In this document: in pieces, positions 1 to 64,000 of the stretch
Position numbering within the stretch: the first letter of the stretch is position 1
Layout: every line of letters begins with the position of its first letter
Source of the DNA: Chloroherpeton thalassium ATCC 35110
Lineage (GTDB): Bacteria > Bacteroidota > Chlorobiia > Chlorobiales > Chloroherpetonaceae
Direction of reading: 5' to 3'
DNA length: 64,000 nt
Assembly (NCBI RefSeq): GCF_000020525.1
Contig: NC_011026.1
Span: forward strand, 1,780,001 to 1,844,000
Program-made: the position numbers and the translations under genes
The notes under the pieces: model-generated
What the model was told of the DNA's origin: nothing
What the model saw: only the letters and a program-made list of their open reading frames with translations
The model's database searches: none

Positions 1-1
1 G

Positions 2-1717
2 CGGTTGCAAAGCATAGGTCTTCGTCCGATAAACAATATTGTCGACATCACGAATTACATTCTTCATTCGTTAGGTCAGCCGCTTCACGCTTTTGATCTC
101 AATCGACTGAGCGGGAAGTGCATTCAGGTGAAAAGCAATCTCTCGGAAACATTTGTAACGCTTGATGGAAAAGAGCGGCAAATTGAGCCGGGCATGGTGA
201 TGATTTGCGACGCAGAAAAGCCGGTTGCCGTTGGTGGCGTGATGGGCGGACAAAATTCCGAAATCACCGATACAACAATCGACATTTTACTCGAGTCAGC
301 TTATTTCAAGCCGAGCAGCGTTCGAAAAACCGCCAAAAAATTAGGGATTTCGACGGATTCATCTTATCGCTTCGAGCGCGGTGTAGATTTTGGCAATGTG
401 CATTTTGCTTCCGAAGCGGCGGTTCATCTGATTTTGGAGCTGGCCGGAGGAAGCGTTGAAGAAGTTGCGCATGTTGCGTCCGGCTCGTTTGATGAAAAAT
501 TGATTGCGTTTAGGCCAGCCAGAGCCAATGCGTTGCTCGGTGCGGATATTCCTGCCGAAAAAATGCAGGATATTTTGATGCACTTGGGTTTCAAAAAAAG
601 TGGCTCACAAAAAAGTGACGACGCGATTGAATACATTGTGCCGTCGTTCCGCGTGGATGTTGAGCAGGAAATTGATTTGATTGAAGAGGTCGCGCGCGTG
701 TATGGCTACGACAATTTGGCTGTCACGGAAAAAATGACCTCCGCTTATCCAGCTGTGCTAAACAAAAAAGAGACCTTTGATGATTATGTCCGCAATTTGA
801 TGATCGGGCTGAATTTCAAAGAGCTTTTAACCAATCCGCTTTTGAAATATTCGGAAGCCGAGTCCTTTTCCACGCAAATCGTGCGCACGCTGAACCCAAT
901 CAGCGAGGATATGGAAGCCTTACGCCCGAGTTTGATACCATCCGTTTTAAAAGTGATTTCTCGAAATATTCATTACGGCAACACCGAGCAGCGACTTTTT
1001 GAGGTTGCCCACACATTTGAGAAATGTGCGGAGTCTGCAGGTGCGTTTGTACCGGGATATAATGAAAAAGAGCGTCTTTGCCTTGCCGTTACAGGCAAGC
1101 GCGAGCCGCTGGGCTGGGCTCAAAGCAGCACGGAAACGGATTTTTATGATTTAAAAGGCGCGGTTGAGATGCTGCTTCAGAAACTGAAACTACTTGAAAA
1201 ATCAAAGTTTATTACGTATAATCGGAGCTGTCTGCAATTGGAGCTGACTCCAGTTGACGGCAAAAAAGCTCAAAAGCCAGTAATTGCAGGATTGTTGTAT
1301 CAGTTGGAAAAAAATATCTTGGACACGTTTGACATTAAGCAGCCGGTTTTTGTCGCCGAGCTTGACATGGATGTGTTAAAGGATTCTGCAGGATTTGAGA
1401 CAAAATATAGCGCACCTGCAAAATTTCCGGTGGTTCATCGTGATTTGGCTTTTCTGCTTCCTAAACAGGTGAAGTCTCAAGACGTGATGAGTGAAATACA
1501 CGCGTGCAGTGAGATGATTCAGTCTGTGAATGTGTTTGATGTGTATGAGAAAAATGATAAGCAAGACCGAGCCTATAATGAGAAGCGGAGTATTGCGTTT
1601 TCATTCAGCATCGTATGTTACACCCATACGCTGGCAGAGAATGAAATCAATGCTCTGGTTGATAAAATTGTGACAAAAGTTACCCAAAAGTTTGGTGCGG
1701 AACTTCGACAGGCTTAA
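2..1717 (+). CDS. pheT: Phenylalanyl-tRNA synthetase beta subunit (5' truncated by window edge)
   Basis: Beta chain of the alpha2-beta2 enzyme that charges tRNA-Phe in the cytoplasm. The reading frame is open to the first base, so the true start and the N-terminal tRNA-binding domain lie upstream; about 571 residues are visible. The visible part opens in the B3/4 editing domain (GLRPINNIVDITNY, then GQPLHAFD), followed by the B5 domain (about residues 170-245), the catalytic-like core, and a C-terminal FDX-ACB anticodon-binding domain (about 475-570, starting near KFPVVHRDLAFLLP). The identity is clear from these motifs. The next gene starts 68 bases downstream on the same strand. pheS would be expected upstream but is outside the window. 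Confidence 0.97.
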   Translation, partial: RLQSIGLRPINNIVDITNYILHSLGQPLHAFDLNRLSGKCIQVKSNLSETFVTLDGKERQIEPGMVMICDAEKPVAVGGVMGGQNSEITDTTIDILLESAYFKPSSVRKTAKKLGISTDSSYRFERGVDFGNVHFASEAAVHLILELAGGSVEEVAHVASGSFDEKLIAFRPARANALLGADIPAEKMQDILMHLGFKKSGSQKSDDAIEYIVPSFRVDVEQEIDLIEEVARVYGYDNLAVTEKMTSAYPAVLNKKETFDDYVRNLMIGLNFKELLTNPLLKYSEAESFSTQIVRTLNPISEDMEALRPSLIPSVLKVISRNIHYGNTEQRLFEVAHTFEKCAESAGAFVPGYNEKERLCLAVTGKREPLGWAQSSTETDFYDLKGAVEMLLQKLKLLEKSKFITYNRSCLQLELTPVDGKKAQKPVIAGLLYQLEKNILDTFDIKQPVFVAELDMDVLKDSAGFETKYSAPAKFPVVHRDLAFLLPKQVKSQDVMSEIHACSEMIQSVNVFDVYEKNDKQDRAYNEKRSIAFSFSIVCYTHTLAENEINALVDKIVTKVTQKFGAELRQA

Positions 1718-1785
1718 GCGTGCAAACTTAGTGGTCAAGTGTTTTTTCGTGTTGGGTAACCTAAGGGTCAGTTATTTGCAGCAAA

Positions 1786-2169
1786 ATGATATTAGGAAAA
1801 ATGCAAGAGACCAATACTTCGCTACAACCGAAGAATCGAAATCAGGGCATTAGTAAAGATGTTGCAAAGAAGCAATTAACGAGACTTTCCAACCAAATTG
1901 ATAAGCTTGTTGAAGAAGTCAAACAACTTCGTGAAGAAAAAAAAGCGTTACAAGGTGAAATAAGTCGTTTAAGCGAGCAGGTGGCTATTGCCAGCAAAGA
2001 GTTGGTTCAAACCGAGTCCTTGGTAAAAAAAGTTATAGATTTTTGTGAATCCTCTCACCTATTGGATGAATTTCCACCTGTGATTTTTACACATGAAGAA
2101 AAACTATTGATTCGCCAACGAATCACGCAGGTGCTTGAACGAATTGATATTGAGCTGCAGCGGCTTTAA
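1786..2169 (+). CDS. Small coiled-coil protein of unknown function
   Basis: A 127-residue protein that I do not recognise as a named family. Residues about 25-85 form a charged, heptad-rich coiled coil (LSNQIDKLVEEVKQLREEKK), followed by a short C-terminal helical part. There is no signal peptide or membrane segment. It sits between pheT and the zapA-like gene on the same strand, with 44 bases to zapA, so the two may be co-expressed. A position next to ZapA and the presence of a coiled coil are compatible with a cell-division accessory role, but that is only inference. ATG codons at 1786 and 1801 are both possible starts; the longer one is given. Confidence 0.75.
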   Translation: MILGKMQETNTSLQPKNRNQGISKDVAKKQLTRLSNQIDKLVEEVKQLREEKKALQGEISRLSEQVAIASKELVQTESLVKKVIDFCESSHLLDEFPPVIFTHEEKLLIRQRITQVLERIDIELQRL

Positions 2170-2213
2170 TTTTATGCTGGCCATGAACGGTTTGAGAACT
2201 TATTTTATTTATC

Positions 2214-2486
2214 ATGGAATCTCTGAGAGTTAAGATTTTTGGTGAAGAATATGCGCTCCTTGTCGATAATAAGGCACTGACGCAATCAGCAGCAAAACGA
2301 GTTCAAGAATTGATGAGATCGTTTAAAAATGAAGCGCCGGAACTCAGCTCTCACAAGTATTCTGTTTTGGCAGCGATTCATTTGGCTGAGCAAAATGTTG
2401 AGCTTGAAAATCGTTTAGCTTCATTGTTATCGGAGATTGAACGCTTAAGTAATCTTATCGAAAGTACGACTGAAATTCATAATTAG
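2214..2486 (+). CDS. zapA: Cell division protein ZapA
   Basis: A 90-residue protein of the ZapA family, which bundles FtsZ protofilaments at the division ring. The N-terminal half has the family pattern of a short beta strand (LRVKIFGEEYALL), then a helix with KRVQELM. The C-terminal half is a helix predicted to form the dimer or tetramer coiled coil (LAEQNVELENRLASLL). The length matches the family (about 85-110 residues). A 6S-like RNA follows directly, a gene order known from many bacteria, where ssrS lies downstream of zapA (ygfE in E. coli); this supports both calls. Confidence 0.85.
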   Translation: MESLRVKIFGEEYALLVDNKALTQSAAKRVQELMRSFKNEAPELSSHKYSVLAAIHLAEQNVELENRLASLLSEIERLSNLIESTTEIHN

Positions 2487-2578
2487 TGGTTTCTTTTGTT
2501 CCTTGGCATTCGGTCGTTTTTTGATAAGACAAAAGAAATTAATCCGCACCAATTTTTCCAGGGTGAGTTTCTTGTGCA

Positions 2579-2734
2579 GAAGAACCTATCATAAGAAACA
2601 GGGAGCTCATCTCTCTGTGTGAATTGCAGGCCTCAGGTTGTCGTTTTAAAGCGGCAATTAGACCAGAAAGTTGGTCTCAGTGGAAGCAAAACCTACGGAG
2701 GAGGCGCCCACCGTATTATAGGCTTTGGTTCTTC
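2579..2734 (+). ncRNA. ssrS: Probable 6S RNA (ssrS)
   Basis: 6S RNA imitates an open promoter and sequesters sigma70-type RNA polymerase. The segment folds by eye into the expected rod. GAAGAACC (2579-2586) pairs perfectly with GGTTCTTC (2727-2734), and CCTAT (2585-2589) can also pair with ATAGG (2718-2722). Then comes a large asymmetric internal bubble (about 2590-2629 against 2706-2717). A closing stem pairs GCCTC (2630-2634) with GAGGC (2701-2705) and AGGTT (2635-2639) with AACCT (2690-2694). An apical hairpin AGACCA/TGGTCT lies at 2660-2677. The 3' segment GGCGCCCACC resembles the conserved 3' flank of many 6S RNAs. Position directly after zapA fits. Ends are approximate. Confidence 0.75.
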
Positions 2735-2916
2735 TCGCCTATAATCACTCTGGATTTTGACGTGCGGATTTTTTTTTCGATTGCGGTTCGAAGGCTGTTA
2801 AAACACGCATTAAACTATCGGGCTTATGCTACGGACAAAGTTTCGCATGAAGTATCGTCACACCATCATAAATAACTTAAAAATATATTTACTTATACAT
2901 AGGAGGATAAATTGAA

Positions 2917-4491
2917 ATGGAAATCGCTATAAACTTTGGTTTGATTATTGCTGCCAGTTTGTTCTTTCTGGTAGTTGGTTTTTTTATTGGGCGTATTTTC
3001 TTAGAGCGTATTGGGACAACTAAAATCTTGGAAGCCGAAGAGCGCGCCATTCAGATTGTGCAAGAAGCACAGCGCGAATCTCAAGCCGAAAAGGAATTGA
3101 AAGTTTCGGAAGTAAACGAAGAATGGAAACGAAAAAAGCGTGAGTTTGAACAAGAAGTTTCTATCAAAAACAACAAGTTTTCCCAAACCCAAAAGCAAGT
3201 TCGAGTTAAAGAAGATGCGCTCAATCGCCGTTCCGAACAGCTTCAGAAAAGAGAGCGCGCTTTGGACGATCAAACCAAAGAGCTCAATCAAAAATTGCAA
3301 TTTGTGCAGCAACGCACGGATGAACTCAATCAGCTCATTGCCGAACAAAACCAGCGTCTGGTTAGCATCAGCGGTTTGAATGCAGAAGAAGCCAAAGCGA
3401 TGTTGATGGATAACATGATTCAGCAGGCAAAGGAAGAAGCTGCTGAAACCATCCGCGCCATCCACGAAGAAGCTGAGAAAACAGCCAATAAAACAGCGGA
3501 AAAAACAACCTTGCTCGCCATTCAACGCGTTTCATTAGACCAGGCCACAGAAAATGCCATCTCGGTTGTCCATCTTCAAAACGACGAAATGAAAGGCCGA
3601 ATTATCGGTCGCGAAGGCCGAAATATCAAAGCATTTGAAAATGCCACCGGAGTCGATATTATCGTGGATGACACACCCGAAGTTGTAATTCTCTCGTGTT
3701 TTGATCCTGTTCGCAGAGAACTTGCAAAATTGACGCTTCAGAAACTCTTAGTCGATGGTATTATTCATCCAGCAGCCATTGAGAAAGCGTTTGAAGAAGC
3801 AGAAAAAGAGCTTGAGGAAATTGTTCTCAGCACGGGCGAAGACACGTTAGCCTCGCTCGAAATCCCAAATCTGCACCCTGATCTCGTAAAGCTCATCGGC
3901 AAAATGAAGTATCGCTCAAGCTATGGGCAAAATCTTCTTCAGCATTCCAAAGAAGTTTCCATGCTTGCAGGCCTAATGGCCGCTGAACTCAAACTCGATA
4001 GCAAACTTGCCAAACGCGCCGGTCTGCTTCACGACATTGGGCAAATGCTCGATTCTCCAGATTCGTCACATGCCATTTCAGGAATGGAATTTCTTTCGAA
4101 ATATCGTGAGCATCCGATTGTGCTAAACTCAGTTGGCGCGCATCATGGAGAAGTGCCGAAGGATAATCCTATTGCCGAGCTTGTCGACGCGGCCAACGTG
4201 ATTTCCAGTTCACGCCCAGGCGCGCGTGGTGCGATTACGCCAGAGGGCTACATTCGCCGCTTGGAAAGCCTTGAAGAAATTGCAAAAAGTTTCCCTGGGG
4301 TTTCAAAAACATATGCGCTGCAAGCCGGTCGTGAAATTCGCGTGATTGTGGACGGCAACAAAATCGAAGACGCACAAGCCGACATGCTCTCGCACGACAT
4401 TGCCGAAAAAATTCAAAACACGGTAGAATATCCTGGCCAAATTAAAATTTCAGTGGTGCGTGAAAAGAGAAGCGTCGCGTATGCGAAGTAA
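2917..4491 (+). CDS. rny: Ribonuclease Y (membrane-anchored endoribonuclease)
   Basis: A 524-residue protein that starts mRNA decay by single-strand endonucleolytic cleavage at the inner membrane. It shows one N-terminal transmembrane helix (about residues 6-27), a long charged coiled coil (about 35-200), a KH RNA-binding domain with the GRIIGREGRNIKAFE loop (about 225-285) and an HD metal-dependent phosphohydrolase domain with the AGLLHDIGQ motif (about 360). The length matches the usual 510-525. The start is fixed by a strong AGGAGG at 2901-2906, eleven bases before the ATG. Two hairpin terminators follow. Confidence 0.96.
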   Translation: MEIAINFGLIIAASLFFLVVGFFIGRIFLERIGTTKILEAEERAIQIVQEAQRESQAEKELKVSEVNEEWKRKKREFEQEVSIKNNKFSQTQKQVRVKEDALNRRSEQLQKRERALDDQTKELNQKLQFVQQRTDELNQLIAEQNQRLVSISGLNAEEAKAMLMDNMIQQAKEEAAETIRAIHEEAEKTANKTAEKTTLLAIQRVSLDQATENAISVVHLQNDEMKGRIIGREGRNIKAFENATGVDIIVDDTPEVVILSCFDPVRRELAKLTLQKLLVDGIIHPAAIEKAFEEAEKELEEIVLSTGEDTLASLEIPNLHPDLVKLIGKMKYRSSYGQNLLQHSKEVSMLAGLMAAELKLDSKLAKRAGLLHDIGQMLDSPDSSHAISGMEFLSKYREHPIVLNSVGAHHGEVPKDNPIAELVDAANVISSSRPGARGAITPEGYIRRLESLEEIAKSFPGVSKTYALQAGREIRVIVDGNKIEDAQADMLSHDIAEKIQNTVEYPGQIKISVVREKRSVAYAK

Positions 4492-4537
4492 ATAATGAAG
4501 AATGCAATCGCCGGTTTTTGTAAATGAAATAAAGTTG

Positions 4538-4566
4538 AAAAGGGCGGCCAATGGGTCGCCTTTTTT
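4538..4566 (+). terminator. Rho-independent terminator of rny
   Basis: GGCGGCC pairs with GGTCGCC (one G-T pair) around an AATG loop and is followed by TTTTTT. It lies 47 bases after the rny stop codon. Confidence 0.75.
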
Positions 4567-4570
4567 GATC

Positions 4571-4608
4571 AAAAAAACGAGGGTTATTTTCATAGCCCTC
4601 GTTTTTTG
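4571..4608. terminator. Bidirectional terminator between rny and purA
   Basis: CGAGGGTTAT pairs with ATAGCCCTCG (one G-T pair) and is flanked by an A-run on the left and a T-run on the right. It can stop transcription from both convergent genes, rny (+) and purA (-). Confidence 0.8.
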
Positions 4609-4633
4609 CCTCATTTTATTCCCAAAATTTCTC

Positions 4634-5935
4634 TTAACGGAAAATCGTTTGGTCGCGTTTTGGCCCTACCGAAATGCACTTGATGGGTACACCAAGCTCT
4701 TCTTCCAAGTAAGCGAGATATTTTTGTGCGTTCGGATGCATTTCTTCGAACGACTTCGCATTGACGTTCGATGTTTTCCAGCCTTCAAATGTTTTATAGA
4801 CTGGTTTTGCCGCTTCCAGTGTTTCTACATCGGTTGGGAAATCTTTCGGCGACTTGCCGTCGAGCTGATACGCGGTGCAAATTTTCACTTCGTCGAACGT
4901 ATCAAGCACATCGAGCTTTGTAATGGCCAATTCTGTGACGCCATTCACCGCAAGCGAGTATTTCAGCGCAACCAAATCCAGCCAGCCGCAACGGCGCGGG
5001 CGTCCAGTGGTGGCGCCAAATTCATGACCGATTTTTCCAAGCTTTGCGCCTGTTTCATCCTTAAGTTCTGTTGGGAACGGGCCGTTTCCAACGCGCGTCA
5101 TATACGCTTTGCAAACGCCGATAACGCTGCCGATGTGCGTGGGTGCAATGCCCGAGCCTGTGCAAGCGCCGCCGGATGTCGGATTTGAAGAGGTCACGAA
5201 CGGATACGTGCCATGATCAACATCGAGCAAGCTGCCTTGCGCGCCTTCCAGCAGCACGCTTTTGCCAGCACGAAGTTGTTCGTTTAAGTAGCACTGTGTG
5301 TTTTTGACAAACTGATCAATCGTGCGGTCGAAGTCGGTGTAGTGCGTGACAATCTGTTCCACATCGAGTTGTTCTTTTTCATAGATCTTGGTAATCACGC
5401 TATTTTTATATGCCAGATTGGCGCGGAGCTTTTCACCAAGAACATTTGGGCGAAGCAAATCAACAATACGAATGCCTTTGCGCGCAAATTTATCCATATA
5501 GCTCGGGCCAATGCCGCGTCCGGTGGTGCCGATTTTTTGATCACCTTTCGACTCTTCCGAGGCCGAATCCAAAAACTTGTGATACGGCATAATGAGATGC
5601 GCGTTGTGGCTGATGTAGAGCCGGTCTTCCACTTCGTAGCCAAGCTTGCGGACGGTTTCAATTTCCTTCAACAGTTCGTCTGGGTCGATAACAACGCCAT
5701 TGCCGATAACACAAGTGCAATTGCGATGAAAAATGCCGGAAGGAATAAGATGCAAGACGACGGTTTTGTCTTCAAAGCAAATGGTGTGGCCTGCGTTTGC
5801 GCCGCCTTGATAGCGCACGACAATGTCGTATTTCTCGGAAAGGTAGTCGACGAGTTTGCCTTTGCCTTCATCGCCAAACTGCATTCCCACAATGACGGTT
5901 GCATTGCGTGTATGTGATTGATCTGTCTGATTCAT
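4634..5935 (-). CDS. purA: Adenylosuccinate synthetase
   Basis: A 433-residue enzyme that joins IMP and aspartate with GTP hydrolysis, the first committed step from IMP to AMP, in the cytoplasm. Near the N-terminus it has the family P-loop GMQFGDEGKGK and then the GGANAGHT segment. The central GTTGRGIGPSYMDK and the later GATTGRPRRCGWLD segments are also diagnostic. The length is normal (about 425-435). The product is used by PurB, whose gene lies separately at 45.9 kb. engB is 18 bases upstream on the same strand and is likely co-transcribed. Confidence 0.98.
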   Translation of the reverse strand: MNQTDQSHTRNATVIVGMQFGDEGKGKLVDYLSEKYDIVVRYQGGANAGHTICFEDKTVVLHLIPSGIFHRNCTCVIGNGVVIDPDELLKEIETVRKLGYEVEDRLYISHNAHLIMPYHKFLDSASEESKGDQKIGTTGRGIGPSYMDKFARKGIRIVDLLRPNVLGEKLRANLAYKNSVITKIYEKEQLDVEQIVTHYTDFDRTIDQFVKNTQCYLNEQLRAGKSVLLEGAQGSLLDVDHGTYPFVTSSNPTSGGACTGSGIAPTHIGSVIGVCKAYMTRVGNGPFPTELKDETGAKLGKIGHEFGATTGRPRRCGWLDLVALKYSLAVNGVTELAITKLDVLDTFDEVKICTAYQLDGKSPKDFPTDVETLEAAKPVYKTFEGWKTSNVNAKSFEEMHPNAQKYLAYLEEELGVPIKCISVGPKRDQTIFR

Positions 5936-5953
5936 GAGCGGTTTCCTGATTGA

Positions 5954-6535
5954 TTAGCTCGTTAAGTAGGTAGAAAGCACCGAGAGCAATTCTTTTTTGC
6001 CTTTTCCCGTTACGGATGAAAAATCCATGATAAACTCAAAATCGTAAAACGCTTTTTCCGATTCGCGTTTTGATTTGGCCAGCGCCGATTGATTGAGCTT
6101 ATCCGTTTTGGTGCGAACAATTGCAAATCGGCGACCGAAAAATGATAGAAATTCATTCATTTCCAAATCAATTGGCAAAGCCGGATGTCGAGAGTCTATG
6201 AGCAAAACGATCAACTTGAGTTCAGCACGGCTTTTTAAGTAGCCTTCCATCAGTTGCTGCCAGTTTTCTTGCAGCGACTTCGATACTTTCGCAAAGCCGT
6301 AACCCGGTAAATCTACGAAGTAATACTTTCCATTTACAAGAAAAAAGTTGATTTCACGGGTTTTTCCCGGCGTCGCGCTGGCTCTTGCCAGGTCTTTTTT
6401 GCCCATCAAGGTATTCATGAGCGAAGACTTTCCCACATTGGAGCGTCCGGCAAACGCGATTTCCGGCAGCCCATCTTTGGGCAAATCCTCCAATCGCGTG
6501 ACACTTTTATAGAACTCTGCTGACTCGATTTTCAT
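5954..6535 (-). CDS. engB: Ribosome biogenesis GTP-binding protein EngB/YsxC (YihA)
   Basis: A 193-residue GTPase needed for large ribosomal subunit maturation. G1 is [10 protein letters not shown]3 is DLPGYG, G4 is TKTDK and G5 is in SSVTG. The frame is open for 58 codons further upstream, but that extension would overlap the divergent DUF309 gene and has no family similarity. The ATG at 6535 gives the usual length and the typical beginning MKIESAEF. Its start is 39 bases from the start of the divergent gene, so the two share a very short promoter region. Confidence 0.93.
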
Positions 6536-6574
6536 TTTACTTAAAACAGAATTGACAACAAATTCACACTCGCC

Positions 6575-7222
6575 ATGACTCTTGACGACTGCTACGAGAA
6601 TTTTCTCACGGGCATAAAACAGTACAATAACAAAGATTTCTTTGAAAGCCATGACACCTGGGAAGAAATTTGGCACGAATTGCGCGGAACCGACAGGCTG
6701 TTTGTGCAAGGGCTAATTCATTCGGCCATTGGCTTGTATCATCTTTCCAACGGAAATTGGAAAGGCGCGCGTCATCAATTTGAAAAATGTGAAAAAAAGC
6801 TCTCGGCGTATTTGCCCGCTTATCGCGGATTGAATGTGCAAGCGTTTCTAAAACATCACGAATTGGTTTGCCTGCCGCTAACGCACAAAATTGAAAAAAA
6901 TGAGCCGGTTCAGCTTTTGGAAAGCGTTTTTCCAAAAATAGAACTGAGCAATGCGGCGGTTGAGTCGCTGGAATCGCTTACGGTGGCGACGCAAAAAATT
7001 CAAACGGCGTGTGAGCAAGCACGCGTGCAACTTGCCGCGCGCATTGAAGCACTTGAAGCCATGCAGCAAGCGTCGGAAAAGCGCGTCAAAATGCTGCAGG
7101 AAAAATTTGAGCAGCAGCTTTCCGAAATCCAGCGTCGCGAAAATCGCTTGCGCAGAAATGTGTACTTTGTGCTTGGCGTGTTGATCACCGCATTTTTAGC
7201 GGCGATTGTTCATGCGCCGTGA
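6575..7222 (+). CDS. DUF309 protein with coiled coil and C-terminal membrane anchor
   Basis: A 215-residue protein. Residues about 5-75 match the DUF309 family, a small all-helical domain of unknown function, with the pattern [12 protein letters not shown] and later [12 protein letters not shown]. Unlike the usual stand-alone DUF309 proteins, this one continues into a charged coiled coil (about 130-190, [20 protein letters not shown]) and ends with a single hydrophobic helix (about 193-212, [16 protein letters not shown]), so it is probably a tail-anchored inner-membrane protein. Function unknown. It is divergent from engB, and the FtsB-like gene follows on the same strand. Confidence 0.8.
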
Positions 7223-7366
7223 ATGTTTTGCCAGCGAAAAAACAGGCCGGTAAGCGTAGCCGTTTTTCTCGTTTGCAGCGGGCTTCCATTTTTTCGGCTC
7301 AAGCGCAAGCTTTCCCTAAAAATCCCGTCAAGTTTTTGTAGATTTACGAAAATTTTTGCGAGCCAC

Positions 7367-7813
7367 ATGCAAATCAACCGAGATATGAGTCTACTTAAGG
7401 AAATGCTTCAGCTGTTACTTCATGCAATTGGTGGCAACGGTGCTTCGATGAACGCGTCGAGCACAGATGGCGATGATGCCCAAAAACCTCCGCTTCCAAT
7501 CGACATAAAAACGCAATTCAATAATCTCAAGGTCGATATTGTTTCAACGCCGCGCAAATATTTCATGTTTGTGCTGGTTTGTTTTTTGGTGCTGTATGCG
7601 CTCTTCGGCGACTATGGAATTGTGCAGCGACTTCGGTTGGAATATCATTATCGTTCGTTGCAAAGCGAATTAGCTGAGGAAAACAAGCGAACCAAGCAGC
7701 TTCAAGCGGAAATCCGGCATGTGAAGGAAATCGAGGAAATTGAGCGAATTGCTCGCGAAAAATATAACCTCACCAAAGAAGGGGAAACCGTTTATATCAT
7801 TAAACAAAAATAA
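7367..7813 (+). CDS. FtsB/DivIC-like septum formation initiator
   Basis: About 148 residues. A single transmembrane helix (KYFMFVLVCFLVLYALFG) is followed by a coiled coil (about 105-130) and the family C-terminal signature of aromatic and charged residues (IAREKYNLTKEGETVY). FtsB/DivIC bridges FtsL and FtsQ in the divisome, with the coiled coil in the periplasm. The frame is open back to 7223, but the upstream part looks non-coding. ATG 7367 and ATG 7385 are the plausible starts and neither has a clear ribosome binding site. The stop is 17 bases before ispG. Confidence 0.78.
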   Translation: MQINRDMSLLKEMLQLLLHAIGGNGASMNASSTDGDDAQKPPLPIDIKTQFNNLKVDIVSTPRKYFMFVLVCFLVLYALFGDYGIVQRLRLEYHYRSLQSELAEENKRTKQLQAEIRHVKEIEEIERIAREKYNLTKEGETVYIIKQK

Positions 7814-7830
7814 CTTACAGCTTCGGATAT

Positions 7831-9894
<2,064 letters not shown>

Positions 9895-9945
9895 TGATTT
9901 TCGCTGAGATTATAGGAGAAACGTTTGTGAAATAAATGCGCCATT

Positions 9946-9975
9946 AAAAAACCGGCTTTGAAGCCGGTTTTTTTT
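9946..9975 (+). terminator. Rho-independent terminator of ispG
   Basis: AACCGGCT pairs with AGCCGGTT around a TTGA loop and is followed by a long T-run. Confidence 0.9.
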
Positions 9976-10054
9976 TCGATCAGCTAAAATTTGAATTTTG
10001 TCGTGCACATCTCAGCAAGGCGTAAAATTTGTGCAATTCAAATGGCCGCTTTGC

Positions 10055-10834
10055 TTAAGCGGTTTCCCATTTCTGCAATTTCTCTTGAATGAATTGGATG
10101 ATTTGCTCGTGTGTTTCCTTGCCGTTGCCTTCGACCATCATGGGTTCGCCAAATGCGAAATGCACAGTCGTTTTGGGATTAATTTTCCCAAAATCCTTGA
10201 TAAGACGACCATTTCCCCACGCATTGGTTTTGAGCGCAAGTGGAATAACCGGCACATTGTTTCGCTTCGCAATTTTCACTCCAATGGTATTAAACTGCGA
10301 CGGGTCAAATTTGTGCGTGCGTGTGGTTTGAGGAAAAATCAAAATAGAAATATTCTTTTTGAGACGCGCTTCCGCGCCTTGCATCATGTTTTGCAAGTCT
10401 TCTTTTGGATTGGTTCGCCCAACAATAATCGGATTGCGGCTGTTCATCACATAGCGGAAAACTGGATATTCGGTTAGTTCTTTTTTTACCACAAACACGA
10501 TTGGCAAATGCGGCTGCAGCATAAAAGGCAAAACAAACGTTTCCAGCGTGCTCATGTGGTTGCCAATGAAAACGCAGGGTGAATTGAGCCGATCGACCAC
10601 ATCAATATTTTCTACATTGAATTGAACACCGGCGCGTTCCAAATGGTGAAAGATCTCGTAGCTGCTTTCCGCCCATTCCGCGTCCCCGTAGTGGCCTCGT
10701 TTGGCCGCACGCGAGGAGAGAAAAACGGTCTTCATCATGGGAAGGTAAAATGCGAGATTCGGCGAAAGTGGCGCAAGCCAATGCTTTTTTTTAACTTGCG
10801 AACGATAATTACTTTGAATTACCGGACAGTTCAT
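10055..10834 (-). CDS. PlsC-like 1-acylglycerol-phosphate acyltransferase family protein
   Basis: A 259-residue membrane-associated acyltransferase of the lysophospholipid acyltransferase superfamily, probably acting on glycerophospholipid or a related acceptor. The catalytic block I is NHMSTLETF, that is HX4E rather than the usual HX4D. The third block reads FPQTTRTH rather than FPEGTRS. The second block is present as RNPIIVGRTNPKED. Because key residues vary, the exact substrate is uncertain. It is convergent with ispG across the ispG terminator. An internal methionine about 33 residues in could be the true start, since the first residues look unlike the family. Confidence 0.8.
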   Translation of the reverse strand: MNCPVIQSNYRSQVKKKHWLAPLSPNLAFYLPMMKTVFLSSRAAKRGHYGDAEWAESSYEIFHHLERAGVQFNVENIDVVDRLNSPCVFIGNHMSTLETFVLPFMLQPHLPIVFVVKKELTEYPVFRYVMNSRNPIIVGRTNPKEDLQNMMQGAEARLKKNISILIFPQTTRTHKFDPSQFNTIGVKIAKRNNVPVIPLALKTNAWGNGRLIKDFGKINPKTTVHFAFGEPMMVEGNGKETHEQIIQFIQEKLQKWETA

Positions 10835-11008
10835 CGATTCAGAGTGTTTGATTTAAAAAGCTAAGTTTGTGCGAAAGTTAACGATTGTCGCGCGTTTTTT
10901 ACATCGGAATTTCATTTTTGACCAAAAGCGTATGACTGCAGAAGTAATGCGTGTTGCTAAAAAACGCCGCGATTCAACATGCGAAACGGTTTCCTGCGAA
11001 AAGAAAAT

Positions 11009-11046
11009 AAAAAAAGCCGTACCGTTTGCGCAGTACAGCTTTTTTA
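11009..11046 (-). terminator. Terminator downstream of the YceI-like gene
   Basis: AAAAAAGC-GTAC pairs with GTAC-GCTTTTTT around a ten-base loop. The A/T flanks make it work in either direction. It follows the YceI-like gene on the minus strand. Confidence 0.75.
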
Positions 11047-11067
11047 TGGCCGAAGAAAAAAACTTTT

Positions 11068-11709
11068 CTATGCGTTTTGAGCAATTAAAGTTGGGTGGAA
11101 AACTTCATTTAGCCCAGCAATTTTATTGGATTGTAGATGAACGACAATGTCGATGTGATTTAGCACTTGCGCGACCATGCCGCCCATCCCGACACTTGGC
11201 GGTTCAATTCCAAAATCGGTGAAGGATGTTTTAATGTCACTTTCAATCAAAACATGGCTGCCTTTGCTTTTCAGTTCGAGCGGGAAAACAAACTGAAACG
11301 GTTCGCCACCAATGAAAATTTCGCCAGCAACATTGATGGTGCTGTTAATTGCAGCCGCCAATTTTTCGCGTTCAATCCATTCGGAGATAAAGCGAATGTT
11401 TGGTTGCTCTTCGCCTTTGAGAATATCAAAAACGCTTTTGTCGCGATCCCTGTTGCCGGAGTCAAAAGAGCGAATCGGCGCAGTAATTTCAACTTGGACG
11501 CGCTCATTGTCGTCCGAGAAGTGAGCGTTTGCAACAACGGCGTTGCTTTTGCCTGTCACATGAATGTTGGCAAGAAAAAACATTTTTTTCTCTGTTTTGT
11601 AAGCAAGGCCATGTTCATCCTCTTCAAAAACAGACTCATGCTCGGCTTTTGCCAGGCCAATCAAAAAAATCATTCCCAATAAAAAAAGTGTTACTTCCAT
11701 ACCAACCAT
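11068..11709 (-). CDS. YceI-like secreted protein
   Basis: About 213 residues with a hydrophobic N-terminal segment (VTLFLLGMIFLIGLAKAEH) that looks like a signal peptide, then a YceI-type lipocalin-like beta-barrel. The recognisable segment is SFDSGNRDRDKSVFDILKGE and the following PNIRFIS, which matches the family pattern of residues around the ligand cavity. YceI proteins bind isoprenoid or other hydrophobic molecules in the periplasm; the ligand here is unknown. ATG 11709 or the methionine three codons later are possible starts. The upstream leader contains several hairpins, described separately. Confidence 0.75.
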   Translation of the reverse strand: MVGMEVTLFLLGMIFLIGLAKAEHESVFEEDEHGLAYKTEKKMFFLANIHVTGKSNAVVANAHFSDDNERVQVEITAPIRSFDSGNRDRDKSVFDILKGEEQPNIRFISEWIEREKLAAAINSTINVAGEIFIGGEPFQFVFPLELKSKGSHVLIESDIKTSFTDFGIEPPSVGMGGMVAQVLNHIDIVVHLQSNKIAGLNEVFHPTLIAQNA

Positions 11710-11768
11710 ATTTTCGTGTGTTTAAGTTGCTTGATTTTTGAGAGTTGCTGATGGCGAACTTTTATGCT

Positions 11769-11874
11769 AAAGTTTCAGCGAACTAAAATGCTCGTTGAAA
11801 CTTAGGCAAAATAGGCTTGCCATTGGCAACTTTGCACTTTAACGGCATTTAAAAATTTTAGTTCATAAATGCCG
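11769..11874 (-). other. Cluster of hairpins in the leader of the YceI-like gene
   Basis: The 490-base gap between the YceI-like gene and adk holds three inverted repeats. AAGTTTCAGCGA (11770-11781) pairs with TCGTTGAAACTT (11792-11803) with one wobble or mismatch. TTGCC/GGCAA lies around 11818-11830. CGGCATTTA (11843-11851) pairs with TAAATGCCG (11866-11874). No known riboswitch is recognised. The rest of the gap (11875-12121) shows no gene that I can support. Confidence 0.4.
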
Positions 11875-12121
11875 AACGTTTGCCTTTAAAGTTATAAGTG
11901 TTGTGTTAATGTAAAAAGCGCAGAGAATAATAAGAATCATTTTTCATAAGCGAGTTAAAATGGTAAAGGTTTCAATCGGGGAATATTTTTCTGAGTTTTA
12001 TTGAGAAACACACGTGCGATGTGCACGGTTAAGCGGCGTGTTTGGGAAAAAGCTTCTTTGGCGTAATTCTGAGGTGGTATCGAAAAGGAAAAAATCGTTT
12101 TGGTGCTATTTCTTAAAAAAG

Positions 12122-12153
12122 AAAAGTCAGTGATTTGCGTCTCACTGACTTTT
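12122..12153 (-). terminator. Terminator of adk
   Basis: AAAAGTCAGTGA pairs perfectly with TCACTGACTTTT around an eight-base loop. On the minus strand it is followed by a T-rich stretch, 46 bases after the adk stop. Confidence 0.9.
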
Positions 12154-12199
12154 GGTTGGTCTGATGAACAATTTATAAATGGTTCAAAAAACAAATCGA

Positions 12200-12856
12200 T
12201 TACTTGGTGGCAGAAGTCAAAATTTCGTCAATTTCTTTACTGACCTTGTCAATGCTCTGCGTGCCATCTACTTCCGCAGCCGTTCCTTTTTTCTTGTAGT
12301 AGTCAAGAACCGGCGCAGTGGTTTGATCGTAAATGGATAGGCGCTTTCTGATCGTTTCTTCCTTATCGTCCTCTCTGATGATTAAGTCTTCACCGGTCTC
12401 ATCGCATTTCCCTTCAACCTTCGGTGGATTGTAAACCACATGGTAAACTTTTCCGGTCGACGGAGCAATTCTTCTGCCGGAAAGGCGTGCCACAATTTCT
12501 TCGGCGTCTGCGGTCAGACTGATAACACAATCTATTGGAATCTCATATTTTTGAAGCAAGCGATCGAGCGCTTCGGCTTGCGGGACGGTTCTTGGAAAGC
12601 CATCAAGGATAAAGCCTTGCTCGCGGTTTTCTTGAACAGAAACGTACTCTTCGATCATGCCGATAATCACATCGTCAGGAACCAGTTCTCCTTTATCAAT
12701 GAATGATTTTGCCTTCAAACCGAGCTCAGTGCCTTGTTTAATGGCGCTGCGTAGCATATCGCCTGTGGAAATATGAGCAAGTTGATGTTTTTCAGAAAGG
12801 ATTTTTGCTTGAGTTCCTTTTCCAACTCCAGGTGGTCCAAAGAGAATAATTTTCAT
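12200..12856 (-). CDS. adk: Adenylate kinase
   Basis: A 218-residue phosphotransferase interconverting ATP, ADP and AMP in the cytoplasm. The P-loop GPPGVGKGTQ is at the N-terminus, DGFPRTVPQAEAL is the AMP-binding and signature region, and a long LID domain (about 120-165) is present. The LID lacks the four-cysteine zinc site found in many Gram-positive forms. The length is that of the long bacterial type. It is the last gene of a probable minus-strand run with the DUF1499-like gene, only six bases away, and rlmN. Confidence 0.97.
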   Translation of the reverse strand: MKIILFGPPGVGKGTQAKILSEKHQLAHISTGDMLRSAIKQGTELGLKAKSFIDKGELVPDDVIIGMIEEYVSVQENREQGFILDGFPRTVPQAEALDRLLQKYEIPIDCVISLTADAEEIVARLSGRRIAPSTGKVYHVVYNPPKVEGKCDETGEDLIIREDDKEETIRKRLSIYDQTTAPVLDYYKKKGTAAEVDGTQSIDKVSKEIDEILTSATK

Positions 12857-12862
12857 GATCTA

Positions 12863-13480
12863 TTATTTTTTGTTTTTTGACGCGAATGTCACCTTTATTT
12901 CTTTGCTTTTACCATTCGAGGGTTTCTCGGTTTTCGCAGCGGCCTCTTCTTGGCCTGGTGCTTTGATCGTTGTCGTCTCCACCTTTTGCTTTTTGGGTTC
13001 TTCCTTTGAAATAAAGGCTTTGCTGATAGACGGGTGAATAGGATTTTCGGATGTCGGGAAAAGTTCGTCCAACGCTAAAATAAGCATGGCAATAATGCGT
13101 TGGTTTTCGCCGAGGTCAGGTTGCCCGTTATCCAGATTCAAAGTAGACTTTACATTGACAATGGTTTCAGGCTGATTTTGTGCGTCCATTTCCTCGGTTA
13201 GCCAAATGCTCACATCAGCTTCTTTGATGAGCGAAAGTGGGGTGCGCACTTTGCATTTGATGACGGCAATATTTCCAAGATCTTTTTTCTTGGTGTCCAA
13301 GTCCCAACCAATCCATATATCAACTTTTTTCTGAATCGCTTCATAAATATCGTTCATTGGCGCTTTGTAGTGCCGTGTTTTTAGCTCATAAAACTCAGCG
13401 TTTTCAGTCGTTTCCGCTGAATTTTGGGTAAATGCGCTCACCGCTCTACGATAAACGATATCAAATATATTTCCTGACAT
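12863..13480 (-). CDS. Hypothetical protein with a DUF1499-like pattern
   Basis: A 205-residue protein with no signal peptide. The central part (about 50-140) contains a segment around VNVKSTLNLDNGQPDLG followed by ENQRIIAMLILAL, which resembles the end of DUF1499-type domains (a basic, glycine and aspartate motif followed by NxxRI); I consider this match weak. The last about 55 residues are low-complexity and rich in Lys, Glu, Ala and Thr, probably disordered. It lies six bases upstream of adk and 15 bases downstream of rlmN, so it is likely in one transcription unit with them. Function unknown. Confidence 0.65.
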   Translation of the reverse strand: MSGNIFDIVYRRAVSAFTQNSAETTENAEFYELKTRHYKAPMNDIYEAIQKKVDIWIGWDLDTKKKDLGNIAVIKCKVRTPLSLIKEADVSIWLTEEMDAQNQPETIVNVKSTLNLDNGQPDLGENQRIIAMLILALDELFPTSENPIHPSISKAFISKEEPKKQKVETTTIKAPGQEEAAAKTEKPSNGKSKEIKVTFASKNKK

Positions 13481-13495
13481 GAAATCAAACTATTT

Positions 13496-14605
13496 TTAGG
13501 TTGAATGACGACTCGTTTGAATTTTAGAAAACTTCTTTCCATGAACATGTTGAATGGCTAACTGGCCGCAAGCCGCTTGAATATCGGCTCCTCTACTTTT
13601 GCGAACGGTTACAGTTAATCCATGCTCAATACATTTTCTGATGAATGCCTGCTTGTGACCCTCAGGCGAGGGAAGATAATCAATATTATCTACTGAATTA
13701 TAATCAATCAAATTAATTTTGCAGTTAATTCCCTTGCAGAACTTGCTTAGCAAAATAGCGTCTTGCTCGGAGTCATTGATTTTGTGAATCAACGAATATT
13801 CGAACGTGATGGGTTGCTTGTAGGCTTGGTTGTATCTCGTAAGGATTGCTTTTAGCGTGGCTAAAGAATATTCTTTGGCAATTGGAATAAGTTCCTCACG
13901 AATAGCTTGGTGCGCTGAATGCAATGAAATGGCCAGTTTGCAGTTGATTCCCGTATCGATAAGGCGTTGGATGCCGGGAATAAATCCAACGGTAGAAACA
14001 GTGATTTTGCGTGTGGAAATTTGAAACGCATAATCTGGGTTCGTTAAAATCCGAATTGCGGCTAAGCAATTGTCGAAGTTCGCAAGCGGCTCGCCCATTC
14101 CCATAAACACGACATTCGTGATTTTCCCGCCACGTTGATCCCCAAGCCAGCGATTCACCCACAGCACTTGGTCTAAAATTTCGCCGATGGTTAAATTTCT
14201 GATAAAGCCCATGTAGCCAGTTGCGCAAAATTTGCAAGCAAATGCGCAGCCAACCTGCGATGAAATGCAAAGGGTGTTGCGCGATGTGCTATCACTTGGA
14301 ATGAAAACGCTTTCTATGCTTTGCTCGTCGCTGAGTCGGAATAGAAATTTGACCGTTTGCTCGGGTGTGATTTCGTGAGAAACTGTGTCGGCGTGTGGCT
14401 GAATAGAAGAAACCGTAAAGTGTTGGGAAAGCAAGGTTTGAAAGGATGCGCTCAAATTTTTCATCTGCGCGAAATCCGTGACGCCGTGTGCGTATATCCA
14501 GTGGAAAATTTGTTTGGCGCGAAAAGCAGGCTGCCCATAGGAATTGATCAACGCCATGAGCGCTTCAAGCGAGAGTGCTTTGATGTCGTGTTTAACTTCA
14601 TTCAT
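13496..14605 (-). CDS. rlmN: 23S rRNA (adenine-2503-C2) methyltransferase RlmN
   Basis: A 369-residue radical SAM enzyme that methylates C2 of A2503 in 23S rRNA and A37 of some tRNAs. The cluster-binding CX3CX2C motif is C120, C124 and C127 in GCAFACKFCATG. Downstream GMGEPLANFDN and LAISLHSA are family motifs. Cysteines of the methyl-transfer pair are expected near the C-terminus, and RGADIQAACGQL carries one of them. The length is typical. The upstream tRNA-Gln gene is on the same strand but separated from it by a terminator. Confidence 0.97.
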   Translation of the reverse strand: MNEVKHDIKALSLEALMALINSYGQPAFRAKQIFHWIYAHGVTDFAQMKNLSASFQTLLSQHFTVSSIQPHADTVSHEITPEQTVKFLFRLSDEQSIESVFIPSDSTSRNTLCISSQVGCAFACKFCATGYMGFIRNLTIGEILDQVLWVNRWLGDQRGGKITNVVFMGMGEPLANFDNCLAAIRILTNPDYAFQISTRKITVSTVGFIPGIQRLIDTGINCKLAISLHSAHQAIREELIPIAKEYSLATLKAILTRYNQAYKQPITFEYSLIHKINDSEQDAILLSKFCKGINCKINLIDYNSVDNIDYLPSPEGHKQAFIRKCIEHGLTVTVRKSRGADIQAACGQLAIQHVHGKKFSKIQTSRHST

Positions 14606-14670
14606 AAGCAGTTAGTCAATGGTCATGGCTTGAGTGAGCAGCAAAAGAATCGCGCCTGGCGTATGAGGCA

Positions 14671-14702
14671 AAAAAAAAGCCTGTTTTAAAAAACAGGCTT
14701 TA
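14671..14702 (-). terminator. Terminator of tRNA-Gln
   Basis: AAGCCTGTTT pairs with AAACAGGCTT and is followed on the minus strand by a run of T, just past the tRNA 3' end. Confidence 0.88.
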
Positions 14703-14705
14703 TCG

Positions 14706-14777
14706 CTGGGGCGGTAGGATTCGAACCTACGCGTGTCGGCTCCAAAGGCCGATGCCTTACCACTTGGCTACGCCCCA
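14706..14777 (-). tRNA. tRNA-Gln (anticodon UUG)
   Basis: Read on the minus strand, the gene folds into a full cloverleaf. The acceptor is TGGGGCG/CGCCCCA with the U1-A72 pair typical of tRNA-Gln. The D arm has GCC..GGC. The anticodon stem TCGGC/GCCGA surrounds the loop CTTTGGA (anticodon TTG). The T arm is GTAGG-TTCGAAT-CCTAC. The discriminator is G73, as in bacterial tRNA-Gln. The CCA end is not encoded; GCGA follows. Confidence 0.97.
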
Positions 14778-14911
14778 AAGTGGATTTGCCTAAATACCTT
14801 TTTTTGCAAGTAGTGAGGTAAACACATATTTTCGCTTAACCGGCGAATACGGTGGCAAATCGCACAAGAGCCACAAATATAAAAAAGCGTTTTTATAAAA
14901 AAAATATTTTC

Positions 14912-15571
14912 ATGGTAAAAGTCAAGATTTGTGGGTTAATAACCCAAGAGGATGCGATGTTGGCGTGCCAATATGGCGCAGATTTGTTAGGATTCAATTT
15001 TTACGAAAAAAGTCCGCGCTACATTTCACCAGCCAAAGCAGCTGAAATTATTAAAACGCTCCCTTCAAATGTCGCCTCGGTTGGCGTTTTTGTCGGAAAA
15101 GAGGCAAATGAAATCAATCAAATCTGTGAGGAAGCCATGATTGATATTGCCCAAATTCACGACGAAAGCCTTTGTGCCAAAGATTTTACAAAACTTCGTC
15201 CGAAAATTATCAAAGCATTTCGCGTTCAAAACACTTTCGACACGCGCGAGATTCGTCGTTTTTATGAGCAAACAGGCGTCAACACGTTTATTTTCGATGC
15301 TTTTCAAAAAGATTTATATGGCGGAACAGGAAAACGGTTGGATGTTGAATTGGCGCATAAAGTGTTTAAGGAAATTGAGGGTTTCGGCTACGGCTTTTTA
15401 GCGGGCGGTTTGAACGAAAAAAATGTTGAAACAACGGTTAGGTTGCTTAAACCGTATGGCGTTGATGTTGCAAGCGGAATTGAAAGCGAACCAGGAAAGA
15501 AAGCACACGATAAAATGGCGCTTTTCATTCGTGAGGCAAAAAAGTCGCTTTGCCTCGAACCTGGCTATTAG
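14912..15571 (+). CDS. trpF: Phosphoribosylanthranilate isomerase
   Basis: A 219-residue TIM-barrel enzyme of tryptophan synthesis, which performs the Amadori rearrangement of PRA to CdRP. The N-terminal KICGL provides the catalytic cysteine and DAFQKDLYGGTGKRLD the catalytic aspartate and phosphate-binding region. LAGGLNEKN and GVDVASGIESEPGKK are the phosphate-binding C-terminal strands. The frame is open 20 codons upstream, but the ATG at 14912 places the first beta strand at the usual position. No clear ribosome binding site is visible in the A/T-rich leader. No other trp gene is nearby. Confidence 0.95.
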   Translation: MVKVKICGLITQEDAMLACQYGADLLGFNFYEKSPRYISPAKAAEIIKTLPSNVASVGVFVGKEANEINQICEEAMIDIAQIHDESLCAKDFTKLRPKIIKAFRVQNTFDTREIRRFYEQTGVNTFIFDAFQKDLYGGTGKRLDVELAHKVFKEIEGFGYGFLAGGLNEKNVETTVRLLKPYGVDVASGIESEPGKKAHDKMALFIREAKKSLCLEPGY

Positions 15572-15723
15572 CCAACGGCATTGAGAAAAAACAACGGAGC
15601 AAATTTTTAGAGCAGGCTTTTATCTTGCGGGTTGTAACAGATTTGAAAAGCGTTTATTTCGCAACATGAGCCATTTAACAGCTTTTTATAAGCGTTAGGT
15701 GTTCAACTCAAGGGTAAAAAAAG

Positions 15724-17829
15724 ATGTCGTTTTTTTCAAAATTCTCGCTGAGAAATCGGATTTTTCTGTTAGTTGGGTCACTGCTTATTGGCTCAATTTT
15801 AATTATTTGGTTAGGTGTTTTTCCACATTATGAGAAATTGGTCATTCAGGAACGGATGACCATCATTTCCGAGCAGCAGCAATATGCGGTTGAAAATGCT
15901 GATAGGCAGCTTTCTTATTGGGCGGGAACTGTCCGATACCTAACGGAAACTTTGGCCTCGCGTCCAGAGGCATTTGAAAGCACGCTAAAAAACGAAATTG
16001 CGCTTAACCCGGATATTATTAAAGTGCGTGTGTTGGCGCTTAATACAAACGAAGAACTTGAAGCGCAAAACACCAACTATCCGCGCTTGAATTTTTCCCT
16101 TCCAAGTCTCGAATGGTATAAACTGAAAGCAATCGATGGGCTTGATATTGCTTACGTGCCAAAAAGCGATTCGCTGCCGGCTATTTTCACACTAAAGCAG
16201 CAGATTGAAATTGATGACACGCCCTTTTCGCTGAATTGTTTTTTTGACGCCAGCGCATTTCAAGAAGGGGTGAGCAATATTCCTATTGGAAAAGGACTAT
16301 TTGTTAGGATGCTGAGCCCGGGACGAAATTTGTTTGAAACAGAGCCTACCTTACAATTTCCAGATCTCAAAAATATTGGACAAGTTACATCGATTAAAGC
16401 CGTTGTGCATGGCGGCAGGAAATGGCAAGTTTTAATTGCGCCGTTTTCGCAAGCGCCGTTCGATTTACTTTTGGCTGTGCCGGAATCCTTAATCGCCCAG
16501 CCAGCCAAGCAGCTTTTGTTTTTTTCTTCGATGTTTGCCATTGGCATTGCGGTGTTGATGATTGGTGTTGGCTGGGCAGCGTCGCATCAGGTGACCAAGC
16601 CCGTAATGAAGTTGGCGGCGGCGGTCGAACCGATGAGCCAACTTGATTTCAGTCAGCCTATCAAAAAGCCTGAATTGCCGGAACTCATTTCCCTTTATGA
16701 AGTCATCGAAGCCATGCGCGGGTCGCTGGATCGGTATAAGAAACTCAATGTCGAAAAGTTGATTGTCGAGGAATGGAAAAACCGTTTTCTCATGACTTAT
16801 ACGCCCGATATGATCGCTATCGGCGACGAGAACGGAAAATTTACCTTCAAAAATAAGCGATTTTCCGAGCTGCTTCAAGAACTCCAACTTCCCGAAACCC
16901 TAACTAAAAATGATTTTTTTTCCATTCCTTCAATGGAAATTAACCGTGAGGTGCATCAAGAAGAAGAAATTAAAAGTTTTCATCTGAAAATGAGGCAAGT
17001 GGAGTTTTCGGTTGCGCCTGCAGAAACCATTTACCATTTTGCCTTACAAGATGTGGCGCTTTTTTCCGAGCAAAAAGAATCCAAAGGATTTTTGATGATT
17101 TTGCACGACCTAACAAATGAGCGCGATCTTGAGCGCATCAAATTGGAAACCCTTGGCATCATTGTTCATGAGCTGCGCAGCCCGTTGATGGGCATCATTG
17201 GATTTTCAGATCTCATGCTCTCGCAAGAATATGAACATGACACGCGCAAGCAATACTTGGAGGCTATTTATAAAAGTGGCTCAAAGTTGAGCGACCTTGT
17301 CGATCGGTTTCTCAATGTGCTGCGAATGGAGTCGGGGCAAATGGATATTCTCACTTCGCCCGTGCAGCTGATTCCGATTGTAGAATCGCTGGTTTTAAGC
17401 TTGGACGCGCAAGCGCAGAAAAAGTCCGTAAAGTTTGTGTGTACCTATGAATCCGAAATTCCAGAGATTTTGGCTTCGGAGGAGTTGATGCGGGAAGCCT
17501 TACAAAACCTGATGACAAATGCCATCAAGTACGGCGGAAAAAATAGAACCGTGGAGATAACTTTAAAGAGAGAAGATAATTTTGTTATATTTTCAATAAC
17601 TGACTACGGCTATGGCATTCCCCCTGAAGCGCAAGACAAATTATTTACGAAGTTTTACCGGGTAGAAAACGAAAAGACAAAGAACGAGAAAGGTACCGGG
17701 CTGGGGCTCGCTTATGTAAAAGAAATCGTGACGCGGCATCATGGAAAAATCACGTTGGAATCGCGCCCGGAAATTGGCTGTTGCTTCACCATAACCTTGC
17801 CAGTGGGAAATATGGCGAGCGAGAAATGA
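15724..17829 (+). CDS. Membrane sensor histidine kinase (orphan; first gene of kinase/FecR/PKD unit)
   Basis: A 701-residue kinase. It has an N-terminal transmembrane helix (about 14-35), an extracytoplasmic sensing region of about 220 residues, a second transmembrane helix (about 260-285), a HAMP linker (about 286-340) and a PAS-like region (about 350-460). The HisKA domain has His482 in HELRSPLMGIIGF, and the HATPase has N box NLMTNAIKYGG, DYGYGIPPEAQDKLF and GTGLGLAYVKE. The sensing region shows no family I recognise. No response regulator gene is adjacent. The next gene, a FecR-domain protein, starts 16 bases after the stop, so the three genes are probably one operon sensing and shaping the cell envelope (inference). 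Confidence 0.92.
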   Translation: MSFFSKFSLRNRIFLLVGSLLIGSILIIWLGVFPHYEKLVIQERMTIISEQQQYAVENADRQLSYWAGTVRYLTETLASRPEAFESTLKNEIALNPDIIKVRVLALNTNEELEAQNTNYPRLNFSLPSLEWYKLKAIDGLDIAYVPKSDSLPAIFTLKQQIEIDDTPFSLNCFFDASAFQEGVSNIPIGKGLFVRMLSPGRNLFETEPTLQFPDLKNIGQVTSIKAVVHGGRKWQVLIAPFSQAPFDLLLAVPESLIAQPAKQLLFFSSMFAIGIAVLMIGVGWAASHQVTKPVMKLAAAVEPMSQLDFSQPIKKPELPELISLYEVIEAMRGSLDRYKKLNVEKLIVEEWKNRFLMTYTPDMIAIGDENGKFTFKNKRFSELLQELQLPETLTKNDFFSIPSMEINREVHQEEEIKSFHLKMRQVEFSVAPAETIYHFALQDVALFSEQKESKGFLMILHDLTNERDLERIKLETLGIIVHELRSPLMGIIGFSDLMLSQEYEHDTRKQYLEAIYKSGSKLSDLVDRFLNVLRMESGQMDILTSPVQLIPIVESLVLSLDAQAQKKSVKFVCTYESEIPEILASEELMREALQNLMTNAIKYGGKNRTVEITLKREDNFVIFSITDYGYGIPPEAQDKLFTKFYRVENEKTKNEKGTGLGLAYVKEIVTRHHGKITLESRPEIGCCFTITLPVGNMASEK

Positions 17830-17845
17830 ATCGAATCACACCGAA

Positions 17846-19639
17846 ATGAAATACACGCCGTTTTTTGCAATCGTGCTTAGTGCAATCATTGCAATTTCAC
17901 CGATACAGACGGCTTATTCGCAATACAGCTCCGTGAAGACTTTTTTTTCGGGTGAGTTGCAATCGGTCGCGAAAAAAATCACGGGAGACCCATCTACCTG
18001 GCCGATGGTAATTGCGGAGGCGCATCGCTACGAATCGTCCAATCAATTTTATCTTTCCACAACTGCTTATTCGCGTTTGCTGCGCTTTGCCGAGCAGCAC
18101 AAAAAAGTGCAGGCCGCAAGGGAAAAAATGAATGAACTCATCAAAACCGGCGCGGTGCTTTTTGCCGAACTTGAACTAAAGGATGCCAAAACAGGGCTGT
18201 CCAATTATCATTTGGCGCTTCAAAAGGGCGCTTACGACGATGCGTTGGCTAATGGCAAAAATTTTGTTCAACAAGTTAGCGATGTGGAATCCACGCTCAA
18301 TCGCAATCGGTTGGAGGCCATTTCCGCAAAATTGGAAGAAAAAATCGGTAAGGTTCACAAACGAGAAGGCTTGTTAGGAAGTTGGTTAATGGCAAGCGAA
18401 GGTGATTTTTTTGAAGAATCCGACGGTGTGAAAACCTACGACAATAGCTCAGCAACGCTGGCTTTTGTTGATGGCAGCTATGTGTTTGTTGAAGCTGCTA
18501 GCACCGCTATTGTTAGGAAAGCTCGCCTTGATAAGTTGAACCAAGCGGTTAAAACCGACATTTCGCTTATCAATGGCAACTTGCTTGCCAAGCTTTCGCG
18601 CAAGGCGCAAGACGCCGGCGGTTTTCATCTTAGCACGCAAAGCTCGGATATTGTGGTGCAATCCGGCAAATTTTGGGCAAGCTCCGTGCAAAGCGGGTCG
18701 CGAATTTCCAACTACGACGGCCTCTTGAAAGTGCGTGCGGGACGAGTTGAAATTTCCTTGAAGAAGAACGAAGGCACCGTGGTTTTGAAAGGTAAACCGC
18801 CCTTGCCGCCGGTCGAGCTTTTGCCTGCGCCGCGCCTGAAATGGGCAGGGTTGGACACGGTGTATTTCGGATCGAATTTTCTGATAGAATGGAATCCGCT
18901 TCAAAATACCGAAACCTATCAAATTGAAATCAGCGACACGCGCAACTTCGGTCGGGTGATTCGGCGATATAACACGCCCAAACTCTCTTATGAAGTGCGC
19001 AACCTGACCGACGCCATGCTGTTTATTCGTATTCACGGCCTCGATCGATATGGCTTGCGCGGTATTGATAGTCAAACCTATCGGTTGCTTCGCAGTCCGG
19101 ATACTGAGCCGCCTTACTTGCGCCTAACCAGTCATCGAATTCAAAACGGCGTCATTTACACGCTGAAAAATGAAATTCAAATCGAAGGTGAAACCGAATC
19201 CGGCGCCGCGCTTTACCATGAAGGAAAAACGGTTGCCGTAGATCAAAATGGGCGTTTTTCGCTTGCGCTGCCGATTGCAAGGGAAAAGCAAATGCTTGCA
19301 TTAGAAGCAAAAGATCAAGCTGGCAATCGGCAAAACCTAACGTTGGAAGTTGTGAAATTCAATTTGGAACGGATCGGCACAATTCGCACCAACGCGACGC
19401 TTCGGCAAAACACGCTGTTTGTTTCGAACATGCCGCTTCAGATTTATGGAAAAGCGTATCCCTATCAAAAAATTATGATAAGCTACGGGAAAAGTGACTA
19501 CGAAGTAAACTCTGACGCCGATGGCAATTGGGCGATCGCGATTCAGGACTATGAACAAGCCGGCCTAACAATTAGCATCTTGTCGCCGGACGACGGCGTG
19601 CCAGTCACGATAAAATCATTTTCGGTCAAAAAAACATGA
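17846..19639 (+). CDS. Secreted FecR-domain protein with Ig/Fn3-like C-terminal part
   Basis: A 597-residue protein with a signal peptide (cleavage probably after QTAYSQ near residue 26). Residues about 30-165 are helical, with TPR-like or coiled character. Residues about 180-310 match the FecR-type beta domain (NSSATLAFVDGSYVFVEAAS, then VRAGRVEISLKKNEG), which elsewhere is the periplasmic signal-receiving domain of FecR anti-sigma factors. The C-terminal half has Fn3-like (FLIEWNPLQNTETYQIEI) and Ig-like beta domains. There is no cytoplasmic anti-sigma part and no transmembrane helix, so it is not a classical FecR regulator. Its stop overlaps the start of the PKD gene (ATGA), implying translational coupling. 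Confidence 0.82.
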   Translation: MKYTPFFAIVLSAIIAISPIQTAYSQYSSVKTFFSGELQSVAKKITGDPSTWPMVIAEAHRYESSNQFYLSTTAYSRLLRFAEQHKKVQAAREKMNELIKTGAVLFAELELKDAKTGLSNYHLALQKGAYDDALANGKNFVQQVSDVESTLNRNRLEAISAKLEEKIGKVHKREGLLGSWLMASEGDFFEESDGVKTYDNSSATLAFVDGSYVFVEAASTAIVRKARLDKLNQAVKTDISLINGNLLAKLSRKAQDAGGFHLSTQSSDIVVQSGKFWASSVQSGSRISNYDGLLKVRAGRVEISLKKNEGTVVLKGKPPLPPVELLPAPRLKWAGLDTVYFGSNFLIEWNPLQNTETYQIEISDTRNFGRVIRRYNTPKLSYEVRNLTDAMLFIRIHGLDRYGLRGIDSQTYRLLRSPDTEPPYLRLTSHRIQNGVIYTLKNEIQIEGETESGAALYHEGKTVAVDQNGRFSLALPIAREKQMLALEAKDQAGNRQNLTLEVVKFNLERIGTIRTNATLRQNTLFVSNMPLQIYGKAYPYQKIMISYGKSDYEVNSDADGNWAIAIQDYEQAGLTISILSPDDGVPVTIKSFSVKKT

Positions 19640-22600
19640 TGAAACTATTTTTTAGAGCATCTACATTTTTATTTGTTTTGTTTTTCCTAACGGTAACGCT
19701 TTATGCTCAAGATGTATTTTTGTCCATTTCCGGCCAAAAAGCTTCAAACCTGAGCGGCGATACGCGCCACCAGCACGATTATTGGCTTAGACCGTCAAAA
19801 AGCGCCGGAAGCGCCATTTTGCGCGTTTTTGATGCGGGCGTGAGTTGGGGAACAGCCGACGTCGTCTATGGAACAGTGGAAACTCAAACGACTTTTGCGG
19901 TTTATCCGGTCTCAGCGATTTATGATGTGTTTGGCGATAGTTTATCGGAAAAAATGCGCGTTTATGGAAATCCTAACTATTCCCTGACAGCTCAGGATGA
20001 ACCGGTTTTCCGCGAGCGCTGGGCGACGATTGGCGAGCTAAATCCGGTCGGTTCTCCTAACGGCTATATTCTGCGTGTTACCACGAATGATGGAAACGAT
20101 GTGAATGCCTTTAAAATCATGGTAGCTAAATCGGGAAACATCAACACGCCGAGCGAGGATTGGGTGGTGGTTGCCTCTGACCTAACGCTTGGTCTTTATA
20201 ACTTTCCGCCCAATTTGGAAGTGCAACTTCAGCCATTGCGAGCATCTGAAGCGCCGCCCGAATTTGACTTTCTTGGCGAAGAAGCGGCTATTTTGCGATT
20301 GAAAGATGATTTTGGGCACGCCACAAACCTAACAAACTTGGGAGATTTTTGGCAGCCAGCACGAGCCGCTACGGAAAATCATTGGGGGCTTTCCATTTCG
20401 CGAATTGGCCAAAACAACCATTTTTCGGTTTTCGGCAAAGAAAAAAAGGTTTTTTGGATCTTGAAGCCGAATATTGTTAAAACGCCCGAGCTGCCGAAAG
20501 TTCAGGTGCGCCAGGTGCCCGGCAGCGATTGCGGCAGTGTTCGCCTAACGCTGATCGGTTATCAACGAAATGTTGAAACCGTGCGCGAGCCGGTTTGGGT
20601 TTTTGAAAATGAAAAAATAGTTGGAGATTCGGCGGAAATTTATTTTGGCAAGCCTGACGATTACATGGCTGAAGTTTGGATTCCTAACGAAGGCATGTAT
20701 TTCCCCAAATATTGGATTCATCCGTTTCAGGTGCACATCAACGCGCCGCCAAAGGCTGTTATTTCGTACGACGTGCTCAGTGCGGCGCCTGGCCAGCAGA
20801 CTTCGTTTTCTGCAAGAAATTCGAGTGATGCCGAAGATCGAAACTTATCCTATCGGTGGTTTGTGGAAGGAACGCTTCGTGGTAAGGAATCGGTTTTCAA
20901 TTTTTCAAGCAAAACGCCTGGAAAGTATTCCATCATCCTAACGGTAACGGACAATGCGACGAACTCTTTTTGCACCTCAGCGAGTGACTCGGTAATCCTA
21001 ACGGTTAATTCGCAACCTTACACCGAAATTCGATTCCCGGAAGAATTTGCACGAAAAGAGACCGTTGTGTTTGTCGCTGAAAAAGATAGTGATCCAGATG
21101 CCGATAAGCTTTCTTACAAATGGCAAGGTTCCGGCGTGCAAAGCGACGACGAGGAGCGAGCCGTGGAAATTCGCCACGAGCGGCATGGTGTTTATTCCGT
21201 TTCCCAAACGGTAGACGATAATCACGGCCTTGCAAATTCGAAATACACAAAAACCGTTAGTTACCGCGTGAATGCCGAGCCGGAGCCGCGTTTTTCCCTG
21301 CCTGAACAAGCTGCACCGAACGATGTTCTAAAGCTTTCTGCTGCCAGCACCACCGACGCAGATGATAAAGAGCTTGATTTTGCTTGGCAATCCTCCGATT
21401 GGCAATCGTTTAAGGGACGCGATATCGATATTTCGTTTTTAAATCCAGGCGATTATAAGGTCACCCTAACCGTTGATGATGGACATAATGTTTCAAATTC
21501 TGTTCAAATCCTAACGAAAAATATTCACATCAATGCGCCGCCTTTTCCAATGATCACGGCACAAAATAGTTCAACCATTGCGCGGCAAGTGTTTTCCGCA
21601 AAATATTCCTCCGACAGTGACAGCGAAGACTTGCGCTACTTCTGGGACTTTGGCGACGGCGAAAAAGATCGTGGCTTGGAAGTGGTGCACACATTTCAAA
21701 AAAGCGGGATTTATACTATTACCCTAACGGTTGATGATCAAGAAAAACAAACCAACAGCGTGCAGAAAACCACACATCGTTTTCGTTTGCATCGCTATCC
21801 AGTTGCGAAATTTGATTTGCCGAAATACGCTGAGCCAAAGCACGCTTTCGCAGTGGATGCGAGCGCGAGCTACGCGCCGGATGGCAATATTCGCCAGTAC
21901 AAATGGTTTGTGGATAACCGTTTTGCGGCAACGGGGAAAACGGCAAACTTGCAAATTTCCACGCCGGGCGATCACATTGTTAGTTTGTTAGTTACAGATG
22001 ACTCTGGCTTTGAGGATGCCAAAAGCCTGGCGACGGAAAAAATTCATGTGAATTTTGAACCGTTGCCGCGTTGGGAGGTTTCTTTGCCGGTGGCTGCGCC
22101 GGAGCAGTGGATTGCGTTCGATGCGGGCGATTCTTACGATTTGGACGGGCGCATTCAAAATTACACTTGGACATTTTCTGACGGTGCGGTCGAAAGCGGT
22201 CGAAAAGTTACGAGAAAGTTTTCTGAGTCAGGCAAGGTGGATTTTACCCTAACGGTTGATGATGGGACAGGTTTTGAGAACGCCGTGCAAAACACCACAG
22301 GCTCAGTGCTGATTAATAGCACGCCGATTATTGTGGCGCCAAAAACGATTCGCTCAAACTCGCGACGCGTGAAACTGGACGCTTCGGAAAGCTATGATGT
22401 TGATAGGCAAGCGCTCAATTTTGAGTGGATTTTGCCTGACGGTTCAAAACGCCATGAGGCTGCATTTTATTGGGATGCACCAAAAACGGGGGGCGTTTAT
22501 TTTGTCAGTTTAAACGTCGATGATGGAAAAAATTTGAAAAATAGCCGAGCAAGCCACACGGTGAAGGTGCTGGTAAACAGGCCGCCGGTCGCGGTTACGG

Positions 22601-24396
22601 ACACGCTTGTTAGGGCTTGCACCGGCCAAACGATTTTGTTTAACGGTTCGAGATCCTTCGATCCTGACGGCGACGCGCTGAAAGTCAGCTGGGATTTCGG
22701 CGACGGCACAACCTCTGGCGAAACAGATCCGGCGCATGTGTATCGAAAACCAGGCGAATACAGCGTGGTAATTAAGCTCGACGACGGCTTTGCGCCTGAG
22801 CCGACTTTGGCTGTCATTCCGGTGATTATTGGTAGTTCGCCGCTGGCGATTCAGTCCTTTGCCGATACCACGGTTTGCGTTCAAACCATGCTGGATTTTG
22901 ATGGCAGCCAAAGCGAATATCCGTCGGGCATTATTGGCTCGTATGCCTGGGATTTTGGCGACGGGGAAACGGCGCTCGGCAAAACCGTGCAACATGCGTT
23001 TAGCAAGCCGGGCACGTATAAAGTGATCCTAACGGTTGTGAGCGCGGAAGGCAGTTTCACAACAACGGGATGCAGCAAAATTGGCCAATCATCTTCTACG
23101 GTGCGCGTGATTGCGGGGCCGGTTGCGGATTTCAACGCGAAAAATTGGGTTGCAATCGGCGATACGGTTTATTTGGATGCGAGCCCATCCACGACAACAA
23201 CGCGCATTCTTTCCGCCGATTGGCGCATTTTGGCTGATAAAGAAGGCAAGGGCGACTCGGCAACGGCAAAGTTGGGAACGCGCGTTTTGCATGTGTTTCA
23301 AAAACCGGGACTTTATCCGGTTATCCTAACGATTCGTGATGATAATCAGGCGTCGTGCAATACCTCAAGCACGGTGAAAAATATTCGCGTCAATGCTGCG
23401 CCGGAGCTTAGCTGGCGCGTGCCGAAAGCGGTGGCGCTTGGCGAGCAAGTGCTGCTCGACGCCGCGCGTTCCCTTGACCCTGACGGTCTTATCACACATT
23501 ACAATTGGACGCTCGACGACCAAATGATCGGTGAAACGCCGGCTGTCATCAAGTCATTTTCGGAGGCGGGCGAGCATGAATTAAAGCTCACCATTACCGA
23601 CAACTCGCCAACGCGAACGAAATCCGTTTCAGCGAAAAGCTCTATTTTCGTGAATACGTCGCCGAAGCCGACGTTTGTTTTGCCGGAAAAAATTTATGAA
23701 TATGAACTTCTCGAGCTTCAAGCCAAGCCGGAAGTCGATGCCGATGGCGATCGGTTGAGTTTTTCATGGCAAGTGGACGGCTCGCCTTACGGTTATGACG
23801 AAACCCGTTTTACTGGCGGGCGACACACGCTTCAACTGGTGGCAGACGATCGGCGCGGGCTAAGCAATTCCAAAGATTCTATTTTTACAGAAATTCATGT
23901 CATTCCGTCGCCGGAATTGGAGGCGGATTTTCCTGAACACATTGTTGTGGGGCAAACGCTTTCCTCGGAGCGCGATTGGAAGCGCGAGTCAATCGGCTTT
24001 GTGGTGGATGGGCAGCTTCAGCCGACCTACACGCTGGCGCAAACCGGGCGTGTGGCCGTAAAGTTGGGCTGGGCGCCAAAAGGCATCATTTTGAAAGATA
24101 GCTTCCGTTACCTGACAGTTTGGGAGCCGCTGCGCTTTACCGAAACGCCAGCGCCAATGGTTTTGGTCTGGAATCCGGCAAACCCAACTGTGATTTTGAG
24201 CGTGCCGGGTGTGAATCGTCCAGCAAGCAAAATGCCACTTTTCCGTTGGAAGCGCGGCGCTATGGTGCTGGGCTACGGGGAAACCCAAGAAGTGCCGCTT
24301 TACAAAGGGACAAATACCTTTACGGTTGAAGCCTATGAACCGGATGTGGCTGGCTCAAAAACGGTGTCGGTTGAAATAGTCGTAAAAACGCAATAA
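19636..24396 (+). CDS. Giant secreted protein with about twelve PKD-like repeats
   Basis: A 1586-residue protein with a signal peptide (first 25 residues, ending TLYAQ). About 350 residues of unrecognised N-terminal sequence are followed by about twelve tandem PKD-like immunoglobulin folds of 80-100 residues (about 365-1420). Hallmarks are WDFGDGE or WDFGDGT, HTFQKSGIYTITLTVDD, and the linkers NAPP and NTSPKP. A C-terminal beta-rich region of about 150 residues follows. PKD arrays are typical of extracellular adhesive or structural proteins. Unlike the three T9SS cargoes in this window it has no C-terminal sorting domain, so it may stay in the periplasm or use another route. It overlaps the FecR gene by four bases. 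Confidence 0.88.
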   Translation: MMKLFFRASTFLFVLFFLTVTLYAQDVFLSISGQKASNLSGDTRHQHDYWLRPSKSAGSAILRVFDAGVSWGTADVVYGTVETQTTFAVYPVSAIYDVFGDSLSEKMRVYGNPNYSLTAQDEPVFRERWATIGELNPVGSPNGYILRVTTNDGNDVNAFKIMVAKSGNINTPSEDWVVVASDLTLGLYNFPPNLEVQLQPLRASEAPPEFDFLGEEAAILRLKDDFGHATNLTNLGDFWQPARAATENHWGLSISRIGQNNHFSVFGKEKKVFWILKPNIVKTPELPKVQVRQVPGSDCGSVRLTLIGYQRNVETVREPVWVFENEKIVGDSAEIYFGKPDDYMAEVWIPNEGMYFPKYWIHPFQVHINAPPKAVISYDVLSAAPGQQTSFSARNSSDAEDRNLSYRWFVEGTLRGKESVFNFSSKTPGKYSIILTVTDNATNSFCTSASDSVILTVNSQPYTEIRFPEEFARKETVVFVAEKDSDPDADKLSYKWQGSGVQSDDEERAVEIRHERHGVYSVSQTVDDNHGLANSKYTKTVSYRVNAEPEPRFSLPEQAAPNDVLKLSAASTTDADDKELDFAWQSSDWQSFKGRDIDISFLNPGDYKVTLTVDDGHNVSNSVQILTKNIHINAPPFPMITAQNSSTIARQVFSAKYSSDSDSEDLRYFWDFGDGEKDRGLEVVHTFQKSGIYTITLTVDDQEKQTNSVQKTTHRFRLHRYPVAKFDLPKYAEPKHAFAVDASASYAPDGNIRQYKWFVDNRFAATGKTANLQISTPGDHIVSLLVTDDSGFEDAKSLATEKIHVNFEPLPRWEVSLPVAAPEQWIAFDAGDSYDLDGRIQNYTWTFSDGAVESGRKVTRKFSESGKVDFTLTVDDGTGFENAVQNTTGSVLINSTPIIVAPKTIRSNSRRVKLDASESYDVDRQALNFEWILPDGSKRHEAAFYWDAPKTGGVYFVSLNVDDGKNLKNSRASHTVKVLVNRPPVAVTDTLVRACTGQTILFNGSRSFDPDGDALKVSWDFGDGTTSGETDPAHVYRKPGEYSVVIKLDDGFAPEPTLAVIPVIIGSSPLAIQSFADTTVCVQTMLDFDGSQSEYPSGIIGSYAWDFGDGETALGKTVQHAFSKPGTYKVILTVVSAEGSFTTTGCSKIGQSSSTVRVIAGPVADFNAKNWVAIGDTVYLDASPSTTTTRILSADWRILADKEGKGDSATAKLGTRVLHVFQKPGLYPVILTIRDDNQASCNTSSTVKNIRVNAAPELSWRVPKAVALGEQVLLDAARSLDPDGLITHYNWTLDDQMIGETPAVIKSFSEAGEHELKLTITDNSPTRTKSVSAKSSIFVNTSPKPTFVLPEKIYEYELLELQAKPEVDADGDRLSFSWQVDGSPYGYDETRFTGGRHTLQLVADDRRGLSNSKDSIFTEIHVIPSPELEADFPEHIVVGQTLSSERDWKRESIGFVVDGQLQPTYTLAQTGRVAVKLGWAPKGIILKDSFRYLTVWEPLRFTETPAPMVLVWNPANPTVILSVPGVNRPASKMPLFRWKRGAMVLGYGETQEVPLYKGTNTFTVEAYEPDVAGSKTVSVEIVVKTQ

Positions 24397-24584
24397 TGAA
24401 CATTGGATGAGCAGCCGCGCTCTTTTTCTTGAGCGTTCTTCGCTGACAGATGGATTATCATCGCGGCGCGCGTCGGGATTTTCGTGAAGTAAAAACTGTG
24501 AATTGTTCAGCAGCTGCATTAAATTAAAAGTTTCTTGCTTTCTTTCACGCGTTGCGCTACGGCGCAAACATAAATCTGGCTTGC

Positions 24585-25931
24585 ATGAATCTGAAGTTTT
24601 TGCTTTCCCATACGCTCGAGGCTTATGAACTCCTTTGCTCGGAAGCCCGTCCAGCGGATGCGGTGCTTTCCGAATACCTTCGCGCACGAAAATATCTCGG
24701 TTCTCACGATCGTAGTTTTATCAGCGAAACCATTTATAATTTGCTCAGAAAGGAGCTTTTCTTAGAAGCCGTTGTTCAAAAATCCGCCAAAGGCAGCTCG
24801 CGCCCAAAATCTTTTAAAAATGTTGGGGTGCTGTATCTCTTTCTTTTATCTGATATGGACATTGAGCGCCGGGCACTGGTTGATGTTTTTGGGGAAATGG
24901 CTTCGCTTGCTGAGCCTTATTTTGACGCGTTGGATGCGGCATATCAAGCATTTACAGATACGACAAAATCGAAATCCACGCCTATTTTATTTTTGGAAAA
25001 ACATGCCTTTCCGGAATGGATGACTGAAGAACTGCTAAAAGAATTTGACGAACCCACACTTCAGCTCATTTACGAATCTTTGAACAAGCCGGCGCCGTTG
25101 GCATTGCGAGCCAATTCGCTGAAAATTTCACGAGAAGCCTTGCAGAAAAAATTGGAGAAAGAAAGCATTCCTACTTTTTTGGGAAAACTTTCTGCAGATG
25201 CTCTGATTTGTAAGGGGCGCCGCCGAATTATTCAATCTCAATGCTATCAAGACGGTCTTTGTGAGATTCAGGATGAAGGCAGCCAGCTGATTTCGCGCTT
25301 GCTTGATCCCAAACCGAAAGACACGGTTTTGGATGCTTGTGCGGGCGGCGGTGGCAAAACCTTGCATCTTGCAGCGCTGATGAAAAATAAAGGGGCAATT
25401 TTTGCTTATGATGTCAATCCAAAGCGTTTTGGCAACATTCGCCAGCGCATTAAGCGTTCTGGCCAGCAAAATATTCGCTTACTTGATAGTCCTGAAAAGC
25501 TGGCGCAGTTTAAAAACGATTGGCATGAGAAAATCGATTGCCTCTTGATTGATGCGCCTTGTACGGGTTCTGGTACAGTAAGGCGAAATCCTGATTTGAA
25601 AAAACGCCTAACAAAAGAAGCGCTTCAGCGCATTACCGCGCAACAAGCTGAAATTTTGGAGGAATTTTCGGTTTTGCTAAAACCTAACGGCAAAATGCTT
25701 TACGCAACCTGTTCACTTTTTCGTGATGAAAATGAAGGTCAAATCGAAAGCTTCTTGGAAAAGCATCCCGATTTCCGATTAGAGCCCATATCTTCGATTT
25801 TAGAAAATGAGCGACATGCAGCGCATGCAGCCTTGCAAAATAAGCGATTTGAAGGTGAAACTTACCTGAAGCTTCGCCCCGACAAAGACAACACCGACGG
25901 CTTTTTCGCTGCCATTTTTCGCAAACAGTAA
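24585..25931 (+). CDS. rsmB: RsmB/NOP2-Sun family RNA (cytosine-C5) methyltransferase
   Basis: About 448 residues. The N-terminal helical NusB-like region (about 1-140) is typical of RsmB. The C-terminal Rossmann domain has the SAM-binding segment VLDACAGGGGKTLHLA, motif IV DAPCTGSGTVRRNPDLK and motif VI LYATCSLF, which carries the catalytic cysteine. The family methylates C967 of 16S rRNA in E. coli; related members modify other sites, so the exact position here is uncertain. The frame is open eleven codons upstream, but ATG 24585 (MNLKFLL) gives the natural beginning. It is separated from the PKD gene by 188 bases with no gene. Confidence 0.88.
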   Translation: MNLKFLLSHTLEAYELLCSEARPADAVLSEYLRARKYLGSHDRSFISETIYNLLRKELFLEAVVQKSAKGSSRPKSFKNVGVLYLFLLSDMDIERRALVDVFGEMASLAEPYFDALDAAYQAFTDTTKSKSTPILFLEKHAFPEWMTEELLKEFDEPTLQLIYESLNKPAPLALRANSLKISREALQKKLEKESIPTFLGKLSADALICKGRRRIIQSQCYQDGLCEIQDEGSQLISRLLDPKPKDTVLDACAGGGGKTLHLAALMKNKGAIFAYDVNPKRFGNIRQRIKRSGQQNIRLLDSPEKLAQFKNDWHEKIDCLLIDAPCTGSGTVRRNPDLKKRLTKEALQRITAQQAEILEEFSVLLKPNGKMLYATCSLFRDENEGQIESFLEKHPDFRLEPISSILENERHAAHAALQNKRFEGETYLKLRPDKDNTDGFFAAIFRKQ

Positions 25932-25973
25932 TCGCGCGATGGCTTTTTTTATTTTTCGTATCGAACGAACAAT

Positions 25974-26003
25974 AAAAAAGGGCGAACTCCTGCGTTCGCC
26001 CTT
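25974..26003 (-). terminator. Terminator of the DUF285 T9SS-cargo gene
   Basis: AAGGGCGAAC pairs with GTTCGCCCTT. On the minus strand it is followed by a T-run. It lies 20 bases past the minus-strand stop and may also serve rsmB. The same GGGCGAAC/GTTCGCCC stem ends the GLUG gene near 34.24 kb. Confidence 0.88.
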
Positions 26004-26023
26004 ACATAAAATTAAATGGCATT

Positions 26024-27484
26024 TTACTTCAAGAGCATCATCTTCTTGGTTTCGGAATAGCCATTGGCGCTAATTCGATAGAAATAAACGCCGCTGTTGA
26101 GATTTTTCCCTTCAAACGTAATCGGCGTGTTTTCTCCGGCATTTCCGTTCAGAATTTCTTTATAAACCACGCGCCCCAAAATGTCGAACACTTGAAAAGC
26201 AACCTTTCCTGCTTGCTTCAAGCTAAAATTAATGGTGGTGCTTGGGTTGAACGGGTTCGGGTAGTTTTGCTCTAAAGTGTAAGCTGTCGCTTTGGTGTCG
26301 CTGACATAGTCTTCGGTGATGGTAACACTCACGCTTTCTGAATACTCGTGAATGTCGCCAGAATTATCGATGCTGGTCAATTTATAAGTGTATGTTTCCC
26401 AAAGATTTACATCTGAATCAGTGAAGCTGTAGTTTGTTTCGCTGCTGGTTGTGCCTTGGCCTTTCAAGGCATCGGTATTTTGATAAGAAGCGATTTCCTC
26501 GCCGTTGCGGTAAAGCAAAAATCCGGCATTTCCTGCTTCCGATGCCGTTTGCCAATTGAGCCTAACACCGCTCTCAATCGATGTCCCCGAGAAGCTAGAT
26601 AATGAAACAGGTAATGGCGCATCAATCTGGCCGCCGTCAGTTATGCCCCAATAGTAGTCATCAATAAGGCTTTGGCGAGCAGTAGCCGCGGCGCCAGTTG
26701 AATATTGGCTGTTTCCGCCGTGAAAAATCACCTCGCTTTGGACGGTTTGCGCTGCCCAGCCGATAAGCAACGCATCATAATTCGCCGTAGAGAGCGTTGC
26801 CCCGTAAAACATATCATCCATTTCTTCTACAGCGCTGATGTTCCAACCGCCGATATTTTGGTCAAATGCGGTGGCATTGTAAAACATCTCCACCATGTTC
26901 ATAGCGCCGCTGACATTCCAACCGCTGATGTTTTGGTTAAATGAAGCCGCACCGCTAAACATACTTTGCATATCGAGGACGGCGCTAACATCCCAACTTT
27001 CAAGATTCGTAATGGATGCCTGATCAATATTCATAAATGTGTAGTTTAGGTTGTTCACCGTCGAAGGTAGCACTGTTGGGACAGAGGTAAGATTGTCAGC
27101 GTTGTTAAAAGCGCCTGAAATCGAGGTAAATCCGGTTAAGCTTCCAAAACTATTGACTTGTGCTAAATATTCAACGCCTGCCCAGCTACCGTTAGAGCCC
27201 TTTCCAAATTGGGTTAAAGTTCCAGAAATAGTGACCGTTTTTTGACCGGTGGTTGTGTATTCGTGGCTTTTGTCGCCCGGTGCCATATAACTGTCACTAT
27301 CACCATCTCCCCAGACGACATTGACATCCACAGAGCCATACAGCGGTAATTCTACGGTGGCAGGAACAGATGTAATGTTGAAGATAAATTCCATCGGTTG
27401 CGCAAAGACCGTAGAGGTGTTTAACCAAAGCAATCCTAAAAGGAAAACGATTCCTTTTAGCTTGGTGGGTAAAGTAATTTTCAT
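26024..27484 (-). CDS. Secreted DUF285 (BspA-type) surface protein with T9SS sorting domain
   Basis: About 486 residues. The signal peptide is MKITLPTKLKGIVFLLGLLW followed by LNTSTVFA. The central part (about 120-260) has DUF285-type repeats with the pattern MxxMFxxAxxFNQNIxxWNVS, as in BspA-like and Mycoplasma surface proteins. The next about 110 residues are an Fn3-like module beginning LPVSLSSFSG. The last about 85 are a T9SS C-terminal sorting domain (LEQNYPNPFNPSTTINF, then FQVFDILGRVVY and GVYFYRI). The product is expected to be exported by T9SS and attached at, or released from, the cell surface. The start was moved 15 codons in from the longest frame to place the signal peptide at the N-terminus. 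Confidence 0.88.
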   Translation of the reverse strand: MKITLPTKLKGIVFLLGLLWLNTSTVFAQPMEFIFNITSVPATVELPLYGSVDVNVVWGDGDSDSYMAPGDKSHEYTTTGQKTVTISGTLTQFGKGSNGSWAGVEYLAQVNSFGSLTGFTSISGAFNNADNLTSVPTVLPSTVNNLNYTFMNIDQASITNLESWDVSAVLDMQSMFSGAASFNQNISGWNVSGAMNMVEMFYNATAFDQNIGGWNISAVEEMDDMFYGATLSTANYDALLIGWAAQTVQSEVIFHGGNSQYSTGAAATARQSLIDDYYWGITDGGQIDAPLPVSLSSFSGTSIESGVRLNWQTASEAGNAGFLLYRNGEEIASYQNTDALKGQGTTSSETNYSFTDSDVNLWETYTYKLTSIDNSGDIHEYSESVSVTITEDYVSDTKATAYTLEQNYPNPFNPSTTINFSLKQAGKVAFQVFDILGRVVYKEILNGNAGENTPITFEGKNLNSGVYFYRISANGYSETKKMMLLK

Positions 27485-27697
27485 AGAGCGGTTGTGTTTT
27501 TTGCTTAAAAAAGATACATGAAATGTCATGTTCGAAGAGAACCTTGGATAGGCATAGGGAAAATTTTAAAATCCAAGGGAAGAAGCAAGTTAAACGGATG
27601 TTAATTCGATAAAATTTTCCGTTTTTGTACACTAACAGTGTGCGTGTTCTTTGCGTGAAACCAAAAATTTGTTAAGGCGAATCCTATGTGCTTTAAA

Positions 27698-27724
27698 ATA
27701 GAGGCGCTTTCCGTGCGCCTCTAT
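27698..27724 (-). terminator. Terminator hairpin of the disulfide-reductase-like gene
   Basis: ATAGAGGCGC pairs perfectly with GCGCCTCTAT around a seven-base loop. On the minus strand TTTTAAAG follows, so the U-tract is short. It lies 33 bases after the stop of the downstream-reading flavoprotein gene. Confidence 0.65.
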
Positions 27725-27757
27725 CGTGTATGTGCAAAGTTTTGCTCAGGGAAAAGT

Positions 27758-29128
27758 TTAATGGAGAACCGGTTTTGGGTCGCGGATTTTCTTGGCAACC
27801 GCTTCTGCGGCCTTGATAAGTGGATAGCTCGTCGGCGAGCTGGTCAAAAGCGGATGCGTGGCCACTTGCATCGAGAGCACATGGTGCACCGTCATTTTGT
27901 TCGAGATAATCACGCCGAGCACGTTAATCAATTCGCCCGCGCTTGCACCGCCGGTCACCGTGCCGCCGAGAATCAATCCCGACTCGCGCGAAACAATCAG
28001 CTTCACAAATTGCTTGCTGACATTTGGCAGGCTTTTCGGATGTTTATCCACGCCTTCCACCGCGCCGGTAATAATGTCAAAACCGCGCTCGATGGCCATT
28101 TGCTCGGTTACGCCGACGGACGCAAATGTGGTGCCGCCGATGGCTGTCGAGAAAATCGACATCGTGCCGCTGAATGTGCGCAGCATCGAAAGTTTATATA
28201 AATTCATGCCGGCGATTCTGGCTTCCGAGCAAGCCGTTGAAGCAAGCATCAAGCCTTTGACGATGCGCGTGTAGAAGCTGAACTTTTCGGCGCAGTCGCC
28301 GACGGCAAAAATGTTCTTATCTTCGGTTCGCATATACTCATCGACGCGAATCGAACCAAGCTCGTTAATTTTGATGCCAGCCTTCTCGGCTAATGCCACA
28401 TTTGGCGCGTAGCCGGTGGAAAGAATCACGGTGTCGGCCTCGATTTCCTCGCCGTTGGATAATTGAACGGCCTTCACTTTTTCGTCGCCGATCAGCGCTT
28501 GCACCTTGCAACCGAGCCGGAGCGTGATGCCTTTTTCGGTCAAAATTTCTTCAGCGCGTTTTCCGATTTCCTCATCAAAAGCGGCGTTCAAAATATGCGG
28601 CATAACCTCGATCAGCGTGATGGCCTTGCCGCGCTTTTGAAGCTCGTCGGCCAGTTCCACGCCGATAAAGCCGCCGCCGATAATCACAACTTTCTCGCTT
28701 TGGTCAAAGTGCTCGTTCAGCGCTGCCAAATAGGCTTTGTCTTTTGGAATGGTGAAAACATTTTTCAAGCCCGTTCCTTTCAGCCAACCTGGCACTTTGG
28801 GAAGCGAACCGGTGGCGATGACCAATTTATCAAACGCAATGCTGATGCCACCGGCAGTTTCGGCACGCTTTTCCGATTTATCGATGGAAGTGACTTCGTC
28901 GCAGAGCAGCTCCACACCGGCGTCGGTGATATGTCCTTCGGGGATGATGTTTTTTTCAACAGTTTTCAGCGTCCCAAAAATATACGGGATGCCGCACGGC
29001 ACCACAGCCTCTTTTTCCTTGCGAACCACCAAAAAGGATTTGTCCGCATAAAACGCCTTGCCGGTTGTAGCAGCCACAATGCCCGCCGCGCTGCCGCCGA
29101 TAACCAAAACATCTACTTTTTTAACCAT
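27758..29128 (-). CDS. FAD/NAD(P) disulfide oxidoreductase of the CoA-disulfide reductase / NADH oxidase family
   Basis: A 456-residue flavoenzyme. The N-terminal FAD site is VLVIGGSAAGIVAA. Cys45 in VPCGIPYIFG is at the position of the single redox-active cysteine of CoA-disulfide reductase and NADH oxidase or peroxidase. The NAD(P) site is VVIIGGGFIGVELADEL, and the second FAD motif is NIFAVGDCAE. The dimerisation domain is at about 330-456. No rhodanese domain is attached. In sulfur bacteria, relatives reduce CoA disulfide, CoA persulfide or polysulfide with NAD(P)H; which one applies here is not visible. A hairpin (GCTTTCCAT 29169-29177 with ATGGAAAGC 29198-29206) lies in its leader. Confidence 0.85.
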   Translation of the reverse strand: MVKKVDVLVIGGSAAGIVAATTGKAFYADKSFLVVRKEKEAVVPCGIPYIFGTLKTVEKNIIPEGHITDAGVELLCDEVTSIDKSEKRAETAGGISIAFDKLVIATGSLPKVPGWLKGTGLKNVFTIPKDKAYLAALNEHFDQSEKVVIIGGGFIGVELADELQKRGKAITLIEVMPHILNAAFDEEIGKRAEEILTEKGITLRLGCKVQALIGDEKVKAVQLSNGEEIEADTVILSTGYAPNVALAEKAGIKINELGSIRVDEYMRTEDKNIFAVGDCAEKFSFYTRIVKGLMLASTACSEARIAGMNLYKLSMLRTFSGTMSIFSTAIGGTTFASVGVTEQMAIERGFDIITGAVEGVDKHPKSLPNVSKQFVKLIVSRESGLILGGTVTGGASAGELINVLGVIISNKMTVHHVLSMQVATHPLLTSSPTSYPLIKAAEAVAKKIRDPKPVLH

Positions 29129-29263
29129 TCAAGAACTCCAGTATTTTATCTATTTAAGGAGATTTAACGCTTTCCATCAAACATAAAAAATGCCTTAATG
29201 GAAAGCTTTAATAACGTATGAAATAAAATGAGGTGGTTCAAGACCGAAGGAAGGAAATGCAAC

Positions 29264-29343
29264 GGTCGTTCTGAGGCTTCTTAGCCGAAAAATCCACACA
29301 TGCTCGCAGGATGGAGGCTTCGCTTAAGAATCTCCGCATGACC
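29264..29343. repeat. Small inverted-repeat element, copy 1
   Basis: An 80-base segment with imperfect ends, GGTCGTTCTGAG and CTCCGCATGACC. Inside, GGCTTCTTAGCCGAAAAATC and GGAGGCTTCGCTTAAGAATC are related in inverted sense. It resembles the small non-coding elements of the TGTCATTCTGAG..CTCAGAATGACA type scattered in many bacterial genomes. A second, better-preserved copy is at 40505. The rest of the 308-base gap 29129-29436 holds only a leader hairpin. Confidence 0.5.
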
Positions 29344-29436
29344 AGTTCCCGCTTGTCATCTTGGCCGTTTATCCTTTTTCCGCACCGGAAAATATTACCG
29401 GCTCAGGGCAACATGTGTAAGTGATTTAAAATCTAT

Positions 29437-31290
29437 CTAACTCAAAACATCTGTGTTCAAGCTTTCCTCGTCGAAGCCGGCTTGTTTGTGCAAGAGTTCA
29501 GGATATTGCAAGAGGTAAAGCTTGTAGTACAGCCCGCGCTTTTGCAACAATTCTTGGTGCGAGCCGACCTCGCGAATCACACCCTTGTGCAGCACGATGA
29601 TTTTGTCGGCGCGTTGCACAGTAGAAAGTCGGTGCGCAATCACAATCGAGGTGCGGCCTTTCATTAAGGTTTGCATCGCAGATTCGATCAAATATTCCGT
29701 TTCGGTGTCGACGGAACTGGTGGCTTCGTCCAAAATCAAAATCTTGGGATTATAAACCATCGCGCGAACAAACGAAATCAATTGGCGCTGGCCGGTCGAA
29801 AGTGCGCCGCCGCGTTCCATAACTTGATAATCATAACCGCCGGGCAATTTTTGGATAAACGCCGCCGCGCCGACAAGTTTCGCCGCTTTCTGAATGTCTT
29901 CGTCCGTGATGTCTGGATTACCGAGGGTGATATTTTCGCGAATCGTGCCCGAAAAGAGAAACACATCCTGCATCACAACGCCAAGATGCTGGCGCAAAAC
30001 GCGTTCGTGGATTTGCTTGATGTCATTTCCATCGATGGAAATCGTCCCTTTTTGAATATCATAAAAGCGCGAAAGCAGGCTGATAATGGTCGTTTTGCCG
30101 CTGCCCGTCGCGCCAACAATTGCAACTTTCTCGCCAGGCTTGACCTCAAAATCGATATCGCGAAGTACCCAATTTTCATCGTTATAAGCGAACGAGACGT
30201 TTTCAAATCGAATGTGGCCTTTCACTTCTTTCAGCGCGATCGGATTTTTCGGTTCATCGATGATTTCTTTTTCGTCCAGCAGTGAAAAAATGCGTTCGGC
30301 GCTGGAAATCGCCGTTTGCATGATGTTGTATTTTTCCGAAAGATCTTGCAGCGGCCTGAAAAACTGCGTCACAAATTGCACGAACGAAATCACAATGCCA
30401 ACCGTAAGTGTGCCGTCGAGCATTCTGGCGCCGCTGTGCCAAATAATCAAGCCCATGGCAACTGAGCTCAAAAATTCAATGGTCGGGTAAAAAATGGAGT
30501 AGTAATGAATCGATCGGATATTGGCATCGCGATGCGCGGCGCTAATTTCAGTGTGTTTTTCAAATTCCTGCGGCTCACGCCCGAAAAGCTGAATTGTGGC
30601 CATGCCGGTGATGTGTTCCTGCAAAAACGAATTCAGGCGCGCAACTTGCGTGCGCACATCCTGATAAACCACGCGGACTTTTTTCTTAAAAAGAAAAGTA
30701 ATATAGACCATGATAGGCAAGACGCTCATGGTTACGAGCGTGAGTTGCCAATCGAGCATAATCATCAGGACGATGATGAATGTCAGCTGGAACACATCGC
30801 CGATGAGCGCCACAAGGCCGCTTGAAAGCATTTCGTTCAGCGATTCTACATCGTTCGTGGCGCGCGTCATCAAACGGCCAATTGGGTTGCGATCGAAAAA
30901 GCGAAGCGAAAGTTTTTGCAAATGCTTGAAAATGTCCATGCGAAGCGCCATCACAGCGCGCTGGCCAAGCAATTGCGTGAGATATGTTGCGCCATAAATT
31001 TTTGCGCTATCAAGTAGAACGACCAATCCAAGAAGAAGGCTGATGTGAACGAGGCCTTCGAGATCGTTTTTAGCGATATAATCGTCGACGGCGATTTTGG
31101 TCAGATACGGGCGGAGCGGTGAAAGCCCAGCACCAAAAATGGTAAGAAATGTGGCGGCTATAAGCAAGCCTTTGTAGGGTTGAACATAATGTAGCAACCG
31201 TTTGAGCAGCGCGCGATCAATGCCTTTGCCTGAGCCTTTTCCCGAGGTTGGGGCGTCGGCTTGAATTTGAAATCCTTGTCCTTTGTTCAT
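29437..31290 (-). CDS. ABC exporter, fused membrane and ATPase domains
   Basis: A 617-residue half-transporter of the MsbA/BmrA type, acting as a dimer in the inner membrane. Six transmembrane helices occupy about residues 30-330, with the typical coupling region RFFDRNPIGRLMTRATND. The ATPase domain (about 360-600) has Walker A GATGSGKTT, the signature LSTGQ (a variant of LSGGQ), Walker B ILILDEATSSVD and the H-loop IAHRLST. The exported substrate cannot be told; lipids, peptides or drugs are all possible. It starts six bases after the stop of the microcompartment-vertex gene, so the two are almost certainly co-transcribed. Confidence 0.93.
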   Translation of the reverse strand: MNKGQGFQIQADAPTSGKGSGKGIDRALLKRLLHYVQPYKGLLIAATFLTIFGAGLSPLRPYLTKIAVDDYIAKNDLEGLVHISLLLGLVVLLDSAKIYGATYLTQLLGQRAVMALRMDIFKHLQKLSLRFFDRNPIGRLMTRATNDVESLNEMLSSGLVALIGDVFQLTFIIVLMIMLDWQLTLVTMSVLPIMVYITFLFKKKVRVVYQDVRTQVARLNSFLQEHITGMATIQLFGREPQEFEKHTEISAAHRDANIRSIHYYSIFYPTIEFLSSVAMGLIIWHSGARMLDGTLTVGIVISFVQFVTQFFRPLQDLSEKYNIMQTAISSAERIFSLLDEKEIIDEPKNPIALKEVKGHIRFENVSFAYNDENWVLRDIDFEVKPGEKVAIVGATGSGKTTIISLLSRFYDIQKGTISIDGNDIKQIHERVLRQHLGVVMQDVFLFSGTIRENITLGNPDITDEDIQKAAKLVGAAAFIQKLPGGYDYQVMERGGALSTGQRQLISFVRAMVYNPKILILDEATSSVDTETEYLIESAMQTLMKGRTSIVIAHRLSTVQRADKIIVLHKGVIREVGSHQELLQKRGLYYKLYLLQYPELLHKQAGFDEESLNTDVLS

Positions 31291-31296
31291 AAGTAT

Positions 31297-31590
31297 TTAA
31301 CTCGCAGCGGTCTCCGACTCGCAAATGTGAAGGCCGTCAACAACGCCCAAAATAATGGCGTTGGCCGGAACAAACTTCGACTGCATAATTTGCTTGACCA
31401 CAGAGCCTTCTTGCGCTACCAAAACCAGGTCGCCTTCGCCAGCGTCGACCGTATCGATCGCAATAAATTCGCGTTCCTTCGTGAACTTTTGATTCACATC
31501 GACCGGCTTGACAAAAAGCAGTTTCGCCTGTGCCAAATTTTTATTTTTATGTGTTGAAACCACCGAGCCGATCACTCTACAAAGCAACAT
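31297..31590 (-). CDS. Bacterial microcompartment vertex protein, EutN/CcmL (BMC-P) family
   Basis: A 97-residue protein with the family hallmarks: N-terminal LCRVIGSVVSTHKNKNL, then KLLFVKPVD, a central AIDTVDAGEGDLVLVAQEG and C-terminal NAIILGVVDGL. In known systems, pentamers of this protein cap the vertices of polyhedral microcompartment shells. A good ribosome binding site (AAGGAAG on the minus strand) precedes the ATG. No BMC hexamer (BMC-H), trimer (BMC-T) or signature enzyme gene is visible in the window, so it is an orphan here. It is followed after six bases by the ABC exporter. Confidence 0.9.
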   Translation of the reverse strand: MLLCRVIGSVVSTHKNKNLAQAKLLFVKPVDVNQKFTKEREFIAIDTVDAGEGDLVLVAQEGSVVKQIMQSKFVPANAIILGVVDGLHICESETAAS

Positions 31591-31970
31591 GGCGTTTTTT
31601 TTCTTCCTTCTTTGTCAAATGAGATGATGCAAATGCGCACATTTCGCGCCGAATAATTCACGAAATGAGTATTCGGCCCTCAAAATAAACTCTCTTGAGC
31701 ACAAAACGAAAATCCGTCTAAATAATTTGCGCGACTGTGTTTTATCTGTGTTTTTCAAAAAGCATTGCGGATAGAAATAGCTGCAAAATCGTGTGGCTAT
31801 TTTTTTGGTAAGGAGACAATCGGCGAGAAAAAGCTTTTGACGAACAGCCGATGATTTCAACTCGGCTCAGCTTCACAGCCGATCGATTGGGTGTGATGAA
31901 TGTGGCGGGCTTTTTTTTGGCAGAGACGCAATCGCCTGCGCCTCTGCATTGCGCGGATAAGCGAGAAAAA
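31591..31970. other. Intergenic region upstream of the microcompartment-vertex gene
   Basis: A 380-base stretch without a supportable gene. It holds a hairpin GCCGAATA (31648-31655) with TATTCGGC (31670-31677) in the leader of the vertex gene. A strong hairpin GCAGAGACGCA (31920-31930) with TGCGCCTCTGC (31937-31947) lies just past the stop of the GLUG gene. The latter has an A-run rather than a T-run on the minus-strand 3' side, so it is not a canonical terminator. Confidence 0.45.
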
Positions 31971-34031
31971 TTACTTCAACAGCATCATTTTCTTGGTTTC
32001 TACAAATGAGCCGGAGGATATTTGGTAATAATACATGCCGCTTGATAAGCCACTTGCGTTAAATTGGTACGCGTTCCAACCGGCTTTTCCCGTGAACTGT
32101 TTGCTCAGAATTTCACGACCCAGCATGTCAAAAACCCGTAGCGTTGTGTTTCCAGCTTGCTTCAGGCTAAAGCGAATGAGCGTGCTCGGGTTGAACGGAT
32201 TTGGGTAATTTTGCTCGAGCGCATATTCGTAAGCCTTCGTTTCAGCTTCACTTTCCATCGATTCGGTGATTTTCACGCTGACGGTTGTTTCGTATTCATA
32301 GGCAGTTCCCGAAATATCGACACTGGCAATTTTGTACGTGTAGCTTTCGCCGAGATACACATCTGAGTCTACAAAGCTGTAAGCGGTTTCGCCGCTTGTT
32401 GTCCCTGCACCTTTGAGCGCATCGGTATTTTGATAAGAAGCGATTTCCGCGTCGTTGCGATAAAGCACGAAGCCTGCGTTATCGGTTTCGGCAGCGGTTT
32501 TCCAATTCAATCGGACGCCGTCGTTTGTGGACGCGCCGCTGAAGCCTGAAAGTTCTACCGGAAGCGGGTTATCCGCGCCGCCGGCAATCACAAAATCCGA
32601 AAATGAAGTCAAGCCTTCTACCGTAATTGAATTTGGGCAATCGGATCGATCAAGCGTTGCGCCTAAATCAGTTTCGACGTCTTTCCACGGCTGCGTATTG
32701 TTTTCTCGTTTCAAAACGTGAAGCGTTCCGCAATTTTCAATGCCCGTAATTCCGGTTAAATCAAGCTTGATGTTATACTTGCCGTTGATTTCTCCCAAAA
32801 CCACATTTCCCGTCCAGTAAAGCGGTGAAAGAGTGGAAATTCCTTCGGGCAAAGAGCCCTCTATATTTGGCGTTGCATCGGTCTGCAAGATGTTTAATAT
32901 CACGTCGTCCGAATTGGATTCTACAAACGCTACCCAAGCGCCGGCGTTTGAAAAATCAAATTCGTCCGAACTGCCACCCGAAATTTCCGCGTCATCATCG
33001 TCGTTCTTGCCGTTGGCCTCCCAATTAAGAAAGGGACAGCCAAGACTACGCTCTCCGTCGTGATTCCAATAATCCTCATCGCCGTTATCGCTTTCTCCTG
33101 CAAAGTCCCAGCCTAACGACAGATAGGTTGCCGGTAAACGCATTTCTTCGTCCGTTACCCCCAAACCGCCGGCGCCCAAACCGACAGGCGGGACTTTCTC
33201 ACTTTTTCGGCAAACCGACGAAACGATTGATGCGTTATACATTTGCCCGACGAGATAACCGCCATACGCATTGCTAAACGTGACGCCGCCATACGCATAG
33301 CAATGTGTAACGAGCGCCTCGTAGTTATTCCCGACAAGTCCGCCAATGTAAGTATCGCCGGAAACCCCGCTTATGGCATAGCAATTTTCGATCGTGCTAT
33401 GGACATTTTCACCGACCAATCCGCCGATATATGCCCCGACGCCAGATACGCTCCCTGACGCATAGCAACACCGAATTTTTCCATTTGCCTCATTTCGCCC
33501 GACCAATCCGCCGACACTCTGACTCCCGTTTGCTTCGCCTAACGCACAGCAATTTTCAATCGTACCGGATAAATTATGGCCAACCAGAACGCCGACATCG
33601 TCTTTTCCCGAAACGGAGGCATTTTTCACGCGAAGGTTTTTGATGACCGCATCTACACCGCGTAAATATCCGAACAGGCCGACATAATCTGTTACGGGGC
33701 GGTCTATTGTTAGACCATAAACGGTTTTTCCGTTGCCATCGTAGACGCCGGTGAAGGCCGTCACGCCACTGTTTCCGATAGGCGACCAGCCGCTTCCGCC
33801 TATCGATCCGATCCCACCGATGTCAATATTTGCAACTTGTTTGTAATGCTTTCCCCATTGGTCGGAATGGATGGAAAGCCAATAGAGATTTTGCCATGTG
33901 GCAATTTGATAGGGATTGCCTTCCGTGCCGTCTCCAATGTCGGGAGCCACGGCGGTTTGCGCAAACGACAAGTTTTTGCAAAAAAATAAAACAGCTAATG
34001 TCAATAAAAATAAGCGTTTAAGAAGATTCAT
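31971..34031 (-). CDS. Secreted GLUG-repeat surface protein with T9SS sorting domain (copy A)
   Basis: About 686 residues with a signal peptide (NLLKRLFLLTLAVLFFCKNL, then SFAQ). The N-terminal domain (about 40-110, IATWQNLYWLS) leads into about five GLUG repeats with the pattern GGLVG..N.. and NCYA (about 120-290), which build a beta-helix. Next come a domain of about 200 residues, an Fn3-like module beginning LPVELSGFSG, and a T9SS C-terminal sorting domain (LEQNYPNPFNPSTLIRFSL, VFDMLGREIL, GMYYYQI). GLUG repeats are known from surface adhesins and secreted proteins. The ATG at 34031 is preferred over an upstream TTG. Confidence 0.88.
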   Translation of the reverse strand: MNLLKRLFLLTLAVLFFCKNLSFAQTAVAPDIGDGTEGNPYQIATWQNLYWLSIHSDQWGKHYKQVANIDIGGIGSIGGSGWSPIGNSGVTAFTGVYDGNGKTVYGLTIDRPVTDYVGLFGYLRGVDAVIKNLRVKNASVSGKDDVGVLVGHNLSGTIENCCALGEANGSQSVGGLVGRNEANGKIRCCYASGSVSGVGAYIGGLVGENVHSTIENCYAISGVSGDTYIGGLVGNNYEALVTHCYAYGGVTFSNAYGGYLVGQMYNASIVSSVCRKSEKVPPVGLGAGGLGVTDEEMRLPATYLSLGWDFAGESDNGDEDYWNHDGERSLGCPFLNWEANGKNDDDDAEISGGSSDEFDFSNAGAWVAFVESNSDDVILNILQTDATPNIEGSLPEGISTLSPLYWTGNVVLGEINGKYNIKLDLTGITGIENCGTLHVLKRENNTQPWKDVETDLGATLDRSDCPNSITVEGLTSFSDFVIAGGADNPLPVELSGFSGASTNDGVRLNWKTAAETDNAGFVLYRNDAEIASYQNTDALKGAGTTSGETAYSFVDSDVYLGESYTYKIASVDISGTAYEYETTVSVKITESMESEAETKAYEYALEQNYPNPFNPSTLIRFSLKQAGNTTLRVFDMLGREILSKQFTGKAGWNAYQFNASGLSSGMYYYQISSGSFVETKKMMLLK

Positions 34032-34227
34032 AAGCAAGTTTGAAGTCTCCGAACGGAGGGTTAAAAAGGTTGATCTGCATCGATAGGAAAATGTGAGAAA
34101 TGTAGAGGATTGTGCCTAAATATTTTCTGGGATTTCGGTGAGTTTTGCTCACGATTTCAGCTTGTTTATCGAATGTTATTTCGGTGAGGTGGGCTATTTC
34201 ATGCACTTCGCCGGGAAGTTTTGAAAT

Positions 34228-34255
34228 GAAAAGGGCGAACACTTATGGTTCGCCC
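34228..34255 (-). terminator. Terminator of the longer GLUG gene
   Basis: GGGCGAAC (34233-34240) pairs with GTTCGCCC (34248-34255). On the minus strand CTTTTCAT follows. The stem is the same as at 25.98 kb after the DUF285 gene. Confidence 0.7.
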
Positions 34256-34276
34256 CTACGCAATCAAATTTTCATT

Positions 34277-36709
34277 TTACTTTAGTAGAATCATTTTTTT
34301 GGTAGAAGAAAATGCGCCGGATTGAATTCTGTAGAAATAAACGCCGCTGTTGAGGCCTCTGGCGTCAAAGGAAATCGGTGTGTTTTCGCCCGCGTTGCCG
34401 TTCAGCACTTGCTTATGGATGACCCGTCCCAAAATGTCGAACACTTGGAACGTGACCAAGCCAGCTTGCTTCAAGCTAAAAGTAATCGTGGTTGAAGGGT
34501 TGAACGGATTCGGATAGTTTTGCTCCAAAGCATATTCGTTCGGCTTTGAAGTTTCCGCGACCGTTTCCGTGACGCTGACACTGAAGGTTTGCGAATATTC
34601 GTGAATCTCGCCGGAGTTGTCAATGCTTGTGAGCTTATAGGTGTACGTTTCACCGATAAATACTTCCGCGTCGGTGTAGCTGTAATCAGTTTCGTTGCTT
34701 GTGGTGCCTTGACCTTCAAGCGCATTGGTATTTTGATAAGAAGCGATTTCCGCGCCATTGCGATAAAGCACGAATCCTGCGTTATCGGTTTCGGCAGCGG
34801 TTTTCCAATTCAAAACGACACCAGCGTTTGTCGATGCGCCGTTGAAGCTTGTCAGCTCTACCGGAAGCGGGCTGTCGCCGCTTGTCGAGTCGCCGATGAC
34901 AAATTCCGAGAAGCTGCTAAACGCGTCGCTTACCAAAGTGTCATTCACAATCGTTCCGCCGATGTTCGTCCATGCGCCGCTGCCCGGCGTCGAGCGTTTC
35001 AGCCACGTCAATTTATTTTTGTTTACCACGCCCGCCAAATCTGCGACCGGCACGCGAATTTTCGCGTCCGAGAACGTACCGGCGGTCTTTTCAATCACCC
35101 AGCGATATTGGCTCACGCGCGCAATGCCCGCCGGCAAGACGCCCGCCGCCGGCGCGTCGTCATGGAAAACAAAATTTAACGTCAAGCCAGACGCGCCGTT
35201 TACGACAACTTTCAAATGGTCGCTGTTGCCGTCGTTCGAAGGGCCGGTGTATTCGGCGGGCGCGCTGGCTTCAAACGTTTGCCACTGCAAATACGGATAG
35301 CCGTCGTTTTTAGCGGCGTCAATCCCCCATGTGTTTGTAAAGTCCCAGTCGGCATAAGTGCCGGCTTGCTTCATCTCGCTGGTTGTTTTGCCTTCCGGCC
35401 CCGAAGTCGTAGCAGCTTGGATACCGGTTGCAATGGAGTCGGTATTCCAATAGGTTTTTTGTACCGTGCCGGTATTTACGCCGGTGATGCCGCCGACATA
35501 GTCTCCCCCGGAAACATTGTTCGCCGCATAGCAGTTTGACACCGAAGCACCGTTAAAACCGTTGAGGCCACCGGCATAGTACACTACAGCGGAAACTTTG
35601 CCCATCGCATAGCAGTTTGACACCGACGTCGATGCGTGGGGGGCATTACCAATGAGGCCACCGGCGTAATTGCCGTTAGTGGAAGCGCCGCCCGTTGCAT
35701 AGCAGTTTGACACCACCGATGCTTCGCTGACATAACCAATGAAGCCACCGGCGTAATCGCCGCTACCGGAAACTTTGCCCGTTGCGTAGCTCTTGCTAAT
35801 GCCGCAGCCTGTAACTAGCTGCCCGACAAGGCCGCCGACATACCCGACGCCGGAAACTTCGCCCGTTGCATGGCAGTCGCTAATTATGCTGTTTATTGTA
35901 GCCATCCCGACGAGGCCGCCGGCGTAATTGCCGCTACCGGAAACTTTGCCCGTTGCATGGCAGTCGCTAATCGTGTCGGCATTAGCATACCCGATGAGGC
36001 CGCCGACATACCCGACGCCGGAAACTTCGCCCGTTGCATAGCAGTTAGAAATGGAATCTTTTTGGCTGAAACCAACAAGGCCGCCGACATTACTCCCGCT
36101 ACTGGTAACCTTACACGTGGCATAACTATCTTGAACATGAAGGTAGCTGCCCCCACCGGCAAAACCAATGAGGCCGCCGACATTACTCCCGCTACCGGTA
36201 ACCTCCCCCGTTACGTAGCAGTTAACAACTACCGCGCCGCTTATGAAATACCCGGCAAGCCCGGCAGTGCTCCCTTTTCCATGGATGTTCACGTTGGTAA
36301 CCCCGAGGTTTTTGATTGTTACGCCCGCGTTCGCAAGACCAAATAAGCCGACATAGTCCGATGAGGAGCGGTTGATGAAAAGATTGTCAATCGTGTGCCC
36401 GTCGCCGTCATAAGAACCGGTAAACGGCGCAGTAAAGCTGATGGGCGAAAAGCCCGCGCCGCTGTTGTAAAAGTCGCCGCCGGCGGCAAAGTCATCCGCC
36501 GTAAAAGCGATGTCGGCGGTTTGCTTGAAGTGGTAGCTCCACTCGGAAGAGTTTTCGCTCAAATACTGCAAATCGGCTTTGTCGCCAATCAGGTACGGGC
36601 TATCCGAGGTGCCAGCACCGCCGGAATATGTGTATGTTCTGAACGCAAAAGCGTCGGCGCTCCAGCTCACGATAAAAAGGGCGAGCAACGCGTAAAGAAT
36701 CTGTTTCAT
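34277..36709 (-). CDS. Secreted GLUG-repeat surface protein with T9SS sorting domain (copy B)
   Basis: An 810-residue protein with a signal peptide (first about 22 residues, ending SADAFA). The N-terminal domain resembles that of copy A (YLIGDKADLQYLSENSSEW). About nine or ten GLUG repeats of 27-30 residues (about 130-410, for example NCYATGEVSGVGYVGGLIGY) form an expected beta-helix. They are followed by a middle domain, an Fn3-like module (LPVELTSFNGASTNAG) and the T9SS sorting domain (LEQNYPNPFNPSTTITFSL). The C-terminal about 190 residues are nearly the same as in copy A and in the DUF285 protein. Predicted to be exported and surface-associated; ligand unknown. Confidence 0.9.
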   Translation of the reverse strand: MKQILYALLALFIVSWSADAFAFRTYTYSGGAGTSDSPYLIGDKADLQYLSENSSEWSYHFKQTADIAFTADDFAAGGDFYNSGAGFSPISFTAPFTGSYDGDGHTIDNLFINRSSSDYVGLFGLANAGVTIKNLGVTNVNIHGKGSTAGLAGYFISGAVVVNCYVTGEVTGSGSNVGGLIGFAGGGSYLHVQDSYATCKVTSSGSNVGGLVGFSQKDSISNCYATGEVSGVGYVGGLIGYANADTISDCHATGKVSGSGNYAGGLVGMATINSIISDCHATGEVSGVGYVGGLVGQLVTGCGISKSYATGKVSGSGDYAGGFIGYVSEASVVSNCYATGGASTNGNYAGGLIGNAPHASTSVSNCYAMGKVSAVVYYAGGLNGFNGASVSNCYAANNVSGGDYVGGITGVNTGTVQKTYWNTDSIATGIQAATTSGPEGKTTSEMKQAGTYADWDFTNTWGIDAAKNDGYPYLQWQTFEASAPAEYTGPSNDGNSDHLKVVVNGASGLTLNFVFHDDAPAAGVLPAGIARVSQYRWVIEKTAGTFSDAKIRVPVADLAGVVNKNKLTWLKRSTPGSGAWTNIGGTIVNDTLVSDAFSSFSEFVIGDSTSGDSPLPVELTSFNGASTNAGVVLNWKTAAETDNAGFVLYRNGAEIASYQNTNALEGQGTTSNETDYSYTDAEVFIGETYTYKLTSIDNSGEIHEYSQTFSVSVTETVAETSKPNEYALEQNYPNPFNPSTTITFSLKQAGLVTFQVFDILGRVIHKQVLNGNAGENTPISFDARGLNSGVYFYRIQSGAFSSTKKMILLK
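35480..36240 (-). repeat. Tandem DNA repeats encoding the GLUG units
   Basis: About nine units of 81-91 bases, visible as repeated GGAAACTT..GCCCGTTGCAT..CAGT blocks near 35590, 35768, 35852, 35939 and 36020. Adjacent units near 35852-36045 are the most alike, so the array may expand or contract by slippage or recombination. Confidence 0.75.
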
Positions 36710-36854
36710 TATTTTTCAATTCTTGATGTTAGAGTTAGTTTCGCTTTCGGTTGAGAGATCCACCCGTAATTTGCCGCGTAGAACATAACAAGAGAAAGCA
36801 ACGGCAAGTTATCTATAAAACAAGGTAACACCAAGCGATTTGTCTATTGTTAAA

Positions 36855-37859
36855 TCAATACCCATCATCATATTCCTCAAGCGTGGCATAAATTGTTAGG
36901 TAGCTTTCATAGCGGGTGGGGAAAATTTTGCCGTTTTGATAGGCATCACGCACGGCACAGTTTGGCTCGAGCGTGTGCGTGCAGGAGGAAAAGCCGCAGT
37001 CCGGCGCGAAGTTTTGAAATTCAATGAAAAAATGGCGCAAGTCGAGCGGGTCGATGCCGGCGAGCGCAAACTCACGAATGCCGGGCGTATCGATCACATA
37101 GCCCACGTCGTCGCGCGTTTTGCCAGGAATGCTGAGCATCACGGCGTTGCTGGTGGTATGTGCGCCCTTCAGCGACTTTTGACTTACATCGCCGATGCGT
37201 AGATCCTCGCCGGTCAGCGCATTAATCAACGCCGATTTGCCGACGCCGGAATGTCCGGTGAAAACCGAAATCTTTTGCCCGAGTTCGCGCCGAAGTTCAT
37301 CCATGCCCATGCCCGTGACCGAACTTACGAGCAGCGATTTGTAGCCGAGCAGGCGATAAATTTCCACATCGCCGGCCAGTTCCTCGCTATGTTCCAAATC
37401 CATTTTATTGACCACAATCAGCGCGTTCAAGCCTTCGGATTCGGCAAAGGCAAGGTAGCGATCGATCAGCCCCAACCGAATCGGCGGCATGGCAACGGAC
37501 GAGACAATCACGATTTGCTCGATATTGCTGGCCATCACATGCTCGGCTTCCCCGCTGCGGTTCGTCTTGCGATTGCGTTTTCGCGCCAGCTTCATGCGCC
37601 GCTCAAAGACCTTCGTAATCACACCTTCGCCGTAATTTTCCTCGTCGGGCGCTAAGGTCGACTTGAGCGTCACGCTGTCGCCCACGACCGCGAGCGTCGC
37701 ATCTGGGTTTTCGGACACCGTGCTTCTGAGCGTCCGGCAATTGTAAAACTCGCCGTCCGACGCCTGCACAAGGTAGTGCATGCCTTTTCCTTCAAAAATA
37801 ATTCCGCTCAGTTCGTCGGATTTTACCCTATTTGCGTTGCGCTTTTTCGGTCTGGCCAT
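36855..37859 (-). CDS. rsgA: Small ribosomal subunit biogenesis GTPase RsgA
   Basis: A 334-residue circularly permuted GTPase that checks 30S subunit maturation. The N-terminal OB-fold (about 15-75) is followed by the permuted GTPase, in which G4 (VNKMDLEHSEE) comes before G1 (GHSGVGKSALINAL) and G3 (DTPGIREFAL). The C-terminal zinc-finger region has CGFSSCTHTLEPNCAV. Length and order match the family. recG lies 12 bases upstream on the same strand, so the two are likely one operon. No clear terminator is seen after the stop. Confidence 0.95.
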   Translation of the reverse strand: MARPKKRNANRVKSDELSGIIFEGKGMHYLVQASDGEFYNCRTLRSTVSENPDATLAVVGDSVTLKSTLAPDEENYGEGVITKVFERRMKLARKRNRKTNRSGEAEHVMASNIEQIVIVSSVAMPPIRLGLIDRYLAFAESEGLNALIVVNKMDLEHSEELAGDVEIYRLLGYKSLLVSSVTGMGMDELRRELGQKISVFTGHSGVGKSALINALTGEDLRIGDVSQKSLKGAHTTSNAVMLSIPGKTRDDVGYVIDTPGIREFALAGIDPLDLRHFFIEFQNFAPDCGFSSCTHTLEPNCAVRDAYQNGKIFPTRYESYLTIYATLEEYDDGY

Positions 37860-37871
37860 ATTTTCTTTTGC

Positions 37872-40010
37872 TTATCCCACGTCGGCTAACTTATAACGGT
37901 CATGGTAATGTTTTAAATAATAATCCCGCGCCGGTTTGTTTTCCGGTTTGCGAAGCTGTTTATCGTCGCGCACGAGCGTGAAGGCCGCCTCGCGTGCGGA
38001 TGCCAAGATATGGCTATCTTCGTTCAAATTCGCCACTTTCAGGTCGCTGATGATGCCGGATTGCTCCGTGCCCAAAATATTTCCCGCGCCGCGCAGCCGC
38101 GCATCGATTTCCGACAGCCGAAAACCGTCCGTGCTTTCTTCCATCGCCGACAGCCGCTCTTTTGCGTCGGGCGTGAGTTTGGAATAGACCAAAAAGCAAT
38201 ACGATTGCGCCTCGCCGCGCCCGACTCGGCCACGAAGCTGGTGAAGCTGCGCAAGCCCGAACCGCTCGGCATGTTGAATCACCATCACGGTTGCGTTCGG
38301 AACATCCACGCCGACCTCGATGACCGTCGTCCCGACCAAAATCCGCGATTTGCCGTTTCGGAACGCCTCCATCTCGTCTTCTTTTTCATAAGGAAAAAGC
38401 TGCCCGTGAATCAGCCCGACGCGGCACATGTCGAACACCGTGTCCTTCAGCTCTTCGTGCGCCTCCGTCGCCGCCGCCAAATCCATCTTTTCCGATTCCT
38501 CCACGAGCGGATACACGATATAGGCCTGCCGACCTTTGCGAATCTCGCTTTTTATAAATTCATACACTTCTTCCACTTCGCTCTCGTGGCGAAGCTTCGT
38601 GACAATCGGTTTGCGATTTTTCGGCATCTCGTTGATGATGGAAACATCCAAATCGCCGAAGAGCGTCATGGTGAGCGTGCGCGGAATCGGCGTGGCGGTC
38701 ATCAGCAAAATGTGCGGGTTCACGGCTTTGTCTTGCAATGCCTTGCGCTGCATCACGCCAAACCGGTGCTGCTCGTCGATGACGGCCAGCCCCAAATTTT
38801 CAAACACGACCTTGCCCTCGATCAAAGCATGTGTGCCGACCGTAATTTGCGTCTCGCCGCTTTCAATTCCCGCCAAAATTTCCGTTCTGAGCGCCTTGCG
38901 CTGTTTGCCGACGAGCAGCGCGATTTTAACGCCGAGCGGTTCAAGAAATTTTTTCAGGGTTAAAAAATGCTGCGTGGCCAAAATTTCCGTCGGCGCCATG
39001 AACGCGCATTGCGCCCCGTTATCGAGCGCAATCATCATGGCGAAGATGGCGACGAGCGTTTTGCCGCTGCCGACATCGCCTTGCACGAGCCGGTTCATTT
39101 GCGAGCCGCTTTTCAGGTCGCGGCGAATTTCGCGAATGACCTCCTTTTGTGCGCCCGTCATTTCGAACGGAATATTTTTGAACAGCTTGTTGGTAAACTC
39201 GCCGACGGTCTCAAACTTTTCAGCGCTCACGCTGGTTTCTACATCGCATTTTCGAACGGCAAAAAGCGTTTGCATGTAAAAAAGCTCCGTCCATTTCATC
39301 CGAAATTTCGCTTGCTCCAAAAGTTCCGGCGAGGCGGGAAAATGAATTTGTTCGTAGGCCATGGCGAGCGGCATCAGCCGGTAATTTTCGCAAATCGAGG
39401 CGGGCAAATTTTCCTCAATGTGCCCGAGCGATTTATCGAGCAAATTGCGCACAATGCGCCGCATGATGCGCGAATTCAGGCCGCCGCGTTTGAGCGCCTC
39501 GGGAAGCGAATAAAGCGGCACGATTTTGCCCGTGTTGAAAAGTTCAAAATCATTTTTCAAATCGTCATCGTCACTGCGTTCCGCGCCGTTGAGTTTATCA
39601 AAGTCGGGGTGCATGAGTTGCGGCGTGCCGTTGAAAAAACCGATTTTGCCATGCACGGCGAGCGCGTCGCCTTCGCGCAGCATTTTCGATAAATAATTCG
39701 CGCCCTGAAACCAGACGAGGTCGATGCGCCCGGTTTTGTCGTAAAGCGACGCGATGAAACGCTTCGTCTTCCAATTTGCGCCGTCGAAGCGAATTTGGCG
39801 CACTTCGCCGACGAGGGTCGCGGTTTCGCCTTCGCTGAGCGCCCCGATGCTTTTGATTTGCGTTCTATCAAGGTAGCGGCGCGGAAAATAATTGAGCAAG
39901 TCCTCGTAATTCTTGATTCCCGCTTTTTCGAACGCGGCGGCGCGTTTCGGCCCAACGCCTTTGAGGTATGTTAATTCAGCGCGAAAAAATTCGTTTGCTT
40001 CCGACATCAA
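37872..40010 (-). CDS. recG: ATP-dependent DNA helicase RecG
   Basis: A 712-residue helicase that reverses stalled replication forks and branch-migrates Holliday junctions. The N-terminal helix-hairpin-helix start LTYLKGVGPKRAAAFEKAGI and the wedge OB-fold (about 60-190) are followed by two helicase domains. Walker A is GDVGSGKT, the DEAH-like box DEQHRFGVMQ, motif III LMTATPIPRT, and motif VI HQLRGRVGRG. The C-terminal TRG-like region is present. The start MMSEANEFF lies about 80 bases from the start of the divergent rpmE2 gene. Confidence 0.97.
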   Translation of the reverse strand: MMSEANEFFRAELTYLKGVGPKRAAAFEKAGIKNYEDLLNYFPRRYLDRTQIKSIGALSEGETATLVGEVRQIRFDGANWKTKRFIASLYDKTGRIDLVWFQGANYLSKMLREGDALAVHGKIGFFNGTPQLMHPDFDKLNGAERSDDDDLKNDFELFNTGKIVPLYSLPEALKRGGLNSRIMRRIVRNLLDKSLGHIEENLPASICENYRLMPLAMAYEQIHFPASPELLEQAKFRMKWTELFYMQTLFAVRKCDVETSVSAEKFETVGEFTNKLFKNIPFEMTGAQKEVIREIRRDLKSGSQMNRLVQGDVGSGKTLVAIFAMMIALDNGAQCAFMAPTEILATQHFLTLKKFLEPLGVKIALLVGKQRKALRTEILAGIESGETQITVGTHALIEGKVVFENLGLAVIDEQHRFGVMQRKALQDKAVNPHILLMTATPIPRTLTMTLFGDLDVSIINEMPKNRKPIVTKLRHESEVEEVYEFIKSEIRKGRQAYIVYPLVEESEKMDLAAATEAHEELKDTVFDMCRVGLIHGQLFPYEKEDEMEAFRNGKSRILVGTTVIEVGVDVPNATVMVIQHAERFGLAQLHQLRGRVGRGEAQSYCFLVYSKLTPDAKERLSAMEESTDGFRLSEIDARLRGAGNILGTEQSGIISDLKVANLNEDSHILASAREAAFTLVRDDKQLRKPENKPARDYYLKHYHDRYKLADVG

Positions 40011-40023
40011 TCCCCAGAATAAC

Positions 40024-40053
40024 TTTGCAAGTCCGCAATATTTTATATATTTG
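40024..40053 (+). promoter_or_regulatory. Bacteroidetes-type promoter for rpmE2
   Basis: TTTG (40024-40027), 18 bases, then TATATTTG (40046-40053). This matches the -33/-7 consensus TTTG-N19-TAnnTTTG of the Bacteroidetes primary sigma factor apart from one spacer base. It lies 40 bases before the rpmE2 start. Confidence 0.5.
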
Positions 40054-40093
40054 TGGTTTCAGAAATTGAAAATAACAAATATTATCGTCAGAA

Positions 40094-40354
40094 ATGAAAG
40101 AGGGAATTCATCCAAAAAATTATAGGCCGGTCGTTTTTCAGGATTTGTCCAATGGAGATAAGTTTATTGTCCGCTCCTGCATCGTTACAAGCGAAACGAT
40201 AAAAATGGAAGATGGTCACGAATATCCGCTCAGCAAAGTGGAAATCACCAATGCGTCGCATCCGTTTTTCACGGGTCAGCAAATGTTGCTTGACACCGCA
40301 GGCCGCGTTGAACGCTTCAACAAACGCTTTGGAAAAATGGGTAAGAAGAGCTAA
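40094..40354 (+). CDS. rpmE2: 50S ribosomal protein L31 type B
   Basis: An 86-residue protein of the large ribosomal subunit, the zinc-free (C-minus) type B form of L31. It starts [17 protein letters not shown]. The central [15 protein letters not shown] lacks the paired CxxC zinc cysteines of type A, and the C-terminal [10 protein letters not shown] and [10 protein letters not shown] are typical. The type B form often replaces the zinc form under zinc limitation when both exist; whether a type A gene exists elsewhere cannot be seen. It has its own promoter-like sequence and terminator. Confidence 0.95.
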
Positions 40355-40389
40355 GCCACAAACGGCGTGTTGTTCTCCAAATTTTTTAT

Positions 40390-40432
40390 GCTCAAATGCA
40401 CGGCTTTTAGCGGCCTACATTTGAGCTTTTTT
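40390..40432 (+). terminator. Terminator of rpmE2
   Basis: GCTCAAATG (40390-40398) pairs with CATTTGAGC (40418-40426) and is followed by TTTTTT. It lies 35 bases after the stop. Confidence 0.8.
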
Positions 40433-40504
40433 ATTTATTTTTTAAGACATCCTGATTTTTTCCAAAATGGAAAAAGATAAATCGGTTGAATGGCAAACGT
40501 AATT

Positions 40505-40586
40505 TGTCATGCTGAGCCGTCCTCTGGCGAAGCATCCATTCGTCCGGTTAAGTTGAATGCTTCGGCTAAAACGCCTCAGAATGACA
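40505..40586. repeat. Small inverted-repeat element, copy 2
   Basis: An 82-base element with ends TGTCATGCTGAG and CTCAGAATGACA (one mismatch as inverted repeats). Internal GCGAAGCATCCATTC and GAATGCTTCGGC are inverted relatives. It is of the same small element family as 29264-29343. The rest of the gap 40433-40759 holds short overlapping hairpins just before frr. Confidence 0.65.
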
Positions 40587-40759
40587 TTGGTTCTTTTTTT
40601 TGCCATAGGCAAGCAAAGAGGATGGCTGACTTTGCAGAGCGCAGCATTTCGTCTCCGCTCAATGCGACAAAATTAATTTAATTCATGTGCTTTTTAAGCA
40701 CTTAAGTAAATAAGTGTTTAACTGTAATTAGTAAAAACATCAAAGACAAACTTTGCCTT

Positions 40760-41323
40760 ATGTCTACTGTAAAAGAAACTCTTTCGGATGCCGAGTCCAG
40801 AATGCAAAAATCGATTGAAAATGTTCGGCATGAATTTGCTGCTATCCGCACTGGAAAAGCGTCGGCGGGCTTACTCGATGGAATAAAAGTTGAAGCTTAC
40901 GGCCAAGCGATGCCGCTCAAGCAAGTTGGAAATGTGGGGACTTTAGATTCACGCACCTTAACCGTTCAAGTGTGGGACAAGGGAATGGTGGCCACTGTTG
41001 AAAAAGCTATTCGCGATTCAAACTTAGGACTCAATCCTGCCACCGATGGCCAAACTATCCGCATTCCTGTTCCGCCGCTGACGGAAGAGCGCCGCAAAGA
41101 ATATGTGAAGGTGACCAAAAAGCAGGCAGAAGAAGGAAAAGTCGCCGTGCGTAATATTCGCCGCGATGCGAATCACGCGATCGATAAGCTTGAAAAAGAA
41201 AAGCTGATTACGGAAGACGAAAAAGCTCGTGCCAAAAAGGATATTGACAATTTGACGCACAAATACGAAAAGTCGCTCGACGAGCTGACATCCAAAAAGG
41301 AAAAAGAAATCATGGAAGTTTAA
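40760..41323 (+). CDS. frr: Ribosome recycling factor
   Basis: A 187-residue protein that, with EF-G, splits the post-termination ribosome. The family pattern is clear: KSIENVRHEFAAIRTGKASA near the N-terminus, VEAYGQAMPLKQVGNVGTLD in domain II, and a long C-terminal helix (KEYVKVTKKQAEEGKVAVRN, ending KEKEIMEV). The length matches the normal 185. It has its own terminator. No tsf or pyrH is adjacent, unlike the common arrangement. Confidence 0.98.
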   Translation: MSTVKETLSDAESRMQKSIENVRHEFAAIRTGKASAGLLDGIKVEAYGQAMPLKQVGNVGTLDSRTLTVQVWDKGMVATVEKAIRDSNLGLNPATDGQTIRIPVPPLTEERRKEYVKVTKKQAEEGKVAVRNIRRDANHAIDKLEKEKLITEDEKARAKKDIDNLTHKYEKSLDELTSKKEKEIMEV

Positions 41324-41381
41324 GCAACAACGCTGCTAATTGCTTTCATCTTTTCGAACGGTATGGCACAATACACAAGAG

Positions 41382-41424
41382 CACCGCGCTCATCTCAACA
41401 ACTCTCTGATGGCGCGGTGTTTTT
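41382..41424 (+). terminator. Terminator of frr
   Basis: CACCGCGC(T)CATC pairs with GATGGCGCGGTG (one bulged T) and is followed by TTTTT. The remaining stretch to 41693 shows no gene. Confidence 0.82.
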
Positions 41425-41693
41425 AGATAATTAACCAGCCATTCAAATAAACAGCATGAGCTGTTATTCCTATAACTTCTATTTTTACCGCAATTTATCT
41501 GCATAATATAGCTAGCGGCTTGAGTGAATTTATGGGGGTTAGACGTTGTTAATCATAACAGTCCTTTTTAGATTTCAGATTAGACAAGCCCAGTCACCGA
41601 TACTTATTTCTTGCTCAACATTTGTCTTCATGTGAAGGCCCATTTCGTAACGTAGCGCAATCCGATGTATATATGCTTGCAAGTTTACCATCA

Positions 41694-44600
41694 ATGAAAA
41701 AAAAGCTGCTTATCCTGTTCAACGGAACTTTATCGGAAGAGGAGTTCTTGGTTCAGCAAATCAAGCAGTCAGGTGCTTCTTCAAATCCAAGAGTCGCCCA
41801 CAACACGGAAGAATTTTGTCACCACATCAAAGTTGATCCGCCTGATATTATTTTAGTCGATGCGAAAACCACAATTGACTCTGGTGTTGCAACGGGTTCG
41901 CTTTTGCAGTCTTGCGTTCATAGCACGCCTTGCTATCTTTTGGTTGCTCCCGAAGAGCACCAAGCGTTCTCAAAAATATTCGCTTCGTCGAATTTTAACC
42001 TGATTGATAAATCAAGCCTTCCGCATTTGTTGGCGGTGATTTCCAACTCTGCTAACCGGCAAGATGCGGCGCGTGTCCCATTTCGTACTTTTTTTGGCAA
42101 TACAAAGCCGATAATTCCTTTTTTGATTGAAAATACATCCGACGTGCTGTTTGCGCTCAATCAAGAAAGGAAGATCGTGTTTGTAAATCCAGCATTTGAA
42201 GAACAGTTGGGATATAAAAGTGAGGCCGTTTTGAATTTGCCCATTTATTCGCTGGTGCACTCAGAGGAGTTGAGAAAAGCAGAAAATCTATTTGGGGATT
42301 CAGCGGATACAGCCAAACACGGCGTTCAGTTGCAGATCAAACATAAAATTGGCACATGGAGCGCGTTCATCATATCCGTCAATAAGCAGGAATCGGAAGA
42401 GGGGATGTATCTTTTTTGCTTGGCCAAAAATGTGGTGGAAAAATCATCTGGATTGGCGTTGCATAACATTTTTCATGAAAAAAGTCTTCAGCTTCAGGAG
42501 GAAAACTCGATTTATGTCATTATCGACAAGCAATATCGAGTCAAAAAATATAACAACGCGGCAAAAGAATGGTTTCGAAAACTGAATGGTAGGCCGTTAA
42601 GAGAGAACGAGAAAATTCAAGACATTGTGCCGTGCGATGCACTGGGGCGACTGAGCGATAGATTGACGCACGCGTTTGCTGGTGAAACGGTTATTTATGA
42701 AAAAAAATTAAATGTGCCGAATACCGGCAATCTTTGGTTTGAACTCGTATATACGCCCGTTTTTGATGACGAAAAAAATGTGGTTGGCGTCAGCATGGCG
42801 TTTAATGATCTGTCACATTCTGAAGCATCTACGATAAAAGATGAGGATAGCGAGCAGCTTTTCAAAACGCTGATTCAATTTTCCCCCGACATGACGGCCA
42901 TTGTCAGTGAAGAGGGAACGGTTCAATATGTAAGCACAACATCGGCATTGGAAATCGGTTTTGGCCCGGAAGAGCTAAAAGGAAAAAATTTACTCGAATA
43001 CATTCATCCTGAAGATCAGTATCTATTTGAAAACTCGCTGGGCAATGCGCAGTTTGAATACGAGCAGTCGATCAACATCGAAATTCGGATCAAGCACAAA
43101 AATTCCACTTGGGTTTATTTTGATGCCACGATCAAACAGTTTTGGTTTGCGGGACATCGCGAAGAGCGATTTTTAATTCACGCGCAAAACATCACGGAGC
43201 GCAAGCAAGTTGAAGATGCCCTGAAGCTTCATGTGAGCGCCATTGAAGCCAGCCAAAATGGGATTATGATCGTGGATGCGATGCTGGAGGATTATCCGAT
43301 TATTTATGTCAATCCCCGTTTTGAAGCGGTCACGGGCTACGAAGGCTGTGAAATTATGGGTAGAAATCCACGATTTTTGCACGGCGAAGATGTTAGCCAG
43401 CCCGATTTGGAAAAAATTCGCTATGCAATGCGGCACGGTAAACCTTGCACAGTGTTGCTGAAGAATTATAAAAAAGACGGCTCTCTATTTTGGAATGAGT
43501 TGACCATCTCGCCCATTTCTGACAACGACGGCACGGTGACGCACTTTGTTGGCACCACGAACGATATTTCCGAGAGGATTTTTTCGAACGAGAATCTCAA
43601 TAAGTCAAACGCTATTTTAAAAGCGATTAGCGAAATTCAGTCCGTCTTTATTTCCGAGTCGGCGCCAAAAGACTTATTTGAGCATCTTTTGAACCGGTTG
43701 CTGTTTTTAACGCAAAGCCAATTTGGCTTTATCGGAGAAATGATTGAAGGGAAAGATGCTGCTGAGCAGTTGGTGATTCGCACGATCAGCGATGAACGCA
43801 AGATTCAGTCGGCAGAGCTCGTCTGTCATCACGATGCGTTTCATAGCAATGCGTGTGGGCTTTTGTCGAGCCTTTGCCAAAAGGTAATTCAAACGGGCAA
43901 GCCAGCCATAGAAAATAAATTTCGGATGAATGCCAGCCGAACAGAATTGCCAAGCAGCCACCCAGCAGTTAATACTTTCGTTGCGCTTCCATTGATGAGC
44001 GGAGACAATTTGATTGGCATTGCGGGCGTTTCCAACCGAAAAGGCGGCTACGACCAACAAATTTTGGATTATCTGGCGCCATTTCTTTCTACTTGTGCCA
44101 GCATCATTGCGGCGCAACGGCAAAATGTTTGGCGGCGCAATGCCGAAGAAAAACTTCGCGAACAAGCGGCCTTGCTCGATATTACCGAAGAAGCCATCAT
44201 TGTGTGTGATGAAGATGATATGGTGCTTTACTGGAACAACGGCGCGGTGAAAATGTATGGTTGGGAAAAGCATGAAATTCTGGGGAAAAATGCGTGCGAG
44301 TTTTTAGATACGAAGGATAAACATACCGTCGACGTTGCCAAAACATCGGTTCTTAACACGGGACACTGGCTCGGCGAATTGACGCACATCGCCAAGTCGG
44401 GTAAAGATATTGTCGTCGAAAGCCGTTGGAATTTGATGCCGCCCTCTAATGGCGGACCAAATTCAAAATCTATTTTGATTCTTAACACCGATATTACCAG
44501 CAAAAAGAAATTTGAGTCGCATTTGCTGCGGGCTCAACGACTGGAAAGTTTGGGTCGGTTGGTGAGCGGGATTGCGCACGATCTGAATAATATCCTTTCG

Positions 44601-45674
44601 CCGATTCTGTTGTCTTTGCAATTGCTCAAGAGAAAAGCAACAGACGACAAAGCAAAAGGACTGATTGATACGCTGGAACTGAGCGCCAAAAGAGGTGGAA
44701 ATCTGGTCAAGCAGGTGCTTTCATTTGCAAAAGGTGTCGAGTGTGAGCGGCTGCCAATTAAAATTGAGCATTCGGTGCAAGAAGTTGAAAAAATCCTTTT
44801 TGAGACGTTCCCAAAAACGATTGATGTCGATATTCTGTACAACAAGCCGCTTTGGTATGTTCATGGCGATTCCACGCAGCTTCACCAAGTATTGCTAAAC
44901 CTTTGCGTCAACGCACGCGACGCGATGCAGGTCAAAAATGGTGGCGCGCTGCGAATCACGGTTTCCAATGCCGTTGTCGGCGAGCGAGAAGCCGCGATAT
45001 ATCCTGACGCACAGCCTGGCCGATATGTGAAGGTTTCGGTGAGCGACACCGGAACGGGCATTGCACCAGAACATCTGGATAGCATTTACGAGCCATTTTT
45101 TACAACCAAAGAGCTGGGTCAAGGAACGGGACTTGGGCTTTCAACCGTCTTTATGATCGTCAAAAGCCATCAGGGATTTATTACGGTGTATTCCGAGCTG
45201 GGAAAAGGCACCACGTTCAATGTTTTTCTCCCTGCATTCGAATCGGAAGAGACGGAATTTGAGCCAACCGCGTCACTTTCGCAAATCCAGGGTATTGGAG
45301 AACATATTTTGGTCGTTGATGATGAAGCGCCGGTCAGGGAAGTGACCAAAGAATCCTTACAGGCGAATGGTTATGATGTGATTACGGCGGAAAATGGCGA
45401 GGATGCTATTAGCAAGGTTCAAGAGGCAACCTGTGCGATTAGTGCGGCTATCATTGATATGATGATGCCAAAACTGGATGGCACTTCTACCATCAAATTG
45501 TTGCGGCAAACAAACCCAAGCATCAAAATTATTGCGGTGAGCGGACTCTTTTCATACAAGAAAGTCCTAACGGAAAGTGGAGAATTAGTTGATGCGTTTT
45601 TACAAAAACCTTACACATCGGAGCAGCTTTTAGGCGCGTTGCACGAAGTGTTGCACGAGCAAAAAACGTATTAG
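41694..45674 (+). CDS. Hybrid sensor histidine kinase with pseudo-receiver, multiple PAS, GAF and receiver domains
   Basis: About 1326 residues, all cytoplasmic (no signal or membrane segment). An N-terminal receiver-like domain (about 1-110, DIILVDAK) is followed by PAS domains (about 130-240 and three to four more, including VNPAFEEQLGYKSEAV and VNPRFEAVTGYEGCEI), a GAF domain (about 640-810) and another PAS (about 825-940). HisKA has His962 in GIAHDLNN, the HATPase has GTGLGLSTVFMIVKSHQGF, and the C-terminal receiver has Asp1255 in IIDMMMPKLDG. It is thus an NtrB-like hybrid kinase with an internal phosphorelay step. No response regulator gene is adjacent. The frame is open to 41622 (TTG); ATGs at 41673 and 41694 are alternative starts. 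Confidence 0.9.
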   Translation: MKKKLLILFNGTLSEEEFLVQQIKQSGASSNPRVAHNTEEFCHHIKVDPPDIILVDAKTTIDSGVATGSLLQSCVHSTPCYLLVAPEEHQAFSKIFASSNFNLIDKSSLPHLLAVISNSANRQDAARVPFRTFFGNTKPIIPFLIENTSDVLFALNQERKIVFVNPAFEEQLGYKSEAVLNLPIYSLVHSEELRKAENLFGDSADTAKHGVQLQIKHKIGTWSAFIISVNKQESEEGMYLFCLAKNVVEKSSGLALHNIFHEKSLQLQEENSIYVIIDKQYRVKKYNNAAKEWFRKLNGRPLRENEKIQDIVPCDALGRLSDRLTHAFAGETVIYEKKLNVPNTGNLWFELVYTPVFDDEKNVVGVSMAFNDLSHSEASTIKDEDSEQLFKTLIQFSPDMTAIVSEEGTVQYVSTTSALEIGFGPEELKGKNLLEYIHPEDQYLFENSLGNAQFEYEQSINIEIRIKHKNSTWVYFDATIKQFWFAGHREERFLIHAQNITERKQVEDALKLHVSAIEASQNGIMIVDAMLEDYPIIYVNPRFEAVTGYEGCEIMGRNPRFLHGEDVSQPDLEKIRYAMRHGKPCTVLLKNYKKDGSLFWNELTISPISDNDGTVTHFVGTTNDISERIFSNENLNKSNAILKAISEIQSVFISESAPKDLFEHLLNRLLFLTQSQFGFIGEMIEGKDAAEQLVIRTISDERKIQSAELVCHHDAFHSNACGLLSSLCQKVIQTGKPAIENKFRMNASRTELPSSHPAVNTFVALPLMSGDNLIGIAGVSNRKGGYDQQILDYLAPFLSTCASIIAAQRQNVWRRNAEEKLREQAALLDITEEAIIVCDEDDMVLYWNNGAVKMYGWEKHEILGKNACEFLDTKDKHTVDVAKTSVLNTGHWLGELTHIAKSGKDIVVESRWNLMPPSNGGPNSKSILILNTDITSKKKFESHLLRAQRLESLGRLVSGIAHDLNNILSPILLSLQLLKRKATDDKAKGLIDTLELSAKRGGNLVKQVLSFAKGVECERLPIKIEHSVQEVEKILFETFPKTIDVDILYNKPLWYVHGDSTQLHQVLLNLCVNARDAMQVKNGGALRITVSNAVVGEREAAIYPDAQPGRYVKVSVSDTGTGIAPEHLDSIYEPFFTTKELGQGTGLGLSTVFMIVKSHQGFITVYSELGKGTTFNVFLPAFESEETEFEPTASLSQIQGIGEHILVVDDEAPVREVTKESLQANGYDVITAENGEDAISKVQEATCAISAAIIDMMMPKLDGTSTIKLLRQTNPSIKIIAVSGLFSYKKVLTESGELVDAFLQKPYTSEQLLGALHEVLHEQKTY

Positions 45675-45772
45675 TCAATAGGGTTTCAATGGCGCTTTTT
45701 TCGCTCAAACAAAGCCAAGGAATTGCGCTGTTTTTTTTGGTTGAAATTGCTTAAAAAAGGCCTTTTCTTCTG

Positions 45773-45804
45773 AAAAACTAACCATTGCCATGTTAGTTTT
45801 TTTA
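45773..45804 (+). terminator. Terminator of the hybrid kinase gene
   Basis: AAAAACTAAC pairs perfectly with GTTAGTTTTT around a nine-base loop, with T-run continuing. It lies about 100 bases after the stop. Confidence 0.8.
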
Positions 45805-45870
45805 TATTGAAGACTATTTTCATTTTTCTAACTCGAAGTTCATGTTTGAACTTTCAAATTATTTAGTGCA

Positions 45871-47175
45871 GTGATACCTCGTTATTCTCCAAAGGAGATT
45901 TCCAGTATTTGGACAGACGAAGCCCGACTTGATCGCTGGCTTAAAATAGAGCTTGCCGCTGTGGAAGCGCGCGTGAAGCTGGGCGAAGTTCCAAAGGACG
46001 AATTTGAAGTGATTCGTAAAAAAGCCAAGTTTGATGTTGAGCGCGTTCTCGAAATAGAAAACACGACTAAGCACGATGTGATTGCATTCCTAACAAATGT
46101 AGCGGAGAACGTTGGTAAGGAATCGCGTCATATTCATCAAGGCATGACTTCATCGGATGTGTTGGACACGGCGCTGGCCATGCAAATGCGCGATGCTGGA
46201 AAAATCATCATCGATGATATTGAAAAGCTGCTGAAAGTGCTTGCCAAACGCGCCAATGAATTCAAGTATACGTTGCAGATTGGCCGTACGCATGGCATTC
46301 ATGCCGAGCCAATTACGTTTGGCTTGAAGCTCGCGCTATGGTATCAAGAAATGCAGCGCAATTTGAAGCGCATGAAGCGTGCCGTAAAAGTTATTTCCGT
46401 CGGAAAAATTTCCGGTGCGGTGGGCACGTATCAGCATCTTGTGCCTGAAGTCGAAGAGTTCGTTTGTAAGAAGTTGGGGTTGAAACCCGCGCCGATTTCT
46501 ACGCAAATTCTTCAGCGCGATCGTCATGCGGAATATGTCAATGCGTTGGCTATTATTGCCAGCTCCATCGAAAAGTTCTCGGTCGAATGTCGCCATTTGC
46601 AGCGCACCGAAGTGCTTGAAACGGAAGAATATTTCAGCGCTGGTCAAAAAGGTAGTTCCGCGATGCCGCACAAGCGCAACCCGATTACCTTTGAGCGCCT
46701 CAGCGGCCTTTCGCGCCTGATTCGTGGCAACGCTATTGCCGCGATGGAAAACATTCCGCTTTGGCACGAACGCGATATTTCTCACTCTTCTGTCGAACGC
46801 GTCATCATGCCGGATTCGACCATTGCAGCCTGCTACATCATTCGCAAATTTACCGACTCGATTTCTCAGTTGATTGTCTATCCCGACAACATGGAGAAAA
46901 ACTTTAATGCGTCCTACGGCCTGACTTCATCACAATCTATTTTGTTGAAATTGACCGAAAAAGGATTGACGCGCGAAGTCTCCTATCAGCTTGTTCAGCG
47001 AAATGCGATGCAGTCGTGGAAGGAAAAAGTTCAACTCAAAGACTTGATTCTTCAAGACAACGACATTCGCCAAGTGCTCAGCGAGGAAGAAATCTCAACG
47101 GTTTTTTCGCCAGAGGAAATTCTGAAGGGTATCAAGAAAAATGTGGATTATATTTTTAAGCGCGTGGGCATTTAA
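45871..47175 (+). CDS. purB: Adenylosuccinate lyase
   Basis: A 434-residue enzyme that removes fumarate from SAICAR and from adenylosuccinate, two steps of purine synthesis. It is a homotetramer of the fumarase/aspartase superfamily. The signature [14 protein letters not shown] is present, as are [11 protein letters not shown] and [15 protein letters not shown]. The start codon is GTG at 45871, giving [20 protein letters not shown], the normal family beginning. purA, whose product it uses, is 40 kb away. Confidence 0.97.
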
Positions 47176-47210
47176 CCGACAAAGCCAACTCCACAAAATC
47201 ACATAACGCA

Positions 47211-47238
47211 AAAACTCCGGCGGGCACCGGAGTTTTTT
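47211..47238 (+). terminator. Terminator of purB
   Basis: AAAACTCCGG pairs perfectly with CCGGAGTTTT around CGGGCA, with a T-run. It lies 36 bases after the stop. Confidence 0.9.
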
Positions 47239-47271
47239 ATTGAAAATGAGAATTTTTACGGCGCAAATGCA

Positions 47272-47703
47272 CTACAATGACATCCGGTACATCGTAGCAA
47301 CAATTGTAGTAGCAATAATTCCTAAAATCGTCCATGCGTATAAAAATCCGACCATTCGCTTTGTTTCTTTTACATCGTCACTAATTGATTCAAGTTTTTG
47401 GTAAGTCAAATAATCCTTTGTTTCGAGCGTAGCGTTTGTCAACTTATTATTGTAAGTGATATTTTTCACATCGGCCATCTCATAAGTTTTAATTTCTTTG
47501 TTAGCCAAAATCCTGATGTGAGAATCGGTTTGGTCGACTAAAAATCCCGTGTACTGCCTGTTTTGATATGTGGTAATAGTCACTTCAATCTGTTTTTCGA
47601 TCATACTTTCAATTGAAGTGGCACATGCCGATAAGCTCAGGGAAATAGCCAAAACTGCAATCCATTTTAAAACGGCATATTTTGTTCGGTAAGTCTTTCG
47701 CAT
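47272..47703 (-). CDS. Small lipoprotein with a possible Sm-like domain and C-terminal membrane helix
   Basis: 143 residues. The N-terminal lipobox LSLSAC indicates a lipoprotein. Residues about 35-90 (IEVTITTYQNRQYTGFLVDQ) resemble, weakly, the beta-barrel start of an Sm/LSM-type fold. A hydrophobic segment follows at the C-terminus (VGFLYAWTILGIIATTIVAT), so the protein may be tethered at both ends. Function unknown. The frame is open a further 33 codons upstream, but that region contains the purH terminator, so the ATG at 47703 is preferred. Confidence 0.72.
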   Translation of the reverse strand: MRKTYRTKYAVLKWIAVLAISLSLSACATSIESMIEKQIEVTITTYQNRQYTGFLVDQTDSHIRILANKEIKTYEMADVKNITYNNKLTNATLETKDYLTYQKLESISDDVKETKRMVGFLYAWTILGIIATTIVATMYRMSL

Positions 47704-47763
47704 ATCTTGCGGGGTTTTGTTTTTTTGAGAAAAAGGGTTAAGAAATTTCCGTTTTTGTAACGC

Positions 47764-47793
47764 AAAAAGGGGTTTCCGAAAAAACCCCTTTTT
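47764..47793 (-). terminator. Terminator of purH
   Basis: AAAAAGGGGTTT pairs with AAACCCCTTTTT around CCGAAA. It is effective in both directions and lies 24 bases after the purH stop. Confidence 0.88.
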
Positions 47794-47816
47794 GAAAATC
47801 AATGCTTAGTAACCGC

Positions 47817-49394
47817 TTAGTGGCGGAAATGGCGAGTGCCGGTAAAGACCATCGCGATGTTTCGTTCGTCGGCGGCGGCGATGACTTCCTCGTCGCGAAT
47901 CGAGCCGCCCGGCTGAATCACGGCGGACGCGCCCGCTTCGGCAGCGGCGATTAAGCCGTCCGCAAACGGGAAAAATGCGTCGGATGCGACAACCGAATTT
48001 TTCAATTCAAGATTGACTTCGCCGGCTTTCCAGCGAGCAATTCTGGATGAATCCACGCGCGACATTTGCCCCGCGCCTACACCCACCGTCTGCATGTCTT
48101 TTGCATACACGATCGTGTTGGATTTCACGTGTTTGCAAATTTTCCAAGCAAAAAGCAAATCTTCAAGCTCCGCCTCTGTTGGTTGGCGTTTGGTAACAAC
48201 TTTCAGCTCCTCTTTGGTCGCGGTTTTTGCGTCTTTATCCTGAACCAAAAGGCCGCAAACCGTAGAGCGGAATTCCAACGCGCTGCTTGGCAATGCTTTG
48301 AGCTGGCGAATCAAGCGGCGATCTTTTTTCTTCATCAAATACTCAAGCACGCCTTCTTCAAATTCCGGTGCAATCACAATTTCCGTAAAGATTTCGTTGA
48401 TGGCTTTTGCCGTCGCCATGTCGAGCGGTCGATTGACGGCAATGATGCCGCCGAACGGCGCTTGTGTGTCGGTTGAAAACGCTTTGCGGTACGCAGTTTC
48501 CAGCGAGTCGGCTTGAGCGACGCCGCAAGGATTTGTGTGTTTGAAAATGGCAACAGTTGGTTCAGCGCCGCGAAATTCCTCAATCAAACCAGCGGCGGCG
48601 GAAATATCGAGCAAGTTGTTGTAGGAAAGCGATTTGCCATGAAGTTTCTCAAAAAACTCGTCGAAGCTCAAGTTTTGCTCGCCAACTTTCATCGCGTAAA
48701 ATCCAGCTTTTTGGTGCGGATTTTCGCCATAGCGCATGTCGATTTCTTTGGTGAGCGAAACGGACAAATGGTTTGGCAGCACCGACTCGTCGGTTTGGGA
48801 GATTTTTTCAAGATAGTTGGAAATAGCGCCATCGTAGCGAGCGGTGAGCGCAAAAACTTTTTTGGCTAAATAAAGGCGGGTGGCTTCGGTGGTGGCGCCG
48901 TCGTTGGCACGCATTTCCTCAAGCACGCATTGGTAATCCGCTGCGTCGGTGATGACCGTCACGGATTTGTGGTTTTTTGCTGCGCTGCGAAGCATCGATG
49001 GGCCGCCAATATCGATATTTTCAATTGCATCGGCAAAGGTCACGTCGGGTTTTGCGACCGTAGCTTCGAACGGATATAAATTCACCGCGACAAGGTCAAT
49101 GAAATTAATGTTATTTTCAGCCGCTTGTTTTTCGTGGTCGGAGTTGCCGCGAACGGCCAAAAGTCCGCCGTGAATCGCCGGATGCAAGGTTTTAACACGG
49201 CCATCCATAATTTCCGGGAATTTGGTGATTTCGGAAATCGATTTCGCCGCGATGCCCGCTTCGATTAATTTCTTTAGTGTGCCGCCGGTTGAAAAAATTT
49301 CAACGCCAAACTCGGCCAAAGATTTCGCAAAATCAATAATACCCGTCTTATCGGATACTGAAATAAGCGCTCTTTTTATTTTTCTTTCCGCCAT
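47817..49394 (-). CDS. purH: Bifunctional AICAR transformylase / IMP cyclohydrolase
   Basis: A 525-residue enzyme for the last two steps to IMP. The N-terminal MGS-like cyclohydrolase domain (about 1-200) has [20 protein letters not shown] and STGGTLKKL. The C-terminal transformylase (about 205-525) has [24 protein letters not shown] and [20 protein letters not shown]. The length and order are normal. It is divergent from purN with a 64-base gap, which must contain both promoters. Confidence 0.98.
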
Positions 49395-49458
49395 TTACGA
49401 AGATTGGTTTATGATTTTCTTTATTTTTCAAAGACCCGAAATTTAAAACAATTTTAAT

Positions 49459-50088
49459 ATGAATCCTGAAAAAAAACGAATTGCGGTCTTTTGCTCCGGT
49501 GAAGGTACGAACTTTAAAGCATTGGTTAAAAGTGTTTCAGAGAAAGAATTAAACGCTGAAATTGTGCTTTGTCTTTCGAATCGATCAAACTGCGGCGCCA
49601 TGAAGTTTGCGCGTGAAAACGGTATTGAGGCGCAGCATTTGTCCGAAAATCAATTTGAGAGCCACGAGGCGTTCTCGGATGCCATGCTGGACGAGCTGAA
49701 AAGCCGCGGCGTCGAGATTGTTTGTCTGGCCGGTTATTTAAAGAAAGTGCCAAAAAAAGTGGTGGAAGCCTATCCAAAACGAATGCTGAATATTCATCCG
49801 GCGCTCTTGCCGAAGTTTGGCGGCGAAGGCATGTATGGCATCAACGTGCATCGTGCGGTGATCGCAGCGGGCGAGGTGGAATCCGGCGCGACGGTGCATT
49901 TTGTGGATGAGGAATACGATTCCGGCGCAAATTTAATTCAAGAAATTGTGCCCGTTCAAAAAGATGACACGCCCGAAAGCCTTGCCAAAGCAGTGCTTTG
50001 CATCGAACATCAAATTTATCCAACCGCTTTGCAATTGCTTTTGAAGATGATCGAAGAAGAGGAATCGGTTTCATCCGAGTCGAAATGA
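49459..50088 (+). CDS. purN: Phosphoribosylglycinamide formyltransferase
   Basis: A 209-residue enzyme that formylates GAR with 10-formyl-tetrahydrofolate, the third step of purine synthesis. VFCSGEGTNFKALVK is the phosphate-binding start, LAGYLKKVPKKVVEAYPKRM and LNIHPALLPKF carry the catalytic Asn-His, and VHFVDEEYDSGANLIQE the catalytic Asp. The length is normal. It is divergent from purH, a sensible pairing for shared control of the pathway. Confidence 0.96.
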   Translation: MNPEKKRIAVFCSGEGTNFKALVKSVSEKELNAEIVLCLSNRSNCGAMKFARENGIEAQHLSENQFESHEAFSDAMLDELKSRGVEIVCLAGYLKKVPKKVVEAYPKRMLNIHPALLPKFGGEGMYGINVHRAVIAAGEVESGATVHFVDEEYDSGANLIQEIVPVQKDDTPESLAKAVLCIEHQIYPTALQLLLKMIEEEESVSSESK

Positions 50089-50120
50089 GCGCCTGCTTCT
50101 GGATGGCAATTTTGAAATAA

Positions 50121-50155
50121 ACGCGTGTAGCCGAGATGCTACACGTGTTTTTTTA
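50121..50155 (+). terminator. Terminator of purN
   Basis: ACGCGTGTAG pairs with CTACACGTGT (one G-T pair) around CCGAGATG, followed by TTTTTTT. Confidence 0.85.
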
Positions 50156-50282
50156 TTTTTGATAAAAAGAAGCTTTTGTCTTCCAACGCGAACGCTGTGT
50201 AACCTGCGAACTTTTCTTCGAGCAATTGCAACGGCTCCGCTGAAAAGCAAAATGATTTTCGCTAACAATTTTGAAAACGATT

Positions 50283-50942
50283 GTGCTAAAAGTCAATGAA
50301 ATTTTTCACTCCATTCAAGGCGAATCGTCCAAAGCCGGTTGGCCGTGCGTATTTATTCGCCTGAGCGGCTGCGATTTGCGCTGTTCCTACTGCGACACGG
50401 GATACGCTTTTTTTGATGGCAAAGAATTCAGCCAAGAGGAGATTTTGGAGCAAGTCGCCTTTTATAAAACGCGCTTGGTAGAAATTACGGGCGGCGAACC
50501 GCTTTTGCAGCCAAATGTCTATCCGCTCATGACGGCGCTTTGCGAGGCGGGCTATGAGGTGTTGCTTGAAACGGGCGGTCATCACGATGTGGAAAAAGTA
50601 GATCCGCGTGTGTATAAAATCATCGATATCAAAACGCCAAGCTCCGAAATGAGTGAATGGAATTGTTATCGAAATCTTGAACTGAGCATTGCGGAGGCAA
50701 AATCGGGCGTATTGAAAACCGAGTTCAAAATAGTGCTTAGCAGCGAGGGCGATTACCGTTGGGCAAAAAATTTGATCGAACGCTACGACCTGGCGCGTTT
50801 TGTGCCAGTCATTTTTTCAGCGGCTTTTGGCGCGCTGCATCCAAGGCAAATTGCCGAATGGATTTTGGCCGATCATTTGCCTGTGCGATTGCAGCTGCAA
50901 CTTCATAAATACATTTGGCCAGCCGATATGCGCGGCGTTTAA
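50283..50942 (+). CDS. queE: 7-carboxy-7-deazaguanine synthase
   Basis: About 219 residues. This radical SAM enzyme makes the 7-deazaguanine core on the way to queuosine in tRNA. The cluster motif is CDLRCSYCD (CX3CX2C) after VNEIFHSIQGE, and VEITGGEPLLQ is the SAM-binding GGE motif. No ATG exists at the expected place. The GTG at 50283 gives the typical start VLKVNEIF, and a TTG four codons earlier (50271) is an alternative. The other que genes are not in the window. It is convergent with the phosphatase gene, 33 bases away. Confidence 0.93.
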   Translation: MLKVNEIFHSIQGESSKAGWPCVFIRLSGCDLRCSYCDTGYAFFDGKEFSQEEILEQVAFYKTRLVEITGGEPLLQPNVYPLMTALCEAGYEVLLETGGHHDVEKVDPRVYKIIDIKTPSSEMSEWNCYRNLELSIAEAKSGVLKTEFKIVLSSEGDYRWAKNLIERYDLARFVPVIFSAAFGALHPRQIAEWILADHLPVRLQLQLHKYIWPADMRGV

Positions 50943-50975
50943 CGCGCGAACTGACCGGCCAATCGTGCAAAGTAT

Positions 50976-52676
50976 TTACTGCGATAGCACTTCGTTCAAA
51001 ACTCGCCCGTCATACGGCGGGTGAACTTCGTTCGATAAGCGCAGAATATGGTGGAGCGTTGGCGCAATGTCCGCCGGCGTGCATTTTTCCGTGTAAGCGC
51101 CAGGCCTGATCTTTTTGCCAAAGAAAAATAGCGGCACGTGCGAATCGTAATCGTAAGGTGAGCCGTGTGTTGTGCCTGTTTGGCCGGCAAAAATCATGTA
51201 AGGTTTATAGATTAAGTACACATCGCCGCTGCGCTGTTTGTTGAAAGAGTGCGAGGCCATTCGTCCAAACTGCTCAGAGTTTCCAAGAATAAGTTCTGCT
51301 CTGGTAAAGGCGTGCGCCACAAAACTGAGCTTTTCAGCATTTTTGGCAACGAAATCTTCCATTTCTGCCGGAAACCATTCTTTTTCTTCGATAAGCTTGG
51401 TATTCAAATAAATCTCATTGCCTGAGAAATATTCAATCAAGTTGGGGTAGCGGCTTTCAACCAAAAACTTGAGCGAATCCAACACATCCTCTTCGCGAAG
51501 TCGCTTGCCGTTGTCCATAAATTCTGGAAGCGGAGATACGCCATGATCTGCAGTGAGCACCACGACACAATTTTCAAGGCCAATTTTTTTATCAACAAAG
51601 CCCAGCAAGTCATCGAGCTGCCGATCGAGGCGAATCACCACGTCTTGAACTTCTTGGCTCATCGGCCCAAAAGTGTGGCCGCAATAGTCGAGCGAAGAAT
51701 ACGAAACCGCAAGAACATCGGTGGCGGAGTCTTGGCCAAGCGCTTCATTTTCAATGATTTCTTTTGCGATTGCTGTTGTCATCGCATGGCCATACGGGCT
51801 AACCAAAAGCGCATCGAAGCGGTTGGAATTGCGAAGGCGTGGGTCTTTAATTTTCGACAAATCGTGAATTGTATGCGGAAAAGTTCGTTGCTGTTCGCCT
51901 GGAATGAAGCCTTCGCCATAAACATCATCGGCCATTGGATAGAATTTATCGGGCAAAAGCTTTCGCCATTCTTTTCCCAAGTAGCTTTCTGCAATGTTTT
52001 TATCGTTGAAATCGACAAGCCATTTTGGCAGTTGCTGCTGAGGGAAATAATAAGAACTTGAAATCCATTTTCCGCTGCCAGCATCGAACCAGTAAGCGGC
52101 ATTGGGTTTGTGGCCGCCAAGCAAAATAGCGGCGCGATCTTTGAGCGCAACAGAAATAATTTTGCTCTGAGGATGAGAAATCTTTAGCCGATCGCCAACC
52201 GTGTTGACCAAAAGATTTGCCGGCGATCTTTTTCCTGCGCTTTTGCTACTTGCCTTTCCAACCGGCGATGCTTTTTCATCAGAGACGCAATAAATAAGCT
52301 CGCCGCTTTCGCGTTCCCGCCATTTATTTGTGACAATGCCACTATGCGACGGATACATGCCAGTTAAAATGGTGGCGTGCCCTGGGCCCGTGTTTGTTGC
52401 GCTGTGATCGTAGAAGCACTTTTCCATAAATGCGCCTTGTTTGCGCAACTTGCGAAATCCTCCAGAATGTTTCCCAACGGGCAAAAACATGTCTTCAAAC
52501 CGATCGAGATAATCGTACCGAAACTGGTCAATGACAATGGTGAGAATAAGCTTTGGTTTTTGTTTTGGCTGATCAGTTTGGGCGACGAGAAATTTTGGAA
52601 GGAGAAACGACTGACAAACTAAAAATGTGAGGAGAAAGGTAAAACGTAGAGCTGTGAACAGTACTGATTTTCTCAT
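50976..52676 (-). CDS. Secreted alkaline phosphatase / phosphodiesterase superfamily enzyme (PafA-like)
   Basis: A 566-residue exported hydrolase. An N-terminal hydrophobic segment (LFTALRFTFLLTFLVCQSFL) serves as signal peptide. LTIVIDQFRYDYLDRF provides the first metal-binding Asp, and ATNTGPGHATILTGMYPSHS the Thr nucleophile region. SYSSLDYCGHTFGPMS and LTADHGVSPLP supply further zinc ligands. The pattern fits type I phosphodiesterase / nucleotide pyrophosphatase and PafA-type phosphomonoesterases. It probably acts in the periplasm to release phosphate; the substrate is not visible. Confidence 0.88.
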   Translation of the reverse strand: MRKSVLFTALRFTFLLTFLVCQSFLLPKFLVAQTDQPKQKPKLILTIVIDQFRYDYLDRFEDMFLPVGKHSGGFRKLRKQGAFMEKCFYDHSATNTGPGHATILTGMYPSHSGIVTNKWRERESGELIYCVSDEKASPVGKASSKSAGKRSPANLLVNTVGDRLKISHPQSKIISVALKDRAAILLGGHKPNAAYWFDAGSGKWISSSYYFPQQQLPKWLVDFNDKNIAESYLGKEWRKLLPDKFYPMADDVYGEGFIPGEQQRTFPHTIHDLSKIKDPRLRNSNRFDALLVSPYGHAMTTAIAKEIIENEALGQDSATDVLAVSYSSLDYCGHTFGPMSQEVQDVVIRLDRQLDDLLGFVDKKIGLENCVVVLTADHGVSPLPEFMDNGKRLREEDVLDSLKFLVESRYPNLIEYFSGNEIYLNTKLIEEKEWFPAEMEDFVAKNAEKLSFVAHAFTRAELILGNSEQFGRMASHSFNKQRSGDVYLIYKPYMIFAGQTGTTHGSPYDYDSHVPLFFFGKKIRPGAYTEKCTPADIAPTLHHILRLSNEVHPPYDGRVLNEVLSQ

Positions 52677-52711
52677 AAAGTTGTCGGTTTAAAGTCCTAA
52701 CTGCGTTATTC

Positions 52712-52742
52712 AATGGCTGCCCGACAAATGAAGGCAGCCATT
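52712..52742 (-). terminator. Hairpin downstream of gyrB
   Basis: AATGGCTGCC pairs perfectly with GGCAGCCATT around an eleven-base loop, 12 bases after the gyrB stop on the minus strand. The U-tract is poor, so termination is likely but not certain. Confidence 0.55.
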
Positions 52743-52753
52743 TGCGTTACCGT

Positions 52754-55000
<2,247 letters not shown>

Positions 55001-56011
55001 ATGGCAAAAGTCATTTTGGATTTTGAAAAGCCGTTGGTTGAGCTTGAGGAAAAGCTGAACGAAATGCGGCGCTATTTGGTAAGTGGAGAAGAGAAAAATG
55101 GTGAAATTAGCAGTGAGCTGAGCCGCGAAATTCTAACTTTGGAGCAAAAAGTGGAAGATTTGCGCTTGTCGATCTACCGGAATCTGACTCGCTGGCAGCG
55201 AGTGCAGCTGGCTCGCCATCCCGAACGGCCATACACGCTCGATTATATTTACATGATGACAAGCGATTTTGCCGAGATGTCCGGCGATCGATTGTTCGGC
55301 GACGACAAAGCCATTGTTGGCGGATTTGCCAAATTAACGGATGATGAGCAGCGTTTTTCGAAAACGGTCATGATCATCGGCCATCAAAAAGGCCGCGACA
55401 CAAAGTCCAATCTTTATCGCAATTTCGGCATGGCGCAGCCCGAAGGCTATCGCAAAGCCTTGCGCCTGATGAAACTCGCGGAAAAATTCAAAAAACCCAT
55501 CATTACTTTAATCGATACGCCCGGCGCTTTTCCTGGCATTGAAGCCGAGGAACGCGGTCAAGCCGAAGCCATTGCCAAAAACCTGTTTGAAATGGCGCGC
55601 CTGAAAGTTCCAATTATTTGCGTCATTATCGGTGAAGGCGCAAGTGGTGGCGCAATTGGGATCGGTGTGGGAGATCGAATTTTGATGCTTGAGAATGCTT
55701 GGTATTCCGTTATTTCTCCTGAGAGCTGTTCCTCTATTTTGTGGAGAAGCTGGAATTTTAAAGAACAAGCGGCTGAGGCGCTGAAGCTAACCGCCTCAGA
55801 CCTGATAGAACATGGCGTGATTGATCGCGTTATCGCTGAGCCCATTGGCGGCGCGCATCGCAATCCTGAACAGTCCGCCAAAACATTAAAGCAAATTCTC
55901 ATCCAAGAGCTGAATCCTTTGTTGAAAATGGCCCCGAGCGAATTGGTTCAAGAACGAATCGAGAAGTTTTCTAAGATGGGAAGTTGGCACGAGGATTCGC
56001 CGGCAAGATAA
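55001..56011 (+). CDS. accA: Acetyl-CoA carboxylase carboxyltransferase subunit alpha
   Basis: A 336-residue subunit that transfers the carboxyl group from biotin to acetyl-CoA, giving malonyl-CoA for fatty acid synthesis. The N-terminal coiled part [17 protein letters not shown] is typical. [12 protein letters not shown] and GDRLFGDD are followed by the crotonase-fold core [36 protein letters not shown] and [11 protein letters not shown]. The length is normal. The downstream thioesterase gene overlaps its stop by one base. Confidence 0.97.
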
Positions 56012-56451
56012 TGCGCGCCAATATTGAGCATTCAAAACAAATGGAGCAAAAAGTTTTTTCACACACTTTGCGTGTCAAATATGCCGACACCGACAAAATG
56101 CAATTCGTCTATTACGGGCGGTATTTCGAATATTTTGAAGCGGCGCGAAACGAGATGCTTCGCGAAATTGGATTTGAGTATAAATTGCTTGAGACGCTTG
56201 GTGTGATGCTGCCAGTAGTGGCAGCACATGCTGATTATTTTTCACCTGCCTACTACGACGATTTGCTGTTGATTGAATCGCGCATTCAAAAGCTTGAGAA
56301 TGTTCGGCTGAGCATCTCTTATGAGCTTTTTGAAAAAGGTGCTCGTAAAAAATTGGTTCAGGGTTATACCACGCACGCGTTCATCAATCAAAATGGCCGC
56401 CCGACAAGGCCTCCAAAAGAACTTCTGCAAAAGCTGGAAAGTGCACGCTAA
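56011..56451 (+). CDS. YbgC-type acyl-CoA thioesterase
   Basis: About 146 residues with the hot-dog fold of the 4-hydroxybenzoyl-CoA thioesterase (YbgC) family. The active-site segment is VKYADTDKMQFVYYGRYFEY, with the catalytic Asp. It probably hydrolyses short or medium acyl-CoA or acyl-ACP. The ATG overlaps the accA stop in TAATG, a translational coupling that links it to fatty acid metabolism. A second methionine ten codons later (56041) is an alternative start. The open frame begins earlier inside accA, but that part is antiparallel to nothing useful. Confidence 0.87.
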   Translation: MRANIEHSKQMEQKVFSHTLRVKYADTDKMQFVYYGRYFEYFEAARNEMLREIGFEYKLLETLGVMLPVVAAHADYFSPAYYDDLLLIESRIQKLENVRLSISYELFEKGARKKLVQGYTTHAFINQNGRPTRPPKELLQKLESAR

Positions 56452-56484
56452 TCAATTAGTGAGGAAATAAAGGAAGTTTAGCAA

Positions 56485-56526
56485 AATGCACATGGCCTGC
56501 CGCCAAAATGGCAAGTCATGTGCATT
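56485..56526. terminator. Hairpin between the convergent thioesterase and dodecin genes
   Basis: AATGCACATG (56485-56494) pairs perfectly with CATGTGCATT (56517-56526), with a GCC/GGC inner stem. There is no U-tract. It lies between two gene ends and probably protects or ends both transcripts. Confidence 0.5.
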
Positions 56527-56538
56527 CCGTAGCCTGTT

Positions 56539-56757
56539 TTATACGGGGTCGCTCTCTTCAAGCGTAAAGCCGATTTTAATGGTGACTTGCCAATAAGCAA
56601 CTTCGTTGTTTTCGATGTAGCCGCGTGTTTCAATTACTTCAAACCATCTCATGTTGCGAACGGTTTTGGCTGCTTTTGCAACGGCGCTTTTTACGGCATC
56701 TTCAATGCTAACAGAAGAGGAGCCGGTGAGTTCGATTTTCTTATAAATATGTGGCAT
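56539..56757 (-). CDS. Dodecin (flavin-binding)
   Basis: A 72-residue protein of the dodecin family, a hollow dodecamer that stores flavin or FMN. The pattern [20 protein letters not shown], then [20 protein letters not shown], matches the family. The tryptophan in MRWFEV is the flavin-stacking residue. The length is normal (65-75). A GGAGG on the minus strand precedes the ATG. Confidence 0.92.
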
Positions 56758-56817
56758 GATAATAAGCCTCCTTGTTTTTTTGATGTTGAAAAAGAAAAGA
56801 TACTAAAAATAAAAAAC

Positions 56818-57873
56818 TTACGATTTCTTCTCAGGTTTTGTTTGTGTGAGCTTCATCAGCGATAGCAGTTGCTCTCGTGTGCCCAAGGCAATGAGCTGCG
56901 TATTTGCACTGATTTTATAACTTGAGCTTGGGATCTTATTTAACGCTCCCGTAGGAGATTTGCAAGCCAAAATTGTGACACCGGTTCGTTCGTGTAATTG
57001 CACTTCGCTGAGTGTTTTTCCAACCAACAACGAATCTGCTGGAATAACAACTTTTTCAAGCAAAAGTTCAAGTCCGCTAACATCGGAGACTTCATCCAAG
57101 AAATCGTCGATATCTGGGCGAACCAACATGGTGACCATACGCCGTCCAGCCAAGCGGTAAGGCAACATGACGCGGTTAGCGCCGGCACGCAAAAGTTTGA
57201 CCTCCGATTCCTCATAATTGGCTCTGGAGACAATTAAAATGTCAGGCCGGATGCTTCTGGCTGTAAGCACAATAAATACATTGACGGCGTCGGAATTGGC
57301 GGCCACAATAACGCCGCGCGCGCTTTCAATTCCGGCTGCATATAAAACAGATTCATCTGAAGCGTCTCCTTTTAAGCAAAGGTAGCCATGCTCGCTAATG
57401 TCGTTATCTCTTTCTTCATCAGGATCGATGATCACGAACGAATGTCCCTCAGCTTCAAGCTCGCTGGCCACATGCTTGCCCACACGGCCATAGCCGCAAA
57501 TAATATAATGATCTGAAAGTGTCTCAAACATTCTTTTTTGTTTCTGATATTCCCAATGCGCTCGCCACTCGCCTGAAAATAAATAGCTGATAATCGTGCT
57601 CAAGGTGTAGGCTGCCAATCCGCCGCCACCAACGATCAGCCCGATGGTAAAAAGGCGGCCTTCCGGCGAAAGCGTTTTGATTTCTCCAAAACCAACCGTG
57701 CTCAACGTAATCACCGCCATGTAGAGAGCATTGATAAAATCCATGTCTTCTATCCATCGGTAGCCCTCTGTTCCAATGACTAATAAAAAAATGATGACGG
57801 TAATAGAAATGAGCAACTGTCGTACCGCGCGTTGTTGCACATCCGATTTAAAAGGCCTCTTCTTTCTATCCAT
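56818..57873 (-). CDS. Two-TM potassium channel with RCK domain
   Basis: A 351-residue channel protein. Two transmembrane helices (about 18-40 and 80-105) flank a pore helix and the selectivity filter TLSTVGFGE, a variant of TVGYG. The cytoplasmic RCK/TrkA-N domain (about 118-235) has the Rossmann motif ICGYGRVGKHVASELE and the acidic strand end FVIIDPDEE. A TrkA-C (RCK-C) domain follows (about 255-340). It is expected to be a ligand-gated K+ channel of the inner membrane, perhaps NAD(H)- or divalent-ion-gated. Confidence 0.93.
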   Translation of the reverse strand: MDRKKRPFKSDVQQRAVRQLLISITVIIFLLVIGTEGYRWIEDMDFINALYMAVITLSTVGFGEIKTLSPEGRLFTIGLIVGGGGLAAYTLSTIISYLFSGEWRAHWEYQKQKRMFETLSDHYIICGYGRVGKHVASELEAEGHSFVIIDPDEERDNDISEHGYLCLKGDASDESVLYAAGIESARGVIVAANSDAVNVFIVLTARSIRPDILIVSRANYEESEVKLLRAGANRVMLPYRLAGRRMVTMLVRPDIDDFLDEVSDVSGLELLLEKVVIPADSLLVGKTLSEVQLHERTGVTILACKSPTGALNKIPSSSYKISANTQLIALGTREQLLSLMKLTQTKPEKKS

Positions 57874-58056
57874 TACTTCGTTGCCTTAGCAAGCTGTAGC
57901 CAGTTTTTTCCGATTAAGGGGCAGTTGCAATCTGCGCTAAAAAAAGATAAAATAGTATTTTGGAGCATTTATGTTTCAAGGTATTTCTTCAACAAAGACC
58001 TCACAAAGAAAAGAACCTTTTCCCATTTATCTAAATAAATCAACCAACGTTTTCTT

Positions 58057-58431
58057 ATGAGTAGCACGCTTGAAAACCAAATCTATCAAGCTGAAGAGCA
58101 GTTAAGGCTTGCAATGCTCCATTCTGATATCGCTATGTTGGATGCGCTTTTATCGCCAGAGCTTATTTTTACAAATCATCTTGGGCAACGGTTAGGAAAA
58201 CACGATGACCTGGCGGCTCACAAGTCGGGTCTGGTTAAAATTAATGAAGTTGATTGTTCTGAACAACAAATCTTGACGTCAGAAAATATCGCGGTGGTTT
58301 CAGTGCGGATGAAAATATCGGGAAGCTATGACGGAACGCTTGCCAATGGTGATTTTCGGTTTACTCGAATTTGGGCAAAAAGAAAGGATAGCTGGCAAGT
58401 GATTTCGGCTCATTCGAGTCTTATTGCGTGA
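58057..58431 (+). CDS. DUF4440 / SnoaL-like (NTF2-fold) protein
   Basis: A 124-residue protein with the cone-shaped NTF2 fold. The recognisable pattern is AEEQLRLAMLHSDIAMLDAL, then LSPELIFTNHLGQRLGKHDD, and near the end FRFTRIWAKRKDSWQVISAH, the standard DUF4440 sequence. Many members have no known function; some are isomerases or stress-related. It has no signal peptide. Confidence 0.85.
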   Translation: MSSTLENQIYQAEEQLRLAMLHSDIAMLDALLSPELIFTNHLGQRLGKHDDLAAHKSGLVKINEVDCSEQQILTSENIAVVSVRMKISGSYDGTLANGDFRFTRIWAKRKDSWQVISAHSSLIA

Positions 58432-58446
58432 AGAATCGTGTTGCGT

Positions 58447-58475
58447 TCAGGGCAGCAAAATCAGTGCTGCCCTGA
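58447..58475. terminator. Hairpin between convergent DUF4440 and LEA-like genes
   Basis: TCAGGGCAGCA pairs perfectly with TGCTGCCCTGA around AAATCAG. No U-tract is present. Its site between two converging gene ends suggests a bidirectional terminator or mRNA end. Confidence 0.55.
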
Positions 58476-58505
58476 GCACAGGAGATGAGAAAAAATTCAA
58501 ACGGA

Positions 58506-59006
58506 TTATTTCAAACTAAAACTTCCTGATTTTTCTGCAGGAATTCTAACCGTGCCTAAAACGGGTAAGTCAAAATAAAATCCGGCTGTGAGCTGATAAG
58601 CGGCGGTGCGACTATTTTTCAAGCTCGAAAAAACGGCGTACAGATCAAGATATTGAATGGTTAAGGGGAGCTGTACATTCGATGTGGCGTTTGCCGCGAC
58701 GGTTAAAGGGTCTTCTTGCTTGCCATTTACAAATGAATGCTGGTTGATGAGAAAATTATAATCAAAACTGCTAAGCGTAACCCCAAAGCTGTTCGGATTT
58801 TGGATTTTGATATCGAACACGAAATCTATGCCTACAAACGAGACACTTGAAATTTCTACATTTGCGATACTGATGGTCGGCTTTTTAGCAGTTGCGGTTT
58901 GCTGAGCGATTTTCTGAACCGTTTTGCAGCCATTTGCCAGGGGCATTACAAAAAATAGGAAGAGAAAAATTGATAGTGTTAGGCGAAAGTATTTGCCAGG
59001 TTTCAT
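58506..59006 (-). CDS. LEA type 2-like lipoprotein (WHy domain)
   Basis: A 166-residue lipoprotein. The signal peptide ends in a lipobox (PLANGC, Cys at about residue 27). The remaining beta-sandwich (about 45-160) contains FDIKIQNPNSFGVTLSSFDY, the characteristic NPN motif of LEA14/WHy domains. Such proteins are linked to desiccation or stress tolerance in other organisms. It lies upstream of nothing related; the isochorismatase gene follows upstream by 18 bases on the same strand, so they may be co-transcribed. Confidence 0.82.
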   Translation of the reverse strand: MKPGKYFRLTLSIFLFLFFVMPLANGCKTVQKIAQQTATAKKPTISIANVEISSVSFVGIDFVFDIKIQNPNSFGVTLSSFDYNFLINQHSFVNGKQEDPLTVAANATSNVQLPLTIQYLDLYAVFSSLKNSRTAAYQLTAGFYFDLPVLGTVRIPAEKSGSFSLK

Positions 59007-59024
59007 AGTTGCTCCTTCTTGTTT

Positions 59025-59564
59025 TTACTTGACAAGTTTTGAAATTTGCTTGAATTTTTCCCCTTGAGCAATGTGAAGTAATTCAAAGAGTGCCATTTCC
59101 GTGCCGGTTAAAACAGCGCCCGCGCTTTTCATTCGCTCCAAACCAAGCTGTTTATTGTGGGCACTTCTCGAGGACACAGCGTCGCTGACAATGTGGACTT
59201 CATAGCCAGCTGTAAGTAAATCCATGGTGGTTTGATAAACGCAAATATGCGTTTCGATGCCGCAAACCAAAAGCTGTTTGCGATGAAGCCCGCGAAGCAC
59301 TTCGGAAAAATCAGGGTTGGCGCAGCAGCTAAAAGTAATTTTTTCAACGGGAGTCACTGCCGGCATGAGCGAAGAAAGCGCATCGATGGTGCGTCCAAGA
59401 CCTTTGGGATATTGCTCGGTGAGGATGATCGGCATCTCTAAAATTTGTGCGCCTTGAATTAAGCGGGCAAGATTTTCAAACAGCGATTCTTTCTGGTGCA
59501 TCAATTCGGCGAGTTTCCCCTGTACATCGATGACAACCAAGGCTGTATTATCTAAATCAAGCAT
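59025..59564 (-). CDS. Isochorismatase-family hydrolase
   Basis: A 179-residue cysteine hydrolase. The catalytic Asp is in ALVVIDVQGKLAELM, a Gln-Tyr-Pro-Lys stretch is in TEQYPKGLG, and the nucleophilic Cys is in CGIETHICVYQTTMDLL (the ICV Cys). The family includes nicotinamidases, ureidoacrylate amidases and YcaC-like enzymes; the substrate cannot be inferred. The length is typical. A LEA-like lipoprotein gene follows 18 bases later on the same strand. Confidence 0.9.
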   Translation of the reverse strand: MLDLDNTALVVIDVQGKLAELMHQKESLFENLARLIQGAQILEMPIILTEQYPKGLGRTIDALSSLMPAVTPVEKITFSCCANPDFSEVLRGLHRKQLLVCGIETHICVYQTTMDLLTAGYEVHIVSDAVSSRSAHNKQLGLERMKSAGAVLTGTEMALFELLHIAQGEKFKQISKLVK

Positions 59565-59840
59565 GGTTTCTTAGTTATTTTTGTGAATTCTTAAAGCTAA
59601 AAATGCTTAAAGTTAAAAAAGGGTGTTTTTAATCCTTGAAGTTAAGGAATAAACTGGTTCTGAGAGAAAAAGCAGTAAAATTCTTTTCGTTTTTTACCGA
59701 TAGGTTTGAATCCCGAATGGGAAACTGCTAAATTCAGCTTGGCTATTCTGGTGGAGAATTTCGTGCGAGGATTCTTTTACCGAAAAGTGTTGCTAATCAG
59801 CGAGGAAAGCAAAAATTCGGGTAGTCAAACAGTGCGTTTT

Positions 59841-59871
59841 TTTGCAGACCCCAATTTGATTTGTATATTCG
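59841..59871 (+). promoter_or_regulatory. Bacteroidetes-type promoter for acpP
   Basis: TTTG (59841-59844), exactly 19 bases, then TATATTCG (59864-59871), close to the consensus TAnnTTTG. It lies 55 bases before the acpP start. The remaining part of the 362-base gap 59565-59926 shows no gene. Confidence 0.55.
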
Positions 59872-59926
59872 CAAAGTTTTTTATTTTTTATGGTTTAACT
59901 CAAAAAACTTTCTTGGAGGAGACAAA

Positions 59927-60169
59927 ATGACCGTAGATGAAGTTAAAGGGCAGGTTTATGATATTATCGTAACCAAGATGGGCGTTGGCAAAGAGCAGAT
60001 TAAAGATGATTCAAAATTCACAGACGATCTTGGCGCTGATTCACTCGATACAGTTGAATTGATCATGGAGTTTGAAAACAAATTCGGTATTCAAATTCCT
60101 GACGAAGACGCTGAAAAAATCAGCAACGTTCAAGACGCGATCAACTACATTGTAGAAAAGAAAAAATAG
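59927..60169 (+). CDS. acpP: Acyl carrier protein
   Basis: An 80-residue carrier of growing acyl chains on a 4'-phosphopantetheine arm. The attachment serine is in [15 protein letters not shown]. The length and acidic character match the family. The frame is open 22 codons upstream, but a strong GGAGGA at 59915-59920 fixes the ATG at 59927. The promoter described above lies in front, and fabF follows after two hairpins. Confidence 0.98.
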
Positions 60170-60170
60170 T

Positions 60171-60193
60171 AACCGGTAATTTTCCGGTTCTTT
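60171..60193 (+). terminator. Weak terminator or attenuator after acpP
   Basis: AACCGG pairs with CCGGTT around TAATTTT, followed by CTTTCCC. The stem is short and the T-tract is poor, so it may only attenuate transcription into fabF. Confidence 0.45.
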
Positions 60194-60205
60194 CCCATGA
60201 GATGC

Positions 60206-60243
60206 GCTGCAAAAAGTCGTTCCAATCAAGAGCTTTTTGCAGC
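60206..60243 (+). other. Strong hairpin between acpP and fabF
   Basis: GCTGCAAAAAG (60206-60216) pairs perfectly with CTTTTTGCAGC (60233-60243) around a 16-base loop. It is in the mRNA between the two genes and could stabilise the acpP message or lower fabF expression. Confidence 0.55.
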
Positions 60244-60326
60244 AATTTATTTTCTATAAGAGACCCAATTTTGTTTGCTGAAAAAAGAACAGCGTACAAG
60301 GTTGGGTCTATTGATTAAAAATTCAC

Positions 60327-61571
60327 ATGAAAGAACAAAACAAGAAAATCGTTATTACCGGCATTGGTGCGCTCACTCCGATTGGGATCGGCAAAGACGA
60401 GTTTTGGAGTGGCATGATGGACGGCAAAAGCGGCGCCGGCATGATTACGCACTTCGATGCCACGGATTTCAATACCCGTTTTGCCTGTGAATTAAAGAAT
60501 TTCAACGTTGCGGATTTCATCGATGCCAAATCAGCCCGCCGGATGGACCCATTCTGCCAATATGGTGTTGCTGCTGCGGATATGGCCATTAAGGACTCGG
60601 GCGTTGACTTAAAATCACTTGACCTAACGCGTTTTGGTGTGGTTTATGGTTCTGGTATTGGCGGCATGGGCACTTACGACACGCAATTTCGCACTTACAT
60701 GAGCGGCGGCCCAACCCGTGTCAATCCGTTTTTTATTCCAATGCTCATTCCTGACATTGCCGCCGGACAGATTTCCATGCGTTATGGTTTAATGGGGCCG
60801 AACTACGCAACCGTTTCTGCTTGTGCCACTTCGCTACACGCCATTATCGACGCCTACATGATTTTGAAACTTGGCTACGCTGACTATATGATTTGCGGCG
60901 GAAGCGAAGCACCGGTTACACAAATGGGTGTGGCTGGCTTTAATGCGACAAGAGCGCTTTCAACGCGAAATGATGAGCCGGAAAAAGCATCTCGTCCATA
61001 CGATAAAGATCGCGATGGTTTTGTGATGGGTGAAGGCGCTGGTGCATTGCTTCTTGAAACTTTAGAATCGGCACAAGCTCGTGGCGCTCATATTTATGGT
61101 GAGCTTGCTGGTGTAGGCTTCAGCGCCGATGCGCACCATTTAACCGCGCCGCACCCCGAAGGCAAAGGCGCAACCGTGGCTATGAAAATGGCAATGAACG
61201 ATGCGGGCATTTCACCTGAAGAAATTGACTACGTAAATACGCACGGTACATCGACACCGCTGGGCGATCTGGCTGAAGTAAAAGCGATTAAATCTCTTTT
61301 TGGTCAGCACGCCTCTAAAATCAACATTAGTTCAACAAAATCTATGGTTGGCCATTTGCTTGGTGCAGCTGGTGCCGTTGAATCCGTTGCCTGTTTGCTT
61401 GCAATAGAAAATCAAACCGTGCCACCAACCATCAATATTGACAATCTTGATCCTGAAATTGATGTGGATGTCACTCCAAATCAGCCGAAAAAACGTGAAG
61501 TAAATTATGTTTTAAACAACGGGTTTGGATTTGGTGGTCACAATGCGACGCTTATCTTTAAGAAAATATAG
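60327..61571 (+). CDS. fabF: 3-oxoacyl-ACP synthase II
   Basis: A 414-residue condensing enzyme that elongates acyl-ACP with malonyl-ACP. The catalytic triad is visible: Cys in [16 protein letters not shown], His in [14 protein letters not shown] and His in [14 protein letters not shown]. The C-terminal [13 protein letters not shown] loop is typical. The length is normal. acpP upstream and rnc downstream form the common acpP-fabF-rnc order. Confidence 0.98.
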
Positions 61572-61579
61572 TTGAGTTT

Positions 61580-61621
61580 TTGAGCAAGGCGAAATTTGTT
61601 TCGCTTTGCTCAATCTTTTTA
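61580..61621 (+). terminator. Terminator of fabF
   Basis: TTGAGCAAGGCGAAA pairs with TTTCGCTTTGCTCAA (one G-T pair) around TTTG, followed by TCTTTTT. A long strong stem. Confidence 0.92.
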
Positions 61622-61701
61622 AAATAGGTCAATGAGTTTACAGCATCCAATTACGTTATTGACAATGGGATTTTATTTCCCCTTTGTTTGGGGATAGAAC
61701 T

Positions 61702-62511
61702 ATGGAGCGACTTTCCGACATACTACGAAAGTATTATCAGCGAATTTTTAAGCCGGTTGATTCTGATCAGCACGAACATCATGAGCCTCGTGCTGGGGAA
61801 ATGCTTAGTGAGGATACTAAGCTGGAAATTGAATCACTCACCGGTTTTCCTATCTCGAATGTCATTCATTACGAAACGGCACTCACTCACCGTTCTGCGA
61901 TCGATTTGAATGTATACAGCAAGAAAAAATTTGTATCGAACGAGCGCTTGGAGTTTTTGGGCGATGCGGTATTAGACCTTGTTGTTGCCGAATGTCTCTA
62001 CACCCGTTTTCCCGATTACGATGAAGGCAAGCTCACGAAATTGCGCTCGCAGCTTGTGAATGCGCGAACGCTGGCTTCTTTTGCTAGAAAAATTCACTTG
62101 GGCAGTTTGCTGATTGTCAGCGAAGCGGCGGAAGCCATCGGGGTGCGCGATAGTGAAACCACGCTGGCCGATGCGTTCGAAGCGCTTGTCGGCGCAATTT
62201 ATCTCGACAGCGATTATCTGCAAACCAAGCGTTTTCTTGAAAAAAAGATTTTGGAAGGGATCGATTTTCGTGAGTTAAGCTCCACCGATAACAATTTTAA
62301 AAGCGTGCTCTTGGAATATGCACAAGCCCACCACTTGGAAATTCCAACCTATACCGTCATTGATGAAGAAGGGCCGTCGCACAAAAAAGTCTTCACCGTT
62401 GCCGTTTATATCGGGGATGAAATGTTGGGAAAAGGCGTGGGGCGCAGTAAAAAAGCCGCCGAGCAGCTCGCCGCTCAACAAGCCGTAGCAAAACTCCGAA
62501 TGTCGAAATAG
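61702..62511 (+). CDS. rnc: Ribonuclease III
   Basis: A 269-residue endonuclease for double-stranded RNA, used in rRNA and mRNA processing. The RNase III signature is NERLEFLGDAVLDLVV with the catalytic acidic residues, and DAFEALVGAIYLDSDYL follows. The C-terminal dsRNA-binding domain (about 200-265) has SHKKVFTVAVYIGDEMLGKG and SKKAAEQLAAQQAV. An extra charged N-terminal segment of about 35 residues precedes the nuclease domain. The ATG at 61702 is preferred over an upstream TTG. Confidence 0.97.
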   Translation: MERLSDILRKYYQRIFKPVDSDQHEHHEPRAGEMLSEDTKLEIESLTGFPISNVIHYETALTHRSAIDLNVYSKKKFVSNERLEFLGDAVLDLVVAECLYTRFPDYDEGKLTKLRSQLVNARTLASFARKIHLGSLLIVSEAAEAIGVRDSETTLADAFEALVGAIYLDSDYLQTKRFLEKKILEGIDFRELSSTDNNFKSVLLEYAQAHHLEIPTYTVIDEEGPSHKKVFTVAVYIGDEMLGKGVGRSKKAAEQLAAQQAVAKLRMSK

Positions 62512-62594
62512 CGCGTCTCTCAAAAAAAAATCCGCCAAGTTTTGATCTCTGTTTAACGCGCAGAAAAGCGCGGGTTGATTTTCAAATCACAATG

Positions 62595-62625
62595 TTTGTG
62601 GCTTTATAAATTGATACTATATTGC
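62595..62625 (+). promoter_or_regulatory. Bacteroidetes-type promoter for gcvPB
   Basis: TTTG (62595-62598), exactly 19 bases, then TATATTGC (62618-62625), which keeps the TAnnTT core of the -7 element. It lies 66 bases before the gene start. Confidence 0.4.
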
Positions 62626-62691
62626 AACCCTTTAGCCAAAGGCCGCATAGCTTTAAGCTTTCAACAATTGGAAAACATTTGCGCAATAGAG

Positions 62692-64000
62692 ATGACCGAA
62701 CCGTTAATATTTGAGAAATCCAAATCCGGTCGCAAAGGATATACGCTTCCGAAATGCGACGTTCCCGTTCAAGAAGTTTCTGAACTCATTCCAGCACAAT
62801 TTTTACGTAAAGCGAAAGCCGATTTACCAGAAGTTCAAGAAAACGAAGTGGTTCGGCATTTTGTCAAGCTTTCCACGCTCAATCACCATGTTGATAAGGG
62901 GATGTATCCGCTTGGCAGCTGCACGATGAAATATAACCCGAAGGTCAATGAAGTGACCTCCGCCTTGCCAGGTTTCAGCGCGCTTCATCCGCTTCAACCG
63001 CAAGAGAGTGTGCAAGGTGCGCTGAAATTGATGTACGAATTACAAGAATGGCTCAAGGAAATTTGTGGCATGAAAGCCGTTTCGCTTCAGCCGGTTGCCG
63101 GTGCACACGGCGAGCTGACCGGCATTTTGCTCATCCGAAAATATCACGAAAAGCAGGGCAAGCCGAGAAAGAAAATTTTAGTGCCGGATTCTGCGCATGG
63201 CACAAATCCAGCGTCATCGGCCATTGCTGGCTATATGACGGTCGGGGTTAAAACCAACGCTCGCGGCCTGACCGACATGGACGACCTTCGCGCGAAGTTG
63301 GACGAGGATGTCGCCGCGCTCATGCTTACCAATCCAAATACGCTCGGCATTTTCGAATCGCAAATTCTTGAAATTTCCGAACTCTTGCACGCCAATGGTA
63401 GCTTGCTCTACATGGACGGCGCAAACATGAACGCTTTGCTCGGCATCACGCGTCCAGGCGACATGGGCTTCGATGTGGTGCATTACAATTTGCATAAAAC
63501 TTTTTCCACTCCGCACGGCGGTGGCGGCCCAGGTTCAGGACCCGTTGGTGTGAGCGAAAAGCTCGTGGAGTTTCTCCCAACACCGGCTATCGAGAAAAAA
63601 GAATCCGGCGAGAAAACTTCTTATTGCCTCAACTACGACTTGCCCGATAGCATCGGCAAAATGAGTGGTTTTTATGGAAACTTTAGCATCATGGTGCGCG
63701 CTTACACATATCTTTTGATGCACGGCGCAAAAGGCTTGCGCGCGGTTTCCGAAAATGCCATTATCAACGCAACTTATCTGTTGAGCCGGCTGCGCGGCAA
63801 ATTTGATGTGCCGTATGACGAGCAAATCATGCACGAATTTTGCTTGTCGGGCGAACGCCAAAAAACAAATGGCGTCAAAACGCTTGATATGGCCAAACGC
63901 CTGCTGGATTTCGGCTTTCATGCGCCAACGATTTACTTCCCGCTGATCGTCAAAGAATGTATGATGATTGAGCCAACGGAAAGTGAAACGAAAGAAACGC
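62692..64000 (+). CDS. gcvPB: Glycine dehydrogenase (decarboxylating) subunit 2, 3' end beyond window
   Basis: The P2 (beta) subunit of the two-subunit glycine cleavage P-protein, a PLP enzyme that decarboxylates glycine and passes the aminomethyl group to the H-protein. 436 residues are visible without a stop, against about 480-490 for the full subunit, so only the C-terminal end is missing. Family motifs are [52 protein letters not shown] and the PLP-lysine segment [20 protein letters not shown]. The ATG at 62692 gives the usual beginning. Confidence 0.95.

What the first reader, a model, noticed from the sequence alone, without database searches (positions are those of the whole stretch)
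15660..26580. Local excess of the hexamer CCTAAC / GTTAGG
By eye I count about 30 occurrences on either strand in this 11-kb stretch, where about 5 are expected by chance. The rest of the window has about 14 in 53 kb, at or below expectation. In the PKD gene, Leu-Thr is repeatedly encoded as CTA-ACG (for example near 20938, 20997, 21721, 22250, 23028). Elsewhere Val-Arg is encoded as GTT-AGG (16300, 18511, 22608). The bias is therefore not fully explained by the protein repeats, because both orientations and non-repeat genes (kinase, FecR, RsmB-like) share it. It could be a DNA-uptake-like or recombination-associated word, or a codon-pair quirk of recently acquired DNA.
Basis: seen in the sequence. 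Interest (0 to 1): 0.5.

Follow-up and report, generated by a model that had tools for sequence, protein, structure and literature searches.

The report
Operon written around one DNA word
In one genome related to green sulfur bacteria, a few whole gene blocks, most extremely the one in this window, choose their synonymous codons so as to spell the six-letter word CCTAAC on either DNA strand wherever the proteins allow it; this is neither chance nor a codon habit of foreign DNA, and what reads the word is not known.

Summary
The window has 42 CCTAAC/GTTAGG: 30 in 15660-26580, 12 elsewhere. It is the most locally clustered of 1731 hexamers. Synonymous shuffling of six genes expects 2.5, observed 31; a codon-pair model of four dense blocks expects 7, observed 88.

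The word fills one block of five same-strand genes, 14852-25931 (trpF, histidine kinase, FecR, PKD, RsmB). Of 54 dipeptide positions that could spell it, 30 do; the sampled genome averages 8%. The block ranks first of 313 units. Both strands and all permitted frames are used. Codon usage explains 2% of word density. Other dense blocks include the men operon (15 copies; none in 12 kb of the syntenic relative). The near-word CCTATC rises with it. Partial samples of two relatives show nothing comparable.

Best guess (0.35): sites for a DNA-binding factor acting along whole transcription units; main rival (0.3): an uptake or recombination word. The strand-block link rests on four or five blocks (P 0.0005); outside four of them it is not detectable. 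No trans-acting factor was found.

The parts
14852..25931 (+). Word-dense block of five same-strand genes; 31 CCTAAC/GTTAGG in 11,080 bp (2.8/kb); 30 of 54 eligible dipeptide positions spell the word
   Evidence: edges
14852..15571 (+). trpF (phosphoribosylanthranilate isomerase); 2 antisense words, 2 of 2 eligible positions
   Evidence: PF00697 1.2e-37
15724..17829 (+). sensor histidine kinase; 5 words, 5 of 10 eligible positions
   Evidence: HisKA and HATPase_c
17846..19639 (+). FecR-domain protein; 5 words, 5 of 8 eligible positions
   Evidence: PF04773 5.8e-07
19636..24396 (+). multi-PKD protein, 1586 aa; 16 words (15 sense, 1 antisense), 16 of 31 eligible positions
   Evidence: PF18911 with 11 matched stretches
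24552..25931 (+). RsmB/F-like rRNA methyltransferase (ORF from a TTG; an ATG at 24586 may be the real start); 2 words, 2 of 3 eligible positions
   Evidence: PF01189 1.7e-49
15694..15699 (-). the one copy in a gap inside the block (between trpF and the kinase)
14986..25688 (.). the 31 copies of the block: GTTAGG at 14986, 15437, 15694, 15810, 16303, 18373, 18512, 22609; CCTAAC at 15939, 16899, 17109, 19123, 19336, 19564, 19686, 19972, 20056, 20181, 20328, 20544, 20683, 20937, 20997, 21465, 21510, 21723, 22248, 23028, 23325, 25607, 25683
14676..14777 (-). upstream limit: tRNA-Gln (14705-14777, minus strand) followed by a minus-strand terminator-like hairpin (14701-14676, 11 pairs); no CCTAAC in the 4 kb outside this edge
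25978..26003 (-). downstream limit: 10-pair terminator-like hairpin of the convergent minus-strand gene; 1 CCTAAC in the 4 kb outside this edge

Best explanation
CCTAAC (read GTTAGG on the other strand, with weaker variants, above all CCTATC) is the recognition word of a sequence-specific DNA-binding factor of this lineage that acts along whole transcription units, for example as a coating or silencing nucleoid protein or an elongation roadblock. Selection has shifted synonymous codons towards the word throughout the controlled gene blocks. Shown: a double-stranded-DNA word, filled in at permissive synonymous positions, in blocks of genes with native codon usage, in this genome and not in the samples of two relatives. 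Suggested, on four or five blocks: that the block is a same-strand unit such as a transcription unit. Inferred, with no direct evidence: that a protein reads it, and what it does.
For: Both strands and all permitted frames are used. In four dense blocks against sparse genes the word takes xLT 48 of 84 vs 110 of 1329, PN 8 of 23 vs 44 of 665, xLG 19 of 61 vs 119 of 1617, VR 13 of 50 vs 37 of 1029. Of 262 units, the 13 chosen on sense words alone have antisense use 33 of 140, the others 134 of 2103. Tolerance looks like protein recognition: CCTATC 41 vs 9.9, CCTTAC, CCTGAC and CCTCAC mildly raised (z 2.5 each), no clear rise for changes at positions 1, 2 and 6. The best directon-level correlates of CCTAAC among 2009 masked hexamers are CCTATC (0.54) and CCTTAC (0.43). 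Density is shared by same-strand neighbours with a gap under 30 (1.08, 95% 0.47-1.84), not by divergent ones (-0.06, -0.23 to 0.11). CCTAAC ranks 1 of 2013 hexamers for sharing between same-strand neighbours. Five patches delimited without regard to strand (all with 15 or more sites) have 0.96 of coding bases on one strand, random placements 0.75, P 0.0005. CCTAAC density falls at all eight edges of the four blocks.
Against: Leaving out pairs inside the four dense blocks, same-strand and opposite-strand neighbours do not differ (0.17 vs 0.13, p 0.34). Singly, none of the five patches is significantly one-stranded (P 0.06-0.28). Three of the eight block edges are not strand switches but same-strand gaps of about 685, 171 and 85 bases, the last within operon range. 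Density is a continuum (gamma-Poisson fits better than two classes). Divergent, promoter-bearing gaps are not richer than other gaps (0.57 vs 0.64-0.69 per kb). Dense blocks share no evident function. No binding protein was identified and no expression data were available.
Confidence: 0.35

Rival explanations
1. An uptake or recombination word. The word is favoured because DNA carrying it is preferentially taken up and recombined; clusters arise because fragments with several copies are favoured, or because whole word-rich segments were imported from a word-saturated sister lineage.
For: 616 and 617 copies on the two strands; present in coding and non-coding DNA; limited by protein constraint; weak excess also in sparse genes (319 vs 172 expected, summed over frames). 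ComEC and DprA families are present. A paper on uptake words notes that simultaneous binding of several copies would favour clustering in some regions (PMC1939737, passages).
Against: Density drops within about a gene at block edges, and the densest patches are mostly one-stranded, which random fragments would not give. A 6-base word is short for selective uptake. ComEC is found in 10 and DprA in 11 of 14 control genomes, so they discriminate little. No word-rich relative was seen: none of the 295 other genomes of the phylum sample exceeds 0.4 per kb, and 80 MenB loci, the part kept of 584, reach at most 0.71 per kb.
Confidence: 0.3
2. A DNA-modification or repair by-product, like the model proposed for cyanobacterial HIP1: methylation or mismatch repair at near-words creates the word, more often in some blocks.
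For: A precedent exists for iterated words tied to methyltransferases (PMC4390886, abstract). An Eco57I-type methylase domain lies at L006:16828-18033.
Against: No Vsr-family match. No evident reason for gene-block limits.
Confidence: 0.1
3. Codon or protein artefact: Leu-Thr-rich PKD repeats, codon-pair bias, expression level, or foreign codon usage.
For: Leu-Thr supplies 12 of the 16 PKD copies. Before AC, CTA is raised even without the preceding C (13% in sparse, 27% in dense genes, against 3-4% elsewhere), so a codon-pair habit contributes.
Against: Codon-pair-conditioned null 7.1, maximum 15 in 150, against 88; R2 2% on ten codon-usage axes; block without PKD 14 of 23; antisense words need different codons and rise too; LT is hardly more enriched than TL in dense genes (1.38 vs 1.31).
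Confidence: 0.03
4. Horizontally acquired islands from a donor rich in CCTAAC.
For: The kinase has its best matches in another family (G002, G005, G009) and only a distant one in the same-family genome G001; one dense patch is a Mu-like prophage region; dense genes lean to the GC-rich side.
Against: menD is nearest to G001 and the men operon is syntenic there, with 0 words in 12 kb; thrC (5 of 10 positions) and, less clearly, trpC and priA are dense; codon usage of dense genes is not set apart; homologous kinase-FecR-PKD operons have 2, 7 and 2 words in 16-18 kb.
Confidence: 0.07

Closest known systems
DNA uptake sequences of Neisseriaceae and Pasteurellaceae (DUS/USS)
   Same: Word in hundreds to thousands of copies, both orientations, inside genes, variants tolerated
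   Different: Six bases only; here very patchy by gene block. PMC1939737 (passages) cites earlier work for significant even spacing of uptake words and itself finds them less even than a compaction role needs; PMC2346458 (abstract) reports an orientation bias and, in Pasteurellaceae, a bias to gene ends. No biased uptake is known here.
HIP1 (GCGATCGC) of cyanobacteria
   Same: Short word iterated at high density
   Different: HIP1 is palindromic and linked to known methyltransferases (PMC4390886, abstract); CCTAAC is not palindromic and is concentrated in blocks
Xenogeneic silencers (H-NS, Lsr2, MvaT)
   Same: Works-like comparison only: a factor covering long stretches of DNA including genes
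   Different: Those bind AT-rich regions (PMC4466236, start of abstract in the listing); here the word is exact and its directon density does not follow GC (r 0.04); no silencer identified
Chi and other strand-polar motifs (recalled)
   Same: Short over-represented word
   Different: Equal numbers on the two strands of the contig (616, 617); leading and lagging strands were not separated

Membership tests
DNA uptake sequence | strong over-representation beyond codon-aware expectation | tested here: met
DNA uptake sequence | both orientations, coding and non-coding | tested here: met
DNA uptake sequence | spread over the genome without strong clustering | tested here: not met
DNA uptake sequence | DNA carrying it is preferentially taken up | not testable with these tools
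   competence families ComEC and DprA present, which is not specific
HIP-like methylation word | palindromic word | tested here: not met
   CCTAAC and GTTAGG differ
HIP-like methylation word | methyltransferase of that specificity in the genome | not testable with these tools
   an Eco57I-type methylase domain was seen in passing; specificity unknown
Vsr-type repair-made word | Vsr gene present and precursor words depleted | tested here: not met
Genomic island signature | atypical codon usage and absence from relatives | tested here: not met
   codon usage; men operon shared with G001; the prophage patch is an exception by content
Transcription-unit-wide recognition code | density shared within and not between transcription units | tested here: inconclusive
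   supported in the densest blocks, not detectable outside four of them
Transcription-unit-wide recognition code | a protein that binds the word | not tested
   none identified

The most novel reading that the evidence does not exclude
A bacterial operon-body code: a short double-stranded DNA word written by synonymous codon choice along entire transcription units, marking them for a factor that acts on the whole unit rather than at its promoter.
Probability: 0.27. Interest if true: 0.87.

Novelty: new variant of a known kind. Interest (0 to 1): 0.62.

Why it matters
The iterated genomic words I know of are spread over the genome or polar along the replichores. A word that fills more than half of the positions open to it in one gene block and hardly any next door implies an unknown force on synonymous sites at the level of gene blocks. 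If it marks transcription units, codon choice carries a DNA-level signal unrelated to translation; if it is an uptake word, it is a strongly clustered case. Either reading can be tested directly with strains, a methylome, a transcriptome and a pull-down.

Tried and rejected
PKD repeats as the cause: rejected, 14 of 23 eligible positions without PKD. Markov and codon-pair artefact: rejected as main cause. Codon class: R2 2%. Longer consensus: flanks carry only a weak preference for G/A then not T. Integron attC core (GTTRRRY, recalled): considered because GTTAGG fits, rejected by free flanks and position inside large genes. Helical or fixed spacing: none seen (a period-3 component, R 0.24 against 0.11 by chance, is put down to codons). 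Position inside the block: roughly uniform. Amino acids at word sites: 123 of 245 residue comparisons identical to relatives, background 47%. Gaps between genes have 0.57-0.69 copies per kb against 0.40 in genes overall, so the word is somewhat commoner between genes; inside the four blocks the gaps (3 in 1.26 kb) match the genes. Chromosome position: use of eligible positions by 200-kb bin runs from 3% to 17%, lowest at 0.4-1.0 Mb, not explained. Same signal in relatives: CCTAAC ranks 160 and 482 in 400 kb each of G001 and G009. Another over-dispersed word, ATGACA, proved to be part of a dispersed repeat. Plasmid search with FecR: two records at 26% identity. Literature: nine searches; nothing in the listings (some cut at 8 of 17 or 98 papers) describes this word or pattern; no other search was made.

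Caveats on numbers: genes are my own ORF calls (longest ORF, 100 aa or more, overlaps removed greedily); transcription units are same-strand runs with gaps up to 160 bases (500), not mapped transcripts. The sample is 1.23 of 3.29 Mb; the stretches in 130-190, 300-340, 360-390, 420-440 and 2335-2355 kb and the window with its flanks were chosen for sites already seen or their surroundings, the others mostly on a 60-kb grid. In the 48 stretches not so chosen (960 kb, 353 sites) CCTAAC falls to rank 25 of 1941 hexamers for over-dispersion (rank 4 of 1983 in the full sample), but unit heterogeneity stays above the null (chi2/df 1.72, null maximum 1.45 in 5000) and CCTATC still rises with it (2.21 vs 0.94 per bin), while CCTTAC and CCTTGC do not clearly. 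The four dense blocks were selected on the word itself and cut from same-strand runs; I trimmed one word-free end gene off the 180-kb block, and menF and the downstream genes off the men block, so fold values inside them are inflated. The chance of 0.0002 for four one-stranded blocks is for that reason too optimistic; one search repeats it with strand-blind patches. The independent tests are the cross-strand, cross-word and strand-blind ones.
Full report
1. The count. The window holds 42 CCTAAC/GTTAGG, 30 of them in 15660-26580 (24 forward, 6 reverse) and 12 elsewhere. The region's expectation is 2.0 by an order-1 and 1.7 by an order-2 Markov model, 5.4 by order 3 and 18.2 by order 4, where the word feeds its own estimate. 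Comparing region with rest, CCTAAC is the most enriched hexamer (30 vs 12, ratio 11.7, p 1e-14); the next, CGTTAG, overlaps it. In a scan of hexamers for their best 10.9-kb cluster it is first of 1731. When the codons of each of six genes are shuffled among synonymous positions, 2.5 copies are expected and at most 9 appear in 1000 rounds, against 31.

2. The anatomy. The dense stretch is one block of five plus-strand genes, 14852-25931: trpF, a sensor histidine kinase, a FecR-domain protein, a protein with 11 matched PKD stretches and an RsmB/F-like methyltransferase. Upstream lie a minus-strand tRNA-Gln with a hairpin terminator and minus-strand genes; downstream a convergent minus-strand gene with its own hairpin. 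CCTAAC counts in the 4 kb outside and inside the upstream edge are 0 and 10, and at the downstream edge 1 and 6. The numbers of promoter-like and terminator-like matches are near those of shuffled sequence, so that scan cannot show whether the five genes form one transcript.

3. Genome context. The window is positions 1780001-1844000 of a single 3,293,456-base contig; I recall this as the size of Chloroherpeton thalassium, and the nearest MenB loci include Chlorobiaceae assemblies. The genome has 616 forward and 617 reverse copies. I read 1.23 Mb of it (and the window; 533 sites). Sites are patchy: other dense stretches are 139639-152345 (33 copies; molybdopterin oxidoreductase, lipoate ligases, LipS2-like), 180386-185134 (HpnN/MMPL-type transporter, LolA-like), and the men operon 2364518-2372069 (15 copies). 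A Mu-like prophage region at 316-325 kb is also dense.

4. It is a word in DNA, not a codon habit. The proteins allow CCTAAC at Pro-Asn and at Leu-Thr after a codon that can end in C, and GTTAGG at Val-Arg and at Leu-Gly after a codon that can end in G. In the four densest blocks the word takes 8 of 23, 48 of 84, 13 of 50 and 19 of 61 of these; in sparse genes 44 of 665, 110 of 1329, 37 of 1029 and 119 of 1617. For Leu between a C and AC, CTA is chosen in 48 of 59 cases in dense blocks and in 29% of 384 in sparse genes. Without AC after it CTA is 3-4%; with AC but no C before it CTA is 27% (of 30) in dense and 13% in sparse genes, so a milder codon-pair habit lies underneath. The dipeptides are only modestly enriched in dense blocks (LT 1.38 against TL 1.31, LG 1.01, VR 1.34, PN 1.16), so most copies reflect synonymous choice. 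Residues at word sites are about as conserved as the rest (123 of 245, background 47%). A model that keeps protein and genome codon-pair habits expects 7.1 copies (maximum 15 of 150) against 88. Of 262 units, the 13 selected on sense copies alone carry antisense copies at 33 of 140, the others at 134 of 2103; the 9 selected on antisense alone carry sense copies at 52 of 122, the others 156 of 1717.

5. Near-words. In dense blocks CCTATC is 41 against 9.9 expected and CCTTGC 46 against 22.7; CCTTAC, CCTGAC and CCTCAC are mildly raised (z 2.5 each); changes at positions 1, 2 and 6 are not clearly so. Among 2009 hexamers counted after masking CCTAAC, the best directon-level correlates are CCTATC (0.54) and CCTTAC (0.43), while GC content correlates at 0.04. 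In stretches not chosen for sites, CCTATC still doubles where CCTAAC is dense; CCTTAC and CCTTGC do not clearly.

6. Native genes. Ten codon-usage axes explain 2% of word density; the 21 dense genes tested lie all over the codon-usage range, with a lean to high GC. MenD is nearest to the same-family genome G001 (52%), where the men operon is syntenic but has no copy in 12 kb. The kinase-FecR-PKD operon is syntenic in three genomes of another family with 2, 7 and 2 copies per 16-18 kb. So the word was most likely gained in this lineage. The same unbiased scan in 400 kb each of G001 and G009 finds nothing like it (CCTAAC ranks 160 and 482; best other words z 5.3 and 3.6, against 10.2 here). Those samples are a third of the one taken here, so weaker signals could be missed. 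None of the 295 other genomes of the phylum sample has more than 0.4 copies per kb.

7. Is the unit the transcription unit? Adjacent genes share CCTAAC density when on the same strand with a gap under 30 bases (1.08, 0.47 to 1.84), less with wider gaps (0.41, 0.58, and 0.13 beyond 400), not when divergent (-0.06, -0.23 to 0.11), weakly when convergent (0.30, 0.08 to 0.56); four control word sets stay at 0.20 or less for gaps under 30, though one reaches 0.81 (-0.10 to 1.94) for gaps over 400. Over all distances same-strand pairs exceed opposite-strand pairs (0.66 vs 0.13, p 0.004), but when pairs inside the four densest blocks are removed the difference is gone (0.17 vs 0.13, p 0.34). The case therefore rests on few blocks. 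Five patches delimited without regard to strand, those with 15 or more sites, have 0.96 of their coding bases on one strand against 0.75 for random placements (P 0.0005; singly P 0.06 to 0.28). Of the eight edges of the four blocks five are strand switches and three are same-strand gaps. Unit heterogeneity as such is firm: 313 units, chi2/df 2.4; without the six most extreme 1.62 against a null maximum of 1.30; in stretches not chosen for sites 1.72 against 1.45. Density is a continuum: a gamma-Poisson fits better than two classes.

8. Reading. A double-stranded, orientation-neutral, variant-tolerant word under synonymous selection at block level fits the recognition site of a DNA-binding factor that acts along whole gene blocks (0.35). 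An uptake or recombination word is the main rival (0.3): competence families are present and cooperative uptake could cluster copies, but sharp limits at gene-block edges are not expected. Modification or repair is less likely (0.1). Codon artefact (0.03) and foreign DNA (0.07) are unlikely as main causes. About 0.15 is left for causes not thought of.

9. Known or not. It is not filed as an uptake sequence: one defining feature, genome-wide spread without clustering, is not met and biased uptake is untested. It is not a HIP-like palindrome. Nine literature searches brought no description of it in what they listed. I call it a new variant of a known kind, the iterated genomic word, with an open chance of something categorically new.

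Noticed in passing
L005:8000-15000 (genome 318-325 kb): Mu-like prophage region (MuA-like transposase 12512-14704 minus, an ORF at 11121-12011 minus beside it) is word-dense, while the neighbouring ORFs at L005:1217-6519 have no CCTAAC.
   Followed up: partly
L005:10800-12440 and many places in the sampled genome: Dispersed repeat with core TCAG[A/C]ATGACA and its complement, several copies in a row between genes here; it makes ATGACA over-dispersed.
   Followed up: partly
sampled genome, genes outside dense blocks: CTA is chosen at 29% for Leu between C and AC, 13% before AC without the C, 3-4% elsewhere: a weak genome-wide pull to the word on top of a codon-pair habit.
   Followed up: yes
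sampled genome: CCTAGC is almost absent (0 in patches, 6 elsewhere); palindromes such as CGGCCG (7 vs 312 expected), TCCGGA (21 vs 343), CCGCGG and ATGCAT are strongly depleted, suggesting restriction pressure.
   Followed up: no
L006:16828-18033: Eco57I/TaqI-type methylase with specificity domain, inside a unit with no word in 29 eligible positions; its recognition site is unknown and could be compared with CCTAAC.
   Followed up: no
window:31971-34037: GLUG gene with a type IX secretion signal holds 2 CCTAAC and 4 CCTATC in 2.1 kb, a second, weaker word-rich gene in the window.
   Followed up: partly
sampled genome: CCTAAG (126 copies, up to 12 in one 4-kb bin) and AGCCCC (second in the same-strand-neighbour scan) are also over-dispersed.
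   Followed up: no
L073 (G001:C69:1-12000): In the same-family genome an RsmB homologue (47%) lies next to the men operon; here RsmB sits in the window block, a different dense block from men.
   Followed up: no
genome 400-1000 kb: Use of eligible positions for the word is lowest here (3-5% per 200-kb bin) and higher in most other bins; not explained.
   Followed up: no

Follow-up and report, generated by a model that had tools for sequence, protein, structure and literature searches.

A conserved unit of sensor kinase, FecR-domain envelope protein and giant PKD-repeat protein suggests a way of monitoring the bacterial envelope

Introduction

Three neighboring genes of Chloroherpeton thalassium ATCC 35110 raise the question of whether a membrane histidine kinase, an exported FecR-domain protein and a giant PKD-repeat protein act together as one signaling system, and if so which of them provides the input and which the output. 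The genes lie in a stretch of 64,000 nucleotides of the genome (the window, to whose full length all coordinates refer unless a locus is named), and a first-pass annotation of this DNA had suggested that they couple the state of a surface or periplasmic scaffold to the kinase. Sigma-less FecR-domain proteins are a common but unexplained class of protein, as are giant PKD-repeat proteins that carry no sorting signal. Here, the unit is examined by comparison across genomes, domain searches and structure prediction, and the possible explanations for its conservation are weighed against each other.

Layout and neighborhood of the unit

The three genes lie on the same strand, with 16 bases separating the kinase and FecR genes and an ATGA stop/start overlap joining the FecR and PKD genes, exactly as first annotated in coordinates, strands and lengths. 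The overlap is likely to result in translational coupling of the FecR and PKD genes. The features of the unit are the following.

15724..17829, + strand: sensor histidine kinase, 701 aa, comprising TM1, a periplasmic predicted dCache, TM2, HAMP-like, PAS-like, HisKA and HATPase_c parts
15823..16509, + strand: periplasmic sensing region of the kinase, approximately residues 34-262, predicted dCache fold (AlphaFold2, Foldseek)
17146..17337, + strand: HisKA dimerization/phospho-acceptor domain, residues 475-538 (Pfam PF00512, 3.1e-12)
17479..17805, + strand: HATPase_c catalytic domain, residues 586-694 (Pfam PF02518, 3.3e-29)
17846..19639, + strand: exported FecR-domain protein, 597 aa, comprising a signal peptide, a helical N-region, and FecR, FN3-like and Big_6-type domains
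18428..18721, + strand: FecR domain, residues 195-292 (Pfam PF04773, 5.8e-7)
19636..19639, + strand: ATGA stop/start overlap of the FecR and PKD genes
19636..24396, + strand: giant exported PKD-repeat protein, 1586 aa, with a signal peptide
19708..20733, + strand: N-terminal region of the PKD protein, residues 25-366, Ig-like beta-sandwiches, the family marker
20740..23952, + strand: array of 12 PKD domains, residues 369-1439
22312..23121, + strand: PKD domains 7-9, residues 893-1162, the most conserved block
23953..24393, + strand: C-terminal region of the PKD protein, residues 1440-1586, conserved and not a T9SS sorting domain

The unit is flanked by trpF-like and rsmB-like genes, so it brings neither a regulator nor a sigma factor nor a transporter with it. 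Its immediate neighbors include no response regulator, sigma factor or anti-sigma part, which agrees with the first description of the kinase as an orphan. The genome carrying the window consists of a single contig of 3,293,456 bases with 51 receiver-domain matches. The nearest of these lies approximately 21 kb downstream of the unit within a hybrid kinase, a large hybrid-sensor-type protein (window 41622-45674, + strand) with the receiver domain near its C-terminal end. A promoter and terminator scan of the unit gives counts close to or below those of shuffled sequences. Elsewhere in the window, a gene on the opposite strand (26024-27529, - strand) encodes a T9SS-tailed protein whose middle part is strongly similar to the PARCEL-repeat surface lipoproteins of mycoplasmas (Mbov_0838 type; NF045896, 2.5e-24).

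Conservation across genomes

For a sample of 395 genomes drawn evenly from the phylum, a profile search with the FecR protein identifies full-length orthologues with E-values below 1e-120 in 41 genomes from nine families. Inspection of their surroundings shows that at every one of the 41 loci the FecR gene is preceded by the kinase sensor region and followed by the PKD protein, on the same strand and in the same order. Independent profile searches of the same 395 genomes with the sensor region and with the PKD N-region recover the same 41 genomes. The arrangement is thus not peculiar to this genome, and chance adjacency of the three genes is rejected. The outcome that the first-pass annotation named as refuting its proposal, a lack of co-occurrence in every relative, is decisively contradicted. 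The gaps between the genes are mostly in the range of -4 to +16 bases, with some values approximate as the longest frame was used to set gene starts, and in one genome (G321) a stop codon breaks the kinase frame.

The unit is absent from all genomes of family f2, inferred to be the Chlorobiaceae, and from G001, the other genus of its own family, and it is present in the related family f4, which includes Ca. Thermochlorobacter, and in seven further families. Within the same class, six f4 genomes carry all three genes in the same order with 40-52% identity, and in most of them adjacent genes overlap by 4 bases at each junction. A contig scan with a single protein matched nothing, and an alignment-based scan gave 8 loci. 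In two Thermochlorobacter-type genomes, genes for BLUF sensors of blue light lie directly upstream of the kinase (L011:12506-14377 and L014:10307-10786); in L011 there are two BLUF genes together with a truncated copy of the kinase sensor region, and two response regulators lie further upstream.

Beyond these loci, the only other strong matches to the sensor occur in two genomes of family f8, where it is not fused to a kinase. One is a 361-aa sensor region with a HAMP-like part and no kinase domain, located away from the FecR and PKD genes (G157, L096:9905-10990). The other is a kinase-less dCache sensor whose gene directly precedes one for an ECF sigma factor (G171, L097:9802-11352), possibly a third type of output for the sensor. 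Strong matches to the PKD protein outside the unit comprise stand-alone second copies in four f5 genomes and the sole copy in G168, a genome with neither the kinase gene nor the FecR gene of the unit, and divergent lone copies also occur elsewhere. The sensor and the FecR protein are therefore almost never found apart, and the PKD protein can exist alone, indicating that it has a role without the kinase. The distance correlations among the three proteins are 0.84-0.93, calculated without a housekeeping control, and thus show inheritance as a unit rather than contact.

Sensor kinase

The annotation of the first gene as a membrane histidine kinase is borne out by the Pfam matches to HisKA and HATPase_c, and the PAS-like part gives a weak Pfam match. 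Kinase-type relatives retain the phospho-acceptor H482, N595/N599, D627/G629 and G657-G661, so judged from these residues the window kinase has the signature of an active core (phospho-acceptor His, N box and G box).

The sensing region had been regarded as unrecognised, a description that no longer holds as structure prediction gives it the fold of a double-Cache domain, on the periplasmic side and flanked by two TM helices. The AlphaFold2 model, built with 34 aligned relatives as input, has a pLDDT of 88.7, and Foldseek matches it to the solved dCACHE domains of chemoreceptors and kinases (PctA, Mlp24, Mlp37, Tlp3 and rpHK1S-Z16) with target TM-scores up to 0.68. At the sequence level, the region of the window kinase has no Pfam match, CHASE2 included, and no significant relative in a PDB sequence search, and Pfam dCache_1 is detected in 5 divergent relatives only, kinases among them. 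As a class, dCache domains usually bind small molecules. In the present family, the most conserved part of the sensor is the helix that follows TM1 (residues 34-60, PxYxxAxxxERTTI), and the Cache core is poorly conserved, with a mean consensus frequency of approximately 0.36-0.39. The combination of a conserved helix and a variable core would be more in line with binding to another protein than with a single small ligand common to the family.

FecR-domain protein

The second gene encodes, as first proposed, a secreted FecR-type protein without sigma or anti-sigma parts, in which a signal peptide precedes the FecR and Big_6 domains. The FecR domain is detected by Pfam in all 41 relatives scanned, and PDB sequence searches with the sensor, the FecR protein and the PKD N-region return nothing significant beyond generic PKD or FN3 matches. 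No TM anchor, lipobox or cysteine is seen in the window protein, and Pfam finds no LysM domain in it. LysM is present in 5 of the 41 relatives, every one of them from a divergent cassette, and an OmpA domain accompanies FecR at further loci described below. Both are peptidoglycan-binding modules, and the FecR family is placed at the cell wall because relatives carry one or the other. By analogy with these relatives, the window protein is probably cell-wall-bound.

Giant PKD protein

The estimate of about twelve PKD-like folds in the third protein is matched by 12 PKD_4 stretches in Pfam (6e-150). They follow an N-region that has no relative in Pfam or in a PDB sequence search and is modeled by AlphaFold2 with a pLDDT of 90.8; Foldseek matches this model to generic Ig-like arrays only, with low TM-scores. 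A 339-aa exported protein with weak likeness to the N-region is encoded at L123:9103-10122, near genes that look like PorP/SprF-type and OmpA-type.

Among the PKD proteins of the unit (n=39) the median length is 1572 aa, with 35 of the 39 between 1530 and 1630 aa, and the repeats of relatives align collinearly, one to one and almost free of gaps. Mean pairwise identity is 53-59% in PKD7-9 and 35-45% in the other repeats, compared with 48% in the kinase core. Repeat arrays that serve only as spacers or as variable adhesins are expected to gain and lose repeats. In contrast, the nearly gap-free and fixed PKD array behaves as a component of a machine would. There are exactly six cysteines in the window protein (299, 446, 995, 1081, 1146 and 1241), and each of these columns is Cys in 97-100% of approximately 38 aligned orthologues, divergent ones included. 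The rod is probably stiffened by disulfides formed between putative pairs of these residues.

T9SS cargo is present in all 14 of the unit-bearing or related genomes tested. The first-pass annotation noted the lack of a T9SS sorting domain on the PKD protein, and this extends to the family, as no T9SS tail is found on the window protein or on the C-terminal regions of 35 relatives; reading the protein as a T9SS-exported adhesin is rejected on this basis. As none of the known signals for export across the outer membrane is found on the protein, its surface exposure is unsupported. From the typical size of an Ig domain, 12 fully extended PKD domains are estimated to reach some tens of nanometers. 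An extended rod would exceed the width of a normal periplasm and would therefore have to run parallel to the cell wall, be bent or pass through the outer membrane.

Divergent cassettes and exchange of the output enzyme

Divergent cassettes are found in G145, G148, G215, G266 and G325, where the FecR proteins are approximately 770-790 aa long and most have LysM before FecR. A membrane signaling protein precedes the FecR protein and a giant PKD protein follows it where visible; one cassette (L095) ends at a contig edge, and in another (L085) a receiver-domain gene rather than a PKD gene comes after FecR. Response regulators of the NarL or SpoIIE type are encoded near some kinases of this group, and it is only in divergent cassettes that regulators adjoin the kinase. 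At two places, L088 and the leading cassette of a tandem pair in L089, HAMP plus a class III cyclase replaces the kinase, and the FecR and PKD genes stay. Both proteins share the TM-HAMP layout of the kinase, the motifs of their cyclase domains (PF00211, 8e-23 and 9e-23) look intact by eye, and dCache_1 gives a weak match in L089. On this comparative evidence, FecR-PKD appears to serve as the input module, with an output that can be exchanged, either a kinase or an adenylate/guanylate cyclase.

Other variants depart from the three-gene order. In G148, which also has FecR-type cassettes elsewhere, a response regulator, a kinase and a giant PKD protein are encoded in a row without a FecR gene (L119:7086-15279), and this kinase-PKD pair indicates that FecR is not always needed. 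An OmpA-FecR protein is encoded beside a kinase in G089, G096 and G290 (loci L018, L090 and L091), and in G089 (L018) two response regulators are present as well. At L018:7073-14417 and L091:5966-12688, the response regulator or regulators, the kinase and the OmpA-FecR protein are followed by an apparent rhomboid protease gene and by a PorV/UPF0164-like protein, and the OmpA-FecR protein of this cassette has a probable C-terminal barrel.

Proposed mechanism and alternative explanations

The reading we favor, to which we give an even chance, is that the operon encodes an envelope-sensing complex in which the FecR protein forms the link from the PKD rod to the kinase's dCache domain. As the side that stays conserved is FecR with PKD and the variable side is the enzyme, the PKD rod and the FecR-domain protein are read as the input module and the enzyme as the output. 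The rod would be exported by its signal peptide, and the FecR protein, near or at the cell wall, would contact both the rod and the dCache domain and may relay the presence, tension or binding state of the rod to the sensor. The kinase would then phosphorylate a response regulator encoded elsewhere in the genome, and in some relatives the same input would drive a cyclase rather than a kinase. The coupling of a scaffold to the kinase suggested by the first-pass annotation is therefore the best-supported reading, with the cyclase swap and the LysM and OmpA domains of related FecR proteins in its favor, and surface exposure of the PKD protein, one of the options it named, is unsupported. A stronger version, tentative and in its entirety somewhat unlikely, is a phylum-wide modular monitor of the envelope in which the fixed-length, disulfide-braced rod gauges mechanical state or occupancy, a FecR adaptor attached to the cell wall reads this gauge, and the signal crosses the inner membrane to an exchangeable kinase or adenylate cyclase.

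The main alternatives concern what the kinase senses. The PKD and FecR proteins could build or stabilize the envelope as products of an autoregulated structural operon, with the kinase sensing an unrelated cue and setting the expression of its own operon through a distant regulator, without any sensing complex. PKD-family proteins that stand alone in several genomes favor this explanation, and dCache kinases often act by themselves; we consider it unlikely, however, as the exchange of kinase for cyclase with the input genes kept and the pairing of sensor and FecR protein in 41 of 41 genomes fit a shared signaling path better than co-regulation. Alternatively, the dCache domain could bind a metabolite that the FecR and PKD proteins capture or present, or these proteins could keep the receptor in position. 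Among solved structures, the nearest folds are dCache domains that bind amino acids (such as PctA, Mlp24 and Tlp3), and detection of dCache by sequence in divergent kinases is also in accord with a small-molecule sensor, but the best-conserved part is the post-TM1 helix and not the Cache core, and no site for a ligand could be assigned, leaving this explanation quite unlikely. That the FecR protein belongs, as in iron-citrate signaling, to a sigma/anti-sigma switch whose ECF sigma factor is encoded at a distance, and that the kinase is incidental, is highly improbable: the FecR domain is genuine by Pfam and the kinase-less sensor gene of G171 does adjoin an ECF sigma gene, but the FecR protein is fully exported with no cytoplasmic anti-sigma part, no sigma factor or TonB receptor adjoins it, and its conserved partner in 41 genomes is a kinase.

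Taken together, the conserved three-gene unit suggests an undescribed way by which bacteria monitor their own envelope or surface. If the envelope-sensing complex is real, it would be a case of transmembrane signaling with one of the larger conserved envelope proteins as its input, in a unit kept long enough to span at least nine families. It would also give a testable role in one pathway to the sigma-less FecR-domain proteins and to the giant PKD-repeat proteins that carry no sorting signal. The natural kinase/cyclase swap would also offer a ready route to reporters.

Comparison with known systems

A literature search finds no paper in which a FecR domain, a PKD domain and a histidine kinase occur together, in a coverage that omits most subscription papers, and related searches within the same coverage find nothing on the three-gene unit. 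Within the literature searched, the unit as a whole thus stands as undescribed, as first claimed, and that claim does not extend to operons in which a membrane kinase or cyclase is combined with an envelope FecR protein, as such operons have already been published. The closest is the BiofilmReg operon of Burkholderiales and Pseudomonas, which encodes a response regulator, a LysM-FecR protein, a CHASE2 histidine kinase and a DUF4136 protein and is tied to biofilm formation (PMC5192318). Both are same-strand operons in which an exported FecR-domain protein accompanies a histidine kinase of the membrane that has a periplasmic sensor, and the LysM domain before FecR recurs in divergent members of the present family. 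Unlike BiofilmReg, the present unit has dCache in place of CHASE2, contains a PKD protein and no response regulator, and places the kinase before rather than after the FecR gene, and the FecR protein of the window is without LysM.

A cluster of Campylobacterota consists of a CHASE2 adenylate cyclase, a phosphodiesterase, a FecR-domain protein and a TPR protein (PMC9239204), and likewise joins a FecR-domain envelope protein to a membrane signaling enzyme, as do the two cassettes of the present family that use a class III cyclase. Cyclases are the exception in the present family, in contrast to that cluster, which has CHASE2, phosphodiesterase and TPR partners and no PKD protein. In FecI-FecR-FecA cell-surface signaling, the periplasmic domain of FecR similarly acts as an envelope relay, whereas the present unit has no ECF sigma factor, anti-sigma region or TonB-dependent receptor. 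Control of a kinase by a periplasmic partner, as proposed here, has a parallel in the lipoprotein QseG, which is reported to control the kinase QseE (PMC6075780); there, one lipoprotein is the partner, and no FecR or PKD protein is described. The PKD protein itself resembles PKD-array surface proteins and T9SS cargo in having a signal peptide followed by tandem PKD domains, and differs from them in its lack of a T9SS tail, its operon link to a kinase, its near-fixed length, the repeat-by-repeat collinearity across families and its six invariant cysteines.

A FecR envelope protein working with a membrane signaling enzyme is therefore a known kind of system of which little mechanism has been described, and both the BiofilmReg and the Campylobacterota clusters are reported without a PKD protein or a dCache sensor. 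What appears to be new in the present unit is its use of a dCache sensor, the giant PKD protein as an obligate partner, a rod of near-fixed architecture and the exchange of kinase for cyclase.
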